Part shown: piece by piece, positions 1 through 64,000 of the stretch
Numbering within the stretch: position 1 is the stretch's first letter
Layout of the letters: each line of letters starts with the position of its first letter
Origin: Allobaculum sp. Allo2
GTDB lineage: Bacteria; Bacillota_I; Bacilli_A; Erysipelotrichales; Erysipelotrichaceae
DNA: 64,000 nucleotides
Assembly (NCBI RefSeq): GCF_022701175.1
Contig: NZ_CP078088.1
Location: forward strand, 2,356,001-2,420,000
Direction: 5' to 3'
The notes under the pieces: model-generated
Database searches by the model: none
What the model saw: only the letters and a program-made list of their open reading frames with translations
What the model was told of the DNA's origin: nothing
Position numbers and translations under genes: made by a program

Positions 1-387
1 CCGCCGCAGGAATACGACAGCAGTCTTTGCGTATCCCTGCAGGGCTTTGGCTTGATGTCTCCCCAGACGCTCCAGGCCCAGATTCAGGGCGTTCTCGATG
101 GCGGTCAGACTTCGTATGCGATCAATACGATCGACGGTCACCCCGACCGGCTGTATCCGTTAGAACCTGCGTTTCAGGCGCTGTCCATTCCGGCTGCTCC
201 GTATACGGATGAAGTGTACGAAGAGCCGGTCGCCCGCCTGCATTGCCTGCCTTGTTCTTTCAGAAGAGCAGGCCTTCTTGCGACGCAAGCTGCGTGAGGA
301 AAATGCCTTTCTCCCGATTCCTGGCACGGATATCCATTTTTTCCAGAACGATTCAAAACGATACACAAACGCCCGGCGGTTCCATAG
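1..387 (+). CDS. 3' part of an unrecognised gene (cut by window start)
   Basis: The reading frame is open from base 1 (PPQEYDSS...) and contains the stretch GLMSPQTLQAQI. Protein-like sequence continues in another frame from about base 230 (SEEQAFLRRKLREENAF) and could end at a TAG at 385-387 if the T6 run near 337-342 is one base short. A rho-independent terminator overlaps this end, which supports the gene stopping here. I do not recognise the family; no membrane segment or catalytic motif stands out. At least one single-base slip near 225-250 is needed to keep it as one gene, so the C-terminus is uncertain. Confidence 0.4.
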
Positions 388-412
388 GTTTTCCCATGAA
401 CAGCCGGGCTTT
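371..412 (+). terminator. Rho-independent terminator
   Basis: The arms GCCCGGC (371-377) and GCCGGGC (403-409) pair, with further pairing inside the loop, and are followed by a short T run. It ends the unknown gene at the window start. Confidence 0.6.
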
Positions 413-590
413 GGTCTTCGTATGTTTTCGTTTTGTATTCGCTTCTGGATCTGCAGTTTCTTCCAGAGTCTATATTTGCTTTCTATATAATATTTGATGC
501 CCGCTTTATATTAGATGCCCGCTTTTTGAAACCAGAAAAGCCGAAGGGCGAAACGCCGCCGTTCCGTCGGGAGGCTGGCAGGCCGGCACC

Positions 591-952
591 TTACTTCAGA
601 CGGCTCATGAATTTTTCCGCGTTCACGTCCACCCGTTCATGATGACCTTTACCCAGACATTTGTCGCCCTGCCAGGCGCTGACTTCAAATCTGGAAATGC
701 GGCCCTTCTTTTCGAGAAGATGACTGACGATGCGAATGCGGGCATGCAGAGGACTAGGTGCGTCGTGCGTCGTATCCATATGGATGCCGACGGTGGTCCA
801 TCCCTCTTCCACATCGTTCAGCAAGCAGCTGGCTTCTTCCATCCAGGCGATCATCTGCGGCGTAGCCAGAACTTCAAGCGCGCCGCTTTTCATGGCGCAC
901 GCCAGCCCTTCTCATCTACCGTTCGATAAATTACGGAATACATTTCTGCCAT
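591..952 (-). CDS. Hotdog-fold thioesterase (FlK-like family)
   Basis: About 120 residues, the size of single-domain hotdog thioesterases related to fluoroacetyl-CoA thioesterase, which hydrolyse acyl-CoA esters in the cytoplasm. The core ATPQMIAWMEEAS near residue 30, with its acidic residue in the central helix, and the run TTVGIHMDTTHDAPSP fit this family; the substrate cannot be told. The start is ATG at 950-952, behind AAAAGGAGAAAAGAC. The frame from this start (MAEMYSVIYRT...) hits a stop unless the GGG at 906-908 is read as four G, after which the rest follows cleanly. Single gene between two terminators. The family call is moderately sure, the start good. Confidence 0.65.
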
Positions 953-1149
953 TGTCTTTTCTCCTTTTACGTTCAGGCTTCACCCGTTTTCGCGATCTCT
1001 TTTGCCCGCCATATGACCTCATTGCGGAGGAAAAGCTCTCTTTCTCGAGACATTCCGATCGACAAATTCTAGGTGCAGCTTCTCTTTTTCGCCGTCTTAA
1101 AACGGACCCGTTCTTTGTACAGTTTAACAAAACAGTCCTTTTCGACGCA

Positions 1150-1179
1150 TTGGAATGATGTTTTGGATCGTGTTACGCT
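1150..1179 (+). promoter_or_regulatory. Candidate promoter placing the start at the ATG
   Basis: TTGGAA (1150-1155) and TACGCT (1174-1179) are 18 bases apart. The ATG at 1187 lies 8 bases after the -10 box and has no clear ribosome site, as in a leaderless transcript. The -10 match is poor. Confidence 0.3.
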
Positions 1180-1186
1180 TAATGGT

Positions 1187-1608
1187 ATGAATCCAAGACA
1201 AAATTCTTCAACACGACGCGCTTCTCCGGCGCCTTCACGCCGTCGAGAAGACCTTTACTATTTAAAAAAGCGAAGCAGCGCATACAGAGCATGCTCATAC
1301 TGAGCTATGGCATTCTCTGCATCTGCTCGCTGGCCCTGTATTCCATTTTAAACCAGCCGCTCTTTTCCAAACCGCCCTATTTCAACTCGCTGTACATGAT
1401 GACGCTGTTTGTGGAGCTGGCCATGTGGCTGGGCATCTTCTTTCTAGCCGCGTTTGGCAAAAAAGCGTCCCGCTCGCTGTTTAATCTGGGCATTGCCGCC
1501 GAGTTTCTGTTTGCGGGCTGGCTCGTCTATGACCTTTTCCGGCACACCAGCTTCTTTGTGTTTTATCTCGTCTGGTGCGCGCTCGTTCTGATCAAAGGCT
1601 TTTACTGA
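1187..1608 (+). CDS. Small four-helix membrane protein, function unknown
   Basis: About 140 residues: a basic, Ser/Arg-rich N-terminus (MNPRQNSSTRRASPAPSRRR) followed by about four hydrophobic segments, e.g. LILSYGILCICSLALYSIL and FVFYLVWCALVLI. The two parts are in different frames and join when the A6 run at 1264-1269 is read as seven A, giving LYYLKKAKQRIQSMLIL. No catalytic motif is visible. Its stop codon overlaps the start of the next membrane protein (TGATG at 1606-1610), so the two are probably translated together and may form one complex. I do not recognise the family. Confidence 0.55.
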
Positions 1609-2717
1609 TGTGGTTTAAAAACTGGCTCTTTGATTCCTGGTTTGGCCGCATTTATTACGACCACGTTCTCTTCCTTCCGCAGGAAGAGCAGCGAAGAGAT
1701 CAGGCCCGTGCCCGAAACGCCCGCCGTGCTCGGGAGCAGCAGGCCAGAGCCGCTTCCGCACAAGCGCACCGGCAGCCATCGCCGACCCGACCGGGAGCAC
1801 AGACCGCTGTGCAGCCGGAGACACGAAGAAGCGCTCCGGCACGGTCCGCCGGCTTTCAAACGAATGGTGCAGCGGATTACGGATCGAACTCTGCGCAGCC
1901 CCAGCCTTCTCGCACCCCGCTTCGAAACCGGCCCGACCCGGACTTCTCAAGCGCATCCCCGCGAAGTTCGCAAGCGGACTGGGAAGCACAGGAAAGAAAA
2001 ACCAGTCGCCAGACCGCGCGCTCCGCACAGTCTTCCCCCGATTTGCAGGGAAATCCAGAGCGTGAAGAACAGCTTCGGCTTGAACGGCAGGCCAGAGCCC
2101 GCAAGGCACTGTCTTCGAAATATCCAAGAGCCGCCATTCGCATGGCGATCGGGGTATATGGCGAGCTGATCGTCTTTCCGATTCTGGTGCATCTCTTCCA
2201 GAACCGATTCGTTTCCATCGACAACGGATCCGTCTTCGCGACTGGTCTGATGTTTACCTTATGCATTCTGACCGCCGCCTTATGGACGCTGCCGATTTTC
2301 TTCTACTATTTAAAATACCCGGGCTCGAAAAAGAGTCTGTACGCGGCTCTGGGCGGTCAGCTTCTGATTCTCACCTATGGCCTGTTCATTTTGTATCGCT
2401 ACTGGAAAAGCGATACGACCGTCTACCCCGACAGCGCCTTCATTCTGTTTCTGATTTTTGAACTCGTCCGCTACGCGGTTTTGATCATCATGGTGTTTCC
2501 GGCATTCCGGCTTCCCAATATTTACGATCCTTATCGCAGCCGGCCGGCTTCAGATGAGGAAGAAAACTATGACGTCAGTGAAGAGGGCGTCCAGTTTGAA
2601 ATTTATGAAGACGATGATCCCCTTGATGAGGAAAATGAGGAAGAGGACAACGAAGATGCAGACGGCCCCGAATCCGATTTTGCGGGACGCCGCTCTGGCC
2701 GTTTTCGAAGACGGTAG
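1608..2717 (+). CDS. Membrane protein with long polar N-terminus and acidic tail
   Basis: About 369 residues. A short amphipathic start (MWFKNWLFDSWFGRIYYD) is followed by roughly 150 residues of Arg/Gln/Ala/Ser-rich, low-complexity and partly coiled-coil sequence (EEQRRDQARARNARRAREQQ). About five hydrophobic segments follow (residues 185-310), then an acidic tail (EDDDPLDEENEEEDNEDADG) ending in RRSGRFRRR. I chose the ATG at 1608 because it overlaps the TGA of the upstream gene. The charge layout suggests a structural or scaffold membrane protein rather than an enzyme; that is inference, and I recognise no domain. Confidence 0.6.
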   Translation: MWFKNWLFDSWFGRIYYDHVLFLPQEEQRRDQARARNARRAREQQARAASAQAHRQPSPTRPGAQTAVQPETRRSAPARSAGFQTNGAADYGSNSAQPQPSRTPLRNRPDPDFSSASPRSSQADWEAQERKTSRQTARSAQSSPDLQGNPEREEQLRLERQARARKALSSKYPRAAIRMAIGVYGELIVFPILVHLFQNRFVSIDNGSVFATGLMFTLCILTAALWTLPIFFYYLKYPGSKKSLYAALGGQLLILTYGLFILYRYWKSDTTVYPDSAFILFLIFELVRYAVLIIMVFPAFRLPNIYDPYRSRPASDEEENYDVSEEGVQFEIYEDDDPLDEENEEEDNEDADGPESDFAGRRSGRFRRR

Positions 2718-2759
2718 CCGTTCCCCTTTCCAATCGTTTACAGACCTTTTAAACCCATA

Positions 2760-2814
2760 GAGGCGCTGGCAGCGCATCGATCGAAACCCGATCAAAGCGT
2801 ACCAGCGCCTTTTC
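2760..2814 (+). terminator. Rho-independent terminator
   Basis: AGGCGCTGG (2761-2769) pairs with CCAGCGCCT (2802-2810) and is followed by TTTT. It ends the two-gene membrane operon. Confidence 0.75.
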
Positions 2815-2849
2815 TGCATCCCTGCCTGCTTTTTCCAGGCGCAAAAGCA

Positions 2850-2902
2850 AAGGCCTCTCTGTCCTTCTGGATCTGGAAAAGATCTTCAGGCAGAGAGGTC
2901 TT
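2850..2902 (-). terminator. Terminator downstream of gpmI
   Basis: AAGGCCTCTCTG and CAGAGAGGTCTT form the arms; on the minus strand the hairpin is followed by an interrupted T run. It lies about 40 bases past the gpmI stop. Confidence 0.6.
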
Positions 2903-2943
2903 GAATGCATCAAACAGGTTCGACCGAGCCGCAGCTCTTTCGA

Positions 2944-4534
2944 TTATTCTGCGGATTCGATGATGGAAGATCTCCAGTGTTCGTTGGGTTTTACGCCAAG
3001 AATTTCGCAGACGGTTGCTGCGATGTTGGAAAGACCCATGTCATCGTCCTGCTTGAGCTTGCAGTCGTAGTTGTAGACGATGAACGGAACCTTGTTGAGG
3101 GTATGGGAAGTTTTCGCCTTGAGCGGAGCGCCGGCTTTCTTTGGCTTCTCATACATTTCATCGGCATTGCCATGGTCGGCGGTAACGAGCAGAACGCCGT
3201 TTACGGCTTTAACAGCTTCGATGACGCGGCCAAGGGCGAGGTCAACGGATTCGACACCGATAATTGTGGCTTCCAGGCTGCCGGTATGGCCAACCATGTC
3301 GCCGTTTGGATAGTTCGTCCGCAGGAAGTCGTACTTGCCCGAACGGATGGCTTCGCAGAGCTTGTCGGTAATCTGAGCGGATTTCATCCACGGACGCTGC
3401 TCGAACGGGATTACATCGGATTCGATTTCTACGTATTCTTCTAGTTCTTCGGAGAACTTAGCGGCACGGTTTCCGTTCCAGAAGTACGTTACGTGACCGT
3501 ATTTCTGGGTTTCGGAAATGGCGTATTCGCTGATGCCGGCATTAACGAGCTGTTCGGTCAGCGTGTAATGGATTTTTGGCGGTTCCGTGAGGTATTTCTT
3601 CGGAATCTGCGCATCGGCATCGTACTGCAGCATGCCCGCAAATTTTACGTTAGGAACTTTTACGCGATCGAACTTGTCGAACGATTCATCGGCATCGAAA
3701 GCGATGGAAATTTCCTGAGCGCGGTCGCCGCGGAAGTTGAAGAGGATAACGGAATCGTTGTCATTGATCGTTCCTTTCGGATCGCCGTTTTCATCGACAA
3801 CGACAAAGCCTGGCAGGTCCTGGTCAACGACGCCGGTTTCTGCACGGTACGTTTCAATGGCTTCGGTTGCGGATTTGAAATTGCGTCCAAGGCCGCGCAC
3901 GTGAATCTTCCAGCCTTCTTCAACCATTGGCCAGTTGGCTTCGTAACGGTCCATCGTGATTTTCATGCGTCCGCCGCCGGAAGCGATCTGAGCGTCGAAG
4001 TCGGCATCGTTGAGATCGTTCATGAAGCTTTCGATTTCATCGACGTATTTCAGTGCGCTCGTTTCCGGAACGTCACGTCCGTCGAGCAGGATGTGCAGAC
4101 GTACGCGTTTCACGCCTTCTTTTTCGCCTGAGCGATCAGAGCCTTCAGATGATTGATATGGGAATGAACGTTGCCGTCCGAAAGAAGGCCAAGGAAATGC
4201 ATGGTGGAATCGTGTTCCTTTACGTTGTTTACGAGTTCTTTCCATGCAGCGGATTCGAACATTTCGCCGGATTCGATGTTCTCGTTAACGAGTTTGGCAC
4301 CCTGCGAGTAAATCTGTCCGCTTCCGATGGCGTTGTGACCAACTTCCGAGTTGCCCATGTCGCCGTCTGTAGGCAGACCTACAGCCAGACCGTGCGCACG
4401 CAGTTCTGTGTGCGGGCAGGTTTCCCAGAGTTTGTCGAGATGCGGTTTGTATGCCATTTTTACGGCATTTCCAAGAACGTTGTCAGACAGACCTACGCCG
4501 TCCATGACAACAAGAACTACAGGTTTTTAACCAT
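2944..4534 (-). CDS. gpmI: 2,3-bisphosphoglycerate-independent phosphoglycerate mutase
   Basis: Interconverts 3- and 2-phosphoglycerate in glycolysis, using two metal ions and a phosphoserine. About 530 residues, slightly over the usual 510. MDGVGLSDN near the N-terminus carries the first metal-binding Asp, and GDMGNSEVGHN holds the catalytic Ser; later motifs (LHILLDGRDVPE, NFRGDRAQE, VTADHGNADEM) are typical. The start is ATG at 4532-4534 behind AGGAGGAAATATTGAA. Two T5 runs (4524-4528 and 4120-4124) each need one extra base: the first gives MVKKPVVLVVMDG, the second gives AQAKKEGVKRVRLH. Since glycolysis normally depends on this enzyme, I take both as base-calling errors. Confidence 0.93.
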
Positions 4535-4564
4535 TTCAATATTTCCTCCTGGTTTATCCTCTTT

Positions 4565-4570
4565 ATTATA
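4565..4570 (-). promoter_or_regulatory. Candidate -10 box of gpmI
   Basis: TATAAT on the minus strand, 31 bases upstream of the gpmI start. No good -35 box is seen at the right distance. Confidence 0.35.
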
Positions 4571-4678
4571 GCGATATGCGCTTCGACCCGCCTTGAAAAA
4601 CCAATTTTCTGCCCGCATTTTCAGGCATGGATAGTTTGCTTAAAAGCCTTCTTTTCACCGGGCATGCCTGCCGCTTTT

Positions 4679-4723
4679 AAAACGGCGGCGCCTGTTTCAT
4701 TCGAGAGAAACAGGCGCCGTTTT
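4679..4723 (-). terminator. Terminator overlapping the end of the ABC permease gene
   Basis: A perfect 12-base stem (GGCGCCTGTTTC / GAAACAGGCGCC, 4687-4718) flanked by A and T runs. The last codons of the permease (TAPVSLE, stop at 4697-4699) lie inside the hairpin. It may work in both directions. Confidence 0.8.
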
Positions 4724-5557
4724 GTACACATACTTCAAAAGCGAAAAACGTTTTCTTCCATACAGACGTTTCAAAAGGATTTCAGGCGACCGGACTTCCT
4801 CCACATCCGCGTGCTTTTCCACGCGTCTTGCGCAAAGAAAAGCCAGTATGCCATCCAGAAGCAGAAAGGCCAGCGCCATCTTGTAAATGATTCGAACCAG
4901 ATCCGCGCCTTGAATTGTCGGACTGTCCAGAAGTGAAATGAAACCGGGTTCGAACACAAACAGCAGGCCCGCCGCAGTCAGCTGTACGATCAGCGCACAC
5001 GCAATGCCGGTCGCGATGAAAATCAGCCACTCCGAGCGGCCGTTTCTGTGGCCATAGGCTATGCCGAAGGCGCCGGAAAGCATATAGGCGATCCACTGGA
5101 CAATCACCTCAATGACAAACGCCAGGACCATCTGGCGTGCATCGACATCCAGAATGCCCCCAGTCTGAATTTCCGCGAAATCGTGCAGAACAAACGGCAG
5201 GGCCACCATAGCCGTAAAAAGCGCGATCAGAAGCAGAAGCGTAAGCAGACTCGTCACAAACCAGGACCAGTAAATGGTTTTCCGGTTGTAAGGCAGCGTA
5301 CGAATGAGATACGCTCTGGCGCTGTAAAAGCAGTCCGCAAACAGCTTCCAGATTTGAAAAAACGCTTAGAAGACCAGCGCCGCGCTCATCACAAATACCG
5401 CAATCAAAAGCAGATGACAGAGCAGCGAATAAAAGCGGCCGCTCCAGTCCAGACTGACCAGAATAAGCCATACGCTATAAACGATCAGCTGAATCAGCCA
5501 GACCGGAAGCAGACGCTTTCCGATCTGGGCAGTAAAGGTTTCGGTCAGTTTTTTCAT
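4697..5557 (-). CDS. ABC-2 type permease with an in-frame TAA
   Basis: About 286 residues with six hydrophobic segments, e.g. LIQLIVYSVWLILVSL and SLLTLLLLIALFTAMVALP; the size and place fit the membrane partner of a YtrB-like ABC exporter. It begins MKKLTETFTAQIGKR at an ATG overlapping the ATPase stop by 4 bases (ATGA). A TAA at 5366-5368 splits the frame (SAALVF-stop-AFFQIWKLF), while the same frame is open on both sides. This is a base substitution rather than the run shortening seen elsewhere, so it could be a true nonsense mutation or a read error. Substrate unknown. Confidence 0.7.
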
Positions 5558-6245
5558 AGCAGTGTCTCCACGAAAATCTGTTCCAGCGATTTTCCCTGTT
5601 TCTGACGAAGCGTATCCGCGTCTTCGTCCAGAACGATTTTTCCGTGCCGCAAAATGAGCGCCCGATCGAGGATGCGTTCAATTTCGCCGATCATATGCGT
5701 GCTGATCAGAATGGATGCTTCCGGACTGGAATGTTCCAGAATCAGATCGAGAATTTTCTGTCTCGCGACCGGATCGACACCGCCGATCGGCTCATCGAGA
5801 ATATACAGTTCGGCCTTGCGGCTTAGTACCAGAATCAGCTGCTGCTTTTCCTGCATGCCCTTGGACATCGATTTAATCGGCTGATTCAGATCCAGATCCA
5901 TCGCTTCCATGAGCCGGCAGGCTTTTTGCGATCAAAATCCGGATAGAACTTTTCAAAAAAGCGAAGAGTTTCCTTTCCGTTGGCGTTCAAATCCAGATAC
6001 GTTTTTTCCGGCAAATAGGAAATGCGCAGATGATCCGAGGGATCCAGCTTCTTTCCATCGGCGGAAATCTCTCCCTGCTCATAGACGAGCAGATCGTTGA
6101 TGCACTTGATCAGCGTACTTTTTCCAGCGCCGTTCGGGCCAAGCAGACCGGTAATCTGTCCGGGTTCGAGCGTAAACGACACATTCTGAAGCACCGGGCG
6201 GTTTCCATACGATTTACTGAGATGACGAACGTTCAGTTCCATCAT
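5554..6245 (-). CDS. ABC transporter ATP-binding protein (YtrB-like)
   Basis: About 230 residues. Walker A is GLLGPNGAGKST near residue 35, the signature region is KSMSKGMQEKQQL (a weak match to the usual LSGGQ, common in this subfamily), and Walker B is LYILDEPIGGVDP. ILISTHMIGEIE carries the switch His. The frame changes at the T5 run 5923-5927; a sixth base gives FDRKKACRLMEAMDL. It starts MMELNVRHLSKSYG behind AGGAGTAA, 32 bases inside the end of the GntR gene. With the permease it should form an exporter of the kind induced by cell-wall antibiotics in related operons; that role is inference. Confidence 0.85.
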
Positions 6246-6597
6246 TTACTCCTTCCTTCAGAAGGCGGATGCTTTCTGACGCGGAAAATCCAAGAGCCTG
6301 CATTCCACGCAAAAACGTTTCGCAGAGCGTTTTGCGGCTTCTCTTTTGTCCTGCCAGGGTTTCCGGATTGTCGCAGACGTACTTTCCGCTGGTACGCCGT
6401 GTTTCAATCAGGCCCTGACTCTCCAGCCTGGCCAGCGCTTTCTGAACAGTATTGATATTTGTCCGGCTTTCGAGTGCAATTTCCCGAACGGACGGCAGCT
6501 TATCGCCAGGGGCGAATTCTCCCCGAACGATGGCGCCTTCGAGAATAGAAGCCAGCTGCAGATATACAGGCGAGTCGTTTCGAAATGAATAGTCCAT
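6214..6597 (-). CDS. GntR-family regulator, YtrA subfamily
   Basis: About 127 residues, the short YtrA form: a winged-helix N-terminus (SPVYLQLASILEGAIVRGEFAPGDKLPSVREIALES, then NTVQKALARLESQGLI) and only a short C-terminal helix for dimerisation. The start is ATG at 6595-6597 (MDYSFRND) behind GGGAAGAGATT; longer frames upstream lack a ribosome site. It is the first gene of an operon with the ABC ATPase and permease, with overlapping ends. YtrA-type proteins normally repress their own operon, and the inverted repeat just upstream (6619-6648) is a fitting operator. Confidence 0.85.
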   Translation of the reverse strand: MDYSFRNDSPVYLQLASILEGAIVRGEFAPGDKLPSVREIALESRTNINTVQKALARLESQGLIETRRTSGKYVCDNPETLAGQKRSRKTLCETFLRGMQALGFSASESIRLLKEGVNDGTERSSSQ

Positions 6598-6618
6598 AAT
6601 CTCTTCCCTCTGTCTTAT

Positions 6619-6648
6619 CTGTATCACTTGGGTAATACAAAGATACAG
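6619..6648 (-). promoter_or_regulatory. Candidate operator of the GntR/ABC operon
   Basis: GTATCACTTGGGTAATAC (6621-6638) is a near-perfect inverted repeat, and an outer pair CTGTATC / GATACAG frames it. A possible -35 (TTGTAT on the minus strand) lies inside, so a bound regulator would block transcription. Confidence 0.55.
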
Positions 6649-6783
6649 CTTGGCATTTCCGATGTCAATGCCTTTGTCGGGCCGTATTTCCCGTTTCGCC
6701 ACGGAATCAAAACTGTATACCCGACGCAGTATGCGTCTATTTTAGGCCGAATCCATGACCGCCTGCGGATTCTGATTCGTGCA

Positions 6784-6791
6784 GTTCCGTC
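6784..6791. repeat. 8-bp target duplication, IS66 copy 1 (left)
   Basis: GTTCCGTC is repeated exactly at 9278-9285. Eight bases is the usual duplication for IS66. Confidence 0.93.
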
Positions 6792-6867
6792 GTAAGCGTC
6801 AAATAAAAGACGGGTATTTTCTCGACCGCCTCCTTGGGATAATTCCTTTATTCAAGGAGGCTTTTTC

Positions 6868-7254
6868 ATGGAATCAATCATCCCTGCAATCGATCTCGGT
6901 ATCGATTTCTCCAAAGTTAAAAACATCTATCTGGCTCAGATGCCTGCTGACCTTCGCAAAGGAATTGACGGTTACGTCTCCCTGGTTCAAGGACCTCTCG
7001 CTCTGGATCCGCTGGATGGATCCCTCTTTCTCTTCGTTAATCGACAGAAGAACAAGATCAAAGGTATCCTTCGTGACGGAAATGGATTCTGGCTTGTTTA
7101 TAAGCGACTCTCCAGATCTTCCCTTCAGTGGCCTGTCAGCACTGACCAGTCCGACTTCATGCGAATTGACTGTTCGCAGCTGGCTTCTCTGCTTTCCGGT
7201 CTGTCGATTGTTCCCCAGCCGGCATTTCTGCCACGAACTTATAAGTATGTTTAA
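6868..7254 (+). CDS. tnpB: IS66 accessory protein TnpB
   Basis: 128 residues, a typical size for IS66 Orf2. The family core MPADLRKGIDGYVSLVQ and the stretch GSLFLFVNRQKNKIKGILRDGNGFWLVYKRL are clear. It is needed with TnpC for transposition; its exact role is not known. The start is ATG at 6868 after CAAGGAGGCTTTTTC. The product is intact and identical in copy 2 as far as I compared. Confidence 0.93.
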   Translation: MESIIPAIDLGIDFSKVKNIYLAQMPADLRKGIDGYVSLVQGPLALDPLDGSLFLFVNRQKNKIKGILRDGNGFWLVYKRLSRSSLQWPVSTDQSDFMRIDCSQLASLLSGLSIVPQPAFLPRTYKYV

Positions 7255-7263
7255 ACCAATTTA

Positions 7264-7304
7264 AAAGGATGATTTTCTTGAAGGAATATCAAGATAAATC
7301 ATCC
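7264..7304. other. Hairpin between tnpB and tnpC
   Basis: GGATGATTT and AAATCATCC form an inverted repeat with CTTGA/CAAG inside. It has no T run on the plus strand directly after the stem. It could limit read-through from tnpB into tnpC or shield tnpC from outside transcription. The same hairpin occurs in copy 2. Confidence 0.5.
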
Positions 7305-7311
7305 CATTTAC

Positions 7312-7340
7312 TTTATCTATCGCTCTAAATATGTTAAAAT
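7312..7340 (+). promoter_or_regulatory. Candidate promoter giving a leaderless tnpC transcript
   Basis: TTTATC (7312-7317), 17 bases, then TAAAAT (7335-7340). The tnpC ATG is at 7347, exactly where transcription should begin, and no ribosome site precedes it. Confidence 0.5.
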
Positions 7341-7346
7341 TAATAC

Positions 7347-9187
7347 ATGAATGTGCCGAACCCTTACCAGACAATCCGCAACGAGCTCCTCGAAGATCTT
7401 CATCATCAGATCAGCACCATGACGGAAGAAGAGAAAGACAAATTTATTGAGGATATGTACCTGGATCTCTATTTCGCTAAAGAAATCAATAAAGCCGTGA
7501 AAAGCGGCCGCTTTGGTCCTTCTACGGAAAAGATGGTTCCCTTGAAACTGGATTACTCTGAAAACGAGGACGGCGGCCCAGATATCAATATTCTGAATAA
7601 ACAGCTGGCTCAGCTTGATCTGAAAGCCGATGTTTGTTTTAACCGGGCTGCGAAATATCAGGAAGAGGGAGACCGCTATCGTAAAGAAGCTGAAGATTTA
7701 AAGCTCAGTTCTGTTGAAGGAAGCAAGAAAAACCTTCCACCAAGTGCAGAAAGCAGGAAGCGGTCAAAGAAACCACTACCTTCAGTGTAGAAGGGGAAAA
7801 GCGCATTTGCCCAGTTTGCGGCTGTGAGATGAAAACTGTTGGAATGAAACGTCACTATAGGATTCATCGGATTCCCGCTCGCTATAGGCTGGAAGAAGTG
7901 CTGCGTGAGACAGTCGCGTGCCCAAACAAGTGTACGGATGAAAACGGGAAAGCCATCATCCGCACCGCCGAACCTGACGAGCCTGCACTGATCGACAAGA
8001 GTGTCGCAACTTCCTCTATGGTCGCGGGAATTGCCTACGATAAGTTCGTAATGGGAACCCCGGCCTATCGTCAGGAAAAGCACCTGAGTCTCACGGGACT
8101 GCCGATCAGCCGTCAGACCATGGGCAACATCCTGGAAAAAACTTACGATCTTTATCTGAAGCCCCTCGTAAAACAAATGATTGAGGATCTCCCAAACTGT
8201 AACGTCGTCCATATGGATGAGACGGTTTTAAAGTGCACGGAGGTTAAAGATCGAAAACAGTCTTCTATGGTTGTCGCCGTCAGCGGAATCTATGAAGAGA
8301 ACCAGATGGCTGTCTATAAGTTTTTCCCTTACAAGAAACAGGAGTTCGTAATCGCCCTCCTTGGCGGTTCTTTTCGTCATGCCCTTATGACAGACGGGCT
8401 TTATGCATATGCCAACTACTATGGCCCCTGCAGAAAGCTCAACTGTATGGCCCATGCGAGAAGAAAGATCTTCGAAGCCATCAAAGTCCGGTCAGACTTC
8501 GCGCAGTATCAGGCAGACGTCCTGAAGTGGGAAAAGACCACACTGGAGAACGACGAAGAGGCCGCAGAAGCGGCAGCCCAGCTGGACGAAACAGAGAGAC
8601 CCGAACCAAGTCCGGGTCTCCAGATTCTGCTCACAGCCCTGTCTCTGTTCGGGAAGCTCTACCACATCGAATCCCACGTTGCTTCTTACTCGCACGAGGC
8701 GAGAACCGAAGTTCGGCAGGAACTTTCAAAGCCCTGCTTTGAAAGACTCACAAGAGTCATGATGGAGATTCAGAGTGGATTCGAGGAAAGAAGCACCGCC
8801 TACAGAGCAGCCAAGTACTTCATGGATCGAGCGAACTCGCTGGGAAGGTACCTGGAAGACGGTGATTATCCGATCGACAATAATGTGGCAGAAAGAGCCG
8901 TAAAGCCATTCGTGATCAATCGCAAAAACTTCCAGACTACGAAGAGTATCAAAGGTGCGGAAGTCGTCGCAGCGTTTATGACTTTGTTTCGATCGGCTGA
9001 AATGAACGACTTAAATCCAGAGCGCTACATGGAGTACGTTCTGGATGAACTCAAATGGTTCAAAGACGATGAAATCGCGGTAGATGTATTGAAGTCACTT
9101 CTGCCGTATTCAAAGGATTTACCTGAATATCTTCGAATTGGATACCGTGGACCGGATCCGAAGTATGAAGAAAACGATGAAGAATAA
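7347..9187 (+). CDS. tnpC: IS66 transposase TnpC (frame change inside)
   Basis: The DDE-type transposase. The N-terminal part (MNVPNPYQTIRNELLED...) has the coiled-coil and linker region; then come a zinc-binding segment (RICPVCGCEM...VACPNKC), the catalytic domain (MDETVLKC with the first Asp; MTDGLYAYANYYGP; CMAHARRKIFEA) and the C-terminal NNVAERAVKPFVINRKNF with the catalytic Glu. The frame changes near 7728-7732, where A5 read as A6 gives SVEGSKKKPSTKCRKQ and leads into the zinc segment. The same change occurs at the same site in copy 2, so it is either a systematic read error or a real frameshift site. About 613 residues when joined. Confidence 0.88.
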
Positions 9188-9189
9188 AA

Positions 9190-9233
9190 AATACGCCAAG
9201 CGGAATCTCGAAAGGGATCCCGTTTAGCGTATC
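9190..9233. terminator. Hairpin after tnpC
   Basis: ATACGCCAAGCGG and CCCGTTTAGCGTAT are the arms. It lies directly behind the tnpC stop in both IS copies; no strong T run follows on the plus strand. Confidence 0.45.
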
Positions 9234-9277
9234 TAATATTCAGTCTCGCGTATACCCGTCGATTGTTTGACACTTAC

Positions 9278-9285
9278 GTTCCGTC
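9278..9285. repeat. 8-bp target duplication, IS66 copy 1 (right)
   Basis: GTTCCGTC, identical to 6784-6791. Confidence 0.93.
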
Positions 9286-9306
9286 CAGTCCCCTCCGTTT
9301 TGGGCA

Positions 9307-9341
9307 CAAAAACCCGGCATGACCTCAACGGGTCATACCGA
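9307..9341 (-). terminator. Terminator of the lysine importer operon
   Basis: CGGCATGACC (from 9315) pairs with GGTCATACCG (to 9340); on the minus strand a T5 run follows. It lies about 40 bases past the ATPase stop. Confidence 0.75.
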
Positions 9342-9380
9342 GCGATTTAAATTCAGATTGAAGAGAGAACAGAGTCGGTT

Positions 9381-10133
9381 CTAGTCTTCTTTTTCAAGCG
9401 TCGTCTGGCGAAAGCGGGAAAGGAACTGTTTCGTTCTTTCGTTTTTCGGATGTTCGAAGACTTCATCCGGCGTGCCTTCTTCGGCGATGACGCCCTGATC
9501 CATGAAAATGACGCGATCGGATACATCTTTCGCAAACTGCATTTCATGCGTTACGACGATCATCGTCAGACCGGACTTGGCCAGGTCTTTCATGACTTCG
9601 AGAACTTCGCCGACCATTTCCGGGTCGAGCGCGGACGTCGGTTCATCGAACAGCAGCACTTCCGGATCCATGGACAGTGCTCTGGCAATCGCGACGCGCT
9701 GTTTCTGACCGCCGGAAAGCTTGGTGGCTCCCTTATCGAGGAAGTTCGACATACCTACGCGATCGAGATGCGTTTTGGCGATGGCGACCGCTTCTTCCCT
9801 GGAGCGCTTGAGCACCTTGCGCTGACCGAGAACACAGTTGTCCAGAACGCTCTTGTTCTGAAAGAGGTTGAAGTTCTGGAAAACCATGCCGACTTTCGAA
9901 CGATAGCCGTTCAGATCGCCTTTGAGAATGTCCTGACCGTGGAACGTGATCGTTCCCGAATCCGGGATTTCGAGCAGGTTGATGCAGCGAAGAAGCGTAC
10001 TCTTGCCGGATCCCGAAGATCCGATGATGGAGACTACTTCGCCTTTGTTAATGGAGAAGTCGATATCGTGAAGAACTTCCTGCTTGCCAAAGCTCTTCTT
10101 TAAATGACTGACACGAATTACAGGTTCACTCAT
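9381..10133 (-). CDS. Polar amino-acid ABC importer, ATP-binding subunit (probably lysine)
   Basis: 250 residues, GlnQ/HisP type. Walker [10 protein letters not shown] near residue 38, Q-loop [11 protein letters not shown], signature [16 protein letters not shown], Walker [17 protein letters not shown] and switch [10 protein letters not shown] are all intact. It is the last gene of a three-gene operon (binding protein, permease, ATPase); its ATG overlaps the permease stop by 4 bases. GlnQ-like sequence alone does not tell the substrate; the L-box riboswitch ahead of the operon points to lysine. A terminator follows. Confidence 0.93.
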
Positions 10134-10876
10134 GAGGACATCTCCATGAAAAGTTTCTTCTTTTCTTTTCCTTCGTTTTCGCGGGCGTTCATCCTGCGCT
10201 CAATGAAGCTGAGCAGCCAGGTAGCGAGCGTCGTAAGAACCAGATACAGAACGGCTGTATCGAGGTAAATTTCCGCGAAACGCATGTTGCTTCCCGCGAT
10301 GGAAGACGACTGGAAGAACAGCTCCGTTACGGAAATAGCGTTCATCATGCAGGAGTCTTTCAGATTGACGATCAGCTGGTTGCCGATAGCCGGGAAGGTA
10401 TTTTTGATGGCCTGCGGGAAAATAACCGAGACCATGGCCTGGAAGCTGGACATGCCGACCGCTTTGCAGGCTTCTAACTGGCCGGGATCTACGGACTGGA
10501 TGCCAGAACGCAGAATTTCAGCCATGTAGGCGCCGGTGTTGATCGAGATGATCACAAAACCGGCCGTAATCGCATTCCAGTGAATGACTGGAAGCAGAAG
10601 GTAATAAATGAAGCAGGCCTGAATCATCATCGGCGTACCGCGGAAAACCCAGATGTACAGGCCGGTGATGCCGCGTCCGAACTTCTTCAGTCCTTTCATG
10701 AAGGAAGAATCGAGCGGATCAACAGGAACGGAGCGGATGGCGCCGACAATCAGACCGATCAGAAAACCGAACACTGTGCCGACGATCGCAAAGGCGATCG
10801 TAACTTCGACACCGTGCCAGAACATCGGCCAGTTATTGACGAGCGCCCGCCAGGCGTAAGACCAGTCAATACTCAT
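10130..10876 (-). CDS. Polar amino-acid ABC importer, permease subunit
   Basis: 248 residues with about five membrane helices and the coupling motif typical of His/Glu-type permeases ([23 protein letters not shown]), which contacts the ATPase. The N-terminus [33 protein letters not shown] is usual for this group. The C-terminus is rich in Lys/Glu ([11 protein letters not shown]). It follows the binding-protein gene by 5 bases and overlaps the ATPase gene by 4, so the three should be made together. Only one permease gene is present, implying a homodimer in the membrane. Confidence 0.92.
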
Positions 10877-10881
10877 ACGGC

Positions 10882-11711
10882 TTATTCACCAGTCGTCGGC
10901 GCGTTCAGTACGGCATCCTGCATCATGGATTCGCGCTCTTCGGTTGTGATTTTGTCTAAAGCGTCCTGAACGGCTTTGAAGCTTTCGGTATCGCGGGTAT
11001 TGTTTTTCAGACCGATGGATACGGATGTATCGACATCAAAGCCCTTGCCGTCTTCAAACGTGATGTACGTCAGATCCGGGTTGGCCTGCACGATACCTTT
11101 GGCAACCGGAAGCTCAGCGGTAATCGCTTCGGCTTCTCCGGACTGCAGAGCCAGAATCAGCTCCGGATAGCGTGCTTTTGGAACGACGTGGATAACGCCG
11201 TCGATCTGATCGATGACGGTATCGTAGTTGGTGTTTTTCTGGCCGATGACTTTGTGGCCGGAGAACTGCTGAATATCGGTAAAGGAAGCGGCTTCGGAAT
11301 CCTTCGGTACGATCATGACCATTTCGCTTTCGGAATACGGGGTTGTGAAGTCAATGCCTTCTTCACGTTCTTCGTTTGCGGTCATTCCGGCAACGATGGC
11401 ATCAATTTCACCGGATTCAAGGGCTGGCTGCAGGCCGTCCCAGTCGATTTTTTAATGACAAGATCCTTGCCCATTTCGTCGGCGAGCTTGCGGGAAATGC
11501 GAACGTCGTAGCCGTCGCAGTAGCCGGCGCCGCTGGCCAGAGGAACCGTCGTATCGGTTTCGGTTGTGGTCTGCCAGTTAAACGGGGCGTAGCCGCATTC
11601 CATGCCGACGGTAAAGGTATTGGAACTGTCGCTGGTCTGCGCTGGTGCAGATGAGCATCCGGCAAGCATCATCATGGCAATGGCCGCTGCTGCAATCGAT
11701 GATTTTTTCAT
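10882..11711 (-). CDS. Amino-acid binding lipoprotein (probably lysine)
   Basis: About 276 residues. The signal peptide ends in a lipobox, MMLAGCSSAP, so the protein is attached to the outer membrane face by the Cys near residue 19. The SBP_bac_3 fold is seen in FTVGMECGYAPFNW, DGYDVRISRKLADEMGKDLVIK, GMTANEEREEGIDFTTPYSES and GEAEAITAELPVAKG. The T6 run at 11448-11453 is one base short: a seventh gives VIKKIDWDGLQPALESGEIDAI, joining the two frames. The start is ATG at 11709-11711, behind AAGGAGAAGAAAAATAC. First gene of the operon, directly after the lysine riboswitch and its terminator. Confidence 0.92.
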
Positions 11712-11750
11712 GTATTTTTCTTCTCCTTATTCAAACGAAAATCAGAAATG

Positions 11751-11773
11751 AAAAAACTGCGGTATCCGCAGTC
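11751..11773 (-). terminator. Riboswitch-controlled terminator
   Basis: On the minus strand ACTGCGG-ATA-CCGCAGT is followed by T6. It sits between the lysine aptamer and the first gene, so it is the expression platform: ligand-bound RNA should favour this hairpin. Confidence 0.88.
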
Positions 11774-11774
11774 A

Positions 11775-11946
11775 AAAAGATGAAGTTAAGATAACACCTC
11801 TTCGACCGAAGGAGTCTGCAAAGTATTTCCCTGCAGCCCAAGATCAGCCCCTGCCGGACCTGTCTTTCGGCGATGATTGCCTTTCCCTTTCTTCTTCGAA
11901 TGCCTTCTCCAAAAGGTACTATTCTGCACCGCTGCCTCTATCTTTT
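11775..11946 (-). ncRNA. Lysine riboswitch (L-box) aptamer
   Basis: The minus strand shows the conserved L-box elements in order: AGATAGAGGCAGCGG, then ATAGTA, GGGAAAGGC, ATCGCCGAAAG, TTGGGC and a closing TTTGCAGACTCC that pairs back towards the first element. A strong promoter lies 24 bases upstream, and a terminator hairpin with T6 downstream. When lysine is plentiful the RNA should stop transcription of the ABC importer, which assigns lysine as the transported amino acid. I judged this by eye; a covariance search would settle the boundaries. Confidence 0.88.
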
Positions 11947-11968
11947 TCCTGTTTCGTATGTTGCACTC

Positions 11969-11997
11969 ATACTAGCAAGCCCCCGATAGCCTGTCAA
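11969..11997 (-). promoter_or_regulatory. Promoter of the lysine importer operon
   Basis: On the minus strand TTGACA (11992-11997), 17 bases, then TAGTAT (11969-11974). It is the best sigma-A type promoter in the window. Confidence 0.85.
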
Positions 11998-12450
11998 ACG
12001 GATCCCCAAAAATCCAGAACCGGCACCCTCACGGCGCAAAAAGGACGGGATTTTCTCCTTTTGAACACTCTTTCCTGAAAAAAGTCCTTTATTCTCATTC
12101 TGTCTGCTTTCCTCAACCAATCAGTTTGCCATCGTTCATCCTTGCCGGACAGAACCAAAACTTTATAGCCGTTCGCCTTTTCGCTCGGTCTGCGCATCCG
12201 CCCTTTGGACCGTCCTTTCCCATGTCGTCTGAAATTGTCGTTTGAAATCGTTCCGCGAAAACGGCTGCTTCAAAAACGAATAGACAATCCGCAATGAGAA
12301 TACGTCCATTTTTAAACATCCGTTGAATGTAACCGCTTAACCGGCCAAAATAAAGAAGATGGAGCCGCTTGCCTCTGTTCCCCCGGCCTGTGCGTTTTCA
12401 GGCCATGCAGACCCGGGCGGCTTCTTGCTGAAAAGCAGGAAAGGAAAGAT
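11998..12450. other. Spacer between divergent units
   Basis: 453 bases between the lysine promoter and the glycosidase start. I see no gene. It holds a cre-like site (12328-12341) and a ribosome site just before 12451; no strong promoter for the glycosidase is evident. Confidence 0.5.
12328..12341 (+). promoter_or_regulatory. cre-like site upstream of the glycosidase
   Basis: TGTAACCGCTTAAC matches 12 of 14 positions of the CcpA consensus TGTAANCGNTTACA. A catabolite-repression site would suit a secreted glycan-degrading enzyme, but the match is to a short pattern only. Confidence 0.4.
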
Positions 12451-15400
12451 ATGAACAAAAGGTACAGACTGCTCAGTCTGCTCTGTTCCGGCGCCATGGC
12501 GATGCAAAGCATTTCCGCTTTTGTACTCCCGATTTCGGCTGCAGAAAGCGCTCCGGATCAGACGGTTCGCGTACAGGCTGCCAAAGCGTCTCCGTTTCAC
12601 GATACGGACGGCGACGGCCTGGGCGAATTCGAAGGCTGGGGCACTTCGCTTTGCTGGTGGGCCAACCGCATCGGCTCAAGCGAAGCCCTGACTTCGGACA
12701 CGGCAGAGAAGTTTTTCTCCGATGACGGACTCGATCTGAACATCGGCCGCTACAACCTGGGCGGCGGAGACAGCACGATCGCTTCGCTCTCTCCAAACGA
12801 AAACGCCGTTCTGTGCACGCTCGAAGAAGGAAGCGCGCCGTCCTTTGGCGGATCCAAAATGCAGATTTCTTCGAAGACGTACAACGATTCGACGCGCTGG
12901 CAGAAAACGGACCGCGATCTCGGACTTCTCAAAGGCGCAAAGCTTGGCACTCTTAAGGAAATCGGCTGGATCGGACCGATCAACGGCACGGTAGGCAATG
13001 CGGACATGCTGACGTATACCGTTCAGGCAGAAAAAACCGGAACGTATACCGTCAAAGTGCTGGTTAAACTGGACGGTACGCACAACCGCGGCGTTTCCCT
13101 GCAAGTCAATCACGACAAAATTTACTCCGCTTCCACAGAGGAAATCGAAAAGAACATCATGGCCGTACAGGGAACGTGAAATTTTATATAGCCGTTCTCG
13201 AAAATGTGGAACTGGCTCAGGGCGAAAACACGCTGCAGCTTGGAGGAAACACAGCTTCTTCCAACACGTACATGCACGACTACATCGAGATGGCGGTCAT
13301 CCCGGAGGATCAGGTTCTCGAAGACGGCACGCAGGATCCCGGACTGCATCAGAGCCACATTATTCGCTCGGACTCCGCAGTCCCCGGCTACTGCACCAAC
13401 ATCACCCCGATCGTCATTACCGAGGAACACCCGCTCAGCTGGTATGTAGAAAACTTCACCCGGGCCGATCCAGACTGCGGATATGCCTGGAACTATGACT
13501 GGGAGGCCGACAAGGATCAGCTGAACGTGCTCAAGGCGGCGTCTTCGGCGTCCGGTCAGGATTTCATTGCGGAAATTTTCTCCAATTCCCCGCCGTATTT
13601 CATGACGGAATCGCTCTGCTCTTCCGGAAACTACACCGCCAGTCAGAACAACCTGCGCACAGACAGCTACGACGCCTTTGCAACGTACATGGCAGATGTC
13701 ATCGAACATCTCCATCAAAACGGAGTGACGTTTGAGAGCGCGTCGGCGTTTAACGAACCGAATACCGATTACTGGGGCGCCTATTCCAGCAAACAGGAAG
13801 GCTGCCATTTCGACGCAAACGCCATTTCGCAGATTCTGGTCCGTCTCAACGCAAAGCTGGAAGAAAAGAACATTGATCTCCAGCTGAGCGCGTCTGATGA
13901 AACGAGCATCGATACGCAGATCACCACGTACAACGCACTCAGCAGCGAAGCAAAAACCGTAGTCGATCGCATCGATACGCACACGTATGGCGGGAGCAAC
14001 CGTGCCGGTCTGCAGGCTTTAGCGAAAAAGAAGAGAAAATCTCTGGATGAGCGAAGTGGACGGCGGCTTTACCGCCGGAAGCAATGCCGGCGAAATGAGC
14101 GCGGCTTTAGGTCTTGGCAAGCGCATCATTACCGATGTCAACGGCCTCAACTGCTCCGCCTGGATTTTCTGGAATCTGATCGACAAGCATGCCGATAATT
14201 CCGAATACGGCCAGAGCTGGATTTCGTCTTCCAATGGCATTGATAAAGCCACGCTCGAAGATCTCGGCTGGAACGGTCAGACCGGCGGCTACTGGGGCGT
14301 CGCGGCTGCCGATCATAACACCGGCCGCCTTGCCCTTTCCATGAAGTACTACGGCTTTGGCCAGTTCACCCGCTACATCCGTCCGGGCTATACGATTCTC
14401 GCTTCCAGCGACAGTACGCTTTGCGCCTATGACCCCGACGAGCAGAAAGCCGTCATCGTCGCCATCAACGACAAAGCCGACGCACAGACGATGCAGTTCA
14501 ACCTAGGCGATTTCAGTCATGCGCCAGGCAAGGTCACCGCGATCCGTACGAGCGGCTCAATGGAAGAGGGCGAAAAATGGAAAGACGTCAGCGAAGAAGC
14601 TCTCGCCTCGAAAGATGATCATTCCGTAACCGCAAATCTGAAAGCCAATTCCATTACGACGTACATCATCGAAGGCATCGGCAAGCCAAAACGCATGCTG
14701 GAAGATAGCGGCGCTTTGCGTACCGATCTCTCCTTTGATGTCCAGGACGGAGAAAGCGCTCTGCGCGATCAGTCCGGCTATGGGCTGGATGCGCCTCTGA
14801 CCAGCCTGGACAGTGCCGACAGCGCAAGCTATGGCGAAGCCTCGATTTTAAGCTTCAGCCAGAACGGCTACGTCACGCTGCCCAAGGGCATGATCGAAGA
14901 CGGAAACGCCTTTACGATCAGCCTGAGCGCCTATGCGCCGCAGACATCCAGCCACTGGCTGCTGACGCTTGGCAGCAAGGAAGGCGTATGGCCAAACGTC
15001 GACAACTATTTCTTCCTGACGCCAAAGAGCGGACAGGGCGGCTACACGGATAAAATTCTTGCCGCCATCTCGCAAAGCGGTGAAACCCGTCTGCCCGTCA
15101 ATACCGACAAAGTCGCCTCGAACACCGCGTTTAATACGTATACCATCGTCTCGGACGGTTATACGATCACAGTGTATCTGGATGGCGAAAAAGTCACCGA
15201 ACTCGACCACTCCAAAGACTGGAGCCAGATTTTAACCGGCGATCGCGACGGCTATATCGGAAAATCGCTTTATACGCCCGATCCTCTCTTCTCCGGTGCA
15301 GCAGCTTCCTTCAAAGTGTGGAACAAGGCCCTGAACAGCGAAGAGCTCGCACAGGCCTGGAAGGAAGAGCCCAATAAGGACGACTGCATGAAAGCCGCCC

Positions 15401-18400
15401 TGGCGCAGGCGATTTTAAACAAAAACAAGAGCGTCGATGCGATCGACTCCGATCTGAACTTACCAGCGCAGGTCTATGGACAGAACGTCACCTGGAGCGT
15501 TTCGGAAAATGATGCGATTTCCGCAGACGGCAAGTACACGATGCCGCTGGCCGATACGAAAGCAAGCATCACCGCAGCCTTCACCGGCACCGATACATCC
15601 TATGTTCTGGATCTGAACGTGCCCGGCGAAGATCCCGACAAAATTGTTTCGGATGCCAAAGCCGAACTGTCCATTCCGAACGCCGACAACATCAAGGGAA
15701 ACATCAGGCTGCCCGATCATCTGGGCAAAGCGTCGATTACCTGGTCGATGTCCGAATCGGGAAACGGCATTCTCGATCTGAGTGAAAAAGAAGCCAGCGT
15801 CCCTGGTTATGGCAAAGTTCCTGCCGGCGTCATCACCCGTCCGGCAAGCGATACGAACGTCACCTTAACCGCGACGATTTCCTACAAGAACACAACCGAA
15901 ACCAAAGTCTTTGATCTGACGATCAAGGCCGCGCCGAAGCAGCAGGAAATGACGGATTATTTCTTCGCCTATTTCACCGGCGAAGGAAAAGCCGACGGCG
16001 AACAGATTTACTTCTCCGCCAGCCAGGACGGCCTGAACTGGAACGACCTCAACGACGGCAAGCCTTCGCTCGTATCGTCTCTGGGCGAAAAAGGCGTCCG
16101 AGACCCGTACATTTGCGTTCTCCCGAAGGCGACAAGTTTTACATCATCGCCACCGATCTCAAAATCAACGGCAACGGAAACTGGGATCGCGCCCAGAAAG
16201 CCGGCTCGCAAAGCCTGCTCGTCTGGGAATCCGATGACCTCATCGACTGGGGCGAACCGCGTCTGGTCGAAGTGTCTGCATCGATTGATGCCGGATGCAC
16301 CTGGGCCCCGGAAGCTGCGTACGATCCGCTGACGGGCGAATACATCGTCTACTGGTCCAGCAAAGTCAAAGGCGACAATTACGCCAAGCAGCGCGTCTAC
16401 TATACCCGTACCCGTGACTTCTGCACGTTCAGCGAGCCGCAAGTATGGATCGACAAGGATCAGTCTTCAATCGATACGACCGTTATTGCTCATAACAATG
16501 CCTACTACCGTCTGACCAAAAACGAAGGCGGCGAAACGAACAGTCTAGGCGCGAAAACCAAGACGCTGTTCCTGGAAAAATCCGATACGCTTCTTGGCGA
16601 GTACACCCACATCGCTTCCGATTCGCTCAACGCCAACCAGTATGTCGAAGGTCCGGCCATTTACAAGCTCAACGCCGACGACAGCGCCAGCGACAAATGG
16701 ATCCTGCTGGCGGATGACTTTGGCGGCATCGGCTACTACCCGCTTGAAATTTCCGATCTGGACTCGGGCACTTTCACAAAACTTGAAAGCGGCTTTAAGA
16801 TGCCGTCCGGCGCCCGTCACGGAACGCCGATCGCCATTTCGGCCGAAGAATACGACCGCCTGATGAAAGCAAACGGCCAGGCGGAACCCGTAAACACCTG
16901 GTATTCGACATCCTCCAAGAGCGGTCTGCCCGAAACCGTCACCATCGGTCATTCCAGCTATCCGGTGACATGGCAAAACGAAGATTTGTGGAGCAGTCAT
17001 AAAGCCTTCGATACGGTTACGATTAGCGGCACTGCCGTTCTGGATGAAGCGAAAAACGAGACTATGAAGGTTTTCGCTTCCGTTCAGCTGATTCCGGAAA
17101 ACATGGAATACATGATCGATTGCAACAACCCCGACTCGCTTTCCCACAAATACGCTCTCGCGTCTTCTTCCCAGATGAAAAACACCGTCAGCGAACAAGT
17201 CAAAACGGACGAAAACACATGGGGATCGCTCTCGAGAATCGGCGAAAACAGCGGCGATGTCGACATGGTCGCCTTCTCCCAGACCAGTCTGGAAAACCCG
17301 TATACCGGCGGATACTGGGCGCGAGGCGGCAAGACGATTTCGTATGCGCTGACGCTTCCTAAAGGCGACCATACGATTTACGTCGGCGTCAACGGCTGGT
17401 GGAGCGTCAGCCGCACGATGAAACTGGACGTGACGACATCCAAAGGCACTTCCAAACTCATGGACTGCAACGTCACCAGTTCGAAAGAAACGCTGCACAG
17501 CGCCAATATTCATCTTGATCAGGAAGAAACGATTACCCTGACCCTTTCCAAAACGGACAATCAGGATCCGATTCTTTCCTGGATCGGCGTTTCCTTAAGA
17601 CCAGCCCCGATAAGACCCAGCTCGAATCCCTGCTTGCCGAAGTATCGGCCCTGAATGAAACCGACTGGACACCTTCGACCTGGAGCGCCCTGCAGGCGAA
17701 ACGGGAAGCCGCCCAGAATACAGTTTCTAATCCGAATGCGAGTGAGGAGGACGTCAGGGCTGCACTCTCCGCACTGCAGGCAGCCAGAGACGCGCTGAAG
17801 CGCCAGTGGAGCGTCACCTTCAAAAACGGAACAACTGTCCTGAAGAAGGCGTATGTCGAAGACGGCCAGAGTGCTGAAACGCTCGCTCCAGCCGCTTCGG
17901 AGGTTACTGTTCCCGAGGGCAAAGTGTTCATAGGCTGGACGCCTGCGTTTGGACCGGTTCATGCCATGAAGGAATACACCCCTGTCTTTGAAGACGCGCC
18001 AATCGTGGTGGATAAGGAGGCTTTGCAGGCACGCGTCGATGCGATTGAAGCGGAACAGCTTGCTCTGCGTCCCGATGAAAATCACAGCTATGTAAAAGCT
18101 TCATTTGAAGCGCTGAATACCGCTCTGGATCAGGCAAAACGCGTTCTGAATGACAGCGACGCCCAACAGAAGACGGTCGATGCCGCGCTCGAATCGCTTA
18201 ATACCGCCCGTTCGAATCTCACGCTGGTCGACCTGACGTTTGTCCGGCTGACCCATAACAAGTATGAGTCGCTCAACCTGTCGCTCTTTAAGGCGGATGG
18301 AAAAGCGGCTCTTACAGAGGCTGCATCGGCTGCCAAAGCGCAGATCGACAATCCGACCAGTCAGAAGGCTGTCAATGACGCGGCCAGTGCTCTGAACCAA

Positions 18401-18451
18401 ACCCTTTTGAAACTGCGCAAAAATCCAGAAGATCCAAAAGCGAATTTCTAA
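12451..18451 (+). CDS. Giant secreted glycosidase: GH30-like, LamG, Ig-like, GH43-like, FIVAR-like
   Basis: About 2000 residues with a signal peptide (residues 1-31, ending SAFVLPISAA). Domains by base position: a GH30-type barrel (EGWGTSLCWWANRIG near 12634; acid/base Glu in NEPNTDYWG at 13754; nucleophile Glu in SEVDGG at 14053), a carbohydrate-binding-like insert in the barrel (12940-13300), the GH30 beta domain to 14690, a LamG-like domain (14720-15350), Ig-like segments (15460-15940), a GH43-like five-bladed domain (GVRDPYI, DAGCTWAPEAAYD, VEGPAIYKL; 15955-16860), an Ig-like PVTWQNEDLW unit, a galactose-binding-like domain, then FIVAR-like helices and an InlB-type repeat (17600-18440). 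The start of the GH30 resembles beta-1,6-galactanases, so arabinogalactan side chains are a likely substrate. Frames join at 13170-13172, 14025-14039 (two losses), 16112-16114 and 17597. No LPXTG signal is seen at the end. Confidence 0.85.
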
Positions 18452-18540
18452 TCGTTCCGATTCTATTCGAACAGTTTCTGGAAAATAGAACGAAGATCAA
18501 TTCTCCTTTACGGATTTTCATCCGGTGTTCTGAACTTTTA

Positions 18541-18573
18541 AGAATGTCGTCCTTTGTGCCGGCATTCTTTTTC
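18541..18573 (+). terminator. Terminator of the glycosidase gene
   Basis: AGAATGTCG and CCGGCATTCT pair with one mismatch region and are followed by TTTTT; 90 bases past the stop. Confidence 0.75.
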
Positions 18574-18628
18574 TCTGTCCGGATTTTTTCTGTTCAGATT
18601 TTTCTTTCTGGACTTTCTTTCTTTCGCA

Positions 18629-18684
18629 AAAAGGCTTTGCCGCCTGGCTGTTCAATGCGAGCAGCAGGCAGACAAAGCCTTTTC
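18629..18684 (-). terminator. Terminator of the lysozyme gene, possibly bidirectional
   Basis: AAAAAGGCTTTG and CAAAGCCTTTT, with CGCCTG/CAGGC inside, form a long hairpin with A and T runs at either end. It lies between the convergent glycosidase and lysozyme genes. Confidence 0.75.
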
Positions 18685-18761
18685 GTATGCAGTGAGGATC
18701 AGAAATCGGATTCGAATTTTGCAAATCCGGATTCCGATCACAATTTCGTTTTTGCGGTTCG

Positions 18762-20395
18762 CTAATCCTGGACGTGAATTTTCATGCCGTTGGGATTGGA
18801 AGAAACGGTTATGGACGATTTTGTATCTTTGTTCTCGCCGGGGCGTTCTGGATAGGTTGCCCGGCGTTTGGATGCGGTGTTGAGTTCGGGTGTTTCCACG
18901 CGAATCGATTTGTTCTGCGAGGAACTGTTATTGTGCTCGGAGGAAGAAATCCAGTTTTCACGCACCGTCTTTTCTTCTTTGCTCTCCTCGACTGTGCCGT
19001 ACCAGGCAATGCCTTCCTGATTCCAGCCGGCTTTTTTCAGATAGCTGTATTCGTTGGAATCCGTAGTGAAGTGGTGCGAGCCCGTTCTGGCATTCGGGTT
19101 ATAGACACGGTAAACCGGCGTGCCTTCCTTCAGATCGGAATACCAGCCGATGCCTTCGTACGTCCAGCCGGCTCGAATCAGGCCGTCTTTCTCTTTGGCA
19201 TCCATTGTGTAATGGTGGTCGCCCGCATTCGGGTTGTACAGGCGGAAAACCGGCTCGCCCGTCGCTGGAAGCTGCCAGGCGGTGCCTTCATCTTTCCAGC
19301 CCGCATCGCACAAGAAGGCCCATTCGTTGCGGTCGGCGGTGTAAAAATGTTCGCCGGAATTCGGGTTGTAGACGCGATACATCGTCTTAGGCACTTCGTT
19401 TACCGTGCATAACGATTTCCAGTCTTCGGCGGAACCGAAAAACTTGTTGAGATCGAGATCGCCGTCGTAGCCTTCCAGACGGCCTCTCGACGAATACTGG
19501 TGCATCCAGTATTCCTCAAAGGCGCCCGTACCGGCCCTGTCGGTAAACGTATTTTCCCGATAGCCGTTCTGCACTTCGTTCTGGCCATAGTTGGCGACCC
19601 AGAGGGGATACCCTTCTTCCGCCAGACGGCTCCAGTCCAGCGTCCGGGTGTAATAGCTGCTCATGTAAATCATGCACTTCATGCCGGACAGACTGTAGTA
19701 GGCTTTCACAAAGCGGTACGCCCAGTCGGTATCTTTCGCGCTTAACAGATCGCGCGCTTCAAAGTCGAGAATCGGCACGCCCTTGCCGATGTAGGCACGG
19801 GTTGTGCGGTAAAAAAATCAGCTTCCTTTTCCGGCGTGTCTTCGCAGCCGCGATCATGCGCAAAGTGGTAAAAGCCAAACAGCTTGCCGCTTTCAAGAAT
19901 GCTCGAGGCGTACTCGTAAAATTTCGGATCCCGGTAGCCGTTGCCGCCGGATGCCTTGCAGATGATAAAATCCGCATCCATGGCCGCCGGATCGATACCG
20001 TCCTGCCAGCGGGAAATGTCAATACCGTTGAGCTTCACGTCGCTCTTGCGGTGATTGTCGAGCGGAAGAGGCATGGACGGCTTGTCTTCCTCCTGTTCGC
20101 TCGCTTCTTCCACGATTTCCTCTGTTATGACTGCCGGCGTTTCTGGAGCGGCCGGATCAGCAGTCGGAGCGGAAGGCGCAGTGTTATCGGATGGAGTGTT
20201 GTCCGGTGTGGAAGACGGTTCAAGCGGCATGGAGGATACGTCCTGCGAAGGGCTGCCCGTCTGCGGCATGGAGGAGGTGTGCGTTTCTTCCATAGGCTGA
20301 ATGTCCTGCGCATGCACAGGAAGGCCGCCCAGCACCAGACCGCCGGCCAGCGAGGCCTGCAGAAGCCTGTTTCGTGTTGTTTTATAGTTCATCAT
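18762..20395 (-). CDS. Secreted GH25 lysozyme with three C-terminal DUF5648-type repeats
   Basis: About 544 residues. The signal peptide ends at GGLPVHA; a Ser/Pro/Thr-rich linker (residues 30-110) leads to the GH25 domain: GIDISRWQDGID with the catalytic Asp region, ADFIICKASGGNGYRDPKF, FGFYHFAHD, PILDFEARDL and WMHQYSSRGRLEGYDGDLDLNKF. Three repeats of about 40 residues follow (MYRVYNPNSGEHFYTAD, FRLYNPNAGDHHYTMD, YRVYNPNARTGSHHFTTD), a module found on secreted enzymes and thought to bind cell-wall or glycan. The T8 needed at 19811-19817 is read as T7; restoring it gives EADFFYRTTRAYIGKGVPIL. The start is MM at 20395 behind AAAGGAGATTGC. It should cleave peptidoglycan, either its own or that of competitors. 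Confidence 0.9.
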
Positions 20396-20523
20396 GCAAT
20401 CTCCTTTTGCGCGTTTTTGATGAAATTTTTTGCGCTGGATTCAAATTTCTCTGCTGCGCTTTTCCCTCGCGGGCTCGTCAACCCGGCTGAAAGTCAGGTC
20501 GCGGGCAGAGAGGAAGCCGTTTC

Positions 20524-20553
20524 ATTGTAAAGTTTGTACAGTCCTGAAATCAA
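20524..20553 (-). promoter_or_regulatory. Promoter of the lysozyme gene
   Basis: On the minus strand TTGATT (20548-20553), 18 bases, then TACAAT (20524-20529). Confidence 0.6.
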
Positions 20554-20696
20554 GATTCGAAAGACATTTTAAGCGCAGCGGCAGAGCAGCCAAAACCATG
20601 TGCCTTTTCTTCATAGACTCGTTCTTCTTCGGCTGAAGGTTTCTCTTCTCGCTGCGTTTTTCTCTGGCTGCCTTCCCTGACTGAATTGGAAACAAA

Positions 20697-20723
20697 AAGC
20701 CAGTCCCAAAACAGGACTGGCCA
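20697..20723 (-). terminator. Terminator of the zinc-ribbon/GYF gene
   Basis: GCCAGTCC-CAAAAC-AGGACTGGC forms a clean hairpin; on the minus strand T5 follows. Confidence 0.8.
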
Positions 20724-20745
20724 GGTTCGAAAAGGTGATGCAAAA

Positions 20746-21758
20746 CTAGTCTTGCGAAATGATGGTATTGATCTGATCCTGCGCGATCATCATGGAAACG
20801 ACATCGAGACCGAAGATCGACAAAATCAGCATGAGTACCGCGTTGTTGGACTGACGACGGCCGGAGCAGTCATACAGCAGGTTACCCAGCTTGTAGAAGT
20901 AGTAGATGAGGTACAGACCGCAAGTCACGATCGTCAGCAGGATAACCGACATGGCAGACGGTCCATGCGGCTGGCCTTTGGCTGCAGCAAGACGATTGGA
21001 GTCTTCTACGAGCAGATAGAGCCAGACGATACTGAAAATACCGCAGGTCAGAATGCTTCCGAGCAGATACAGTACGGGGTTGCGCGGGGTAATGTAGGCG
21101 GTGGAAGAATTGCCTGCGTTCGAGCGAAGATCCGGCTGGGAACGGCGCGGCGCAGTCGACTGCGCAGGCAGATAGGCGCGCAGTTCGGTAGCGGAAAGGT
21201 TTCTCCAGTCTTCAAAATCGCTTTTCCAGACAAGGGATTCGCCGTCAAGAATACCCTGACGGATGTAGCCGATCATAACCGTTTCCGAGAACGGTCCATA
21301 GGAGCGGCCGTTTACAGCGTAGTACCATTCCTGCGCCTGCGAGCTGTCGCCATACGTTTCAGTAGTCGAAGAATAGGAACCGGACATGCTGGTCTGGGTA
21401 CTCTGCGGCGTGCTCGTATCCGTAAAGGCGTTCGTACTGGACGCTGCAGCGGTTTCGGGCTCGGCCGGCATTTCAGCAGGCTCACTTTCCTGATAGAGCG
21501 GTGTGGATTTCAGGCGGGTCCATTCTTTCATGCCACGCGTCCACACGTACGTATCCGGACCGAGGTCGCCTGAAACGATCCGATTCAGGAAATCGTCTTT
21601 GGAAAAAGGACCTTTGGAGGCACCGTCTTCGACGTAGTACCAGGCCTCCGTGCTTTTGGTTTCCGTTTTATTTTCAGAATCCGGAAGACGCGTCCCGCAC
21701 TCATTGCAGAACCGGCTGGTATCCAGGTTTTCCGTCTGACAATTTGGACATTTTTCAT
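20746..21758 (-). CDS. Zinc-ribbon, two GYF_2 and DUF4234-type membrane protein
   Basis: About 337 residues. It starts MKKCPNCQTENLDTSRFCNECG, a four-Cys zinc ribbon, when the T5 run at 21751-21755 is read as T6; the ribosome site AAGGAGTTTTCAC fits this ATG. Two GYF_2 domains follow (AWYYVEDGASKGPFSKDDFLNRI near residue 40 and EWYYAVNGRSYGPFSETVMIGYI near 150), separated by a Ser/Thr-rich linker. The C-terminal 120 residues hold three to four membrane helices (LYLLGSILTCGIFSIVWLY, VILLTIVTCGLYLIYYF) like DUF4234. GYF-type domains bind proline-rich peptides, so it may gather partners at the membrane; no enzyme function is evident. Confidence 0.75.
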
Positions 21759-22034
21759 GTGAAAACTCCTTATTTTCAATAAGCAGAGCGATAACGGTCC
21801 GGTCTGTTTGCCGGAACATCGTTTCCATCGCTGTATACAGAACACTCCCAAGGCGGGGGCTTTGGGAATTTCACAGAAATTGTGCCACAGAAACATGAAA
21901 ATAATCTTAACGGGCTGTCTTTTTCCTGAAAATTTCCCGATCGTGAACAGGAGGATAAAAGCTTTCCCTCTTTTACCGGACCGGTTCGACCGTTTTCTTC
22001 TTTTTCGGATTCGTGCACGCTCAGCCAAACTTGA

Positions 22035-22040
22035 TAGAAT
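22035..22040 (+). promoter_or_regulatory. -10 box giving a leaderless transcript
   Basis: TAGAAT at 22035-22040; the start codon at 22047 is 7 bases further, the normal transcription start distance. No ribosome site precedes the ATG. The -35 region (TTCGTG, 19 bases away) is weak. Confidence 0.45.
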
Positions 22041-22046
22041 AAGAAC

Positions 22047-22910
22047 ATGCAAATCATTCATTCTGTCCTGATCGGACTTGAAAATACGCTTCTCAACCAG
22101 TTTGGAGACATTCCTCCAGCCACCATGTCCATTCTCGAAGATCTGCATTCCAAGGGGATCGTCCTTGGTCTGTGTTCTCAGCGCGATGCCCGCTGGGTTC
22201 TTCATTTTCTGGAGCGCAAACGAATCGACAGGATTTTTCCTACGTTCTTGCCGCCGAAGGCAGCCAGTACGTTTCCCTGCCTGAAAAAGATCATCAGCCT
22301 GCACGCGTTTAATCCAAAAGAAGCCTGCGAACTGCTGACGAGTCTGTCGACGCTGGAATCCGACCTTTCTCTGAAAATCCCCTGCGCCCGCATCATCGAC
22401 AGCGGCCGCCGCTACCTGTGCGATCATCCGGGAACGTACGCTTTTCTGTTCGCTTTGCGCGAGCACCTCTACCCGGTTCGTTCCGTCGATTTCAATACGC
22501 TCAAATCGGAATCGTCCTATCACCGTCTGCTTCTGATCAGCTCCAAGGCGCTGATCAACCGGATCCGCCGCAAGAAAGAGCTCGAAGCCTATCCGGTCTG
22601 CCGCGTCTTCCCGACCGTTCTGGAAATTTACCCGCGCGGCAGTTCGCTTTGCGAAGCCTTTGCACTGGCCCAGAAGGAATTTCATTTCTCAGCCGAACAG
22701 ACGCTCTGCTTCGGCTCGCTGAGTGTTGAAAAAGCGCTGCTGAAGGAAACGTTTGGCATCGCGATGAAAAACAGCCCGAAATCCGTCATCGATGTCTGCC
22801 GAAGAACGACCAAGTACAACGCGGGACAAAACGGAATCGCCTATATGATCAACGTCCTGCTCATGGAGAAAGCCTGTGTTTTTCGAAAGCCGAACGGAAA
22901 AGCCCGTTAA
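22047..22910 (+). CDS. Degenerate HAD-superfamily (Cof-like) protein
   Basis: 287 residues with the overall plan of Cof-type HAD phosphatases: an N-terminal core strand, a cap in the middle and a C-terminal ending GIAMKNSPKSVIDVCRRTT...NGIAYMINVLLMEKA. The catalytic residues look lost. The first motif, normally DxDGTL, reads VLIGLENTLL, so the nucleophile Asp is missing; the last motif, normally GDGxND, reads CFGSLSVEKALL. The Ser/Thr motif region (LGLCSQRDA) remains. This suggests a binding or regulatory role rather than a phosphatase. The stop lies 35 bases inside the PP2C gene, so the two are translationally coupled. The fold call is fairly sure, the loss of activity an inference. Confidence 0.65.
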   Translation: MQIIHSVLIGLENTLLNQFGDIPPATMSILEDLHSKGIVLGLCSQRDARWVLHFLERKRIDRIFPTFLPPKAASTFPCLKKIISLHAFNPKEACELLTSLSTLESDLSLKIPCARIIDSGRRYLCDHPGTYAFLFALREHLYPVRSVDFNTLKSESSYHRLLLISSKALINRIRRKKELEAYPVCRVFPTVLEIYPRGSSLCEAFALAQKEFHFSAEQTLCFGSLSVEKALLKETFGIAMKNSPKSVIDVCRRTTKYNAGQNGIAYMINVLLMEKACVFRKPNGKAR

Positions 22911-23856
22911 CGAAGACGCGCTGGGCATCTCTTCGTCAGTCTGGCTGATTGCGGACGGAGCGAGCGCGCTCAAGGGCGGCAATCGCATGCAGACGGGATC
23001 GGACGCGGCGTGGCTGGCGCGGTCCATTGCCCGATCCGCGAAACGCTTTGAAAATCTGGACGCGTCCATCGAATCGATTCTCAAAATCATTCTAAATGAG
23101 CTTTCCGCAGCGTTTGGAGAGTGCCCCGAAGACGAAATGCCTTCCTGTACCGTAAGCATCGTGCGCGCCAGTAAGCGTACCCAGGCCTTTGAATATTTCA
23201 TTCTGGGCGACAGTCCGCTGCTGTTTGCCTTAAAGGATCGTCCGCTTCGTCTGGTCGACGAGCGTGTCGGTTTCTTTGACAATAAGGTTCTGGAAGCGAT
23301 GGCCCGAATCCGTCAAAACGACGATCTTTCCTTAAAAGCGCTTCGGGCGCTTCCCGAAATTCAGTCCATGCTCATCGCCAACCGCGCCCGCAAAAACAAT
23401 CCAGAAGGCGGCTATCCGATTGTCGATCTGAACGCCAGCTGGTTTGCCCCGCTGACGGGTTCCATTCCCTTTGACGAAGTAAACGGATTTGCGCTGTACA
23501 GCGACGGCTTCGATCAGCTGCAGGGTTTTCTTCACGAAAGCGATGACGATTTTGTTATAAGGCTGCAAAACGATCCCGCAGGCGCCATGGATCTTCTCTG
23601 GTCGCTGCAGGAAGAAGATCCCGATGCCAGAGCGCTTCTGCGCCTGAAAAAGCGGGACGATACGTCTCTTATGGCGGTCGATGCAAAAGAGGCTCTCAAA
23701 ACCTGCAGTCCGATCTCGCAAAATGAAACGATAATACTGAAGAGGGTGCCTTTTACGGCCCCTTTTTCATACACTTTTTCGTCGCTGCTTTTTAACATCG
23801 ATTTTGCCGGCGGCTTTTGTAAGTGTCAAACAATCGACGGGTATACGCGAGACTGA
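22876..23856 (+). CDS. PP2C-family serine/threonine phosphatase (C-terminus runs into IS66)
   Basis: About 326 residues in the present frame. PP2C motifs are in order: VNEDALG, WLIADGASALKGG (metal-binding Asp), EYFILGDSPLLFAL, FALYSDGFDQL and RDDTSLMAVD. Such enzymes use two Mn/Mg ions to remove phosphate from Ser/Thr. The likely start is the GTG at 22876, inside the upstream HAD gene. The frame passes a terminator-like hairpin (23739-23771), enters the IS66 end and stops at 23854-23856, so the last 12 or so residues are IS sequence and the original end is probably near 23740. No kinase gene is next to it. Confidence 0.75.
   Translation: MFFESRTEKPVNEDALGISSSVWLIADGASALKGGNRMQTGSDAAWLARSIARSAKRFENLDASIESILKIILNELSAAFGECPEDEMPSCTVSIVRASKRTQAFEYFILGDSPLLFALKDRPLRLVDERVGFFDNKVLEAMARIRQNDDLSLKALRALPEIQSMLIANRARKNNPEGGYPIVDLNASWFAPLTGSIPFDEVNGFALYSDGFDQLQGFLHESDDDFVIRLQNDPAGAMDLLWSLQEEDPDARALLRLKKRDDTSLMAVDAKEALKTCSPISQNETIILKRVPFTAPFSYTFSSLLFNIDFAGGFCKCQTIDGYTRD
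23739..23771 (+). terminator. Terminator-like hairpin behind the PP2C gene
   Basis: GGTGCC-TTTTAC-GGCCCC (one mismatch) followed by TTTTT. The coding frame runs through it, which suggests the native stop lay before it. Confidence 0.5.
23811..23818. repeat. 8-bp target duplication, IS66 copy 2 (left)
   Basis: CGGCTTTT, repeated at 26303-26310. Confidence 0.93.
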
Positions 23857-23908
23857 ATATTAGATACGCTAAACGGGATCCCTTTCGAGATCCCGCTTGG
23901 CGTATTTT

Positions 23909-25747
23909 TTATTCTTCATCGTTTTCTTCATACTTCGGATCCGGTCCACGGTATCCAATTCGAAGATATTCAGGTAAATCCTTTGAATACGGCAGAAGTG
24001 ACTTCAATACATCTACCGCGATTTCATCGTCTTTGAACCATTTGAGTTCATCCAGAACGTACTCCATGTAGCGCTCTGGATTTAAGTCGTTCATTTCAGC
24101 CGATCGAAACAAAGTCATAAACGCTGCGACGACTTCCGCACCTTTGATACTCTTCGTAGTCTGGAAGTTTTTGCGATTGATCACGAATGGCTTTACGGCT
24201 CTTTCTGCCACATTATTGTCGATCGGATAATCACCGTCTTCCAGGTACCTTCCCAACGAGTTCGCTCGATCCATGAAGTACTTGGCTGCTCTGTAGGCGG
24301 TGCTTCTTTCCTCGAATCCACTCTGAATCTCCATCATGACTCTTGTGAGTCTTTCAAAGCAGGGCTTTGAAAGTTCCTGCCGAACTTCGGTTCTCGCCTC
24401 GTGCGAGTAAGAAGCAACGTGGGATTCGATGTGGTAGAGCTTCCCGAACAGAGACAGGGCTGTGAGCAGAATCTGGAGACCCGGACTGGGTTCGGGTCTC
24501 TCTGTTTCGTCCAGCTGGGCTGCCGCTTCTGCGGCCTCTTCGTCGTTCTCCAGTGTGGTCTTTTCCCACTTCAGGACGTCTGCCTGATACTGCGCGAAGT
24601 CTGACCGGACTTTGATGGCTTCGAAGATCTTTCTTCTCGCATGGGCCATACAGTTGAGCTTTCTGCAGGGGCCATAGTAGTTGGCATATGCATAAAGCCC
24701 GTCTGTCATAAGGGCATGACGAAAAGAACCGCCAAGGAGGGCGATTACGAACTCCTGTTTCTTGTAAGGGAAAAACTTATAGACAGCCATCTGGTTCTCT
24801 TCATAGATTCCGCTGACGGCGACAACCATAGAAGACTGTTTTCGATCTTTAACCTCCGTGCACTTTAAAACCGTCTCATCCATATGGACGACGTTACAGT
24901 TTGGGAGATCCTCAATCATTTGTTTTACGAGGGGCTTCAGATAAAGATCGTAAGTTTTTTCCAGGATGTTGCCCATGGTCTGACGGCTGATCGGCAGTCC
25001 CGTGAGACTCAGGTGCTTTTCCTGACGATAGGCCGGGGTTCCCATTACGAACTTATCGTAGGCAATTCCCGCGACCATAGAGGAAGTTGCGACACTCTTG
25101 TCGATCAGTGCAGGCTCGTCAGGTTCGGCGGTGCGGATGATGGCTTTCCCGTTTTCATCCGTACACTTGTTTGGGCACGCGACTGTCTCACGCAGCACTT
25201 CTTCCAGCCTATAGCGAGCGGGAATCCGATGAATCCTATAGTGACGTTTCATTCCAACAGTTTTCATCTCACAGCCGCAAACTGGGCAAATGCGCTTTTC
25301 CCTTCTACACTGAAGGTAGTGGTTTCTTTGACCGCTTCCTGCTTTCTGCACTTGGTGGAAGGTTTTTCTTGCTTCCTTCAACAGAACTGAGCTTTAAATC
25401 TTCAGCTTCTTTACGATAGCGGTCTCCCTCTTCCTGATATTTCGCAGCCCGGTTAAAACAAACATCGGCTTTCAGATCAAGCTGAGCCAGCTGTTTATTC
25501 AGAATATTGATATCTGGGCCGCCGTCCTCGTTTTCAGAGTAATCCAGTTTCAAGGGAACCATCTTTTCCGTAGAAGGACCAAAGCGGCCGCTTTTCACGG
25601 CTTTATTGATTTCTTTAGCGAAATAGAGATCCAGGTACATATCCTCAATAAATTTGTCTTTCTTTCTTCCGTCATGGTGCTGATCTGATGATGAAGATCT
25701 TCGAGGAGCTCGTTGCGGATTGTCTGGTAAGGGTTCGGCACATTCAT
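23909..25747 (-). CDS. tnpC: IS66 transposase TnpC, copy 2 (frame breaks)
   Basis: Same protein as in copy 1; all catalytic and zinc-binding segments from RICPVCG to the C-terminus are intact. The start corresponding to copy 1 is ATG at 25745-25747. Three places break the frame: near 25670 (GAAGAAAGAAAGAC against GAAGAAGAGAAAGAC in copy 1), the A5 run at 25363-25367 shared with copy 1, and a G-run near 25308 that has three G against four in copy 1. Whether this copy can make transposase depends on which of these are real. Confidence 0.85.
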
Positions 25748-25839
25748 GTATTAATTTTAACATATTTAGAGCGATAGATAAAGTAAATGGGATGATTTAT
25801 CTTGATATTCCTTCAAGAAAATCATCCTTTTAAATTGGT

Positions 25840-26226
25840 TTAAACATACTTATAAGTTCGTGGCAGAAATGCCGGCTGGGGAACAATCGACAGACCGGAA
25901 AGCAGAGAAGCCAGCTGCGAACAGTCAATTCGCATGAAGTCGGACTGGTCAGTGCTGACAGGCCACTGAAGGGAAGATCTGGAGAGTCGCTTATAAACAA
26001 GCCAGAATCCATTTCCGTCACGAAGGATACCTTTGATCTTGTTCTTCTGTCGATTAACGAAGAGAAAGAGGGATCCATCCAGCGGATCCAGAGCGAGAGG
26101 TCCTTGAACCAGGGAGACGTAACCGTCAATTCCTTTGCGAAGGTCAGCAGGCATCTGAGCCAGATAGATGTTTTTAACTTTGGAGAAATCGATACCGAGA
26201 TCGATTGCAGGGATGATTGATTCCAT
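25840..26226 (-). CDS. tnpB: IS66 accessory protein TnpB, copy 2
   Basis: 128 residues, the same sequence as the copy 1 protein (MPADLRKGIDGY, FLFVNRQKNKIKG), with the same AGGAGG-type ribosome site. Intact. If TnpC of this copy is really broken, this gene would still supply TnpB to copy 1. Confidence 0.92.
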   Translation of the reverse strand: MESIIPAIDLGIDFSKVKNIYLAQMPADLRKGIDGYVSLVQGPLALDPLDGSLFLFVNRQKNKIKGILRDGNGFWLVYKRLSRSSLQWPVSTDQSDFMRIDCSQLASLLSGLSIVPQPAFLPRTYKYV

Positions 26227-26302
26227 GAAAAAGCCTCCTTGAATAAAGGAATTATCCCAAGGAGGCGGTCGAGAAAATACCCGTCTTTTATTTGACGCTT
26301 AC

Positions 26303-26310
26303 CGGCTTTT
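26303..26310. repeat. 8-bp target duplication, IS66 copy 2 (right)
   Basis: CGGCTTTT, identical to 23811-23818. Confidence 0.93.
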
Positions 26311-26323
26311 TGGCCAAAACAAA

Positions 26324-26372
26324 AAGCAGTCCTCGCTTTGGCAGAAACCGAGACAAAGACTACTTTCTTTTG
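26324..26372 (-). terminator. Terminator of the LCP/acyltransferase operon
   Basis: AGCAGTC-CTCGCTTTG pairs with CAAAGACTACT, imperfectly; on the minus strand TTTTTG follows. It begins 25 bases past the acyltransferase stop. Confidence 0.5.
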
Positions 26373-26396
26373 AATGGATACGGATTCGTATGCGCG

Positions 26397-27050
26397 TTAC
26401 TTTTTCGAGACGATATGATCCTTGTCCTTGAAAATCGAATTGGCAGGGATCACATGACGGACACTCGAGAGCGGATAAATGTTCGTATGGCGGCCGATTA
26501 CCGTTCCCGGATTGAGAACGGAATTGCAGCCGACTTCTACATCGTCGCCCAGCATGGCGCCAAATTTTTCAGACCGGTTTCGATTTTTTCCTTGCCGTCG
26601 CTGACGACAACCAGCGACTTGTCGCTTTTACATTGGACGTAATCGAGCCTGCGCCCATATGCGAGCGATAGCCGAGAATGGAATCGCCGACGTAGTTGTA
26701 ATGCGGAACCTGAACGTGATCAAAAAGGATCACGTTTTTAATTCGGTGGAGTTGCCGACCACGCAGTGCGCACCGACGAGCGCGTTGCCGCGAATGAAGG
26801 CTCCTGGACGCACTTCGGTATCCGGACCGATAATGCAGGGTGCTTTTAAAACCGCGGTCGGTGCGATCTCTGCACTTTTATGAACGAAAATACCTGGTTC
26901 CTTTTCTTCATACTCCGCCGGCAGATCGTGACACAGCGTCAGAATCAGTTCATTGATTTTTCCTAAAGCCTGCCAGGGGTATTCAAACTGATCCAGCCAG
27001 TTTTTGGCCAGGGAATGTTCATGGGTATACAGATCTTTGGTTTTATACAT
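26397..27050 (-). CDS. Left-handed beta-helix (LpxA/GlmU-type) acyltransferase-like protein
   Basis: About 218 residues. An N-terminal helical part (MYKTKDLYTHEHSLAKNWLDQFEYPWQAL) precedes hexapeptide repeats (GIFVHKSAEIAPTAVLKAPCIIGPDTEVRPGAFIRGNALVGAHCVVG). In Bacillota this family is often named UDP-N-acetylglucosamine pyrophosphorylase, but only the acyltransferase-like helix is present and the reaction is unknown. Three run losses must be restored (26735-26739, 26626-26629, 26565-26569); they give ELKNVILFDHVQVPHYNYVG, SNVKSDKSLVVV and LKKFGAMLGDDVEVGCNSVL. It ends SKK at 26397. The gene follows the LCP-like gene by 30 bases and is probably in the same operon. Confidence 0.75.
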
Positions 27051-27080
27051 AAAGCGCCTCACACTTCTTTTTAATGCTGA

Positions 27081-29112
27081 TTACTGTCCGGCCGGTACCA
27101 GTTCCGGCTGAACTTCATTTCCCGCATCCTGTACGATGCCGTTTTCTGCCGCTTCGGGCTACGTTTCCGGCTGGGCTGCTGGATCCGATTCTGCATTGGG
27201 TTCGGAAGCCGGTGCCGGTTCATCGCTTCGTTCGATGCGGGACGTCTGCGGTTCGTGGCCGCTGAGAATGGACTGAATCGCCGTCTTCGCCTGATCCAGC
27301 GATTCCGGATCGGGAATTAACATGTACGCCGAATCGCGAAGAACGGCGGAATACTGGGTCTGGTATTCCCCGGAAACGGTCGAATACCAGCACGTGAACG
27401 GTTCCGGTTCAAGAACGTACTGCCATATGAGCGTGCAGAGCTGTTCGTAGTTGAACGATGTGATCATCGATCCGTCGAGAATACGAAGCAGGGACGGAAT
27501 GTTCGTAAACGAAATCTGCTTTCTGGCCTGGGCAAGATCGCAGAACATGACAAACTGGTTCAGTTCCTGGTCGAAATCGTTTCCGGAGTAGTTGGACAGG
27601 GAGCCGAGAATCTGACGGATTTTCGGTCCGGATACGCCTTTATCCGGATTGACCGTAATCGCTGAAGCGATTTCGTATTCCCGTCCGCCCGACTGATACA
27701 GGCCGTCCATTTCATCAAACAGCGAAACGACCGCGGCCAGATCGACCTGAACGGTAAAATCAATCGACGTGCCGAATTCTTCTTCGAGCGCCTGCCGCTG
27801 CGCTTCGAGCGTGTAATTGGAAAGCAGACCGGCACGGTCGGCAGCGCCATCGGCCGGACAGCCCAGCGTGCCGTCGCATTTGGCCGGCAGAGCCAGCGCG
27901 CGCGGAATAACGGTGACGAGCACCTGATGCGCCGTCGGGTTGACGGTCAGCAGCATCGTCATTGTCGACGTGTACATCTGGGTATTCAGCCGCGTATCCG
28001 AAGCGGAAACCAGAACGGTATACGGCTGCGTGTTGAGATCGAGCGGCTGGTTTTCTTCGACCAGACCGGTCGACCAGCTGACGTTCAGCGCGCTTGTCAG
28101 ATCGCCGTTGGACGTCTGTCCATTGGAAAATTCATGAATCAGCTTAATTTCCGTCGGCGTCAGAATGGCGGCACGTACTTTCTGGCCGCGAACGGCTTTG
28201 TTGAGCTGCTGGAGCGTGCTGTACGATTCGGTACGCACCGTCACGCCTTCTTCTTTCAGACGGTCCAGAACTTTTTCATTCGTTTCGTTGCCGCGACTGT
28301 CAAGAACGCCGACAATCTGGCCTTCCAGAGCGTCAATCGTCTGGAGCGGTACCGCGTTCGGTACGTATAATCCGGCGCTCAGCGTGTATTCCTGACCATA
28401 GTCGCTCAGCTGATCGATTTCTCTGGAAATCGAATGCACATAGCGCTGACCAAAAAGCACGTTACGACAATGGCCACGCAAAGAAAGACGGCTGGAATGG
28501 ACCACAGACGGTTTCGGGTTTCGAAAACCAGAACCCCGCAACGGTCATAGCCGCCGCGGCCAGTCCGACAATCCAGGCGGCGGCCGAAAGACGCAGCAGA
28601 CCGAGTTCCAGCATCGAATAGAGCAGCCAGAACACGGCAAGCAGGCAGATCAGCAGACACCAGAACCCCGGCTTTCGTACCAGTCTGGCAAAGCGGGAAG
28701 GCCCTTTGGCGCTTTTGGCGTTTTTGCTTCTTTGGATACTTCGCTCTCTTTTTCCTCTTGCGCACTCGAATCGGAATTTGAATCCGCACTGGCGGCGGGT
28801 TCCGAACCGAACGGTGCAGTTTCTGTCTTCGGGCTTTCGCCGGCCTCTTCCTGGCGTTCGGCTTCTTCCATCAGACGTGTCAGCGGCTTTTCCCGTTCCA
28901 GACGATCAATCGCACCATCACTATGCGCCTCGGTTTCATTTTTATTTGTACTGGCATTCGCCGTTTTCGGTTTTACGATTTTTGGCGTGTTGGAGGCGCT
29001 GATTTTTGCTCGCCGTAAAGGCGGACTTCCAGCGGCCCGATCCCCTGTTGCGGCCGCCGAAGTCTCCGGCTGGCTGTTTTCAGGCGCCGCGGGCTTCTTT
29101 TCTGTATCCATT
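27081..29112 (-). CDS. LCP (LytR-CpsA-Psr) family protein, apparently without catalytic residues
   Basis: About 677 residues: a long charged cytoplasmic N-terminus, three membrane segments (around GFWCLLICLLAVFWLLYSML, AAWIVGLAAAAMTVAGFWF and IPAVFLCVAIVVTC), an accessory domain (LSAGLYVPNAVPLQTI...), then the LCP core (MTMLLTVNPTAHQVLVTVIPR). The catalytic PRDTYV is PRALALP here, and the usual ARxR...DxxR segment is replaced by SGPKIRQILGSLSN, so it likely cannot transfer polymers. Run losses at 28452-28456, 28524-28527 and 28705-28707 break the frame. A TAG at 27159-27161 is followed in the same frame by 25 more codons to a TAA (27081-27083). Start uncertain: ATG at 29112 is preceded by GGGGACTGAAAAGGAA. 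Confidence 0.7.
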
Positions 29113-29284
29113 TCCTTTTCAGTCCCCTTTTCCATACAGCCGCTGGCTGTATTTTCACGAAAGCCGATATGGCTTTCTATCCCCATACGCATCCAGAAGA
29201 TGCGGTTTTATTTTTCTTTTTGAGTATACGTCCTGCACCCTCCGGGAGATCTTTCATCTGCCTTTTCGAAGAGAAAGCGCAGGC

Positions 29285-31450
29285 TTAATGCAAAATGGCT
29301 TCCGGATCGCCTCCGATTTTTTCAGGCGGGCGTGCAGGGAAAGCGTACGCGTCGTGCTCAGTTTATCAAACTGAATCACGATTTTTGTGCCTGTCGATCC
29401 AGATCGAGAATGATGCCTTCTCCAAAGACAGGATGCGCGATGCGATCGCCGCTTTGCAGCTCGTTTTCGTTTTCCGACTCCCCTTTTAAAGAACGGGAGC
29501 GCAGCGAGATGAAGCGGGTCGCGGCCTGAATGAGATCTTCTGGAATCGGCGGCTGCCAGACGGCGTTTTCCAGCCCGATATCAAAGAGAAAGCGCGAAGG
29601 CATGCGATTCGATCCCGAATGCAGGATGCCCTGTGCATCGCTGAGATACAGCTCCTTTTGGCGCGGGTCAGGGCGACAAACATCAGGCGCCGCTCTTCTT
29701 CCATCTGCGGGCGGGTTTTCGTCTGCCTCGACGGGAAAATGCCTTCATCGAGCGCCGGCAGAAAGACGGTGTCAAATTCCAGTCCCTTCGCCGTATGAAT
29801 GGTCATCAGGCGTACCTGATCGCTGGTCGTCTGTCCATCAGCAGCGGAAAAGAGCGCGTTCTGGTTCAGCCACGATTCGAGCGTCGTATCTTCTCCCACG
29901 ACACTTCAAATTCGGCAGCCGCCTGCTTCAGTTCGGCAAGATTGTCGAGGCGATCCTGGGCGCCGCGCAGGCGCTGTTCCTTTTCGTAGCCGGAGCGGTC
30001 AAGCACTTCATCGAGCACCTGGCTGATCAGCCGGTCCTGCCATACCGTTTCTTCCACGACCGCGATATACTCAGCCGCTTTGGTCGACGCGAAATAGTCG
30101 CTTTCGCTGTTTTCGACGAGCGCCTGATAGAGCGAGATTTCCCTCTGTTCGGCATAGTCCTTTAAAAGGCGATGCGGCCTTTTCCAATGTTGCGCGGCGG
30201 ATCGTTGATCGTGCGCAAAAAGTCGAGATCGTCCCGGTACAGCAGCATGCGGCAGTACGAGAGCGTCGTCTTGATTTCCGCACGCGAGAAAAACGGCACG
30301 CCCGAATACACGGCGTACGGAATGTGCGCCGCAATGAGCGCGTCTTCAATCGGACGCGTTAAATAATGAGCGCGGTACAAAATGGCCATGTCACGATACG
30401 CCACGCCTTCCTCATGACGGGAAGCGATGCGCGAGGCGATCCATTTTGCTTCTTTTTCCGGCGTTTCAAAATGACCGGCTTCCACCGGTTTTCCATCCGG
30501 CAGAAAGGGTATCAGATCCTTGTCGATCCGGTTCGCGTTTTTGGAAATGAGCGAGTTGGCCGTCTTCAGAATCTGAGGCGTGGAGCGGTAGTTTTCGTTG
30601 AGCAGCACCGTCTGGCACGGATGAAAATGTTCATCAAAATCGAGCAGACGGCGTACGTTGGCGCCGCGCCACGTATAAATGGTCTGGTCGGGATCGCCGA
30701 CCACAAACAGATTGTGATGAACTTTGGCCAGCGCATCGATCAGGCGGTACTGCAGACCGTCGATGTCCTGGAACTCGTCCACCATGATGTATTCAAACCG
30801 CTGCTGCCACTTGCGGGCGACATCGGGATTTTCGTCAAAGATTTTCAGCGTCAGCAAAATCAGATCGTTATAGTCGAGGCCGAAGTTTTTCTTCTGCGCG
30901 CTCAGATACCCGTAAAAATCTGATCCTGCGGATCGATCGCGTTTTCGTATTTTTTCTGAATGGCTGCGGGCGAGAGCGCCACGAGATCTTCCCGGTAGTT
31001 CGGCTCGTCCTTGATCTTGCGGATTTCAATCATGTCCCGCGCCTTGGAAAACGTCATGTCGTGAAGCGTCAGTCCCTTTTCGTCGTACACCTGCCGCAGA
31101 AGCTGATCGATATCCGCGTTGTCGAGCACCACAAACGATTTCGGATAGCTGATGATGTGGCTTTCCTCGCGCAGGATCATCGAACAGAGCGAATGGAACG
31201 TACAGATCGTCCCGCACTGATCGTCTCCGGTGAGTGAGCGGATGCGCGATTTCATTTCGGCTGCCGCTTTGTTCGTGAACGTAATTGCCAGAATGCTTTC
31301 CGGAATCATGCCGATCTCGATCAGAAAGGCATACCGGGCGGCGAGTGTTCGCGTCTTTCCGGAACCGGCGCCCGCAACAACCCGGACGTAGCCTTCAATG
31401 GCTTCGACCGCTTCGGTCTGCGACGGATTTAAAATGAGATCATTTTCCAT
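29285..31450 (-). CDS. pcrA: PcrA/UvrD-type superfamily 1 DNA helicase
   Basis: About 720 residues, normal for PcrA, which unwinds DNA 3'-5' in repair and replication of rolling-circle plasmids. The N-terminal LNPSQTEAVEAIEGYVRVVAGAGSGKTRTL holds the Q motif and Walker A; ITFTNKAAAEM, YIMVDEFQDI (motif II), GDPDQTIYTWRGA (III), LNENYRST (IV), MTIHTAKGLEFDTVFL (V) and RRLMFVALTRAK (VI) follow. The C-terminal FGEGIILDLD...IVIQFD is the usual Tudor-like end. Slips needed: 30913-30917, 30180-30183, about 29890, 29656-29659, 29382-29386 and 29317-29322; with them it ends KKIGGDPEAILH. The ATG at 31448-31450 lies inside the end of the lipid kinase gene. Confidence 0.9.
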
Positions 31451-32455
31451 GCGGACCGTCCCCTTGGGCGTTTTCCTTACTCGCGGGATTTTCGGGCAGC
31501 GCCAGCGGAACATCCGGGTGGAGTGCGGCGAGCCAGTCGGCCGCTTCCTGCACGTGCGATTTGGGCAGAGCGAGATTGAGAGCCGAAGAAACGGCGCGGG
31601 CCTCGACGATATCGTGCACGCCGCCGTATTCGCCATCGAGCGTCCACGGGATGTTTTCCCTTTCAACCGGAACCAGGGCGACTGCACCTGCATCATGAGC
31701 GGATTGTCAAAAGAAGAGCGCATGAGGCAGGAAATGATCTGGTTGAGCTCGCTGATATTCATCGGGCGCTTAATAAAGACACCCTCGAGCAGTCCGTCGT
31801 GCCAGTTATAAATGTTTCGGGTAAACAGATCCGATCCGGCGATATAGCGGGAATTGGAAACCATGCCATACAGAAAGTCGCCCTGCAGCGAACCGCCTTC
31901 CCATTCGATTTCCAGCGTTTCACAGTTGTTTTCCCAATGGGCAAAATCCACGCGGCCAAGGGCTTCCAGAACGTAGGCGATCGAACCGAGGCGGTTTTTG
32001 CGCTCCTGCGCCGTCAGATAGGAAACCGAGGTGCCCAGACCGAAGGCGGCCACATAGGAAAAATATTCCTCGTTAAACTGACCGACATCGATGGGCGCCC
32101 ACCAGTCGCCGCCCGCAATTTCAGCGGCTTCGCTCAGCTTGAGCGGAATTTCATGCGAGTTGGCAAAGTCATTGACGGTGCCGGAAGGAATATAGCCCAG
32201 CAATGGCATGTTTTTTCCAGCCATCCAGCCGTTGAGCGCTTCGTGCAGCATCCCGTCGCCGCCGCAGATGACCAGACGGTCGCAGCCGCTCAGATCCAGA
32301 TTTTTCAGCTTTTCGCTGGCATCTCCCGGTTTCTGTGTCGGATACACCGTAACCAGATAGCCCATTCCCGTCATCTGATTGACGAGATCGGAGAGGCTGT
32401 TCTGAATTCTTCGGTCTCCGGCCACAGGATTGTAAAGAAGGAGCATCTTTTTCAT
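31440..32455 (-). CDS. Diacylglycerol/lipid kinase (DgkB/YegS family)
   Basis: About 338 residues. It phosphorylates diacylglycerol or a related lipid at the inner membrane face, e.g. recycling diacylglycerol from lipoteichoic acid synthesis. The N-terminus MLLLYNPVAGDRRI, the nucleotide-binding VICGGDGMLHEALNGWM, the GYIPSGTVNDFANS loop and the later YVAAFGLGTSVSY, and LDGEYG near the end are family features. The frame changes at 31671-31673; a fourth T there gives RLKRENIPWTLDGEYGG and a stop at 31440, overlapping the helicase start by 11 bases. The start is ATG at 32453-32455; the ribosome site GGGGATTGG is modest. Confidence 0.88.
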
Positions 32456-32695
32456 AGTCCAATCCCCAGTTCTGTACATTGAAACAGACGTATCGCCTTA
32501 TCCTGATACAGAACAGTATAACCAAATCCGCTGGCCCCGTCCGGCTTTTCCCGGAAACGCTCTGCGAGTGTCGTCTTTGTGCAGACCCGTATACAGACAC
32601 AGTCGCAAACTCGGGCGAACGGATGAAATACCAAAAATGAATTTCTTTGTCATAATGGCATAAGGGCTCTCACTGTCCTGGAAAGGAGGAAGTCC

Positions 32696-33778
32696 GTGAC
32701 TGCTGTCATGGCGTTCATTACGCCTTTTCTGATTTCAGCCGCACTCATTCCCCTGATCAAGCGGCTGTCGTATCCATCAGATGCCTGGGCGAAAATCAAT
32801 AACCGTACCATTCATCACGGCCGTATTTCCCGGATCGGCGGCATAGCCATTTATCTGGCTTTCTCCTGTGCGCTGCTGCTCAACGGGCAGGCGGACCGTT
32901 CCATACTCGGCATTTATCTCGCCAGCTCGATGATGTTTTTCATCGGTCTTGCTGACGATTTTGTGGATCTTCCGGCCAAGGTCAAATTCATTTTGCAGGT
33001 GCTGGCGTCGCTGATTCTGCTTCACTACGGCATACGCGTCGATACCCTGCGCATCTTTGGCTGGGCCATCCGCTCGGATCTGATCTGTTCGATCTTCACC
33101 ATCCTCTGGGTGGTCGGCATCACGAATGCGATCAATCTGCTCGACGGTCTCGACGGACTTTGCGGCGGCATGATTCTCATTGTGCTGGCCGTCATCTGTT
33201 CGATTTCGTTTGTCGACAAGCGCAGCGATATGGTCATCCTCTCCTTGATGCTTTCCGGCGCGGTACTTGGCTTTCTGCTCTACAACGCGCATCCCGCTTC
33301 GATTTTCATGGGTGACTGCGGATCTCTGTTTCTGGGTTCCATCGTTTCTTCCTTTTCCCTTCTCGGATTCAAATCGTCGACAACCATTACCCTTGGCCTG
33401 CCGATTCTGCTTCTCGTTTTGCCGATTATCGATACGCTCTCCGCGATCCTGCGCCGCAAGATTCATAACATTCCGGTCGATCAGGCGGACCGATCCCATC
33501 TGCACCATCAGCTGCTCAAGCGGTTTGGCCAGACCAATTCGGTCATCATCATGTGCGGCATTACGTTCCTGTTTGGCATGAGCGCGTTCATTTACATTTA
33601 CAGCCGAAAAGCCGGTGTCGTTCTGATCCTGCTTCTTCTGCTCGTCATTGAACTGTTCATCGAGCGCACCGGCATGATTTCCGAATCGTTCCATCCGCTC
33701 CATTCCCTGGGACGGTGGATCTGGAAACATTGCCGTTCCCTGTTCAAGTGCAAGCCAAAGCCAGAGCCAAACGCATAA
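32696..33778 (+). CDS. Undecaprenyl-phosphate sugar-1-phosphate transferase (TagO/WecA/MraY family)
   Basis: 360 residues with about ten or eleven membrane helices. It transfers GlcNAc-1-phosphate (by analogy with TagO) from UDP-GlcNAc to undecaprenyl phosphate, the first step in wall teichoic acid or polysaccharide synthesis. The acidic motif GLADDFVDL, NAINLLDGLDGL, SIFMGDCGSLFLG and the cytoplasmic SHLHHQLLKRFG loop are diagnostic. The start is GTG at 32696 behind GGAAAGGAGGAAGTCC. It is intact and stands opposite the rhamnose genes with which it probably works. Confidence 0.92.
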   Translation: MTAVMAFITPFLISAALIPLIKRLSYPSDAWAKINNRTIHHGRISRIGGIAIYLAFSCALLLNGQADRSILGIYLASSMMFFIGLADDFVDLPAKVKFILQVLASLILLHYGIRVDTLRIFGWAIRSDLICSIFTILWVVGITNAINLLDGLDGLCGGMILIVLAVICSISFVDKRSDMVILSLMLSGAVLGFLLYNAHPASIFMGDCGSLFLGSIVSSFSLLGFKSSTTITLGLPILLLVLPIIDTLSAILRRKIHNIPVDQADRSHLHHQLLKRFGQTNSVIIMCGITFLFGMSAFIYIYSRKAGVVLILLLLLVIELFIERTGMISESFHPLHSLGRWIWKHCRSLFKCKPKPEPNA

Positions 33779-33848
33779 GCGCAAAAACAGATCTATGTCT
33801 TCCTTCTGTTATCTGGATTTGCGTGCCCGCTTTATCTTTGATTTGTTT

Positions 33849-33872
33849 CGGATGCCTTCGGGCATCCGTTTT
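33849..33872 (+). terminator. Terminator of the TagO-like gene
   Basis: CGGATGCC-TTC-GGGCATCCG followed by TTTTC. Confidence 0.85.
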
Positions 33873-33918
33873 CTTTGCCGGTTTTTAAACGCGAAGACCG
33901 GCCTTTTCCAATCGTCCA

Positions 33919-33950
33919 AAGAAAAACGCCCTGCCGGATGACAGAGCGTA
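33919..33950 (-). terminator. Terminator of the rhamnose operon
   Basis: ACGCCCTG and CAGAGCGT pair; on the minus strand the hairpin is followed by T5. It lies 36 bases past the rfbD stop. Confidence 0.7.
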
Positions 33951-33986
33951 AATTTCGTAAATTCGAACAGGCAGGCTTTAGCCAGA

Positions 33987-34840
33987 TTAAGCCAGATCCA
34001 TAGTTTTCAGATAGCGGGCGAGCGCATCCTGCCATGCAGGGAGTGGTTCAAAGCCTTCTGCAGCGATGCGGGAAAGGTCCATGCGGGAGTTGGACGGACG
34101 TTTCGCCTTAGCCGGATACTGATCGGAGCCGACTGGAATGACTTTTACGTGACGTCCGGTCTGGGCGAAAATTTCCTTGGCAAAATCGTACCAGGAAATG
34201 TAGTCGCCGCTGTTGGCCACATGGTACGTGCCGTATTTGTCGGTCTGAATCATATCCAGGCTCAGACGGGCGAGATCCCATGTGTACGTCGGCAGACCGA
34301 CCTGATCGTCAACGACGGTAAGGGTGTCGTGGGTTTCGGACAGCTGCATCATTTTCTTGATGAAGTTGATGCCGTTGGCGCCAAATACCCAGGAAATGCG
34401 CAGAACGAAGTTTTTCGGGTTCTGGAACACGTAGTCCTCGCCTTCCGATTTGGTCAGGCCATAAACGTTCAGCGGATTTTTTCATCATCCACTTTCCACG
34501 GTTCCGCACCCTGGCCGTCAAAGACGTAGTCCGTCGAGAAATACATCAGCGGGATGTCGAGTTCGCGGCACACTTTGGCGATATAGCCGGTTCCGGTCGC
34601 GTTGATGGCTTCTACGGTTTCAAACAGTTCGGGTTCTTCGCCCTTGTCCACCTGGGTCCAGGCGGCGCAGTGAATGACGGCGTCGTAATCGCCGCGGGAA
34701 ATGACTTCTTCAACCTGATTCTGCCTGGTGATGTCCATTTCCGCTACATCGACGCCGACGGCGTCAATGCCGCGCTCCTTGGCCTGCACCATGATGTCGT
34801 GTCCGAGCTGGCCTTTTGCGCCGGTAACAAGAATTTTCAT
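33987..34840 (-). CDS. rfbD: dTDP-4-dehydrorhamnose reductase
   Basis: About 284 residues. It makes dTDP-L-rhamnose in the last step of the pathway, using NAD(P)H. The Rossmann start is MKILVTGAKGQLGHDI, and the active-site FSTDYVFDG and NVYGLTKSEGE (Tyr-x-x-x-Lys) follow, then RISWVFG. The T6 run at 34477-34482 needs a seventh base, giving VDDEKNPLNVYGLTKSEGE. The start is ATG at 34838-34840 behind AGAGGAGGATTGAAA. Last gene of the rfbA-rfbC-rfbB-rfbD run. Confidence 0.93.
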
Positions 34841-34873
34841 TTTCAATCCTCCTCTGTGCTCAAAACGAAAAGA

Positions 34874-34908
34874 AGCCGGACGGACGAAGCTGTTTCGCCC
34901 CTCCGGCT
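34874..34908 (-). terminator. Hairpin between rfbB and rfbD
   Basis: AGCCGGA and TCCGGCT are the arms, followed on the minus strand by a T-rich stretch. It may partly end transcription after rfbB; rfbD then has its own strong ribosome site. Confidence 0.45.
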
Positions 34909-34948
34909 GCGGGTTCATAAGCGTGTATGCCTCAATAGCGAGACGGTT

Positions 34949-35983
34949 TTACTGGTCGACTCTTCCTTTGTCGACGTACATTTTCTGGAAGTAGTTTTTG
35001 TATTCTCCGTTGAGAATGTTTTTCCACCAGTCCTGGTTGTCCAGATACCACTGGAACGTTTTCTGGATGCCGGTATCGAAGTTTTCTTCCGGTACCCAGC
35101 CCAGTTCTTTTTCGATTTTTGCAGGATCGATCGCATAGCGGCGGTCGTGACCTTTACGGTCCGCTACGTATGTGATCAGGGATTCCGGCTTGTCGAGTGC
35201 CTTGAGGATCGCCTTAACGACTTCGAGGTTGCTCTTTTCGTTGTGGCCGCCGATGTTGTAGACTTCGCCTTCCTTGCCTTTGCGCAGGATCAGGTCGATG
35301 GCCTTGCAGTGGTCGAGAACGTACAGCCAGTCGCGCACGTTGGCGCCGTCGCCGTAAACCGGCAGGCTTTCGTTATCGAGCGCGCGGGCGATCATCAGAG
35401 GGATGAGCTTTTCCGGGAACTGGTACGGTCCGTAGTTGTTCGAGCAGCGGGAAATCGTTGTCGGCAGGCCGTACGTGCGGTGGTACGCCTGAACGAACAG
35501 GTCCGCAGCGGCTTTGGACGAAGAATACGGCGAGCTCGTATGGAGCGGCGTGGATTCCGTGAAGAACAGATCCGGACGATCGAGCGGCAGGTCGCCGTAC
35601 ACTTCATCGGTCGATACCTGATGGAAACGTTTAACGCCGTATTCTTTTGCGGCATCGAGCAGAGTCGTTGTGCCAAGAACGTTGGATTTTACGAAGATTT
35701 CCGGATCTTCGATCGAGCGGTCGACGTGGCTTTCGGCGGCGAAGTTCACGACGATATCGGGACGTTCCTTTTCAAACAGATCGAAAATGAAGTCACGATC
35801 AGCGATGTCGCCTTTGACAAACTTGTAGTTCGGCTTGTTTTCTACGCTCTTGAGACTTTCCAGATTTCCGGCGTAAGTCAGCGCGTCCAGGTTGATGATT
35901 TCATCTTCCGGATACGTATTGACCATGTATTCAACAAAGTTGGAACCGATGAATCCGGCTCCTCCAGTAACGAGAATTTTCAT
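34949..35983 (-). CDS. rfbB: dTDP-glucose 4,6-dehydratase
   Basis: 344 residues, intact. It converts dTDP-glucose to dTDP-4-keto-6-deoxyglucose with bound NAD. MKILVTGGAGFIGSNFVEY is the NAD-binding loop; VSTDEVYGDL carries the Thr-Asp-Glu active site and YSSSKAAADLFVQAY the Tyr-x-x-x-Lys pair; ISRCSNNYGPYQFPEKLIPLMI and DHCKAIDLILRKGKEGEVYNIGG are typical. It follows rfbC by 6 bases, so is co-transcribed. Second step of dTDP-rhamnose synthesis. Confidence 0.96.
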   Translation of the reverse strand: MKILVTGGAGFIGSNFVEYMVNTYPEDEIINLDALTYAGNLESLKSVENKPNYKFVKGDIADRDFIFDLFEKERPDIVVNFAAESHVDRSIEDPEIFVKSNVLGTTTLLDAAKEYGVKRFHQVSTDEVYGDLPLDRPDLFFTESTPLHTSSPYSSSKAAADLFVQAYHRTYGLPTTISRCSNNYGPYQFPEKLIPLMIARALDNESLPVYGDGANVRDWLYVLDHCKAIDLILRKGKEGEVYNIGGHNEKSNLEVVKAILKALDKPESLITYVADRKGHDRRYAIDPAKIEKELGWVPEENFDTGIQKTFQWYLDNQDWWKNILNGEYKNYFQKMYVDKGRVDQ

Positions 35984-35989
35984 GTATGG

Positions 35990-36574
35990 CTAGTTTCCTT
36001 TCATCATGTCATCGTAAACGAACAGGTTGTTGGCGTCTTCGAGAACCGGCGAAATGCGGTCCTTGTCGCTGAGCACGGGTTCGCGTCCATTAAGAAGCAT
36101 GCCCCAGTCGACGGCGACGGTCGGGTCGTCATAGCGGATGCTGCCCTCCGATGCCTTGTCGTAGACATTGTCGACTTTATAGCGGAATTCCACATCCGGC
36201 GTCAGGGTCAGAAAGCCGTGCGCAAAGCCCTGCGGGATAAAGAACTGGCGATGGTTGTCCGCCGACAGTTCGCAGGAAACCCATTTGCCGAAGGTTGGAG
36301 AACCTTTGCGGATATCGACCGCAACGTCGATGACTTTCCCCTTCGTGCAGCTGACGAGCTTAGACTGCGCATACGGCGGGTTCTGCCAGTGCAGACCGCG
36401 CAGCGTGCCTTCGGCTGCGGAAAAGGACATGTTGTCCTGAACGAAGTCGACCGTAATGCCGAGCTTTTCGTATTTGGGTTTGGAATAGGTTTCCGTAAAG
36501 TAGCCGCGATGATCGCCGAAAACGTCGGTTTCCACGATCAGCACGCCTGGAATTTCCGTTTCAATCACTTTCAT
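35990..36574 (-). CDS. rfbC: dTDP-4-dehydrorhamnose 3,5-epimerase
   Basis: 194 residues, a cupin-fold epimerase, intact. GVLIVETDVFGDHRGYFTETY, QDNMSFSAAEGTLRGLHWQ (the active-site His in RGLHWQ) and FIPQGFAHGFLTL are diagnostic. The start is ATG at 36572-36574 after AAGAGGAAATAAGC. It lies 70 bases behind rfbA and 6 before rfbB. Third step of the rhamnose pathway. Confidence 0.95.
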   Translation of the reverse strand: MKVIETEIPGVLIVETDVFGDHRGYFTETYSKPKYEKLGITVDFVQDNMSFSAAEGTLRGLHWQNPPYAQSKLVSCTKGKVIDVAVDIRKGSPTFGKWVSCELSADNHRQFFIPQGFAHGFLTLTPDVEFRYKVDNVYDKASEGSIRYDDPTVAVDWGMLLNGREPVLSDKDRISPVLEDANNLFVYDDMMKGN

Positions 36575-36644
36575 GCTTATTTCCTCTTGAATGTCGGCCG
36601 GCCTTTTGTCCGGCTTTGGATCTGTTTTTCTTCCGAGCAGACCG

Positions 36645-37534
36645 CTATTTCTGGTTTTTATCAATGTATTTGCGATCGAGCAGCTTTTTGAGATAGGCGC
36701 CGTACTGATTTTTCTTGTAAATCTCGTACGTTTTCTCGAGCTGTTCGCGATCGATCCAGCCCTGCCGGTAGGCGATTTCCTCCAGGCAGGCAATTTTGCG
36801 GTGCTGGTGTTCTTCAACGGTTTTCACGAAGTTGGTGGCATCCACCAGAGATTCATGCGTACCGGTGTCGAGCCAGGTGAAGCCGTCGCCAAGCAGGGTG
36901 ACGTTCAGTTCGCCCTGATCGAGATAAATCTTGTTCAGATCGGTAATTTCCAGCTCGCCGCGGGCGGAAGGCTGAAGATGGGCGGCGTAATCCACGACTT
37001 TGTTGTCATAAAAATACAGACCGGTAACCGCATAGTTGGATTTCGGTTCGGCCGGTTTTTCTTCCAGGCTGACGGCTTTGCCGTTTTCGTCAAACTCGAC
37101 AACGCCAAAGCGTTCCGGATCTTCTACATAATAGCCAAATACCGTAGCGCCTCTGTCTCTGCCGGCAGCTTCCACAAGCCGTTTGGTCAGACCGTGACCA
37201 TGGAAAATATTATCGCCAAGAATCATGGCGACGGAATCGTTTTCGATAAAATCTTTGCCTAAAATAAATGCCTGCGCCAGTCCATCGGGCGAGGGCTGTA
37301 CTTTGTACGTCAGCTCCAGACCGAACTGGCTGCCGTCGCCGAGCAGTTCCTCAAAGCGAGGCGTGTCTTCCGGGTAGAAATAATCATGATCTCCCGGATG
37401 CCAGCTTCCATCAGAATGGACATTGGATAATAAATCATCGGCTTGTCAAAAACAGGAAGAAGCTGTTTGCTGGTTACTTTGGTTAATGGATAGAGTCTTG
37501 TTCCGGATCCGCCGGCAAGAATGATGCCTTTCAT
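36645..37534 (-). CDS. rfbA: Glucose-1-phosphate thymidylyltransferase
   Basis: About 296 residues. It makes dTDP-glucose from dTTP and glucose-1-phosphate, the first step of the pathway. [37 protein letters not shown] is the nucleotide-binding start; GDNIFHGHG and the [20 protein letters not shown] region follow, and [14 protein letters not shown]. The CCC on the minus strand at 37372-37374 needs a fourth C, giving [17 protein letters not shown]. The start is ATG at 37534 behind AGGAGAACTGAAGAG. First gene of the rhamnose operon. Confidence 0.95.
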
Positions 37535-37791
37535 CTCTTCAGTTCTCCTTTTCCGTTCAGCTCCATCTTAGCCAAAAAAGAAAAGATGGGAAATGATACG
37601 GCGCACGTCCCACAACATACGAAATGTAAGAGCATTCACGGATTTTTAATGGTTTTTCTGGCGATTTTTCTCCCACATTTTTCCCAAATTCTGCTCATTC
37701 CGAATCTGTTCAGCTTTAGGCACGGCGCTTTTTTCTCGGAGGATACGCACTTCCGTAAAAAGCCCGGATTGCCGGACCTCCGTGTTCTTCC

Positions 37792-38532
37792 TTATCTTGA
37801 TTTTGCCTTTTGCTTAGGAACGGGATGGCGAAGCAGCGCGCCGATCAGCTGGAGGCGCCACTGAATCTGATTTTGCAGAGAACTCGATTTGAGCGAAGAC
37901 GCGTTGTTTCCATGCCGTCGATAGTCCAGACAGTTTTTCGGGCTGAAAACCACCTTGCCCATGCGATAGGCCTGCAGGCCCAGAAACTGATCGTGCATGG
38001 GAATCTTTCCAAAGGGAAGGCTTGCGTCCACGACTTCCTTTCGCACTGCCATGCAGCAGCCGATCATCGAATTGCGAAGCAGATTGTTCCAGAATCCTTC
38101 CTTCGAGCCGTGGCTTTGATAAAAGGAAGGTTCAATCACGTGAAGATCAGCATCGCATATCGAGGCATCGTGAAGCATCGCCATGACGTTCTCTTCGCGA
38201 AAGCCGTGACGGTATAAGTCGAGCTTGCCCGGTTTCCAGACATCATCCTGATCGCAGAACACGATAATTTCCCGTCTTGCCTGACTGAGCGCAAATTCAA
38301 AGTTGCGCACGACGCCAAGACCCGGGCCGCTTAAAATACGGATCCGCAAATCCGGATGGGCTTTGGCAAAGCGTTCCGCGATTTCAAGATCTTCGCTTAA
38401 ACCGCCATCGCAGCTGATGATCAGCTCATCGCCGACCCATAGCTGATCGGCAATGGAATCGAGCTGCGCGTTCAGCCAGGGTGCGCCTTTATAGGTAGCC
38501 AGAACGACCGAAATGGACAGTCTCGAACTCAT
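37792..38532 (-). CDS. Family 2 glycosyltransferase
   Basis: 246 residues, intact. The GT-A fold starts ISVVLATYKGAPWLNAQLDSI; DELIISCDGGLS, VVRNFEFALSQARREIIVFCDQDDVWKPGKL (the DxD-like DQDD) and the GNNASSLK region suggest a sugar transferase of the rhamnosyltransferase-like group. The acceptor is unknown. Its ATG overlaps the stop of the upstream glycosyltransferase gene by 4 bases, so the two are co-translated. Next to the rfb genes, rhamnose is a likely donor sugar, by inference. Confidence 0.88.
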   Translation of the reverse strand: MSSRLSISVVLATYKGAPWLNAQLDSIADQLWVGDELIISCDGGLSEDLEIAERFAKAHPDLRIRILSGPGLGVVRNFEFALSQARREIIVFCDQDDVWKPGKLDLYRHGFREENVMAMLHDASICDADLHVIEPSFYQSHGSKEGFWNNLLRNSMIGCCMAVRKEVVDASLPFGKIPMHDQFLGLQAYRMGKVVFSPKNCLDYRRHGNNASSLKSSSLQNQIQWRLQLIGALLRHPVPKQKAKSR

Positions 38533-39667
38533 GCGTCCGCCTTTCCGTCCGCTTTTCGGGCTGCCTTTTTCCGATCCGTTTCATTTTGCGGGCGGTTTCC
38601 TTTCGGATCGGTTTCTGCTTCTTTTTCTTCTTTTCTGGAGGATGGATCGATCGGATTGAACGCTCTGGCTTCCTGCTGCGCAGTAGCGGAAGAAGAGGAA
38701 GAAGAAAGAATGGATTTGATGTCCATGCCAAGCGTCAGGCGGAATCCGCTGCCCTGATGGGAAAGCAGAAGCGAGCTGAGTTCAAACAGGGAGCGGTGGC
38801 TGAGCGCCTGGGCTCTCTGCGCGTAAAACGAGCGGACTTCTTCCATCTTTTCGATCATCTGCAGCTCGGCCTGAAACTGAAGCGTCAGCGAGAGGAGCGC
38901 TTCTTTCTGGAGATAGTCCTGCCACGAAGCATGCAGACGGCTTTCGTAGTCGCTGCGGCGAGTGAGACCGAGCGTGTTGCCGGGGTACTGGCGATAGCCC
39001 ATCAGTTCCTCGTCGAGATAGCCCAGACCGTTCTGAATGGCTGCGATCGCGCAGATCGCCCAGTCATGGGGCAGATTCATATCGACCGGCGTAGACAGGT
39101 ACTCATCCTTCAGCCGCCTGGTCAGCGCGAGCGTACATCCTGGCGAGACGTTGTAGCCCATCAGATCTTCAAAGGTCAGCCACGAAAACTGGCCGCGCGG
39201 CAGCGGACGGCGAATGAGATTATGGTTGCTTCGCCGGCTGCTCGACTTGCCTTCGATTGGACGGTCCTGGGCATCAATCAGCGAAAAGGAAGAAGCGAGC
39301 GCCAGCAGTTCCACATGCTTATCAAACATCTTCATCATGTGTTCGACTTTTTCTGGTTTCCAGATGTCATCGTGATCGCTCAGAAAAATATATTCGCCCC
39401 GCGTGCGGCTCAGCGCATCACGAAAGGCGCGGACAAAGCCGGTGTTCTCGGTATGGACGTGCAGAAACCAGCGGCCGGCGAGATGGTATGTGGCGATATA
39501 TTCGCGGATTTTTCGACGGTGTGATCTCTGGAAGCATCATCAACGATGACGACTTCATCAAAAGGCATCGTCTGCAGACGGATCGACTCGAGCTGTTCGA
39601 TCAGATACACTTCTGCGTTATATGTGGTCATCGCCAGAGACAGGCGAATGGGATTCGATGGGTTCAT
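38529..39667 (-). CDS. Family 2 glycosyltransferase with a charged C-terminal tail
   Basis: About 379 residues. RLSLAMTTYNAEVYLIEQLESIRLQT, DEVVIVDDASRD, FLSDHDDIWKPEKVEHM (DHDD metal site) and DWAICAIAAIQNGLGYLDEELMGYR are GT2 features. The last 60 residues are Ser- and Lys/Glu/Asp-rich (SSSSSSAT...RKEEKEAETDPKGN), probably unstructured. The T5 run at 39509-39513 needs a sixth base, giving HTVEKIREYIATYH. The start is ATG at 39665-39667 behind AAGGAGGCTTC. It overlaps the next glycosyltransferase by 4 bases. Confidence 0.88.
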
Positions 39668-40085
39668 GAAGCCTCCTTGTACCAGACTGCAGCGCCAGTC
39701 TGCGCCGCAAAGGATAAAACAAAATGAAAAGAAGATCGACTGCGGATTTTCCTTTGAAAAATTCGATGCATAGCCGCGGGCCACACTTTGAATTTTTCTG
39801 GGGGATGGAAAATCCATTTCTGCCTGCTACAGAAACCGTCTGCGTATGTCTCATGCAGTCACGCCGCGATTTTATCCCGCAAGTACAGCCTGCCGAAAGG
39901 TTTATACATCCAGACGGGCAGAATGATCCATATTCCGTATTGTGATCTTTTGCGCGACAGATCGCAAAAAGCCGCCCGCCTGCGCGCATACTCCGCTTAC
40001 AAACGCCCGGCTTTATTCCAATGGGCCATTCTGAATTCATTTCCTGCTGTGTTTTGTGAGATTCTGCTCGCTTTGCCACAGGATT
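39668..40085. other. Unassigned 418 bases inside the glycosyltransferase run
   Basis: Between two same-strand glycosyltransferase genes. No frame reads as a convincing protein. On the minus strand a near-perfect hairpin (CTTTTTGCG and CGCGCAAAAG, around 39945-39970) is seen, without a following T run. It may hold a promoter or a gene remnant. Confidence 0.4.
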
Positions 40086-41196
40086 TCAAAGCTTTTTCAA
40101 ACGCCGACAGAGACAGATCCGTTTCAAAACCTGACGGGCCGCCTTTCGCATGGCCTCTAACTGATTTTGAGCGGCCTCCGCAATTTCCTTTGCGGTCTGT
40201 TCGAGACGGCTGCGGTCGATGTTGATCCCGCATCTGTACTCTTCGATCCAGTCGTGCACATCGCCTTCCAGACTGTTAATGACCGGAAGCCCGCCCTGTA
40301 AATAATCGAGCGTCTTCATGGAAAGGCCGGCCTGTACGTCCGGTTTCATAATGTTGATGCCAAACGCGCAGGCATCAAAAATCGACTGTTTCTGCTCTGG
40401 ATCATAGACGGCTCCGTAATCGATGATTTCACAGTACGGGAAAGCCGCTCGACCATTTCGTCGCGGCGCTGTCCCTGCGCAATCAGATGCAGGCGAACCG
40501 CCGTACGTGCATGAAGCGCCTGAAACAGAGTTTCCATCGTATCGAGGTCAATGATGTTGTTGACAAACCCCAGATAGCAGAGATTCAGATGCTCCGTATC
40601 TTCAAAAGCAGAATGCGCTGTAAAAGTTTCTTCCGTTCCGGCCGACCAGTACATCACCTGCGCGGGCAGACCGGTCTGCTCCTGAATTTTTTCTGAAACA
40701 GAGCGCATTCGCTGGCCAGAAGATCCGCGTCTTTTAAATAGCCGTTTCGCATATGCTTCCAGATCCAGGCCGGCGGCGTTTTGCCAAACCAGGAGCCGAC
40801 CGGCAGCGATTCAGGCCACAGATCGTTGATATCAAAAATCAGGCAGACGTCCGGATGCTTTCGCTTGTAGCGTCCAATTTCCATCGCCAGCGAATTGGCC
40901 GGAATCAGACAATGGATGCGATCCGGCTTCCAGTCTTCCAGCCACGTTTTGGCACGTCTGGCAAATTCCATATGTCCCAGCAGTCTTTGCCACGACAGGT
41001 TTTTCTGGTAGGGCCGATGGCGAAGCCTGACGATGCCTTCTTCATCTGACGAGAAGGGCGCCTTGGTTTTGTGCGAAAAATCCGGCGTAAGAATAACGGT
41101 CTCTTCGCCATGCTTCTGATACTGTCTGGCGAGAAGTCTGGCTCTTGGCAGGTACGTGTCGCTGATGCAGATCAGCGCGGTCTTGTTTGTCTTCAT
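40086..41196 (-). CDS. Glycosyltransferase, GT4-like (GT-B fold)
   Basis: About 370 residues. The N-terminal half (LICISDTYLPRARLLARQYQKHGEETVILTPDF; PDRIHCLIPANSLAMEI; LIFDINDLWPESLPV) looks like the acceptor domain of GT4 enzymes; the C-terminal half (LCYLGFVNNIIDLDTMETLFQAL; ACAFGINIMKPDVQAGLSMKTLDYLQGGLPVINS) like the nucleotide-sugar domain. Two run losses must be restored: T6 at 40687-40692, giving FQKKIQEQTGLPAQ, and 40441-40443, giving ERLFPYCEIIDYGAVYD. The start is ATG at 41196 after GGGAGGTTTC. Sugar and acceptor are unknown. Confidence 0.8.
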
Positions 41197-41207
41197 GAAA
41201 CCTCCCG

Positions 41208-41324
41208 CTATCTGGATTTGAACATGAAGATCCCGACCAGCAGACTCAGCAGAAAGAACAGCAGGATCCAGCAGAAATATTTGAGCTTCGCAGCAGCTGT
41301 GCGCGATGTAATATCCAATTTCAT
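41208..41324 (-). CDS. 38-residue single-helix membrane peptide
   Basis: MKLDITSRTAAAKLKYFCWILLFFLLSLLVGIFMFKSR has a basic N-terminus, one strong membrane helix (residues 17-34) and a basic end. The start at 41322-41324 is preceded by GAGGATGTT, and a TATAAT box lies 8 bases further up (41334-41339 on the minus strand). It is the first gene before the glycosyltransferases, 11 bases from the next start. Small membrane peptides can hold enzyme complexes together at the membrane; that role is a guess. Confidence 0.55.
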   Translation of the reverse strand: MKLDITSRTAAAKLKYFCWILLFFLLSLLVGIFMFKSR

Positions 41325-41466
41325 AACATCCTCATTATATCGGGTTCAGTCCTTCCCTGCTCATTTCCTCTTTTTCCCCTGTTTCCAGTCCTGCGGAAAC
41401 AGAGCGGCAGGAGCGCGGAAAGGCAGAAGGGCCTCACGTCCAGGCGAACCGTTTTGCCGGTTCAGA

Positions 41467-41503
41467 CAAAAGGCGAAAAGCTTCGATTTGCTTTTCGCCT
41501 GAA
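41467..41503 (-). terminator. Terminator of the LCP ligase gene
   Basis: AGGCGAAAAG (41471-41480) pairs with CTTTTCGCCT (41491-41500); T-rich on the minus strand side. Confidence 0.75.
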
Positions 41504-41526
41504 CAAAATTCAAAGGAAAGGTTTGG

Positions 41527-43516
41527 CTATCCGCCGTAGATCGGATTGCCCCATTCGTCATAGCCGATGAACGGACTCGCCGAAGGATCGATGGGATTGC
41601 CCCAGGCATCGTACTGCACATTCGGATCGGTATAGCCGTAATCCTGCGCCGGCTGCTGATACGGATCGTAGCCAGGATCGACATAATCCTGACCATAGCC
41701 GTACGGATCGGTAACGAGCGGTTCGTTGTAGGCATTATCCTGTTCCGTCTGGGTCTGATCCTGTGTGAGATCGACCGACGGGGTAATGGCTTCGGGAGAA
41801 ATTTCGATCGTTTCGCCTGCACGCACATCCGCGATAAGCGATTTCGCGTATTCCACCATGGACGGAACGGCGATGGAAGCGCTCGCCGTCGTATTGAGCG
41901 TCGCGCAGTATTCAAAAGACGATTCGCCCGCAATGGCATAGTTCTGAATGTTCCAGTCCGGACGTCTGGCAATTTCCAGCGTCACGAGGGATTTCAACTC
42001 CCGGGCGCTCATGTTCGTATCGATCGCCGTCGATACTGCTTTGGCCACCTTCGGGTAGTTGATGAACATCGATGGAGACATGCATTTGCGAATCAGCGCC
42101 TTCATGACCATCGCCTGATTTTTGACACGCTGGTTGTCGCCGTCGACATACGCATGACGTTCCCGGGCAAAGGCAAGCGCACGGTCGCCGTCGAGATGAT
42201 TGACGCCCGCATGCACGCCTTCTTCTCCGTTGGCGTAAAAGCGTTCCACTTCCTGTCCTTCCGGTACATCAATATCCACGCCGCCGACCGCATCGATCAG
42301 ATTGATCAGCGACGAGAAGTTCACACGTACATAGTAATTGATCGGCACGCCCAGGAAATCTTCAATCGTGCTTTCCGTCGTGCCCACGCCGTAAATGCCG
42401 GTATGGGTCAGCTTATCGGTCGAGCCGTCCACCGCTTCGCAGGCACGGGAATTCTTTTCGCAGGATACCGTCACATACGTGTCACGCGGAATGGAGATCA
42501 TCAAAATCTGTGCGGTTCGCGGATTCACCGTCACTAACATGTTTACATCCGAACGGGAAACCGTATCGATCGTTCCGTAACTGTCGTTTCCGGAAATCAG
42601 GACCGTAAAGGGATCACTCATGATGTTGGCAACCGGATCGGACGGCGTGATAGACGACGCGTCGCGATCGGTATAGTAAATGTATTCGTCCGTGATGTTG
42701 GCAAACGTATTCAGCGCGCTGTACTGGTTTTCGTCATTAGCGGCCTCGTACAGCTCTTCATGATTGTTTTCCGGGAAGGCGATCGTGGTCACTTCATGAT
42801 CGAAGAGCGCGTCGACCAGCGAGTAGATCGAATCGTACTGCACGGGGGTAAAGGAAGCGCCCTGTTTGCGCAGGCTTTCTAACGCGTCCTGCGTATGGGA
42901 ATCGAGACCGTCTACATAGCCTACCGTACCGTCCTTAAGCTGATCGGGTTCCGTAATATGGTTGCCTTTGAGCGTATAAAAGGAAATGACGTTGGCTTTG
43001 CGATCCGTCAGCGAGGAAATTTCCGTAAACATATCTTCGGTCGCCCGCGCATAGACGCCACCCACGCCGCAGCCGACGCCAAGTACGATCACAAGAATAG
43101 CCATGATCGTCCTGGATACCGGCCGCCGTGTCTTGCCCAGCCAGATCCACACAAAAAGCAGAAGAAGCAGACTGAGAACGGCCACGAAAATGAAGAGATA
43201 CATCAGCGGCAAAATGTCGAGACGGAAGAGCTCAAAATGAAATAGCCGCCGGCACATAAGGCAGCCAGGCTGATCAGCCAGGCCAGAATGCCGGGACGGC
43301 GATTGCGTTTTTCTTTTTCCGGACGGAACTGGGAACAGTCGGTGCCTTGCGGCGGCTGGCTTTCGAAGAGACGTTTACGTACTCGTAATCGTCATCGTAC
43401 CAGTCTTCTGCTCCAGAAGAACGCCGGCCCTGGGGGTTCGATCTTCTGGTGCTTTTCGGTGCGGAATTACGGTAAGTACGCCGATTCTCCGGCCTTGATT
43501 GTCGTGGTGAAGACAT
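41527..43516 (-). CDS. LCP (LytR-CpsA-Psr) family wall-polymer ligase
   Basis: About 662 residues. LCP enzymes move teichoic acids or polysaccharides from undecaprenyl pyrophosphate to peptidoglycan. A basic cytoplasmic start (MSSPRQSRPENRRTYRN) is followed by three membrane segments, an accessory domain (NVISFYTLKGNHITEPDQLKDGTVGYV...), and the LCP domain with intact catalytic sites: VSRSDVNMLVTVNP, ISIPRDTYVTV, GVDIDVPEG and HLDGDRALAFARERHAYVDGDNQR. The tail is Pro/Tyr/Asp/Gln-rich (YGYGQDYVDPGYDPY). Slips: 43314-43318 and about 43235, giving RKKEKRNRRPGILAWLIS and GYFIFELFRLDILPL. The start is ATG at 43514-43516 behind TGGAGGTTTACT. Confidence 0.9.
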
Positions 43517-43867
43517 AGTAAACCTCCAGAATTTTCGAACTCATCATAAAGAGAGGCGGCACCAAATGCAACAAAGGCAAGAATCCGCCCTTTTTCTGTC
43601 CATTTTCCGATCCATTGTCAGAAAGTGGAACAGATAGCTCGTCTATACTCTTTATTAAAACACTTTGTTGTTAATTTATCTGCTTTTTCGTTCAAAGCTC
43701 TCTTTCTGGACCGAGATTGAGGGGTTTGGATTTCACAAAATTGAACATAATTTTTTCGTCCGGCTGTCTGGCTGCATGCCCATTTTCCATCAAAAAAGCG
43801 AAAGGATTGTTCGGTCCTTTCGCTCTGTAATTTTCAAAATTAAATCGTTTCCAAATCTTTTATGGAA
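43517..43867. other. Spacer between ftsZ and the LCP gene
   Basis: 351 bases. It holds the ftsZ terminator at 43796-43823 and AT-rich sequence (43640-43700) that probably contains the LCP promoter (minus-strand TATAGA near 43630). No gene seen. Confidence 0.5.
43796..43823 (-). terminator. Terminator of ftsZ
   Basis: GCGAAAGGA-TTGTTCGG-TCCTTTCGC; on the minus strand followed by T6. Confidence 0.88.
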
Positions 43868-44983
43868 TTAGCGATTCTGGAAGAAGAAATCCGGGATGTT
43901 TTCATCCTCGGACGCTTTGACTTCCGCGCTTACCGAAGCACGGCCAGCCGTTACCTGCGGCTGTGTGTACAGGAAGAAACCTTAGCGGCAGGTTCTGCCT
44001 TTTGGTTCCGCCCTTTACTGCGGCCTTGCGCGCTGCCGGTGCGTCGTCGTCTTCAAAGCCCGTTGCAATAACGGTAACGATGATCGCGTCGCCGAGCTGT
44101 TCGTTAATAGCGATACCGAAAATGGTGTCGATGTCGCCGCCGGCTGCATCCTGAATCACCGCAACCGCGTTCTGTGCATCATACAGGGAAACCTTGTCGC
44201 CGCCGGTGATGTTGATGATCGCCGATTTTGCGCCGGTAATATCCGATTCGAGCAGCGGGGACTGGATGGCTTTTTCTGCAGCGTTGAGCGCTTTGTCTTC
44301 GCCGTCTGCCATACCAATACCGATCAGAGCACGACCCTGGTTGGCCATTACGGAACGAACGTCCGCAAAGTCAAGGTTCACGAGGGCAGGTACCGCAATC
44401 AGATCCGAAATGGTCTGAACGCCCTGACGAAGTACGTTGTCTGCAGCCTGGAAGGCTTCTTCGATCGGCTTGCGGCCGATGACTTCAAGCAGATTGTCGT
44501 TGGAAACAACGATCAGGGAATCGACATATTTTTCAGTTCCTCAATGCCCTGTTCCGCATTGTTGGAACGGCGTTTGCCTTCAAATGTAAACGGACGGGTA
44601 ACGACCGCGATCGTCAGCGCGCCTTCTTCTTTCGCCAGCTTGGCTACGAGCGGTGCAGCACCGGTTCCGGTTCCGCCGCCCATTCCAGCGGTAATGAAAA
44701 CCATGTCCGCGCCCTTAATGGCTTCGCGGATTTCGGATTCAGTTTCTTCTGCAGCTTTACGGCCGACTTCCGGGTTGCCTCCGGCACCAAGTCCCTTGGT
44801 CGAATCGTTGCCCAGTACGATTTTCTTTTCTACCGGGGAACTTTTCATAACCTGAACGTCCGTGTTGGCGATGTAGAAATCTACGCCCTGCAGTCCGTCC
44901 ATAACCATGCGATTGACCGCATTGCTTCCGCCGCCGCCAACGCCAATGACTTTAATATTCGCTCTCTGATTCAGTTCTGGCAT
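43868..44983 (-). CDS. ftsZ: Cell division GTPase FtsZ
   Basis: About 373 residues. It polymerises into the Z ring. [17 protein letters not shown] (GTP-binding loop), the tubulin signature [30 protein letters not shown] and [11 protein letters not shown] are all typical. The T5 run at 44529-44533 is one base short; a sixth gives [15 protein letters not shown]. Near the end (43905-44050) two or more slips are needed, after which the frame ends [15 protein letters not shown], the conserved C-terminal peptide that binds FtsA and other partners. The start is ATG at 44983 after AAGGAGAGTATTCAC. Since FtsZ is essential, these breaks are surely not real. Confidence 0.95.
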
Positions 44984-45209
44984 GTGAATACTCTCCTTTA
45001 TTCCTTGTTTCGATGGTTCGATAATCCTATGTCCATAAAGACTTCAGACAAGCGCGATATGCGCCTGTATGGCCGCATTTTACGCTCATTTGTCCTGATA
45101 TCCTATCGTACAGGTTTTCTGTCGGATATTTCCGTTTTTGGTTTTCTGTTTTCCAATCTTGCGTCAAATCCGAATCGTATGATTCGTTTTTCCGGCAAGG
45201 GTGAAGCCG

Positions 45210-46464
45210 CTAGTTTTTCGACGTAAGTATTACGCGCTTGAGCTTACGGGTAAATCCGCCTTCTTCATCTTTGACATAGCGGGTAATGGACTCGATGCTT
45301 TCTTCCAGTTCGTTGTTATTGACGGAAATTTTGTCGCGGCCCTGAATTTCATTGCCGTCTTCCCAGACGTACGCCATGCCCAGCGGCACGACAAAGCATC
45401 CGCTGCGGGCACCGATGCTCGAAACGGAATAAACGTCCGCAGACGCATTGAAATCCTTGAGCAGATCGCGCAGAACCGGAATGTTCGAGCCCTGACCGGT
45501 AATCAGATAGCGGGCTTTGGTCTGGCTTACAATCGCCTGACAGGCGGCATTGATTTCCGCGATCCAGCTGCGCATGCGGGGCAGAACGGCATCGGCCAGT
45601 TCTTTTCGAGTGATTTCCACACGGCGATTTTCCTGCTGTTCAATGTAGATCACACGGTCCTCATCGTCTTCCTTCGGAACGCTGAAGAGGTTTTCGAGCA
45701 GACGCCATGCGGCGCTGTCGGAAAGCTGATAGCGATCCTGAAGCTTTTCAATGAAGGACTGGTATCCCTGATCAATCACAGCACAGAAGGCGATTTTGTT
45801 CTGATTGAGCAGGGCCAGCGCGGTATGATCGGCCTCCAGGCTGATCAGAATGACCGGCGCGTCCGCGGACTGCAGAAGCGATCCGGTTTCCTTTGCGGCT
45901 GCGTACAGATCGACCGCAATGTCCATGACCTGAATGCCGGCATCTTCCACTGCCTTGACATAGGAGAACACCAGTTCCCGGTTTCCATACAGCAGATCGA
46001 CGTCCATATCGAATTCCGCCGCATCGCAGCCAAACGGCATCTCATCAAGATGGGTGGCCCCGATGAAATACTGAATCCGGTTGACGTTGATCAGCACTTC
46101 GTCGTCAAAGCTTGCGGCATGCATCGCCGTCTTCAGCCCCTGCTGAAGATGGAAGCGGCGAACGGTATGCGTACCGTCGTCGATATCGATGTGCACTTTG
46201 GTATTGACGTTTTTGACGCCGCGGCTGGGAACCGCGAGCAGAACGCGTTCGATGCGGTAGCCAAGCGCATTTTCTGCCTGACTGAGGGCCTGTTTCACGG
46301 CGTTGGTTACTTCTTTTCATCGGTAATCTTTCCGTTGGAGATACCGGAGTGTGCGCAGCGCTCCACGCGTAAAACATTGCTTCGGTTATTAAAGATTTCC
46401 ACGACTGCAAGCCGTACTTCCCGGTCGGCAATTTCGATGGAAGCGTAGACACTTTTTTCGCCAT
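45210..46464 (-). CDS. ftsA: Cell division protein FtsA
   Basis: About 418 residues; an actin-like ATPase that tethers FtsZ to the membrane. The N-terminus in the corrected frame reads MAKKSVYASIEIADREVRLAVVE; ALSQAENALGYRIERVLLAVPS is the 1C region, YLITGQGSNIPVLRDLL and GARSGCFVVPLGMAYVWED the nucleotide-binding phosphate loops, and GFTRKLKRVILTSKN a short basic amphipathic end that suits membrane attachment. Slips: T6 at 46453-46458 should be T7, and 46314-46317 should be T5 (giving DEKEVTNAVKQAL). The start is ATG at 46464 behind AAGGAGATCTT. ftsZ follows after 226 bases without a gene between. Confidence 0.92.
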
Positions 46465-47022
46465 AAGATCTCCTTCACTCTGTTTTATATTATATGCTCA
46501 AGCATTTGGAAATTCATTTGTATTCCCTGCCCGCAAACCAGAAATCGCTTTATTTCAGACAGGACGCTCTTCTTTGGGAAGACGCGACCTTCAGTATAAC
46601 ATTTTGCCCGAATGTCTTTGAATTTTTCCTTTTTCACCGGCATTTTCTTTTCCGCACGCCGGTGCTTTTGGCGGTGCGCCAGGTTCAGTCCGATGGAAAC
46701 GGCACCGATTTCAGACGGGCTGCCGGTTCCTTTTTCATTCTGTTTCTTTTCTGGCGAGGCAGTGACTCGTTTGCCCGCCCGGCTGTTCTCATTTCAGATC
46801 CCTCTTTGATCCGGAAAAGATGGAAAACGCGAACGGTTTTGCAGGGATTTTATCTTTTCCGGACAGGTGGGTCTTTCTGCTAATTTTCGGATTATCTTTT
46901 CATTTTCCAGAACTTCAAAAGGCAGAAGGAAAGCGGAACCCCTTTTCTTCTGCCTTTTGTTTCCAATTCCTGTACTGCTCAATTCTTCAGACGCGTCTGG
47001 AAGTACGCATTTCCTGTCGAAC
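46465..47022. other. Spacer with three hairpins between ftsA and the phosphodiesterase
   Basis: 558 bases. It holds inverted repeats at about 46636-46664 (CACCGGC/GCCGGTG), 46810-46862 (CCGGAAAAGAT/ATCTTTTCCGG) and the terminator at 46916-46959. No convincing gene. The ftsA promoter must lie near 46465-46620; the AT-rich stretch 46470-46500 is the likely place. Confidence 0.5.
46916..46959 (-). terminator. Terminator of the phosphodiesterase gene
   Basis: AAAAGGCAGAAGGAAA and TTTTCTTCTGCCTTTT form a long stem with A and T runs at the ends. Confidence 0.75.
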
Positions 47023-48253
47023 TCAGTTTTGTGCGCTCTGTGCCATTTCCTTATAAATGAGGACGGCGTTTTCCGTGTCGGTAATGACCCCGTCAGCACC
47101 CCATGAGAGATAGCGGTGAATGGCATCGGGATCATCGACGGTCCAGAGCCAGACTTCCTTGCCTGCCGCATGGATCTGCTCGATCCGCTTTTGCGAAATG
47201 AGCTTTTCATCGAGCGCAAGCGAATCCAGCCAGTCGCAGCCTAGCGCCGGATCGATTTCCGTATATTTATTGACGAGCAGCTGAACAAACATGTTCGGCA
47301 GCTTTTCGTGGATGGCTTCGAGAATGCCGGTATAAAAGGACTGCACCTGCATCGTGTAAGCGTACTGGGGATACGCTTCGACGACATCCAGAAACGGCTG
47401 AGGATCGTTTCGATCGTCCTTGAATTCAATCAGGTAAATGAGCTGATCGCGATAGCGGCCGATTACTTCCGACAGGCGGTGCAGCTTTTCTCCGTTATGC
47501 AAAATGATCTGGTCGAGTTCTTCGCTCGTATGTTCGGTAATGTTCCAGTCCAGACCCGCCGGTCCTTTCAGCGAATCGTCGTGGCAGACATACAGCACAC
47601 CGTCCGAACTGGTGCGTACATCCAGCTCGACCTGGGGGCAGCCGGAAAGCAGCGCCAGATCGAACGAAGCGAACGTATTGTCCAGATTGTCTTCGACAAA
47701 GCCGCGGTGCGCGAAGACGGGAATGCGCTGCAGATTGCGGCTCGTCTGGTTCATCAGACGGCTGCGGACCATTTCATCGATCTGCTCGGAAGAAAGCGAG
47801 GCGGAGCCGATCTGCGGTCCGGCCACGAGCGGATAAATTTTATACGCCCCAAAGGAGGCCGCCGCAAACGCCAGCAGGCCGATCAGCGTACGTCGCATAA
47901 AATGGTGCTTCTTCACAGGTTTTCCTGCGGACGTTCGCGCCGCCTGCTTCCCGGCTTTTCGCGCACTCGTCCGATTTGACGCTGAAGAAGCGGCAGAGTG
48001 AGCGCTCTGATCGGCGCGACTGGCCGGCTCTTTTTCAAAGCCGTTTTCTTCATCGTCTGTTCTGTGTTTTTCGGGTCCGTCGGCCGGTTTTGTCCGGTGT
48101 TCTGGAAAGAGAGGCCAGCGAATCGGCAGCGCTTGAGGAAAACAGCCTGTCGTTTCGTTCTTTTTCTTCCGGACTTTCCCATTGCCAGTCCTTCTCTTCG
48201 AGTCGGGAAGAAGCAGACGGATTTGGGTTTGTATCGTTATGGTTTGTATTCAT
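47023..48253 (-). CDS. Membrane-anchored glycerophosphodiester phosphodiesterase
   Basis: About 410 residues. GDPD enzymes release glycerol-3-phosphate from glycerophosphodiesters such as deacylated lipids or teichoic acid. The catalytic domain starts IPVFAHRGFVEDNLDNTFASF (active-site His and Glu/Asp), then CPQVELDVRTSSDGVLYVCHDDSL, LIYLIEFKDD, VWLWTVDDPDAIHRYLSWGADGVITD. A membrane helix (RTLIGLLAFAAASFGAYKIYPL) precedes it, and before that lies a charged cytoplasmic region starting MNTNHNDTNPNPSASSRLEEKDW, ATG at 48251-48253 behind CAGGAGAGAC. The two parts join through a slip near 48100. A start at the helix (47916, GTG AAG AAG) is the alternative. The domain would face outside. Confidence 0.85.
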
Positions 48254-48432
48254 GTCTCTCCTGTTTCCAGTTCTGGCCTTTTCATTTATAGCGGATGCTA
48301 AGAGCGTTCCGACCGTTGAAACCAGAAGCCGCATTGGGCAATCGGATCCTGTGCGCTTTCAAAAACGCCGCGAAATGGGCGGCACACAATACGGTATTGT
48401 AAAAGAAATCTTTCAGCTTTCAATTTTCTAAG

Positions 48433-48466
48433 CGGCGCAGCTTTTCCAAATTGCGCCGTATTTTTC
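48433..48466 (+). terminator. Terminator-like hairpin
   Basis: GGCGCA (48434-48439) and TGCGCC (48452-48457) with flanking pairs, then TATTTTTC. Confidence 0.6.
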
Positions 48467-48579
48467 TTTGGGCTCGTCCTGTAAAAAGGAAAAGGTTTTC
48501 ATATCGTGCCGCGTCTAGTGCGTCAGCGTTGACAAAGCGCTGGCGTGCCCATCAATTTGGCTGAATTTAGTATGGCGTA

Positions 48580-48608
48580 TTCGACCGGGAACAGCCGTAT
48601 GTTAAAAT
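48580..48608 (+). promoter_or_regulatory. Promoter giving a leaderless transcript
   Basis: TTCGAC (48580-48585), 17 bases, then TAAAAT (48603-48608). The ATG at 48615 is 7 bases after the -10 box, where transcription should begin, and has no ribosome site. Confidence 0.6.
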
Positions 48609-48614
48609 ATCGTC

Positions 48615-49832
48615 ATGAAAAATAACACAGAAAAACCAAAAAGCCGCAAGGCGAATCGGGAGGCTGCCACTCGCGAAGCGTCCAGGCGCCCTTCCCCAAA
48701 GGAAGAGCGTCAGTTATTTGATGAAGATCTCGCGGATGAAGAGCTCTGGGATGACGAAAACTATGACGAAGAAGACGACTATGAAGTCGATCTTCCATCC
48801 CGGTCTTCCCGCTCGCGCAAAGCGCAGCCGGCACCGGCAAAGCCAAAGAAACGAAAGGGATCGCTTGTTCTTCCCGTTCTGATTCTGGTTCTGGCCGTGA
48901 CGCTGACGTCTCTGCTTGCGGTCGTCTATCTCCATCACAAATCAGGCATGCCTTCTTCTTCGGCATACCAGACCGCCGAAACCGAGGCGATGAAGCAGTA
49001 CGATGACTTTACCGCCCTGGTCAACAATGCCGTTAAGCCGGACGACTGGGACGAAGGCGCATTTAACACAATGAAGCAGGCCGCTCTCGACGCGTACGAT
49101 CAATCCTTTCTGACAACGATCGAAGCCGCCAAAAACGGCGATGCAGCTGCACGGGATCAGCTGAATGCGACCAGTGAAATTACGGTTCCGGAGCAGCCGG
49201 AAAAAGTCCGTCTGTTCGAGCAGTTCTTTACCGATTCTTCGGCATGGCCTGGAGCCATCGTCAATCTGGCCGCCTCGGATCCATCCATGGTGGATTTCAT
49301 TCTCGCTTATCCGAGTGCCAACAAGGACGGCAACCGGGACGCGCAGATTGCAACCGACGCGCTGCAGGATCTGAAAACTGCCAATCCGGACTGGGGCTAT
49401 ATGCAGTATGGAAACGGCCTGTTCGTACAGACCGGAGGCGCCCCGACCGCCATTTCCGAAGTGTTCTCCTGGCTTCTTCAGGATCCGACGTTCAACCCCG
49501 TTACGGTTGCGGATTTTGCCCGTCAATATGAATACGATCTAACGCCCGCTCGCGACGGCGATTCCATTTTCGCGGGAGCCGCTTTAAACTGGGGCATTCC
49601 GATGAATCCGCTGCCCGCTTACCAGACGCAGATCGGAGACGCGCTTGCCGCCGGCGATATTGTCATTCTCCAGCAGGGCGACAACGAAAATCCGCATTTC
49701 CTCGTAGCGACTGGCGTAGATGAAAACGGCATGTGGATCATTCAGGATCCGACATCTTCCGCCCCGGCATCGGCTGTCGATCCAGCATCCATCATCGATT
49801 CCATTACTGCTGCCTTTGCCTTCTGGCTCTAA
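48615..49832 (+). CDS. Membrane-anchored C39-like protein lacking the catalytic cysteine
   Basis: 405 residues, intact. A charged, acidic cytoplasmic N-terminus (LFDEDLADEELWDDENYDEEDDYEVD) is followed by one membrane helix (LVLPVLILVLAVTLTSLLAVVYL, residues 83-105) and an outer helical region with Ala/Asp. The last 150 residues resemble peptidase C39-like domains: NPDWGYMQYGNGLFVQTGGAPTAIS matches the family WGYxxYGNGTIGxSGCGPTA, and NPHFLVATGVDENGMWIIQDP matches the His-containing HFIVLTGxDxxG segment. The expected Cys is Gly (TGGAPT for SGCGPT), so peptidase activity is unlikely and a binding role more probable. The neighbours tell nothing clear of its role. Confidence 0.7.
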   Translation: MKNNTEKPKSRKANREAATREASRRPSPKEERQLFDEDLADEELWDDENYDEEDDYEVDLPSRSSRSRKAQPAPAKPKKRKGSLVLPVLILVLAVTLTSLLAVVYLHHKSGMPSSSAYQTAETEAMKQYDDFTALVNNAVKPDDWDEGAFNTMKQAALDAYDQSFLTTIEAAKNGDAAARDQLNATSEITVPEQPEKVRLFEQFFTDSSAWPGAIVNLAASDPSMVDFILAYPSANKDGNRDAQIATDALQDLKTANPDWGYMQYGNGLFVQTGGAPTAISEVFSWLLQDPTFNPVTVADFARQYEYDLTPARDGDSIFAGAALNWGIPMNPLPAYQTQIGDALAAGDIVILQQGDNENPHFLVATGVDENGMWIIQDPTSSAPASAVDPASIIDSITAAFAFWL

Positions 49833-49847
49833 ACTCCATTGAAATGA

Positions 49848-49895
49848 AAATCTGTACCTTGAATTCTGCTCCGGCAGATCGGGTACAGATTTTTT
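49848..49895 (+). terminator. Terminator of the C39-like gene
   Basis: AATCTGTACC and GGTACAGATT pair around a GC-rich loop; T6 follows. Confidence 0.85.
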
Positions 49896-49948
49896 GTGCT
49901 TCGTCCGGGACTTTGGGTTTCCAGTTTTCACCGGACATGCAGAAAACG

Positions 49949-49988
49949 GACAGGGACGAACACCGCGAAAGGCCATGTTCGTCCCTGT
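49949..49988 (-). terminator. Terminator downstream of the reductase-rhodanese gene
   Basis: ACAGGGACGAACA and TGTTCGTCCCTGT form a perfect 13-base stem. The minus strand has only a few T after it. It lies about 100 bases past the stop at 50085. Confidence 0.65.
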
Positions 49989-50084
49989 ATTCCTTTTATG
50001 TTTATGAATTTCTTTTCAGCCGTTCTTTTTCCCGCTCTGTTTCAGATGTTTCTTTTTCAGCGGCTTGTCTGTGCCGGATCTTTC

Positions 50085-51774
50085 TTATCGATCCATGCCG
50101 CAGGGGAAGGCCGATTCCACCAGCTGCCGTTCGTGCGTAACTTCATCGTAAAAGCGATATCCGCCGGCAAAGTTGTAGCAGTCAAACCCGTTGGCTTCCA
50201 GAATCCGGCAGGCGATGTAGCTGCGCAGACCGCTCTGGCAGATGACGTAAACCGGTTTTCTGGGATCAAGTTCATTCAGGCACCCGCGCAGTTCATCGAC
50301 AGGAATATTTAGAAAGCCTTCGATATGGCCCCACGCATATTCTCCATTCGTGCGCACATCGAGCCGGGTTACATCGGGATTGTGTTCGATCGCCTCCAGA
50401 TCGTCGAGATGCCACTGCTTCAAAATGCCGTCCCGGATGTTTTCGATCATGAATCCCGCCATGTTTACAGGATCTTTTGCCGAGGAATACGGCGGAGCGT
50501 ACGCCAGATCGAGATCCTGAGATCGACCGCGTTCATTTTGCAGTGAAGGGCGGTCGCCAGCACATCGATGCGCTTGTCCACTCCTTCATAGCCGACGATC
50601 TGCGCGCCGAGAAGACGGTACGTTCCCTTTTCAAAGACGACTTTCATAGTCATGACTTTGCCGCCGGGATAATAGCCGGCATGGCTCATCGGAGAAAGAA
50701 TGACGGAGTCGACATCGAGACCGGCTTTGCGGGCGGCCGTCTCACTTAGCCCGGTGACGGCGGCATCGAGGTCAAAGACTTTCAGAATGCTGCTGCCCTG
50801 CGAGCCTTTGTAATGGCTGTCCTTGCCGCAGATGTTATCGGCTGCAATGCGTCCCTGTTTATTCGCCGGGCCGGCCAGTGCGATCAGGGCCGGATCGCCG
50901 GTTACATAATGAGAAACCTGAACAGCATCGCCGACGGCGTAAATGTCCGGAACGGACGTTTCCATGCGCTCGTTGACGAGAATGCTGTCCTTGATGCCCA
51001 GCTTCAGACCGGCGTCCTTGGCCAGCTTTGAATCCGGCGCGACGCCGATAGCCAGAATGACCATGTCGGCGTGAAGAGGCGCCTGCTCCTTGAGCAGAAC
51101 ATCCACACCGTTTTCCTTTTTCGAAATCCTTCTACCGTCTGGCCGAGAGCCAGCTTTACGCCATGCCGCCGCATTTCGCCCTGAATCAGCGCCGCCATGT
51201 CCGGATCAAACGGGTTCATGAGCTGTTTCGGTCGCTGCACGATGGTCACGTCGATGCCAAGTTCGCGCAGATTTTCCGCCAGCTCCATGCCGATAAAGCC
51301 GCCGCCGGCCAGAACGACCGATCTGGGATGATGCGTATCGATATAGTCCTTGACGCGAAGCGTATCTTCTACCGTACGCAGCGTGAACAGCTGATCGGCG
51401 TCCATGCCGGTTAAACGCGGAAGCACCGGTCTTGCGCCTGGGGAAAGCAGCAGCTTGTCATACGGTTCTTCAAACGTTTCCCCGGTTTCCAGATTCGTCA
51501 CCGAGACAGTTTTACGATCGGGATGAATGGCGGTCACTTCATGACGGACTTTCATGTTTACGCGAAAGCGCGCGTCGAAGCTTTCCGGGGTCTGGAGCGT
51601 GAGATCGCGGCGGTCGGAAATAACGCCGCCAATGTAATACGGCAGGCCGCAGTTGGCATACGAAATATGATGCGAGCGTTCAAATACCGTAATCTGCGCC
51701 TGCTCATCCAGACGGCGGATGCGGGCAGCTGCTGTGGCGCCGCCGGCTACTCCGCCAACAATAACGACTTTCAT
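50085..51774 (-). CDS. CoA-disulfide reductase fused to a rhodanese domain
   Basis: About 562 residues. It belongs to the FAD-dependent pyridine nucleotide-disulfide oxidoreductases: KVVIVGGVAGGATAAARIRR (FAD), ISYANCGLPYYIGG with the single active-site Cys near residue 43, SVVLAGGGFIGMELAENL (NAD(P)H) and VPDIYAVGDAV. The C-terminal 110 residues are a rhodanese domain with the Cys in VICQSGLRSYIA. Such fusions reduce CoA disulfide, CoA persulfide or polysulfides. Slips: T5 at 51117-51121, giving GFRKKENGVDVLLKEQ, and near 50513, giving VDLQDLDLAYAPPYSSA, which is the normal link to the rhodanese. The start is ATG at 51774 behind GGAAAGGAGTTTTT. Sulfur genes lie next to it. Confidence 0.9.
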
Positions 51775-51949
51775 AAAAACTCCTTTCCGGATTCCGGAAT
51801 GCGGCCGCCTCACGGGCGTCCGGAACGTCTGGAATCCGCTCTGTTTGGGGAATTATAGCCGAACCGGCAGACAATCCTTTTCCATTCGGCGATCTTTTCA
51901 TTCGATTCGTTTGATTTTATGGACTTTGCCTTGAAAAGCTCTGCAGGAC

Positions 51950-53265
51950 TCAGAGCGTGCGGTCCGAACAGCCCAGCATGATCTGCACGATTTCCTGATC
52001 GGTCTGCCGCATGCCTTCCCGGCCAAGGCGTCCGATATTTCGGATCGTGTTTTCCACGCCTTTGGTGACAATGCCGTCGCCGCCTAAAAATTCCTGGCCG
52101 TTCAAGTACATGTGATAGCCCAGAATGCCCGCTTCCACGCTCGAAGCGATTTTCGCGGCACAGCTTGGCTTGGCGCCATCGCAGATGATGCCCGAAACGA
52201 TCGCCAGCGAATTGACCAGCGTGTGTTCAATCGCCTTGCGATCCGCACCCTGTAAAAGGCGATTCCGCATCCTGCCGCGCAGCCGGCTGTGACCGCTCCG
52301 CAGTAGGCGGACAGACGCCCGATTCCGGTCTTTTCGTGAATGGCGATGAGATTGGAAAGCACCAGAGCCCGGTACAGCTGCTCTTTGCTGGAGTTCAGCT
52401 CCTTTGCGTATTCAATGACCGGGATGGAAACCGTCATGCCCTGGTTTCCTGAACCGGAATTAATGATGACGGGCAGCTCGCAGCCGCTCATGCGCGCATC
52501 CGATCCGGCTGCCGCTTTGGCGATCGCCCGATTGCGTATGGTATTGCCATAGTATTTGAGCATCGTCGATCCGATATTAGCGCCATAGCTGCGGCGCAGC
52601 CCTTCTTCGGCAATCGCCGTATTGTACGCGATCTGACGGTCGAGAACGGCCCGGACATCTTCAATGTCGCAGTCGTTTGCAAATTCATAAATCTTTTCGA
52701 CGGTCAGAAGATCCGGATCGATCTGTCCGCTTCTGAACGCCCCATCGTATGCGCAGGAGCTGTCGATCTGATCGGTTCGATCCAGAAGTATCTGGCCATT
52801 TTTCTCAATGAAGACAATTTGCGTGTGGGCGTTGGCAATCCGGACTGAAGACGTCTGCCGGCCGCTTTGAAGCGAGACGATCAGATCAAAAACGAGACCA
52901 TGATCGATTGCTTCGACCGTGATGGGCGTCTGCTTCAAAAAGGCGTACATCTGTGCTTTCTGCTCCGGAGTGACCTGAGCGATGACTTCAAGCGCCTGAT
53001 CCGCCTTTCCTGCCACAATTCCCGCGGCGGCTGCGGCCGCAATGCCTTTGCTTCCGTCCGTATTGGGAACGACGACGCTTTTTACGTTTTTGATAATATT
53101 GCTGCTGACGGACACATTTACGGACTCCGGCAGACATCCAAGCACGTCTCTGGCTTTAGCCGCGGCATAGGCAATCGCAATCGGCTCCGTGCATCCCATT
53201 GCGGGAATGAGTTCGTCCTTCAGTATTTGCGTATACGCCGCATAGAGCGGACTTTCCTTATTCAT
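51950..53265 (-). CDS. L-cysteine desulfidase-like protein (CyuA/UPF0597 family)
   Basis: About 438 residues. Members split cysteine to pyruvate, ammonia and hydrogen sulfide, or act as serine dehydratases, with an oxygen-sensitive iron-sulfur cluster. IPAMGCTEPIAIAYAAAKA near residue 20 is diagnostic; SGSGNQGMTVSIPVIEYA, YCGAVTAGCAAGCGIAF and GIICDGAKPSCAAKIASSVEAGI hold the conserved Cys residues thought to bind the cluster. The run at 52254-52257 needs one more base, giving GIAFLQGADRKAIEHTLVNS. The start is ATG at 53265 after GGAAGGAAAGACTT. Together with the C-S lyase upstream it suggests sulfide release from cysteine. Confidence 0.85.
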
Positions 53266-53327
53266 AAGTCTTTCCTTCCTTTCCCTGACCGTATTTCCTG
53301 TTTTCTTCTATCTCACACCGTTCTATC

Positions 53328-54512
53328 TCATGCCGTTTCCTGCTTTTGCCTGCCTTCTGTCACCAGGTCGTCGACGGCCTTTTTGAGCCGATGCATAGCC
53401 TGTTCGAGAATGGATCTTGGACAGGCGGCGTTCAGGCGCATATAGCCGGAGCTGCGGTCAAACGATCGCCCTTCGTTCAGCCCTCTCAATGAAAAAATCG
53501 CGCAGCGCATCATCGCTCAGATGCAGATCCCGGCAGTCCAGCCATATCAGATACGTTGCATTGGGATGATTTGGCCGGATTTGCGGAATCCATTTTTTGC
53601 AGAAGTCGCAGACGCAGTCAAAGTTTCCTGCAAATAGAAGAGAAGCTGGTCCAGCCACTCTTCGCCATGCCGGTACGACGCTTCCATCGCCACGGAACTG
53701 AAGGCGTTGTTTCGATGAATGTCCATGGCGCCCCAGAAGCGGTCGAAACGCTCTTTTTCTTCGCATCCGGAAAATCGTCGTACTGGCCTGCATTCCGGCG
53801 AGGTTGAACGTCTTGGAAATAGAGGTGCCGTGATGACATGCCGACCAATATCTTCCGACAGAGACGCGGTCGGGATATGTCGACACCCGTTAAAAATCAG
53901 ATCCGAATGAATTTCATCCGAAACGATCAGCACATCGTTTTCGATGCAGATTTGCGCCATGCGTGTAAGTTCGTCCCGGCTCCATACCCGTCCGACGGAA
54001 TTGTGCGGACTGCAAATCAGGAAAATTCTGCATGTTCTGGCCTTTCGGGCAAAATCATCAAAATCGATTTGCCAGCGCCCGTTCTGTTCCAGCAGCCGGT
54101 TTTCGACCACAATTCGACCGCTGTCCTCAACGATGTCGTAAAAGTCGGAATACACCGGCGTCTGAATGGGAATACGATCCTGCGGATCGGAAAAGATGTG
54201 CAAAATGGCGCTCATGGCCGGGACGACGCCAAGACTCCAGCTCATTAACTTCGTATCCGGCTTCCACTGGTTTCGCCGCAGCTGCCAGTCCTGGACCGCC
54301 TGAAAATAGCTGTCGGGTCTTGATGTATAGCCCCAAATGCCTTCTTTTGCCTTGGCGACACAGGCGTCAATGATCGGCTGTGCCGTTTTGAAATCCATAT
54401 CCGCCACCCAGAGCGGAAGGACATCCGCCCGACCGAATTTCTGCAGGCGTTCGTCGTATTTGGCACAACGGTATCCGGTTCGATCGATAACTTCATCAAA
54501 ACTGTATTTCAT
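53328..54512 (-). CDS. PatB/MalY-type cystathionine beta-lyase (PLP enzyme)
   Basis: About 394 residues, normal for the family, which cleaves the C-S bond of cystathionine or cysteine. The N-terminus MKYSFDEVIDRTGYRCAKYDER is followed by DVLPLWVADMDFKTAQPIIDA, EGIWGYTS, the ICSPHNSVGRVWSRDEL loop and VLIVSDEIHSDLIF (PLP-binding Asp). The PLP lysine lies in SISKTFNLAGMQAS, which is in a different frame from the parts before and after. About four slips are needed between 53480 and 53840, the highest density in the window, so a true pseudogene is possible here. The start is ATG at 54510-54512 behind GAAAGGGGGCTGAGG. Confidence 0.82.
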
Positions 54513-54837
54513 CCTCAGCCCCCTTTCATTGCGGGCATCGTAAAATCGTGCGAGGCGTGTCTCGCAAAATATACTTCTATCTGATTTAAATGATACACTA
54601 GCTTTTCGATGGACTGACCGCCCTTTTTCGAAAATGGCCGACCAGATTTTCTTCATTTGTCCTCCGGTTCTGGCCTTGTCTTCTGCGCCTGCAATCATGG
54701 AGAAAAGTGCCGGTTTTCCGGTGATCCAGCGGCAGAAAGCTGCTGCGTCAAAACCGAAAGCAGCAGCGCAGCAGCCGTGCAGAAGCCCAAAAGAGCGCAA
54801 AAAGACCCGGCTTTTCTGGCTGGGTCTTTGGCAGTTT
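54513..54837. other. Spacer with terminator
   Basis: 325 bases. It contains the terminator of the lipoprotein gene (54800-54832), a GC-rich stretch and, near 54570-54600, AT-rich sequence that may be the promoter of the C-S lyase gene. No gene is seen. Confidence 0.45.
54800..54832 (-). terminator. Terminator of the lipoprotein gene
   Basis: AAAGACCCGGC and GCTGGGTCTTT pair with one mismatch; T5 on the minus strand. Confidence 0.8.
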
Positions 54838-55821
54838 CTATTTGGAATTGTCGTCTCCGGCAGCATTTGGCGTCTGCTGGGGCTGGGCGGATGGATCCGG
54901 AGTCTGCGTTCCCTTAGTCAGGAAGTAGACTTTGTTTCCGCAGTCGTCCGCGCCTTCAAGATAGAAGAAATAGTTGTTTGGAGAAAGCTGATTCCATGCG
55001 GTACCGGCTGCGTACAGATCGGAGAAGCTGTAGTAGACTTCCGCGCTTTCTGCACCGGCAGGCAGCGTGGAAATCGAGCAGGCCGTCGGAACGCTCGGTT
55101 TGTCGGGCTTCTGATCATCGACCGGTTCTTCCGGATCAGGAATCACCGGCGTCTGGGAGCCATTGCTGGTGTCGTCCCCATCTGGAGACGGAACCACTTC
55201 GTCATCGAACTGATCGGACGCAGTAATGTGGGTATTGTCGGCAACGACGTTGATCGTAATTTCGATCGAGTTCGTGTTGCCGGCCGCGTCGGTCGCCACG
55301 ATCGTTACCGGATACGTGCCTTCCTTGTTCAGGTTATAAAAACCGTCAAGGCGGATTTCCACATCCGATTTATCGTCGGTCCGATAAATTTTCGAGAAAT
55401 CGAAGTCGGTTTTGCCGACCGGAATCGTAACGACTGCGGAAGGCGAAATGAACTCCGGCATCACGGTATCTTCCACGCGCAGCGTTACCGGATAGTCCTT
55501 GCCGTCGTATTTGAGCGTCAGCTTGTACGTACCGATATCGAGGTACTTCTTATCTTTGGATGTGACGGTTTCCTTGAAGCCGTTATAGGTATATTTGTCG
55601 GAATCCGTCTTCAGATCGGAATCGACGGTAATTTCGTTCAGAATGCTCTCATCCGGCTCGTTTAACAGATACTCGGAAGGAGCCAGGGATACTGTTTCAC
55701 CAAGCTCTACGGTTTTGTCGCTGACCACTTTCAGATCCTGTCCGGATCCGCCAGAACATCCTGTCAGCACGAACAGGGACAGCGCAATCACCGGCTTGAG
55801 AAGCCGTTTCAATCGTTTCAT
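54838..55821 (-). CDS. Lipoprotein with Ig-like (HYR/cadherin-type) domains
   Basis: About 327 residues. The signal peptide ends in the lipobox FVLTGCSGG. Two Ig-like segments follow: the first has IGTYKLTLKYDGKDYPVTLRVEDTVMPEF, the second EGTYPVTIVATDAAGNTNSIEITINVV, the pattern of HYR or bacterial Ig folds. A Pro/Asp-rich linker (SPDGDDTSNGS...PEEPVDDQKPDKP) leads to a C-terminal module with one Cys pair (ACSIS, DDCGNKVYFL). No catalytic motif; probably a surface adhesin or structural lipoprotein. The second ATG at 55819-55821 is chosen because GAGGTTGATT precedes it. Intact. Confidence 0.75.
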   Translation of the reverse strand: MKRLKRLLKPVIALSLFVLTGCSGGSGQDLKVVSDKTVELGETVSLAPSEYLLNEPDESILNEITVDSDLKTDSDKYTYNGFKETVTSKDKKYLDIGTYKLTLKYDGKDYPVTLRVEDTVMPEFISPSAVVTIPVGKTDFDFSKIYRTDDKSDVEIRLDGFYNLNKEGTYPVTIVATDAAGNTNSIEITINVVADNTHITASDQFDDEVVPSPDGDDTSNGSQTPVIPDPEEPVDDQKPDKPSVPTACSISTLPAGAESAEVYYSFSDLYAAGTAWNQLSPNNYFFYLEGADDCGNKVYFLTKGTQTPDPSAQPQQTPNAAGDDNSK

Positions 55822-55846
55822 AATCAACCTCATTTCAAGACAGGAA

Positions 55847-55875
55847 TATACACGTCATCCTGCCTGGATTGTAAA
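55847..55875 (-). promoter_or_regulatory. Promoter of the lipoprotein gene
   Basis: On the minus strand TTTACA (55870-55875), 17 bases, then TGTATA (55847-55852). Confidence 0.5.
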
Positions 55876-56007
55876 TAAAGTCTCTAACCTTTTCTCATCG
55901 TGTAATTTTCTTCCGCTTTTCTCAAGCCTGCTGACCTGTTTCAAGTCGAAAGTGTTGACCCTCAAAGAATCAGAGAACAAACTAAGGAAAAACGGAATTT
56001 AACGCTT

Positions 56008-56706
56008 ATGAACATTTATGCAGATTTATTTCTAACCTTTTCCAAAATCGGCCTGTTCACGTTTGGCGGCGGACTGGCCATGCTTCCCATGCTGGAAAAA
56101 GAAGTCGTCAACAAGAAGCACTGGGCAACGTATGACGAACTGATGGACTATTACGCCATCGGTCAGTGTACACCAGGAATCATCGCCGTCAATACCGCCA
56201 CGTTTGTCGGATACTCCCAGAAAAAGACCCCCGGCGCCATCATGGCGACAGCCGGCATCGTCTTTCCTTCGCTGGTCATCATCATGCTGATCGCGTCGCT
56301 GATGACCTCGTTTGCGGATCAGCCGATCGTTCAGCACGCCCTGGCGGGCATCCGTATTGCGGTATGCGTTCTGATTATGCAGGCCGTTTTGAAGATGTTC
56401 AAAGCCGGCGTCAAAGACTGGTACGCTCTGGCTCTGTTTGTCCTGTTTCTGGGACTTTCCTACTTCAATCTGCTTTCCGCGACGATCATCGTCATCCTGG
56501 CAGCCGCCGCAGGCATTCTGGGAAAGAAAGCGCCTGTAAAGTGGCCGGCGTTAGCTAAAGCCAAAGCGTCGTCTGCGACGAATCAGCCAAAACAAGATAC
56601 GACAGAAACGCCGTCTGCGCAATCAAAATCCGACGCGAACGTGCCCGCAAAGGCGAGCGCCAAGCTGGAAGAGAGCGTAAAGCCAGAGGAGGACCGTCAT
56701 GCTTAG
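56008..56706 (+). CDS. Chromate transporter family protein, first half
   Basis: 232 residues, the half-size ChrA type with about five or six membrane helices. LTFSKIGLFTFGGGLAMLPMLEKEVV (the FGGG motif near residue 20), GQCTPGIIAVNTATFVGY and FPSLVIIMLIASL are family features. Half-size ChrA proteins work in pairs and export chromate, or in some lineages other anions. The tail (residues 180-232) is a hydrophilic Ala/Lys/Ser/Glu-rich extension unlike the usual short ends. The gene overlaps its partner by 8 bases. A clear ribosome site close to the ATG is missing. Confidence 0.85.
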   Translation: MNIYADLFLTFSKIGLFTFGGGLAMLPMLEKEVVNKKHWATYDELMDYYAIGQCTPGIIAVNTATFVGYSQKKTPGAIMATAGIVFPSLVIIMLIASLMTSFADQPIVQHALAGIRIAVCVLIMQAVLKMFKAGVKDWYALALFVLFLGLSYFNLLSATIIVILAAAAGILGKKAPVKWPALAKAKASSATNQPKQDTTETPSAQSKSDANVPAKASAKLEESVKPEEDRHA

Positions 56707-57257
56707 TCTGTACTGGACCCTTTTCCTTGAATTTTTCAAAACCGGTCTGTTTTCGGTCGGCGGCGGTCTGGCCACCATCCCGTTTCTTTATGAGATGATG
56801 GAGCGCTATCACTGGTTTACCGAACAGGATCTGCTCAACATGATCGCCATTTCCGAATCCACTCCGGGACCGATCGGCATTAACATGGCAACCTACGTCG
56901 GCTATCACGCCACCGGCAATAACATTCTCGGCGGAATTCTGACAACGGCTGCTCTGGTCATGCCAAGCGTCATCATCATCTGCGTGATCGCACGGGTTCT
57001 GCAGTCGGCCAAGGACAACCCCTACGTACAGGACGCGTTTTACGGACTGCGCCCCGCTTCCTGCGCGCTGATCGTATCGGCGGCCATCGGCGTAGTGGTC
57101 AGCGTACTCTTCCCTTCGGGATTCGTACTGAATCAGAGCTTCTGGATCAATCTGGGCCTCATCGTGCTTTTTGGCATCGTGGCCTTCTCCTTTAAAGCTC
57201 CACCCGATCGCGCTGATTGTCATCTGCGCGATTACGGGTATCGTACTTCAGCTCTGA
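56699..57257 (+). CDS. Chromate transporter family protein, second half
   Basis: About 186 residues. EFFKTGLFSVGGGLATIPFLYEMM, ISESTPGPIGINMATYVGYHATG and ALVMPSVIIICVIARVLQ are the counterparts of the first half. The end is in another frame: near 57193-57199 the run has to change, giving FKLHPIALIVICAITGIVLQL and a stop at 57255-57257, a natural last helix. The ATG at 56699 overlaps the upstream stop and the GAGGACCGTC before it acts as ribosome site. The two halves should form one transporter. Confidence 0.85.
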
Positions 57258-57311
57258 TTATGGCGAAAACTCTTAAAGTTTTCGGAACCAATTTGAAAAG
57301 AATAACGAAAC

Positions 57312-57350
57312 AAACGGCGCTGTGCTCCTTTTGAGAAATCACAGCGCTGT
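57312..57350 (+). terminator. Terminator of the chromate transporter pair
   Basis: GGCGCTGTG and CACAGCGCT pair; a short T run follows. Confidence 0.6.
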
Positions 57351-57457
57351 TTCTGTGTTCTTTCCAGTCCCTCTGGATTCAGTTCAGCCTTGTCTGCTCT
57401 GACACAGAAGGACAGGCAGATGTCTGACTTTTCTTTTGCACACGCTTTTCCGTGTCT

Positions 57458-57889
57458 TCAGCTCAGCTTTCCGTTTTCAAGAGCCAGTTCCTGCGCCTGA
57501 AACAGCTGGAGCACTTCACCAAGCGGAAGGTGCAGCGAACGCAGAAAATCCGGCTGCACATTGGCGCCGTGAATCGAGCCGTCTTCAAACTGACAGAGGG
57601 CGAAAATGAGATTGCTCTGGTTGACGCCATAGTAAACGGTACACATTTCCTGCGCCGAGCTCTGCTCTATGCGCTGGCACAGAAGATCAAGCAGGTCTGC
57701 AGAAGGCGTATACAGAATCGGATAGCTGTTCAGTACGGAAAGCACCGTATTCCACTGTTCGTCTCTGGCTTCTTCCTTCTCTGCCATTTTTAAAAGCGTT
57801 GAGCGATCGATTCCGGTCTGCTTGCTCAGATCTTCGAGCGTAAAGCCATTCTGGGCCAGTTTCTGCTCGAGCCACGTTTGTTCATTCAT
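57458..57889 (-). CDS. Small protein with XRE-like helix-turn-helix
   Basis: 143 residues. The N-terminal 35 residues (LEQKLAQNGFTLEDLSKQTGIDRSTLLKMAE) look like a helix-turn-helix of the XRE type. The rest (SADLLDLLCQRIEQ, YYGVNQSNLIFALCQFEDGSIHGANVQPDF) is unlike known regulator domains I recall. The start is ATG at 57889 behind CGGAGGATCCTTT. It is a lone gene; its target is unknown. Intact. Confidence 0.6.
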   Translation of the reverse strand: MNEQTWLEQKLAQNGFTLEDLSKQTGIDRSTLLKMAEKEEARDEQWNTVLSVLNSYPILYTPSADLLDLLCQRIEQSSAQEMCTVYYGVNQSNLIFALCQFEDGSIHGANVQPDFLRSLHLPLGEVLQLFQAQELALENGKLS

Positions 57890-58065
57890 AAAGGATCCTC
57901 CGCCGATTTCTCCGCGTCTCTGCATCGGTTTCTGGTTTTCACCTGGGCGATGGGTATGGACTGCGGAACACTTTATCGGTCTGTTTTTTCAGAATCGAAC
58001 AGCCCCGCTCTTTTTTCACGCGAGGTGCCCGTCTGTCTTTCTTTCGCAAAAACCGTCCTAAATCA

Positions 58066-58106
58066 AAAAAGCCATGGAAGCATCCAGAGCGGATTTTTCC
58101 ATGGCG
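58066..58106 (-). terminator. Terminator of the flavodiiron gene
   Basis: AGCCATGGAA and TTCCATGGC form the stem; T6 on the minus strand. Confidence 0.8.
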
Positions 58107-58113
58107 ATTGGTT

Positions 58114-59276
58114 TTATTCTGCAGCGATCAGGTGATCGGCGAGTTCTTCCATTGGGGCGATGTCTTTTTCCTTGAGCGACGTTGTAATCGTTACGACCGG
58201 TTCGACATACTGGATATCCTTGCAGCCTTCGAGGATGGATTTCATCGTCTTGGCAGCGCTTGGTGCCCAGGATCCGTTCTGGATCATGGCAATCGTGCGG
58301 TTCTGGAAGTTCTTGTGGGCAAGAATGGACAGCACGCGTTCCATCGCCGGGAATACGCCGGCATCATAGGAGCAGGCGATCAGCACGATTTTTTGCAGCG
58401 GTAGCACTGGGCAACGGCTTCGTGCGTATCCTGACGGGTTACGTCCATGAGGCGGACTTTCTGTCCTTTCGCTTCGAGAATTTCCTTCATGCGGTCTGCA
58501 ACGACATTCGTGTGACCGTGGATGGAAGCGACGAGGATCAGGATTTCATCCGTTTCCGGCGTGTAGCTCGACCACTTGTCGTACAGACTGATGTAGCGGC
58601 CAAGGTCTTCTTTCAGAACTGGTCCGTGGAGCGGGGCGATGATGGCGATATCGAGGCCGGCTGCCTTTTTGAGCAGAGCCTGTACCTGTTTTCCGTATTT
58701 GCCTACGATGTTGATGAAATAGCGGCGGGCTTCATCATCCCACGGTTCATCTGTTCCGCTGGCTCCGAATTTTCCAAAGCCGTCTGCGGAGAACAGGATT
58801 TTGTCCTTGTCATCGTATGTCACCATGACTTCAGGCCAGTGTACCATCGGAGCCATGACAAAAGTCAGCTTGCGCGTACCCAGATCGAGCATGTCGCCTT
58901 CTTTTACGGAAAGACGATGATCTTCCGGAATTGGAGTGACTTCAAAATTGGGAATCATGGACCAGGCTTTCGCGCTGGCAACGACAGTGGCTTCCGGATG
59001 CGCTTTGAGAATGGCATCCAGGCTTCCGGAGTGATCCGGTTCCAGATGCTGCACTACCAGATAATCGAGCGGTTCGCCGGCAAGCGCTTCTTCTACATTG
59101 GCCAGCCACTCATTTGTACGACGGCGGTCAACGGTGTCCATCAGCACATTTTTTCCATCCTTAATCAGATAGGAGTTGTAGCTTACACCGTTAGGAACTT
59201 TGTACTGCGATTCAAACAGATCAATGTCGCGATCCTGACAGCCCACAAAATAGACTGTGTCGGTAACTTTTTCCAT
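58114..59276 (-). CDS. Flavodiiron protein (FprA type)
   Basis: About 387 residues. It reduces oxygen to water, or nitric oxide, protecting anaerobes. The N-terminal metallo-beta-lactamase domain holds the diiron ligands: VQHLEPDHSGSLD, MVHWPEVMVTY, FSADGFGKFG and APLHGPVL. The C-terminal flavodoxin domain starts EILILVASIHGHTNVVADRM and continues after the break. The T6 run at 58389-58394 needs a seventh base, giving CYRCKKIVLIACSYDAGVF. No rubredoxin domain is attached. The start is ATG at 59274-59276 behind AAGGAATACAT. It is a single-gene unit with a leader of up to about 250 bases. Confidence 0.93.
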
Positions 59277-59530
59277 ATGTATTCCTTTCTGGTCTTCCCT
59301 TTTCAAAAACGAAGACCTGCTTTCTTTTTCTGTTCCTGGATCGTTCATTCACGAAAGTCTGCAGGCAGGCTAACGGATGGGATCCTGCCGGGTCTTGCCC
59401 GACGAACACGTCTGGCGGCGTTTGAACCGGCATTTTGGAACAGGAATCTATCTTCATCAATTTTACTTCATTCATACATATACTGCCCAGAAATCAGGCG
59501 ATCTCTCCTGCTTTTGCGCGGTATGGGCTT
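59277..59530. other. Leader/spacer upstream of the flavodiiron gene
   Basis: 254 bases with several GC-rich inverted stretches (e.g. CCTGCCGGGTCTTGCCCGACG). It could be a structured leader, but I recognise no known riboswitch in it. A possible -10 (TATATG on the minus strand) lies near 59478-59483. Confidence 0.35.
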
Positions 59531-59975
59531 TCACGCCTTCGTGGGCGGCTCGATTTCTTTCGAAGGATCGTACCGGGAAATCTGACGGCTGAGGTGGTCG
59601 ATCTGATCGTCATCGAGATCTTCGAGATGTTCGAGCTGATCCAGCATGCGCGCAATGGATTCGCCCTGTCCAAGCCGGACTGTTTCAAACAGCCAGCTCG
59701 CTCCTACGCCGCAAAGAAATCCCATTGTCAGAATGCCGTTCAGGCCGAGTACTACCGAAATGAGGCGGGAGACCAGCGTCGTCGCTTTCAGATCGCCAAA
59801 GCCGATGGTCGTCACTAACATGAATCCGTACCAGATCGCATCCCACCACGAATGCAGATCTGGATCGGTAAGCCACAAAGAAGCGTGGCAACGAGAAAGA
59901 ACCCGACAAACGCCGTCAGATAGCGACGGGTATGCGTCTGCTTGAGAATCAGAGAAAAAGACTGATCACCTTCAT
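59531..59975 (-). CDS. Two-helix potassium channel subunit (TTIGFGD)
   Basis: About 147 residues: helix 1 (AFVGFFLVATLLLWL), pore helix and selectivity filter (AIWYGFMLVTTIGFGD), helix 2 (LISVVLGLNGILTMGFLCGVGAS), and a cytoplasmic acidic tail (ARMLDQLEHLEDLDDDQIDHLSRQI). Four pores make one channel. Two run losses (59955-59959 and 59878-59880) must be restored, giving MKVISLFSLILKQTHTRRYL and LLLWLTDPDLHSWWDAIWYG. The start is ATG at 59973-59975, overlapping the stop of the sister channel by 4 bases. No regulatory RCK domain is present. Confidence 0.82.
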
Positions 59976-60391
59976 GCCGCGTTCTCCTTACGAATCTGCG
60001 CGGACAGCTCTTTTCTCTGCGCCGGGCTCATCTGCGAAAGGTTTTGGAGAGCTTCGCCATGTTTCTGCATAACCGCCTTTCTTTTGCGGGTCAGTTTTTC
60101 AAAGTACGACGAGGCGATCAGGCCGGGAATATAAGCGGCCACGACAGCTCCGTAAATGCCGAGAAGTATCGTGAGAATGCGGGCCAGCGGCGTGGTGACC
60201 GTATAATCGCCAAGCCCGATCGTTGTCGCGACGCTAAAGCCCATCCACAGCGCATCGCCATAGCTGGAAATCGACGGGTCGTTCCAGAGAATGAGCGCGC
60301 AATCGACAAAGTAAAAAATCAGAAACGAATACAGCAGCTTGTCGCCGCCGGTCTTTTTCATCATGCGATGATAATTGCGAACCGTATTCAT
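59972..60391 (-). CDS. Two-helix potassium channel subunit (TTIGLGD)
   Basis: 139 residues, intact: helix 1 (LLYSFLIFYFVDCALILW), pore and filter (ALWMGFSVATTIGLGDYTV), helix 2 (LARILTILLGIYGAVVAAYIPGLIAS), then a basic helical tail (KLTRKRKAVMQKHGEALQNLSQMSPAQRKELSAQI). It has the same plan and tail type as the next gene, so the pair arose by duplication and may form mixed tetramers. The start is ATG at 60389-60391 behind GGAAAGGGGCAAAACA. The two genes overlap by 4 bases. Confidence 0.88.
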   Translation of the reverse strand: MNTVRNYHRMMKKTGGDKLLYSFLIFYFVDCALILWNDPSISSYGDALWMGFSVATTIGLGDYTVTTPLARILTILLGIYGAVVAAYIPGLIASSYFEKLTRKRKAVMQKHGEALQNLSQMSPAQRKELSAQIRKENAA

Positions 60392-60603
60392 TGTTTTGCC
60401 CCTTTCCAAACCGGTATATGAAAGAATAGCCCGATACGCTGCAGACGTATATTTACCTGCATTGTACCGGGCTGTGTGTCTGGACGGATCGGGTGTGCCT
60501 GTCCGCTTACAGCTTCCGATCGAAAAATCGGATAAGCGGTAAGCGATAAGAGATACGGCATTTCGCCTCATTTAAGAAAGGAGCATTCCGAAGCGGTCAG
60601 AGG

Positions 60604-61319
60604 TTACTTTTTCGAAGCGTCCGAATCCGCGTCCGGATTTACTGTCTGGGAACTGGCAGCATCCTGCGAAAGAGAGGTACCTTCCTGGGTATCGATCGTG
60701 CGGATTTTCCAGTTTCCTCGGCATCGATGCTCACGTCGATCGTATAGTAGACCGGTTCGGCATCCAGCTTCATAATCGCGTTTTTCAGATCTTCCAGGTA
60801 GAAGTTGACGAAATCGCCGTACACAGTGCTCTTAAAATTTTCTGTCGATCCGAAAATGGCCATGGCGGAATTGACGGGGTGACTCATCGCGTAGCGGCCC
60901 AGCGAAGAATAGAGCACAGAAGAAGCCAGCGAGCTGTCGATCTGATCGAACGGAACGCAGACACCCTGAATTTCGATTTCCAGTCCGTCTGGCTTGTATT
61001 CAATCGTCCTGACGGTGCAGTCCTTCATGGTTTTGACAAACACCTGCGTCAGAAGGCGGGCACTCGCTTCCTGCGTTTTGGCGGGATCGCCATATTCGTT
61101 CAATTCACTGACCAGAGTCTGGTAAAAACGGGTCAGCGTCTGGGGCGCGCTCAGAGTGACCTCTCCTTTTTCACTCGGTTCATCGGATGGATTCACAAAC
61201 GAAGCGGTAAGAGAGGAAACCTGCCGCTGCAGGCCAAACAGAGCGGCGCCACTCAGTCCTGTGAAAATACACAGGATCACCAGGAGCGTAATCACAATCG
61301 CTTTAAAATGGTTTTTCAT
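60604..61319 (-). CDS. Membrane-anchored extracellular protein, function unknown
   Basis: About 238 residues. One N-terminal helix (IVITLLVILCIFTGLSGAALFGL) is followed by an outer domain with LTRFYQTLVSELNEYGDPAKTQEASARLLTQVFVKTMKDC and a repeat-like SSLASSVLYSSLGRYAMSHP; the strand-rich end (AEPVYYTIDVSIDAEENWKIRTIDT) looks like an NTF2-like or SnoaL-type fold, which I cannot confirm. A slip near 60718 (two A read for three) leads to the end QTVNPDADSDASKK at 60604. The start is ATG at 61317-61319, after AATAAGGAC. Confidence 0.6.
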
Positions 61320-61395
61320 GTCCTTATTATACGCATGCATGAATTTCTCACGAGAGCGGGTATGTAAATTCCGTCGATCTAAGTTTTTAGTGCAC

Positions 61396-61417
61396 AAAAA
61401 ACGGGACCGAAGTCCCG
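61396..61417 (-). terminator. Terminator of the tRNA operon
   Basis: On the minus strand CGGGAC-TTCG-GTCCCG is followed by T6. Confidence 0.9.
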
Positions 61418-61428
61418 AAAATTTCAAA

Positions 61429-61502
61429 TGGAGCAGGTGATGAGAATCGAACTCACGTAGTCAGCTTGGAAGGCTGAAGTTCTACCATTGAACTACACCT
61501 GC
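61429..61502 (-). tRNA. tRNA-Gly (TCC)
   Basis: Minus strand GCAGGTGTAGTTC...CACCTGC with discriminator T and encoded CCA; the anticodon loop CTTCCAA gives TCC. GTTCGATTC is the T-loop. Third and last in the tRNA cluster. Confidence 0.95.
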
Positions 61503-61505
61503 AAG

Positions 61506-61589
61506 TGGTGGAGAGAGGCAGATTCGAACTGCCGAACCCTAAGGAACTGAGTTACAGTCAGCCGCGTTTAGCCACTTCGCTATCTCTCC
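61506..61589 (-). tRNA. tRNA-Tyr (GTA)
   Basis: Minus strand GGAGAGATAGCGAAGTGGC...CTCTCCACCA with a long variable arm (CAGTTCCTTAGGGTTC region), as expected for bacterial tRNA-Tyr; anticodon GTA in CTGTAAC. Encoded CCA. Confidence 0.95.
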
Positions 61590-61597
61590 ATTCACAA

Positions 61598-61673
61598 TGG
61601 TGGAGGCTAACGGGCTCGAACCGCTGACCCTCTGCTTGTAAGGCAGACGCTCTCCCAACTGAGCTAAGCCTCC
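61598..61673 (-). tRNA. tRNA-Val (TAC)
   Basis: Minus strand GGAGGCTTAGCTCAGTTGGG...GCCTCCACCA; anticodon TAC in CTTACAA. Encoded CCA. First in the cluster Val-Tyr-Gly, with 8 and 3 bases between them. Confidence 0.95.
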
Positions 61674-62023
61674 ATTGTGTACTAGTTTTTGATTTGTGCT
61701 GTCGTTTGACTGCCTGATTAATATATCAGGTTTTCCAAATCGGTGCAACTCAATTTTTAATTTTTGAGCCGCTCGATCGGGTCATCCGACGGTCTTTTCC
61801 GGCAGCCGTCTGGCTGTCCTGAAGAAGACAATCGGGATTATACAGGGTATTTCCTAAAAACGCAAGCCCTAAGATTTCACGAATTTTCCAGGTCGCATTC
61901 ATCGCTGCGTGCCGGTTTCAGCGATCCATTTTCAAAATGGTATAGTGAATACGCTTATTCGACGATCGCGCCTTTTGCACGGTCTTCGAATCTTCTTTTA
62001 TGACTAGAAAGAGAGGTCTGCTC
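61674..62023. other. Spacer: tRNA promoter side and FemX leader
   Basis: 350 bases. The tRNA promoter lies near 61700-61730 on the minus strand (TATATT box). On the plus strand a palindrome (61926-61940), a -10 box TATAGT (61941-61946) and a leader of about 75 bases come before the FemX start. Confidence 0.45.
61926..61940. promoter_or_regulatory. Perfect 15-base palindrome at the FemX promoter
   Basis: CCATTTTCAAAATGG directly touches the -10 box TATAGT at 61941. A regulator bound here would cover the promoter spacer. I do not know a regulator with this site. Confidence 0.45.
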
Positions 62024-63362
62024 TTGAATATACGAACCCTGACGTACGAGCAGTATGCGAAGTTTCTGAACGACTCGCATATGGCTTACAGCTTCCTGCA
62101 GAGCGGCGACTTTGCCCGCGCGCACGAAGCGCATGAAACTGTCCGCTACTACGCCGGCGAAGAAGACGGAAAAATCCTGTATGCGATTTACGCCATCTTC
62201 CGTCCTGCCTTCCGCCTGTTTACTTACGCGTCTTCCCCGCGCGAATGGGTCAGTGCCTCCCGGAACTCGCCCAGGATCCCGTGAAACTCGAACAGTTTGT
62301 TTCCGGCATGCGACAGACGCTCAAAAGAAGGGGCACTGCTGTGGCTGCTTGAAAGCAGCGTAGAATACCAGCCGCACGATAAAAACGGCGATGTCGTTGA
62401 AGGTCTCTTCTGCAACGAAAGCTACCGCGACCTTCTGGCTGGCCTCGGCTTTGAAAAGACAAAGCTCTGGCGCGGCTACGATGAACGGTTCCAGTCCCGC
62501 TGGGTGTCCTGGATCGACTTGCAGAAAAATCTTCCCGAAATTTCCAGAGGCTTTCCAATCGCACTCGACCGGCCGCATGAAATGTATACCTGGCCTGAGC
62601 TGATGAAGGAAATGGCCGGCAACACCCGCCGTTCCTTTCAGAAAGCGGACCTTCCCTACCTCGAATACACCATTACCCGCGGGGATGAAAATTCCGATCT
62701 TTCCGAATTTGACACGCTTCTCGAACAGAGCGCCCAGAAGCATAACTTCAATTCCGGTTCGACGGCCGGCCGGCAGGAACTGCTCGAATCGTTTGGGCCG
62801 CACGGCTATGTCTGCATTTCCGCTTTAAACGTTCCGGCTTACCGTACGTATTTAGAGGAAAAGGAAAGGAATTTTCCGAAAAGGAAAAGAAGCGCAGGCC
62901 GTCTGCGAGGCAATGCCCAATTCGAAAAAGAAGCGCAATCAGCTGCTGGAAATTCAGGAGCAGAAAGCCCATAACGAAAAGGAGATGGAAGCTCTTGTAG
63001 AACTCAGAAAAGCCGAGCCGGCCGATCGGATTCCGCTGGCCGGCGGCATCTTCTTTGAAACGCCTTCGGAAATGGTTTATCTCTACGGCGGCAGCCGCCC
63101 GGATCTCGCCCGTTTCATGGGGCCGTATGTAACCCAGAAAGCGATGATCCGCCTGGCTCTGGAACACAACCTGCGCCGCTACAACTTCTGGGGCATTTCC
63201 GGCTTTTTCAAACCGGATGAAGAAGGCTACGGCGTCTTCTACTTCAAGAAAAATCTTGGCGCGACCGCCGGGGAGTACTGCGGTGAGTTTACGATGGTAC
63301 TCCATCCCCTGCTTGGAAAAACATTCCGAAACAAAATTCGCAGCGGTATGCTCGAAAAATAA
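62024..63362 (+). CDS. FemX/MurM-type peptidoglycan bridge aminoacyltransferase
   Basis: About 446 residues. FemAB-family enzymes add amino acids from charged tRNA to the stem peptide of lipid II. The start is probably TTG at 62024 (LNIRTLTYEQYAKFLND) with GAGAGG seven bases ahead; an ATG at 62000 has no ribosome site. SYRDLLAGLGFEKTKLWRGYDERFQSRWVSWIDLQK, MAGNTRRSFQKADLP and, after a helical arm (EEKERNFSEKEKKAQ...RNQLLEIQEQKAHNEKEMEAL), PLAGGIFFETPSEMVYLYGGSRPDLARFMGPY and YNFWGISGFFKPDEEGYGVFYFKKNLGA fit the two GNAT-like domains. Slips lie near 62235, 62315-62330 and 62878-62890. It lies just past the Gly, Tyr and Val tRNA genes. Confidence 0.88.
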
Positions 63363-63705
63363 AGTTATTCGATCCATACGGCGGGCAGAGAAATCTGTCC
63401 GCTTTTTTGCGTTTTTCCGCCTGCGTTTTCCCTTTTCTTCTCTTTTCTGTTCTTATCCGTTTTTTCTGTTCTTATCCGTTTTCGGTTCCTGCTCCTGTTG
63501 CGTTGCCGCCGTTGGCCCCGGCGTTTTATGGAACGTCTTAAAAATTGCCGTAAGGCGGCAAGATAAAGAGGTAAACGATTACAGTCCGCGACAGGAAAGA
63601 AATGATCCTCTCTCCTTTTGAGAACAGCGAAAACACGATGAGAAAAGCAACGCAATCCATGGGTGCTTATTGAACTTACGTCCGTCTTTTTATAAGATCA
63701 GGTAT
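63363..63705. other. Spacer without gene
   Basis: 343 bases. It has a repeated TTTTCTGTTCTTATCCG stretch (two tandem copies, about 63444-63482), a short hairpin TTGCCG-TAAGG-CGGCAA near 63544-63561 that may end the FemX transcript, and the promoter of the next gene. No gene is seen. Confidence 0.5.
63670..63698 (+). promoter_or_regulatory. Promoter giving a leaderless transcript
   Basis: TTGAAC (63670-63675), 17 bases, then TAAGAT (63693-63698). The ATG at 63706 is 8 bases after the -10 box and has no ribosome site. Confidence 0.55.
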
Positions 63706-64000
63706 ATGCGATCCGATAAACCTGTAAGAAAAAATCGACACGATCCGCCTCCAGGCCGGGCTCGAATGTCGTTCCTAAAAGAAAGAAGCGAAAGCGCCGC
63801 TACGATCCGCCCCGGCTTGCCATCGTCCTTGTAGCCGTATGCATCGCCGTTGGCCTCGTGGGCTACGGCGGCTATGCCGGCATGCGCGCTGTCGCCGGGT
63901 TGTTCTCGCCAAAACCAGCGGAGAACGCAGGCGCCTCCCTGTCTTCCGCTTCGTCTTCCGCTTCTTCCAAGGCCAGCTCGTCCAGTCAGGCTTCACAGGC
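63706..64000 (+). CDS. 5' part of a membrane-anchored Ser-rich protein (cut by window end)
   Basis: The frame runs to the window end. In the corrected frame it begins MRSDKPVRKKSTRSASRPGS, with a basic stretch (KRKKRKRRYDPP) before one membrane helix (LAIVLVAVCIAVGLVGYGGYAGM), then an Ala/Ser-rich linker (SLSSASSSASSKASSSSQAS). The A6 run at 63729-63734 should be A7; otherwise the frame stops near 63830. This is the layout of an anchored outside enzyme whose catalytic domain lies past the window. Family unknown. Confidence 0.6.

Follow-up and report, generated by a model that had tools for sequence, protein, structure and literature searches.

A secreted Allobaculum protein joining GH30_5-like and GH43_22-like domains, a probable enzyme for type II arabinogalactan side chains

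The coding run at positions 12451 to 18451 (+ strand) of the window, the 64,000-nucleotide stretch of the Allobaculum sp. Allo2 genome that was analyzed, is one gene by comparison with a congener, and its ~2,000-residue secreted, multimodular product is probably an enzyme acting on type II arabinogalactan side chains. This dietary fiber (gum arabic and AGPs) has side chains whose digestion takes two steps, the removal of arabinose and the cleavage of 1,6-galactan. In the literature examined, separate proteins perform these two steps, whereas the window chain carries both a GH30 and a GH43 catalytic domain.

An N-terminal signal peptide (MNKRYRLLSLLCSGAMAMQSISAFVLPISAAES, 12451 to 12549), assigned by inspection of the sequence, precedes a GH30 barrel encoded in two parts. 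The first (EGWGTSLCWWAN through NIGRYNLGGGD, 12612 to 12771) was aligned with the solved structure 24td and with Bacteroidales GH30 proteins, and the equivalent region of a paralogue in the congener G004 aligns to 24td. The remainder of the barrel, with an appended beta-sandwich and the second frame change (13335 to 14700), matches Pfam Glyco_hydr_30_2 (PF14587; 9.7e-23). PF14587 is the fitting model, as PF02055, also tried for GH30, had no match in the genome. The best solved relative of the window piece 13176 to 14012 is 24td (2.8e-24), the GH30_5 endo-beta-1,6-galactanase of Streptomyces avermitilis (Sa16Gal30A), followed at a distance by 3clw (GH30_4; 7e-9), 7n6h (GH30_10; 1.5e-6), and GH30_8 structures. 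The same structure is also the best solved match for the G004 paralogue (8e-36) and for a Bacteroidales GH43-GH30 fusion (2e-55).

The first-pass annotation had placed GH30 catalytic glutamates at 13754 and 14053. Both residues are present and align with Glu217 and Glu320 of Sa16Gal30A (PMC13431644), the former being the acid/base of FNEPN and the latter the nucleophile of LWMSEVDG (14053 to 14055), but the first coordinate was off by one, the codon being 13755 to 13757. The glutamine of KQEGCH (13794 to 13796) corresponds to Gln229, the residue that recognizes the axial O4 of galactose (PMC13431644). Eight of the nine subsite -1/-2 residues named in the Sa16Gal30A crystal paper have equivalents in the window (Asn216, Glu217, Gln229, Tyr294, Glu320, Trp350, Asp354, and Trp359), the sole difference being a lysine at the Pro355 position. 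The secondary, distal galactobiose site is not conserved (Trp341 to Gly and Asp302 to Ala, with Arg301 kept); this site is a GH30_5 feature conserved in several characterized enzymes and is not described as catalytic (PMC13431644). Because it is not kept, the domain is filed as GH30_5-like rather than with certainty as GH30_5, its strict membership of the subfamily being slightly in doubt. Sequence identity to 24td is low, and both the GH30 and GH43 subfamilies were assigned by the nearest characterized relative. The GH30_5 identity that had been looked for thus agrees with the best solved relative and with the galactose-selecting residues, and beta-1,6-galactanase is the best-supported activity predicted for this domain.

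Loop 2 of the barrel, which is already long in GH30_5, holds a beta-rich insert of ~188 residues (12772 to 13334) that contains the first frame change. The insert is bounded by GGGD (12760 to 12771) and DPGLH (13335), and compact Bacteroidales GH30 enzymes have ~30 residues there instead. A carbohydrate-binding-like segment inside the barrel had been noted earlier; the segment is real, and its binding nature has only subthreshold matches behind it. The two G004 copies of the insert matched the CBM-like PF14683 at 1.4e-4 (22.2 bits against a cut-off of 27) and 1.2e-3, and one of them matched CBM_35 at 0.013, all below the curated cut-offs; a profile search against solved structures found no relative, returning only chance antibody matches. 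A carbohydrate-binding role for the insert is plausible.

The GH43 domain is a GH43_22-like five-bladed propeller (15949 to 16870) with the third frame change inside it. No GH43 family in Pfam matched the window gene, and the only GH43 model that did was NCBIfam NF052546, an alpha-arabinofuranosidase model built on BAD_1527 (window piece, 3e-43; G004 orthologue, 4e-66), with a score under the equivalog cut-off (224 versus 500 bits). By this match, the GH43_22 enzyme BAD_1527 is the nearest characterized relative. The GVRDPYI and VEGP motifs reported earlier were confirmed by alignment, and all three catalytic acids are conserved: the base Asp of GVRDP (16102 to 16104), the modulator Asp (16473 to 16475), and the acid Glu of VEGP (16647 to 16649), with roles taken from PMC11264647. 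The RDP, SIDTT, VEGP, and CTWAPE motifs mark the base, modulator, acid, and -1 subsite Trp, respectively, and equivalence of the acids to D58, D194, and E259 of BaAbf43C is deduced from these motifs.

Between the catalytic domains lie a LamG domain (Laminin_G_3, 14857 to 15351; PF13385, 4.2e-12) and two atrophied bacterial Ig domains (aBig_2, 15391 to 15945; PF20578, 8.3e-15, in two stretches, the best at 15649 to 15930). The GH43 domain is followed by an Ig-like and beta-sandwich module (16887 to 17609) that has no Pfam match and ends at the fourth frame change. Copies of this module occur in three genomes (G000, G001, and G004), including the long G004 open frame described below, and the ~240-residue all-beta unit recurs in several large proteins of the genus (L026, L029, and L031 to L035). 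AlphaFold2 run on the module alone gave a low-confidence all-beta model (mean pLDDT of 47), too poor for a fold search. It is a candidate carbohydrate-binding module. The C-terminal region carries FIVAR repeats (17609 to 18448; PF07554, 1.7e-19), and no LPXTG-type anchor was seen there by inspection. The Pfam and NCBIfam matches of the gene lie well outside what chance would produce.

In G004, the orthologue lies on contig C21 (L037) in an open frame of 1,988 codons (170 to 6136) that runs unbroken through GH30, F5/8 type C, LamG, Ig, GH43, the module, and FIVAR. Its first ~70 to 100 N-terminal residues are in another frame, and the genomes searched yielded no orthologue that is intact over its whole length. 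The F5/8 type C domain is absent from the window protein. Searches of ~950 genomes, with up to ~400 each in the class and phylum, found the full window architecture in just two, G000 and G004, and a search of viral contigs returned no relatives. The window genome has only one gene of this type in a search against itself, and G004 has in addition an intact tandem paralogue of 1,301 codons (L037:6594-10499) that shares GH30 and its insert, F5/8 type C, the module, and FIVAR and lacks GH43. A long GH30 protein of G048 (2,264 codons) proved by inspection to contain a different kind of GH30.

Read from stop to stop, the window gene consists of five consecutive stretches in frames 1, 0, 1, 0, and 2, from an ATG at 12451 to a stop at 18449 to 18451, joined by four frame changes (near 13165 to 13192, 14012 to 14026, 16105 to 16116, and 17590 to 17612). 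The first-pass annotation had proposed a single secreted protein after repair of five slips; the single chain stands, with four. As no open frame in the window spans both catalytic domains, two or more adjacent genes might have been wrongly joined, but the frame changes sit within domains, there is no start, stop, or ribosome-binding gap between domains, and a single frame of the congener runs from GH30 to FIVAR. This extremely improbable reading is largely refuted. Four frame changes within 6 kb, together with the frame change near the start of the G004 copy, could instead reflect real mutations in a decaying pseudogene. Indels are nevertheless found genome-wide: rpoB, an essential gene, is split into three frames in the window genome and is a single frame in the congeners G001 and G002, a GH25 lysozyme gene with DUF5648 (18762 to 20395, - strand) is broken within its catalytic domain as a further sign of assembly indels, and the genome, although one 2.73-Mb contig, has a completeness rating of only 58.4%. 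The breaks are explained without any nonsense point mutation, and dN/dS is 0.07 to 0.39 for all orthologous pieces, by which measure every domain is under purifying selection. Decay in the window strain is quite unlikely, and the most economical reading is that the four frame changes look like assembly indels, which are technical.

A further alternative leaves the chain intact and changes its substrate: the GH43 domain would debranch arabinan or arabinoxylan and the GH30 domain would cut another beta-glycan, giving an enzyme for pectin or hemicellulose. Members of GH43_22 do differ in this respect. For BlArafA and BlArafE the substrate is type II arabinogalactan, from which they release arabinose (PMC8939339, PMC11264647), in keeping with the earlier expectation of a GH43 subfamily active on that polymer, whereas BlArafB and RjAbfA act on arabinan (PMC11264647, PMC8939339), and BAD_1527 is active on arabinoxylan and arabinan and inactive on larch arabinogalactan (PMC11264647). 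GH30 likewise includes xylanases, and the XynC model NF052681 gave a weak match (2.6e-15), far below its cut-off. The neighboring genes (lysine transporter and GH25 lysozyme) do not form an arabinogalactan cluster at the locus, which counts against an arabinogalactan role. Against the other substrates stand the GH30_5 structure as by far the best structural match, the long loop 4 (KQEGCH) of the GH30_5 type, and the presence of Gln229, a residue that confers selectivity for galactose and prevents xylan from binding (PMC13431644). A pectin or hemicellulose substrate is accordingly judged unlikely, and type II arabinogalactan is the preferred one.

Under the arabinogalactan reading, the C-terminal GH43_22-type domain would strip terminal alpha-L-arabinofuranose off the side chain of 1,6-linked galactan by an inverting mechanism (Asp base and Glu acid), giving access to the GH30_5-type domain at the N terminus. 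The latter would then cut beta-1,6-galactosyl bonds with retention (acid/base Glu at 13755 and nucleophile Glu at 14053), yielding short 1,6-galacto-oligosaccharides, mainly galactobiose. The loop-2 insert, LamG, and the module at 16887 to 17609 probably hold the substrate, and the FIVAR repeats may space the enzyme or tether it to the cell surface. Fusion would set the stripping domain beside the cutting domain. The pairing has a clear logic, since published 1,6-galactanases of the endo and exo types are active only once the substrate has been dearabinosylated, for which they rely on an arabinofuranosidase (PMC8424115); similarly, Bl1,6Gal of Bifidobacterium longum is unable to use substrate that carries arabinose (PMC7889515).

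The same two families are also joined in a second phylum. When 84,980 species genomes were scanned for GH43 relatives, nine Paludibacteraceae/Bacteroidales loci (L002, L004, L006 to L009, and L011 to L013) were found to encode GH43, GH30, and ricin-B in a single ~1,040-residue chain; at a tenth (L019), the fusion is interrupted by the contig end. Both catalytic families resemble those of the window protein (~50% identity for GH43 and ~40% for GH30), but the domain order is reversed, LamG, Ig, insert, and FIVAR are absent, and the C terminus is a ricin-B lectin. AlphaFold2 models of the nine fusions (mean pLDDT of 47) were too poor for a fold search. In both the GH43 and the GH30 trees, the two fused groups form separate, well-supported clades that are not joined; shared ancestry of the fused groups apart from their unfused kin was not firmly excluded (AU p = 0.054). 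The reverse domain order argues for separate joining events and suggests that the pairing arose twice. A secreted GH16 protein with a ricin-B-like domain (L006:12892-14394) lies directly downstream of one Bacteroidales fusion gene; because its best matches are to laminarinases, it is not decisive for the substrate. In Paenibacillus polysaccharolyticus, GH43-AbfB and GH35 genes lie between two GH30_5-like genes under a LacI regulator.

The reverse-order pairing in another phylum and the dearabinosylation requirement (PMC8424115) both strengthen the arabinogalactan reading, and with the GH30_5 and GH43_22 nearest relatives they favor the original proposal that one chain may strip and cut arabinogalactan side chains. 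A broader proposal is more tentative, and we regard it as possible but doubtful: fusion of GH30_5 with GH43_22 would have occurred on at least two occasions, with opposite domain orders in Bacillota and Bacteroidota, because dearabinosylation and 1,6-galactan cleavage are processively coupled in one molecule, and a genus-specific sugar-binding insert in a cleft-wall loop of the galactanase would feed the stripped chain to the active site. The two-domain chain and its mirror-order counterpart make intramolecular synergy on arabinogalactan directly testable, and the fusion could mark arabinogalactan users among bacteria that lack an obvious polysaccharide use cluster at the locus.

Several other features were observed around the gene. 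A lysine riboswitch (11784 to 11948, - strand) lies upstream of an amino acid ABC transporter operon (9381 to 11711, - strand), which suggests lysine-regulated uptake; a frame change near 11382 interrupts the binding-protein gene of the operon. IS66 family transposase genes on opposite strands (7829 to 9187, + strand, and 23909 to 25381, - strand) flank the region with the enzyme gene. An open reading frame at 30902 to 32479 (- strand) combines a diacylglycerol kinase domain with the start of a UvrD helicase and is probably two genes merged by a frame error.

No published GH30-GH43 fusion was found in the open literature, most subscription papers lying outside the search; the component families are known, and the fusion arrangement is new relative to that literature but is not a new mechanism. 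Sa16Gal30A of S. avermitilis shares with the window protein the barrel, both catalytic glutamates, and most of the subsite -1/-2 residues, but it consists of barrel and beta-sandwich only, whereas the window protein adds the loop-2 insert and GH43 and lacks the distal galactobiose site. LamG and Ig beside GH43_22 are the known layout of BlArafA, BlArafB, and BlArafE (PMC8939339), and in its C-terminal half the window protein therefore resembles these enzymes, with the GH30 half as an addition. By their published description, BlArafE and BlArafA of B. longum are likewise secreted, combine GH43_22 with LamG and bacterial Ig domains, and take arabinose off type II arabinogalactan (PMC8939339); both carry a membrane anchor at the C terminus, and no LPXTG-type anchor was seen in the window protein. 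BlArafE also has two catalytic domains acting in sequence, but its partner is GH43_34 (PMC8939339) rather than a galactanase-like GH30. Bl1,6Gal, a 1,6-galactobiohydrolase of B. longum, belongs to the same family as the window GH30 domain and acts on 1,6-galactan side chains after arabinose removal; it is a separate protein with no arabinofuranosidase domain described (PMC7889515), whereas the window GH30 domain is fused to GH43.
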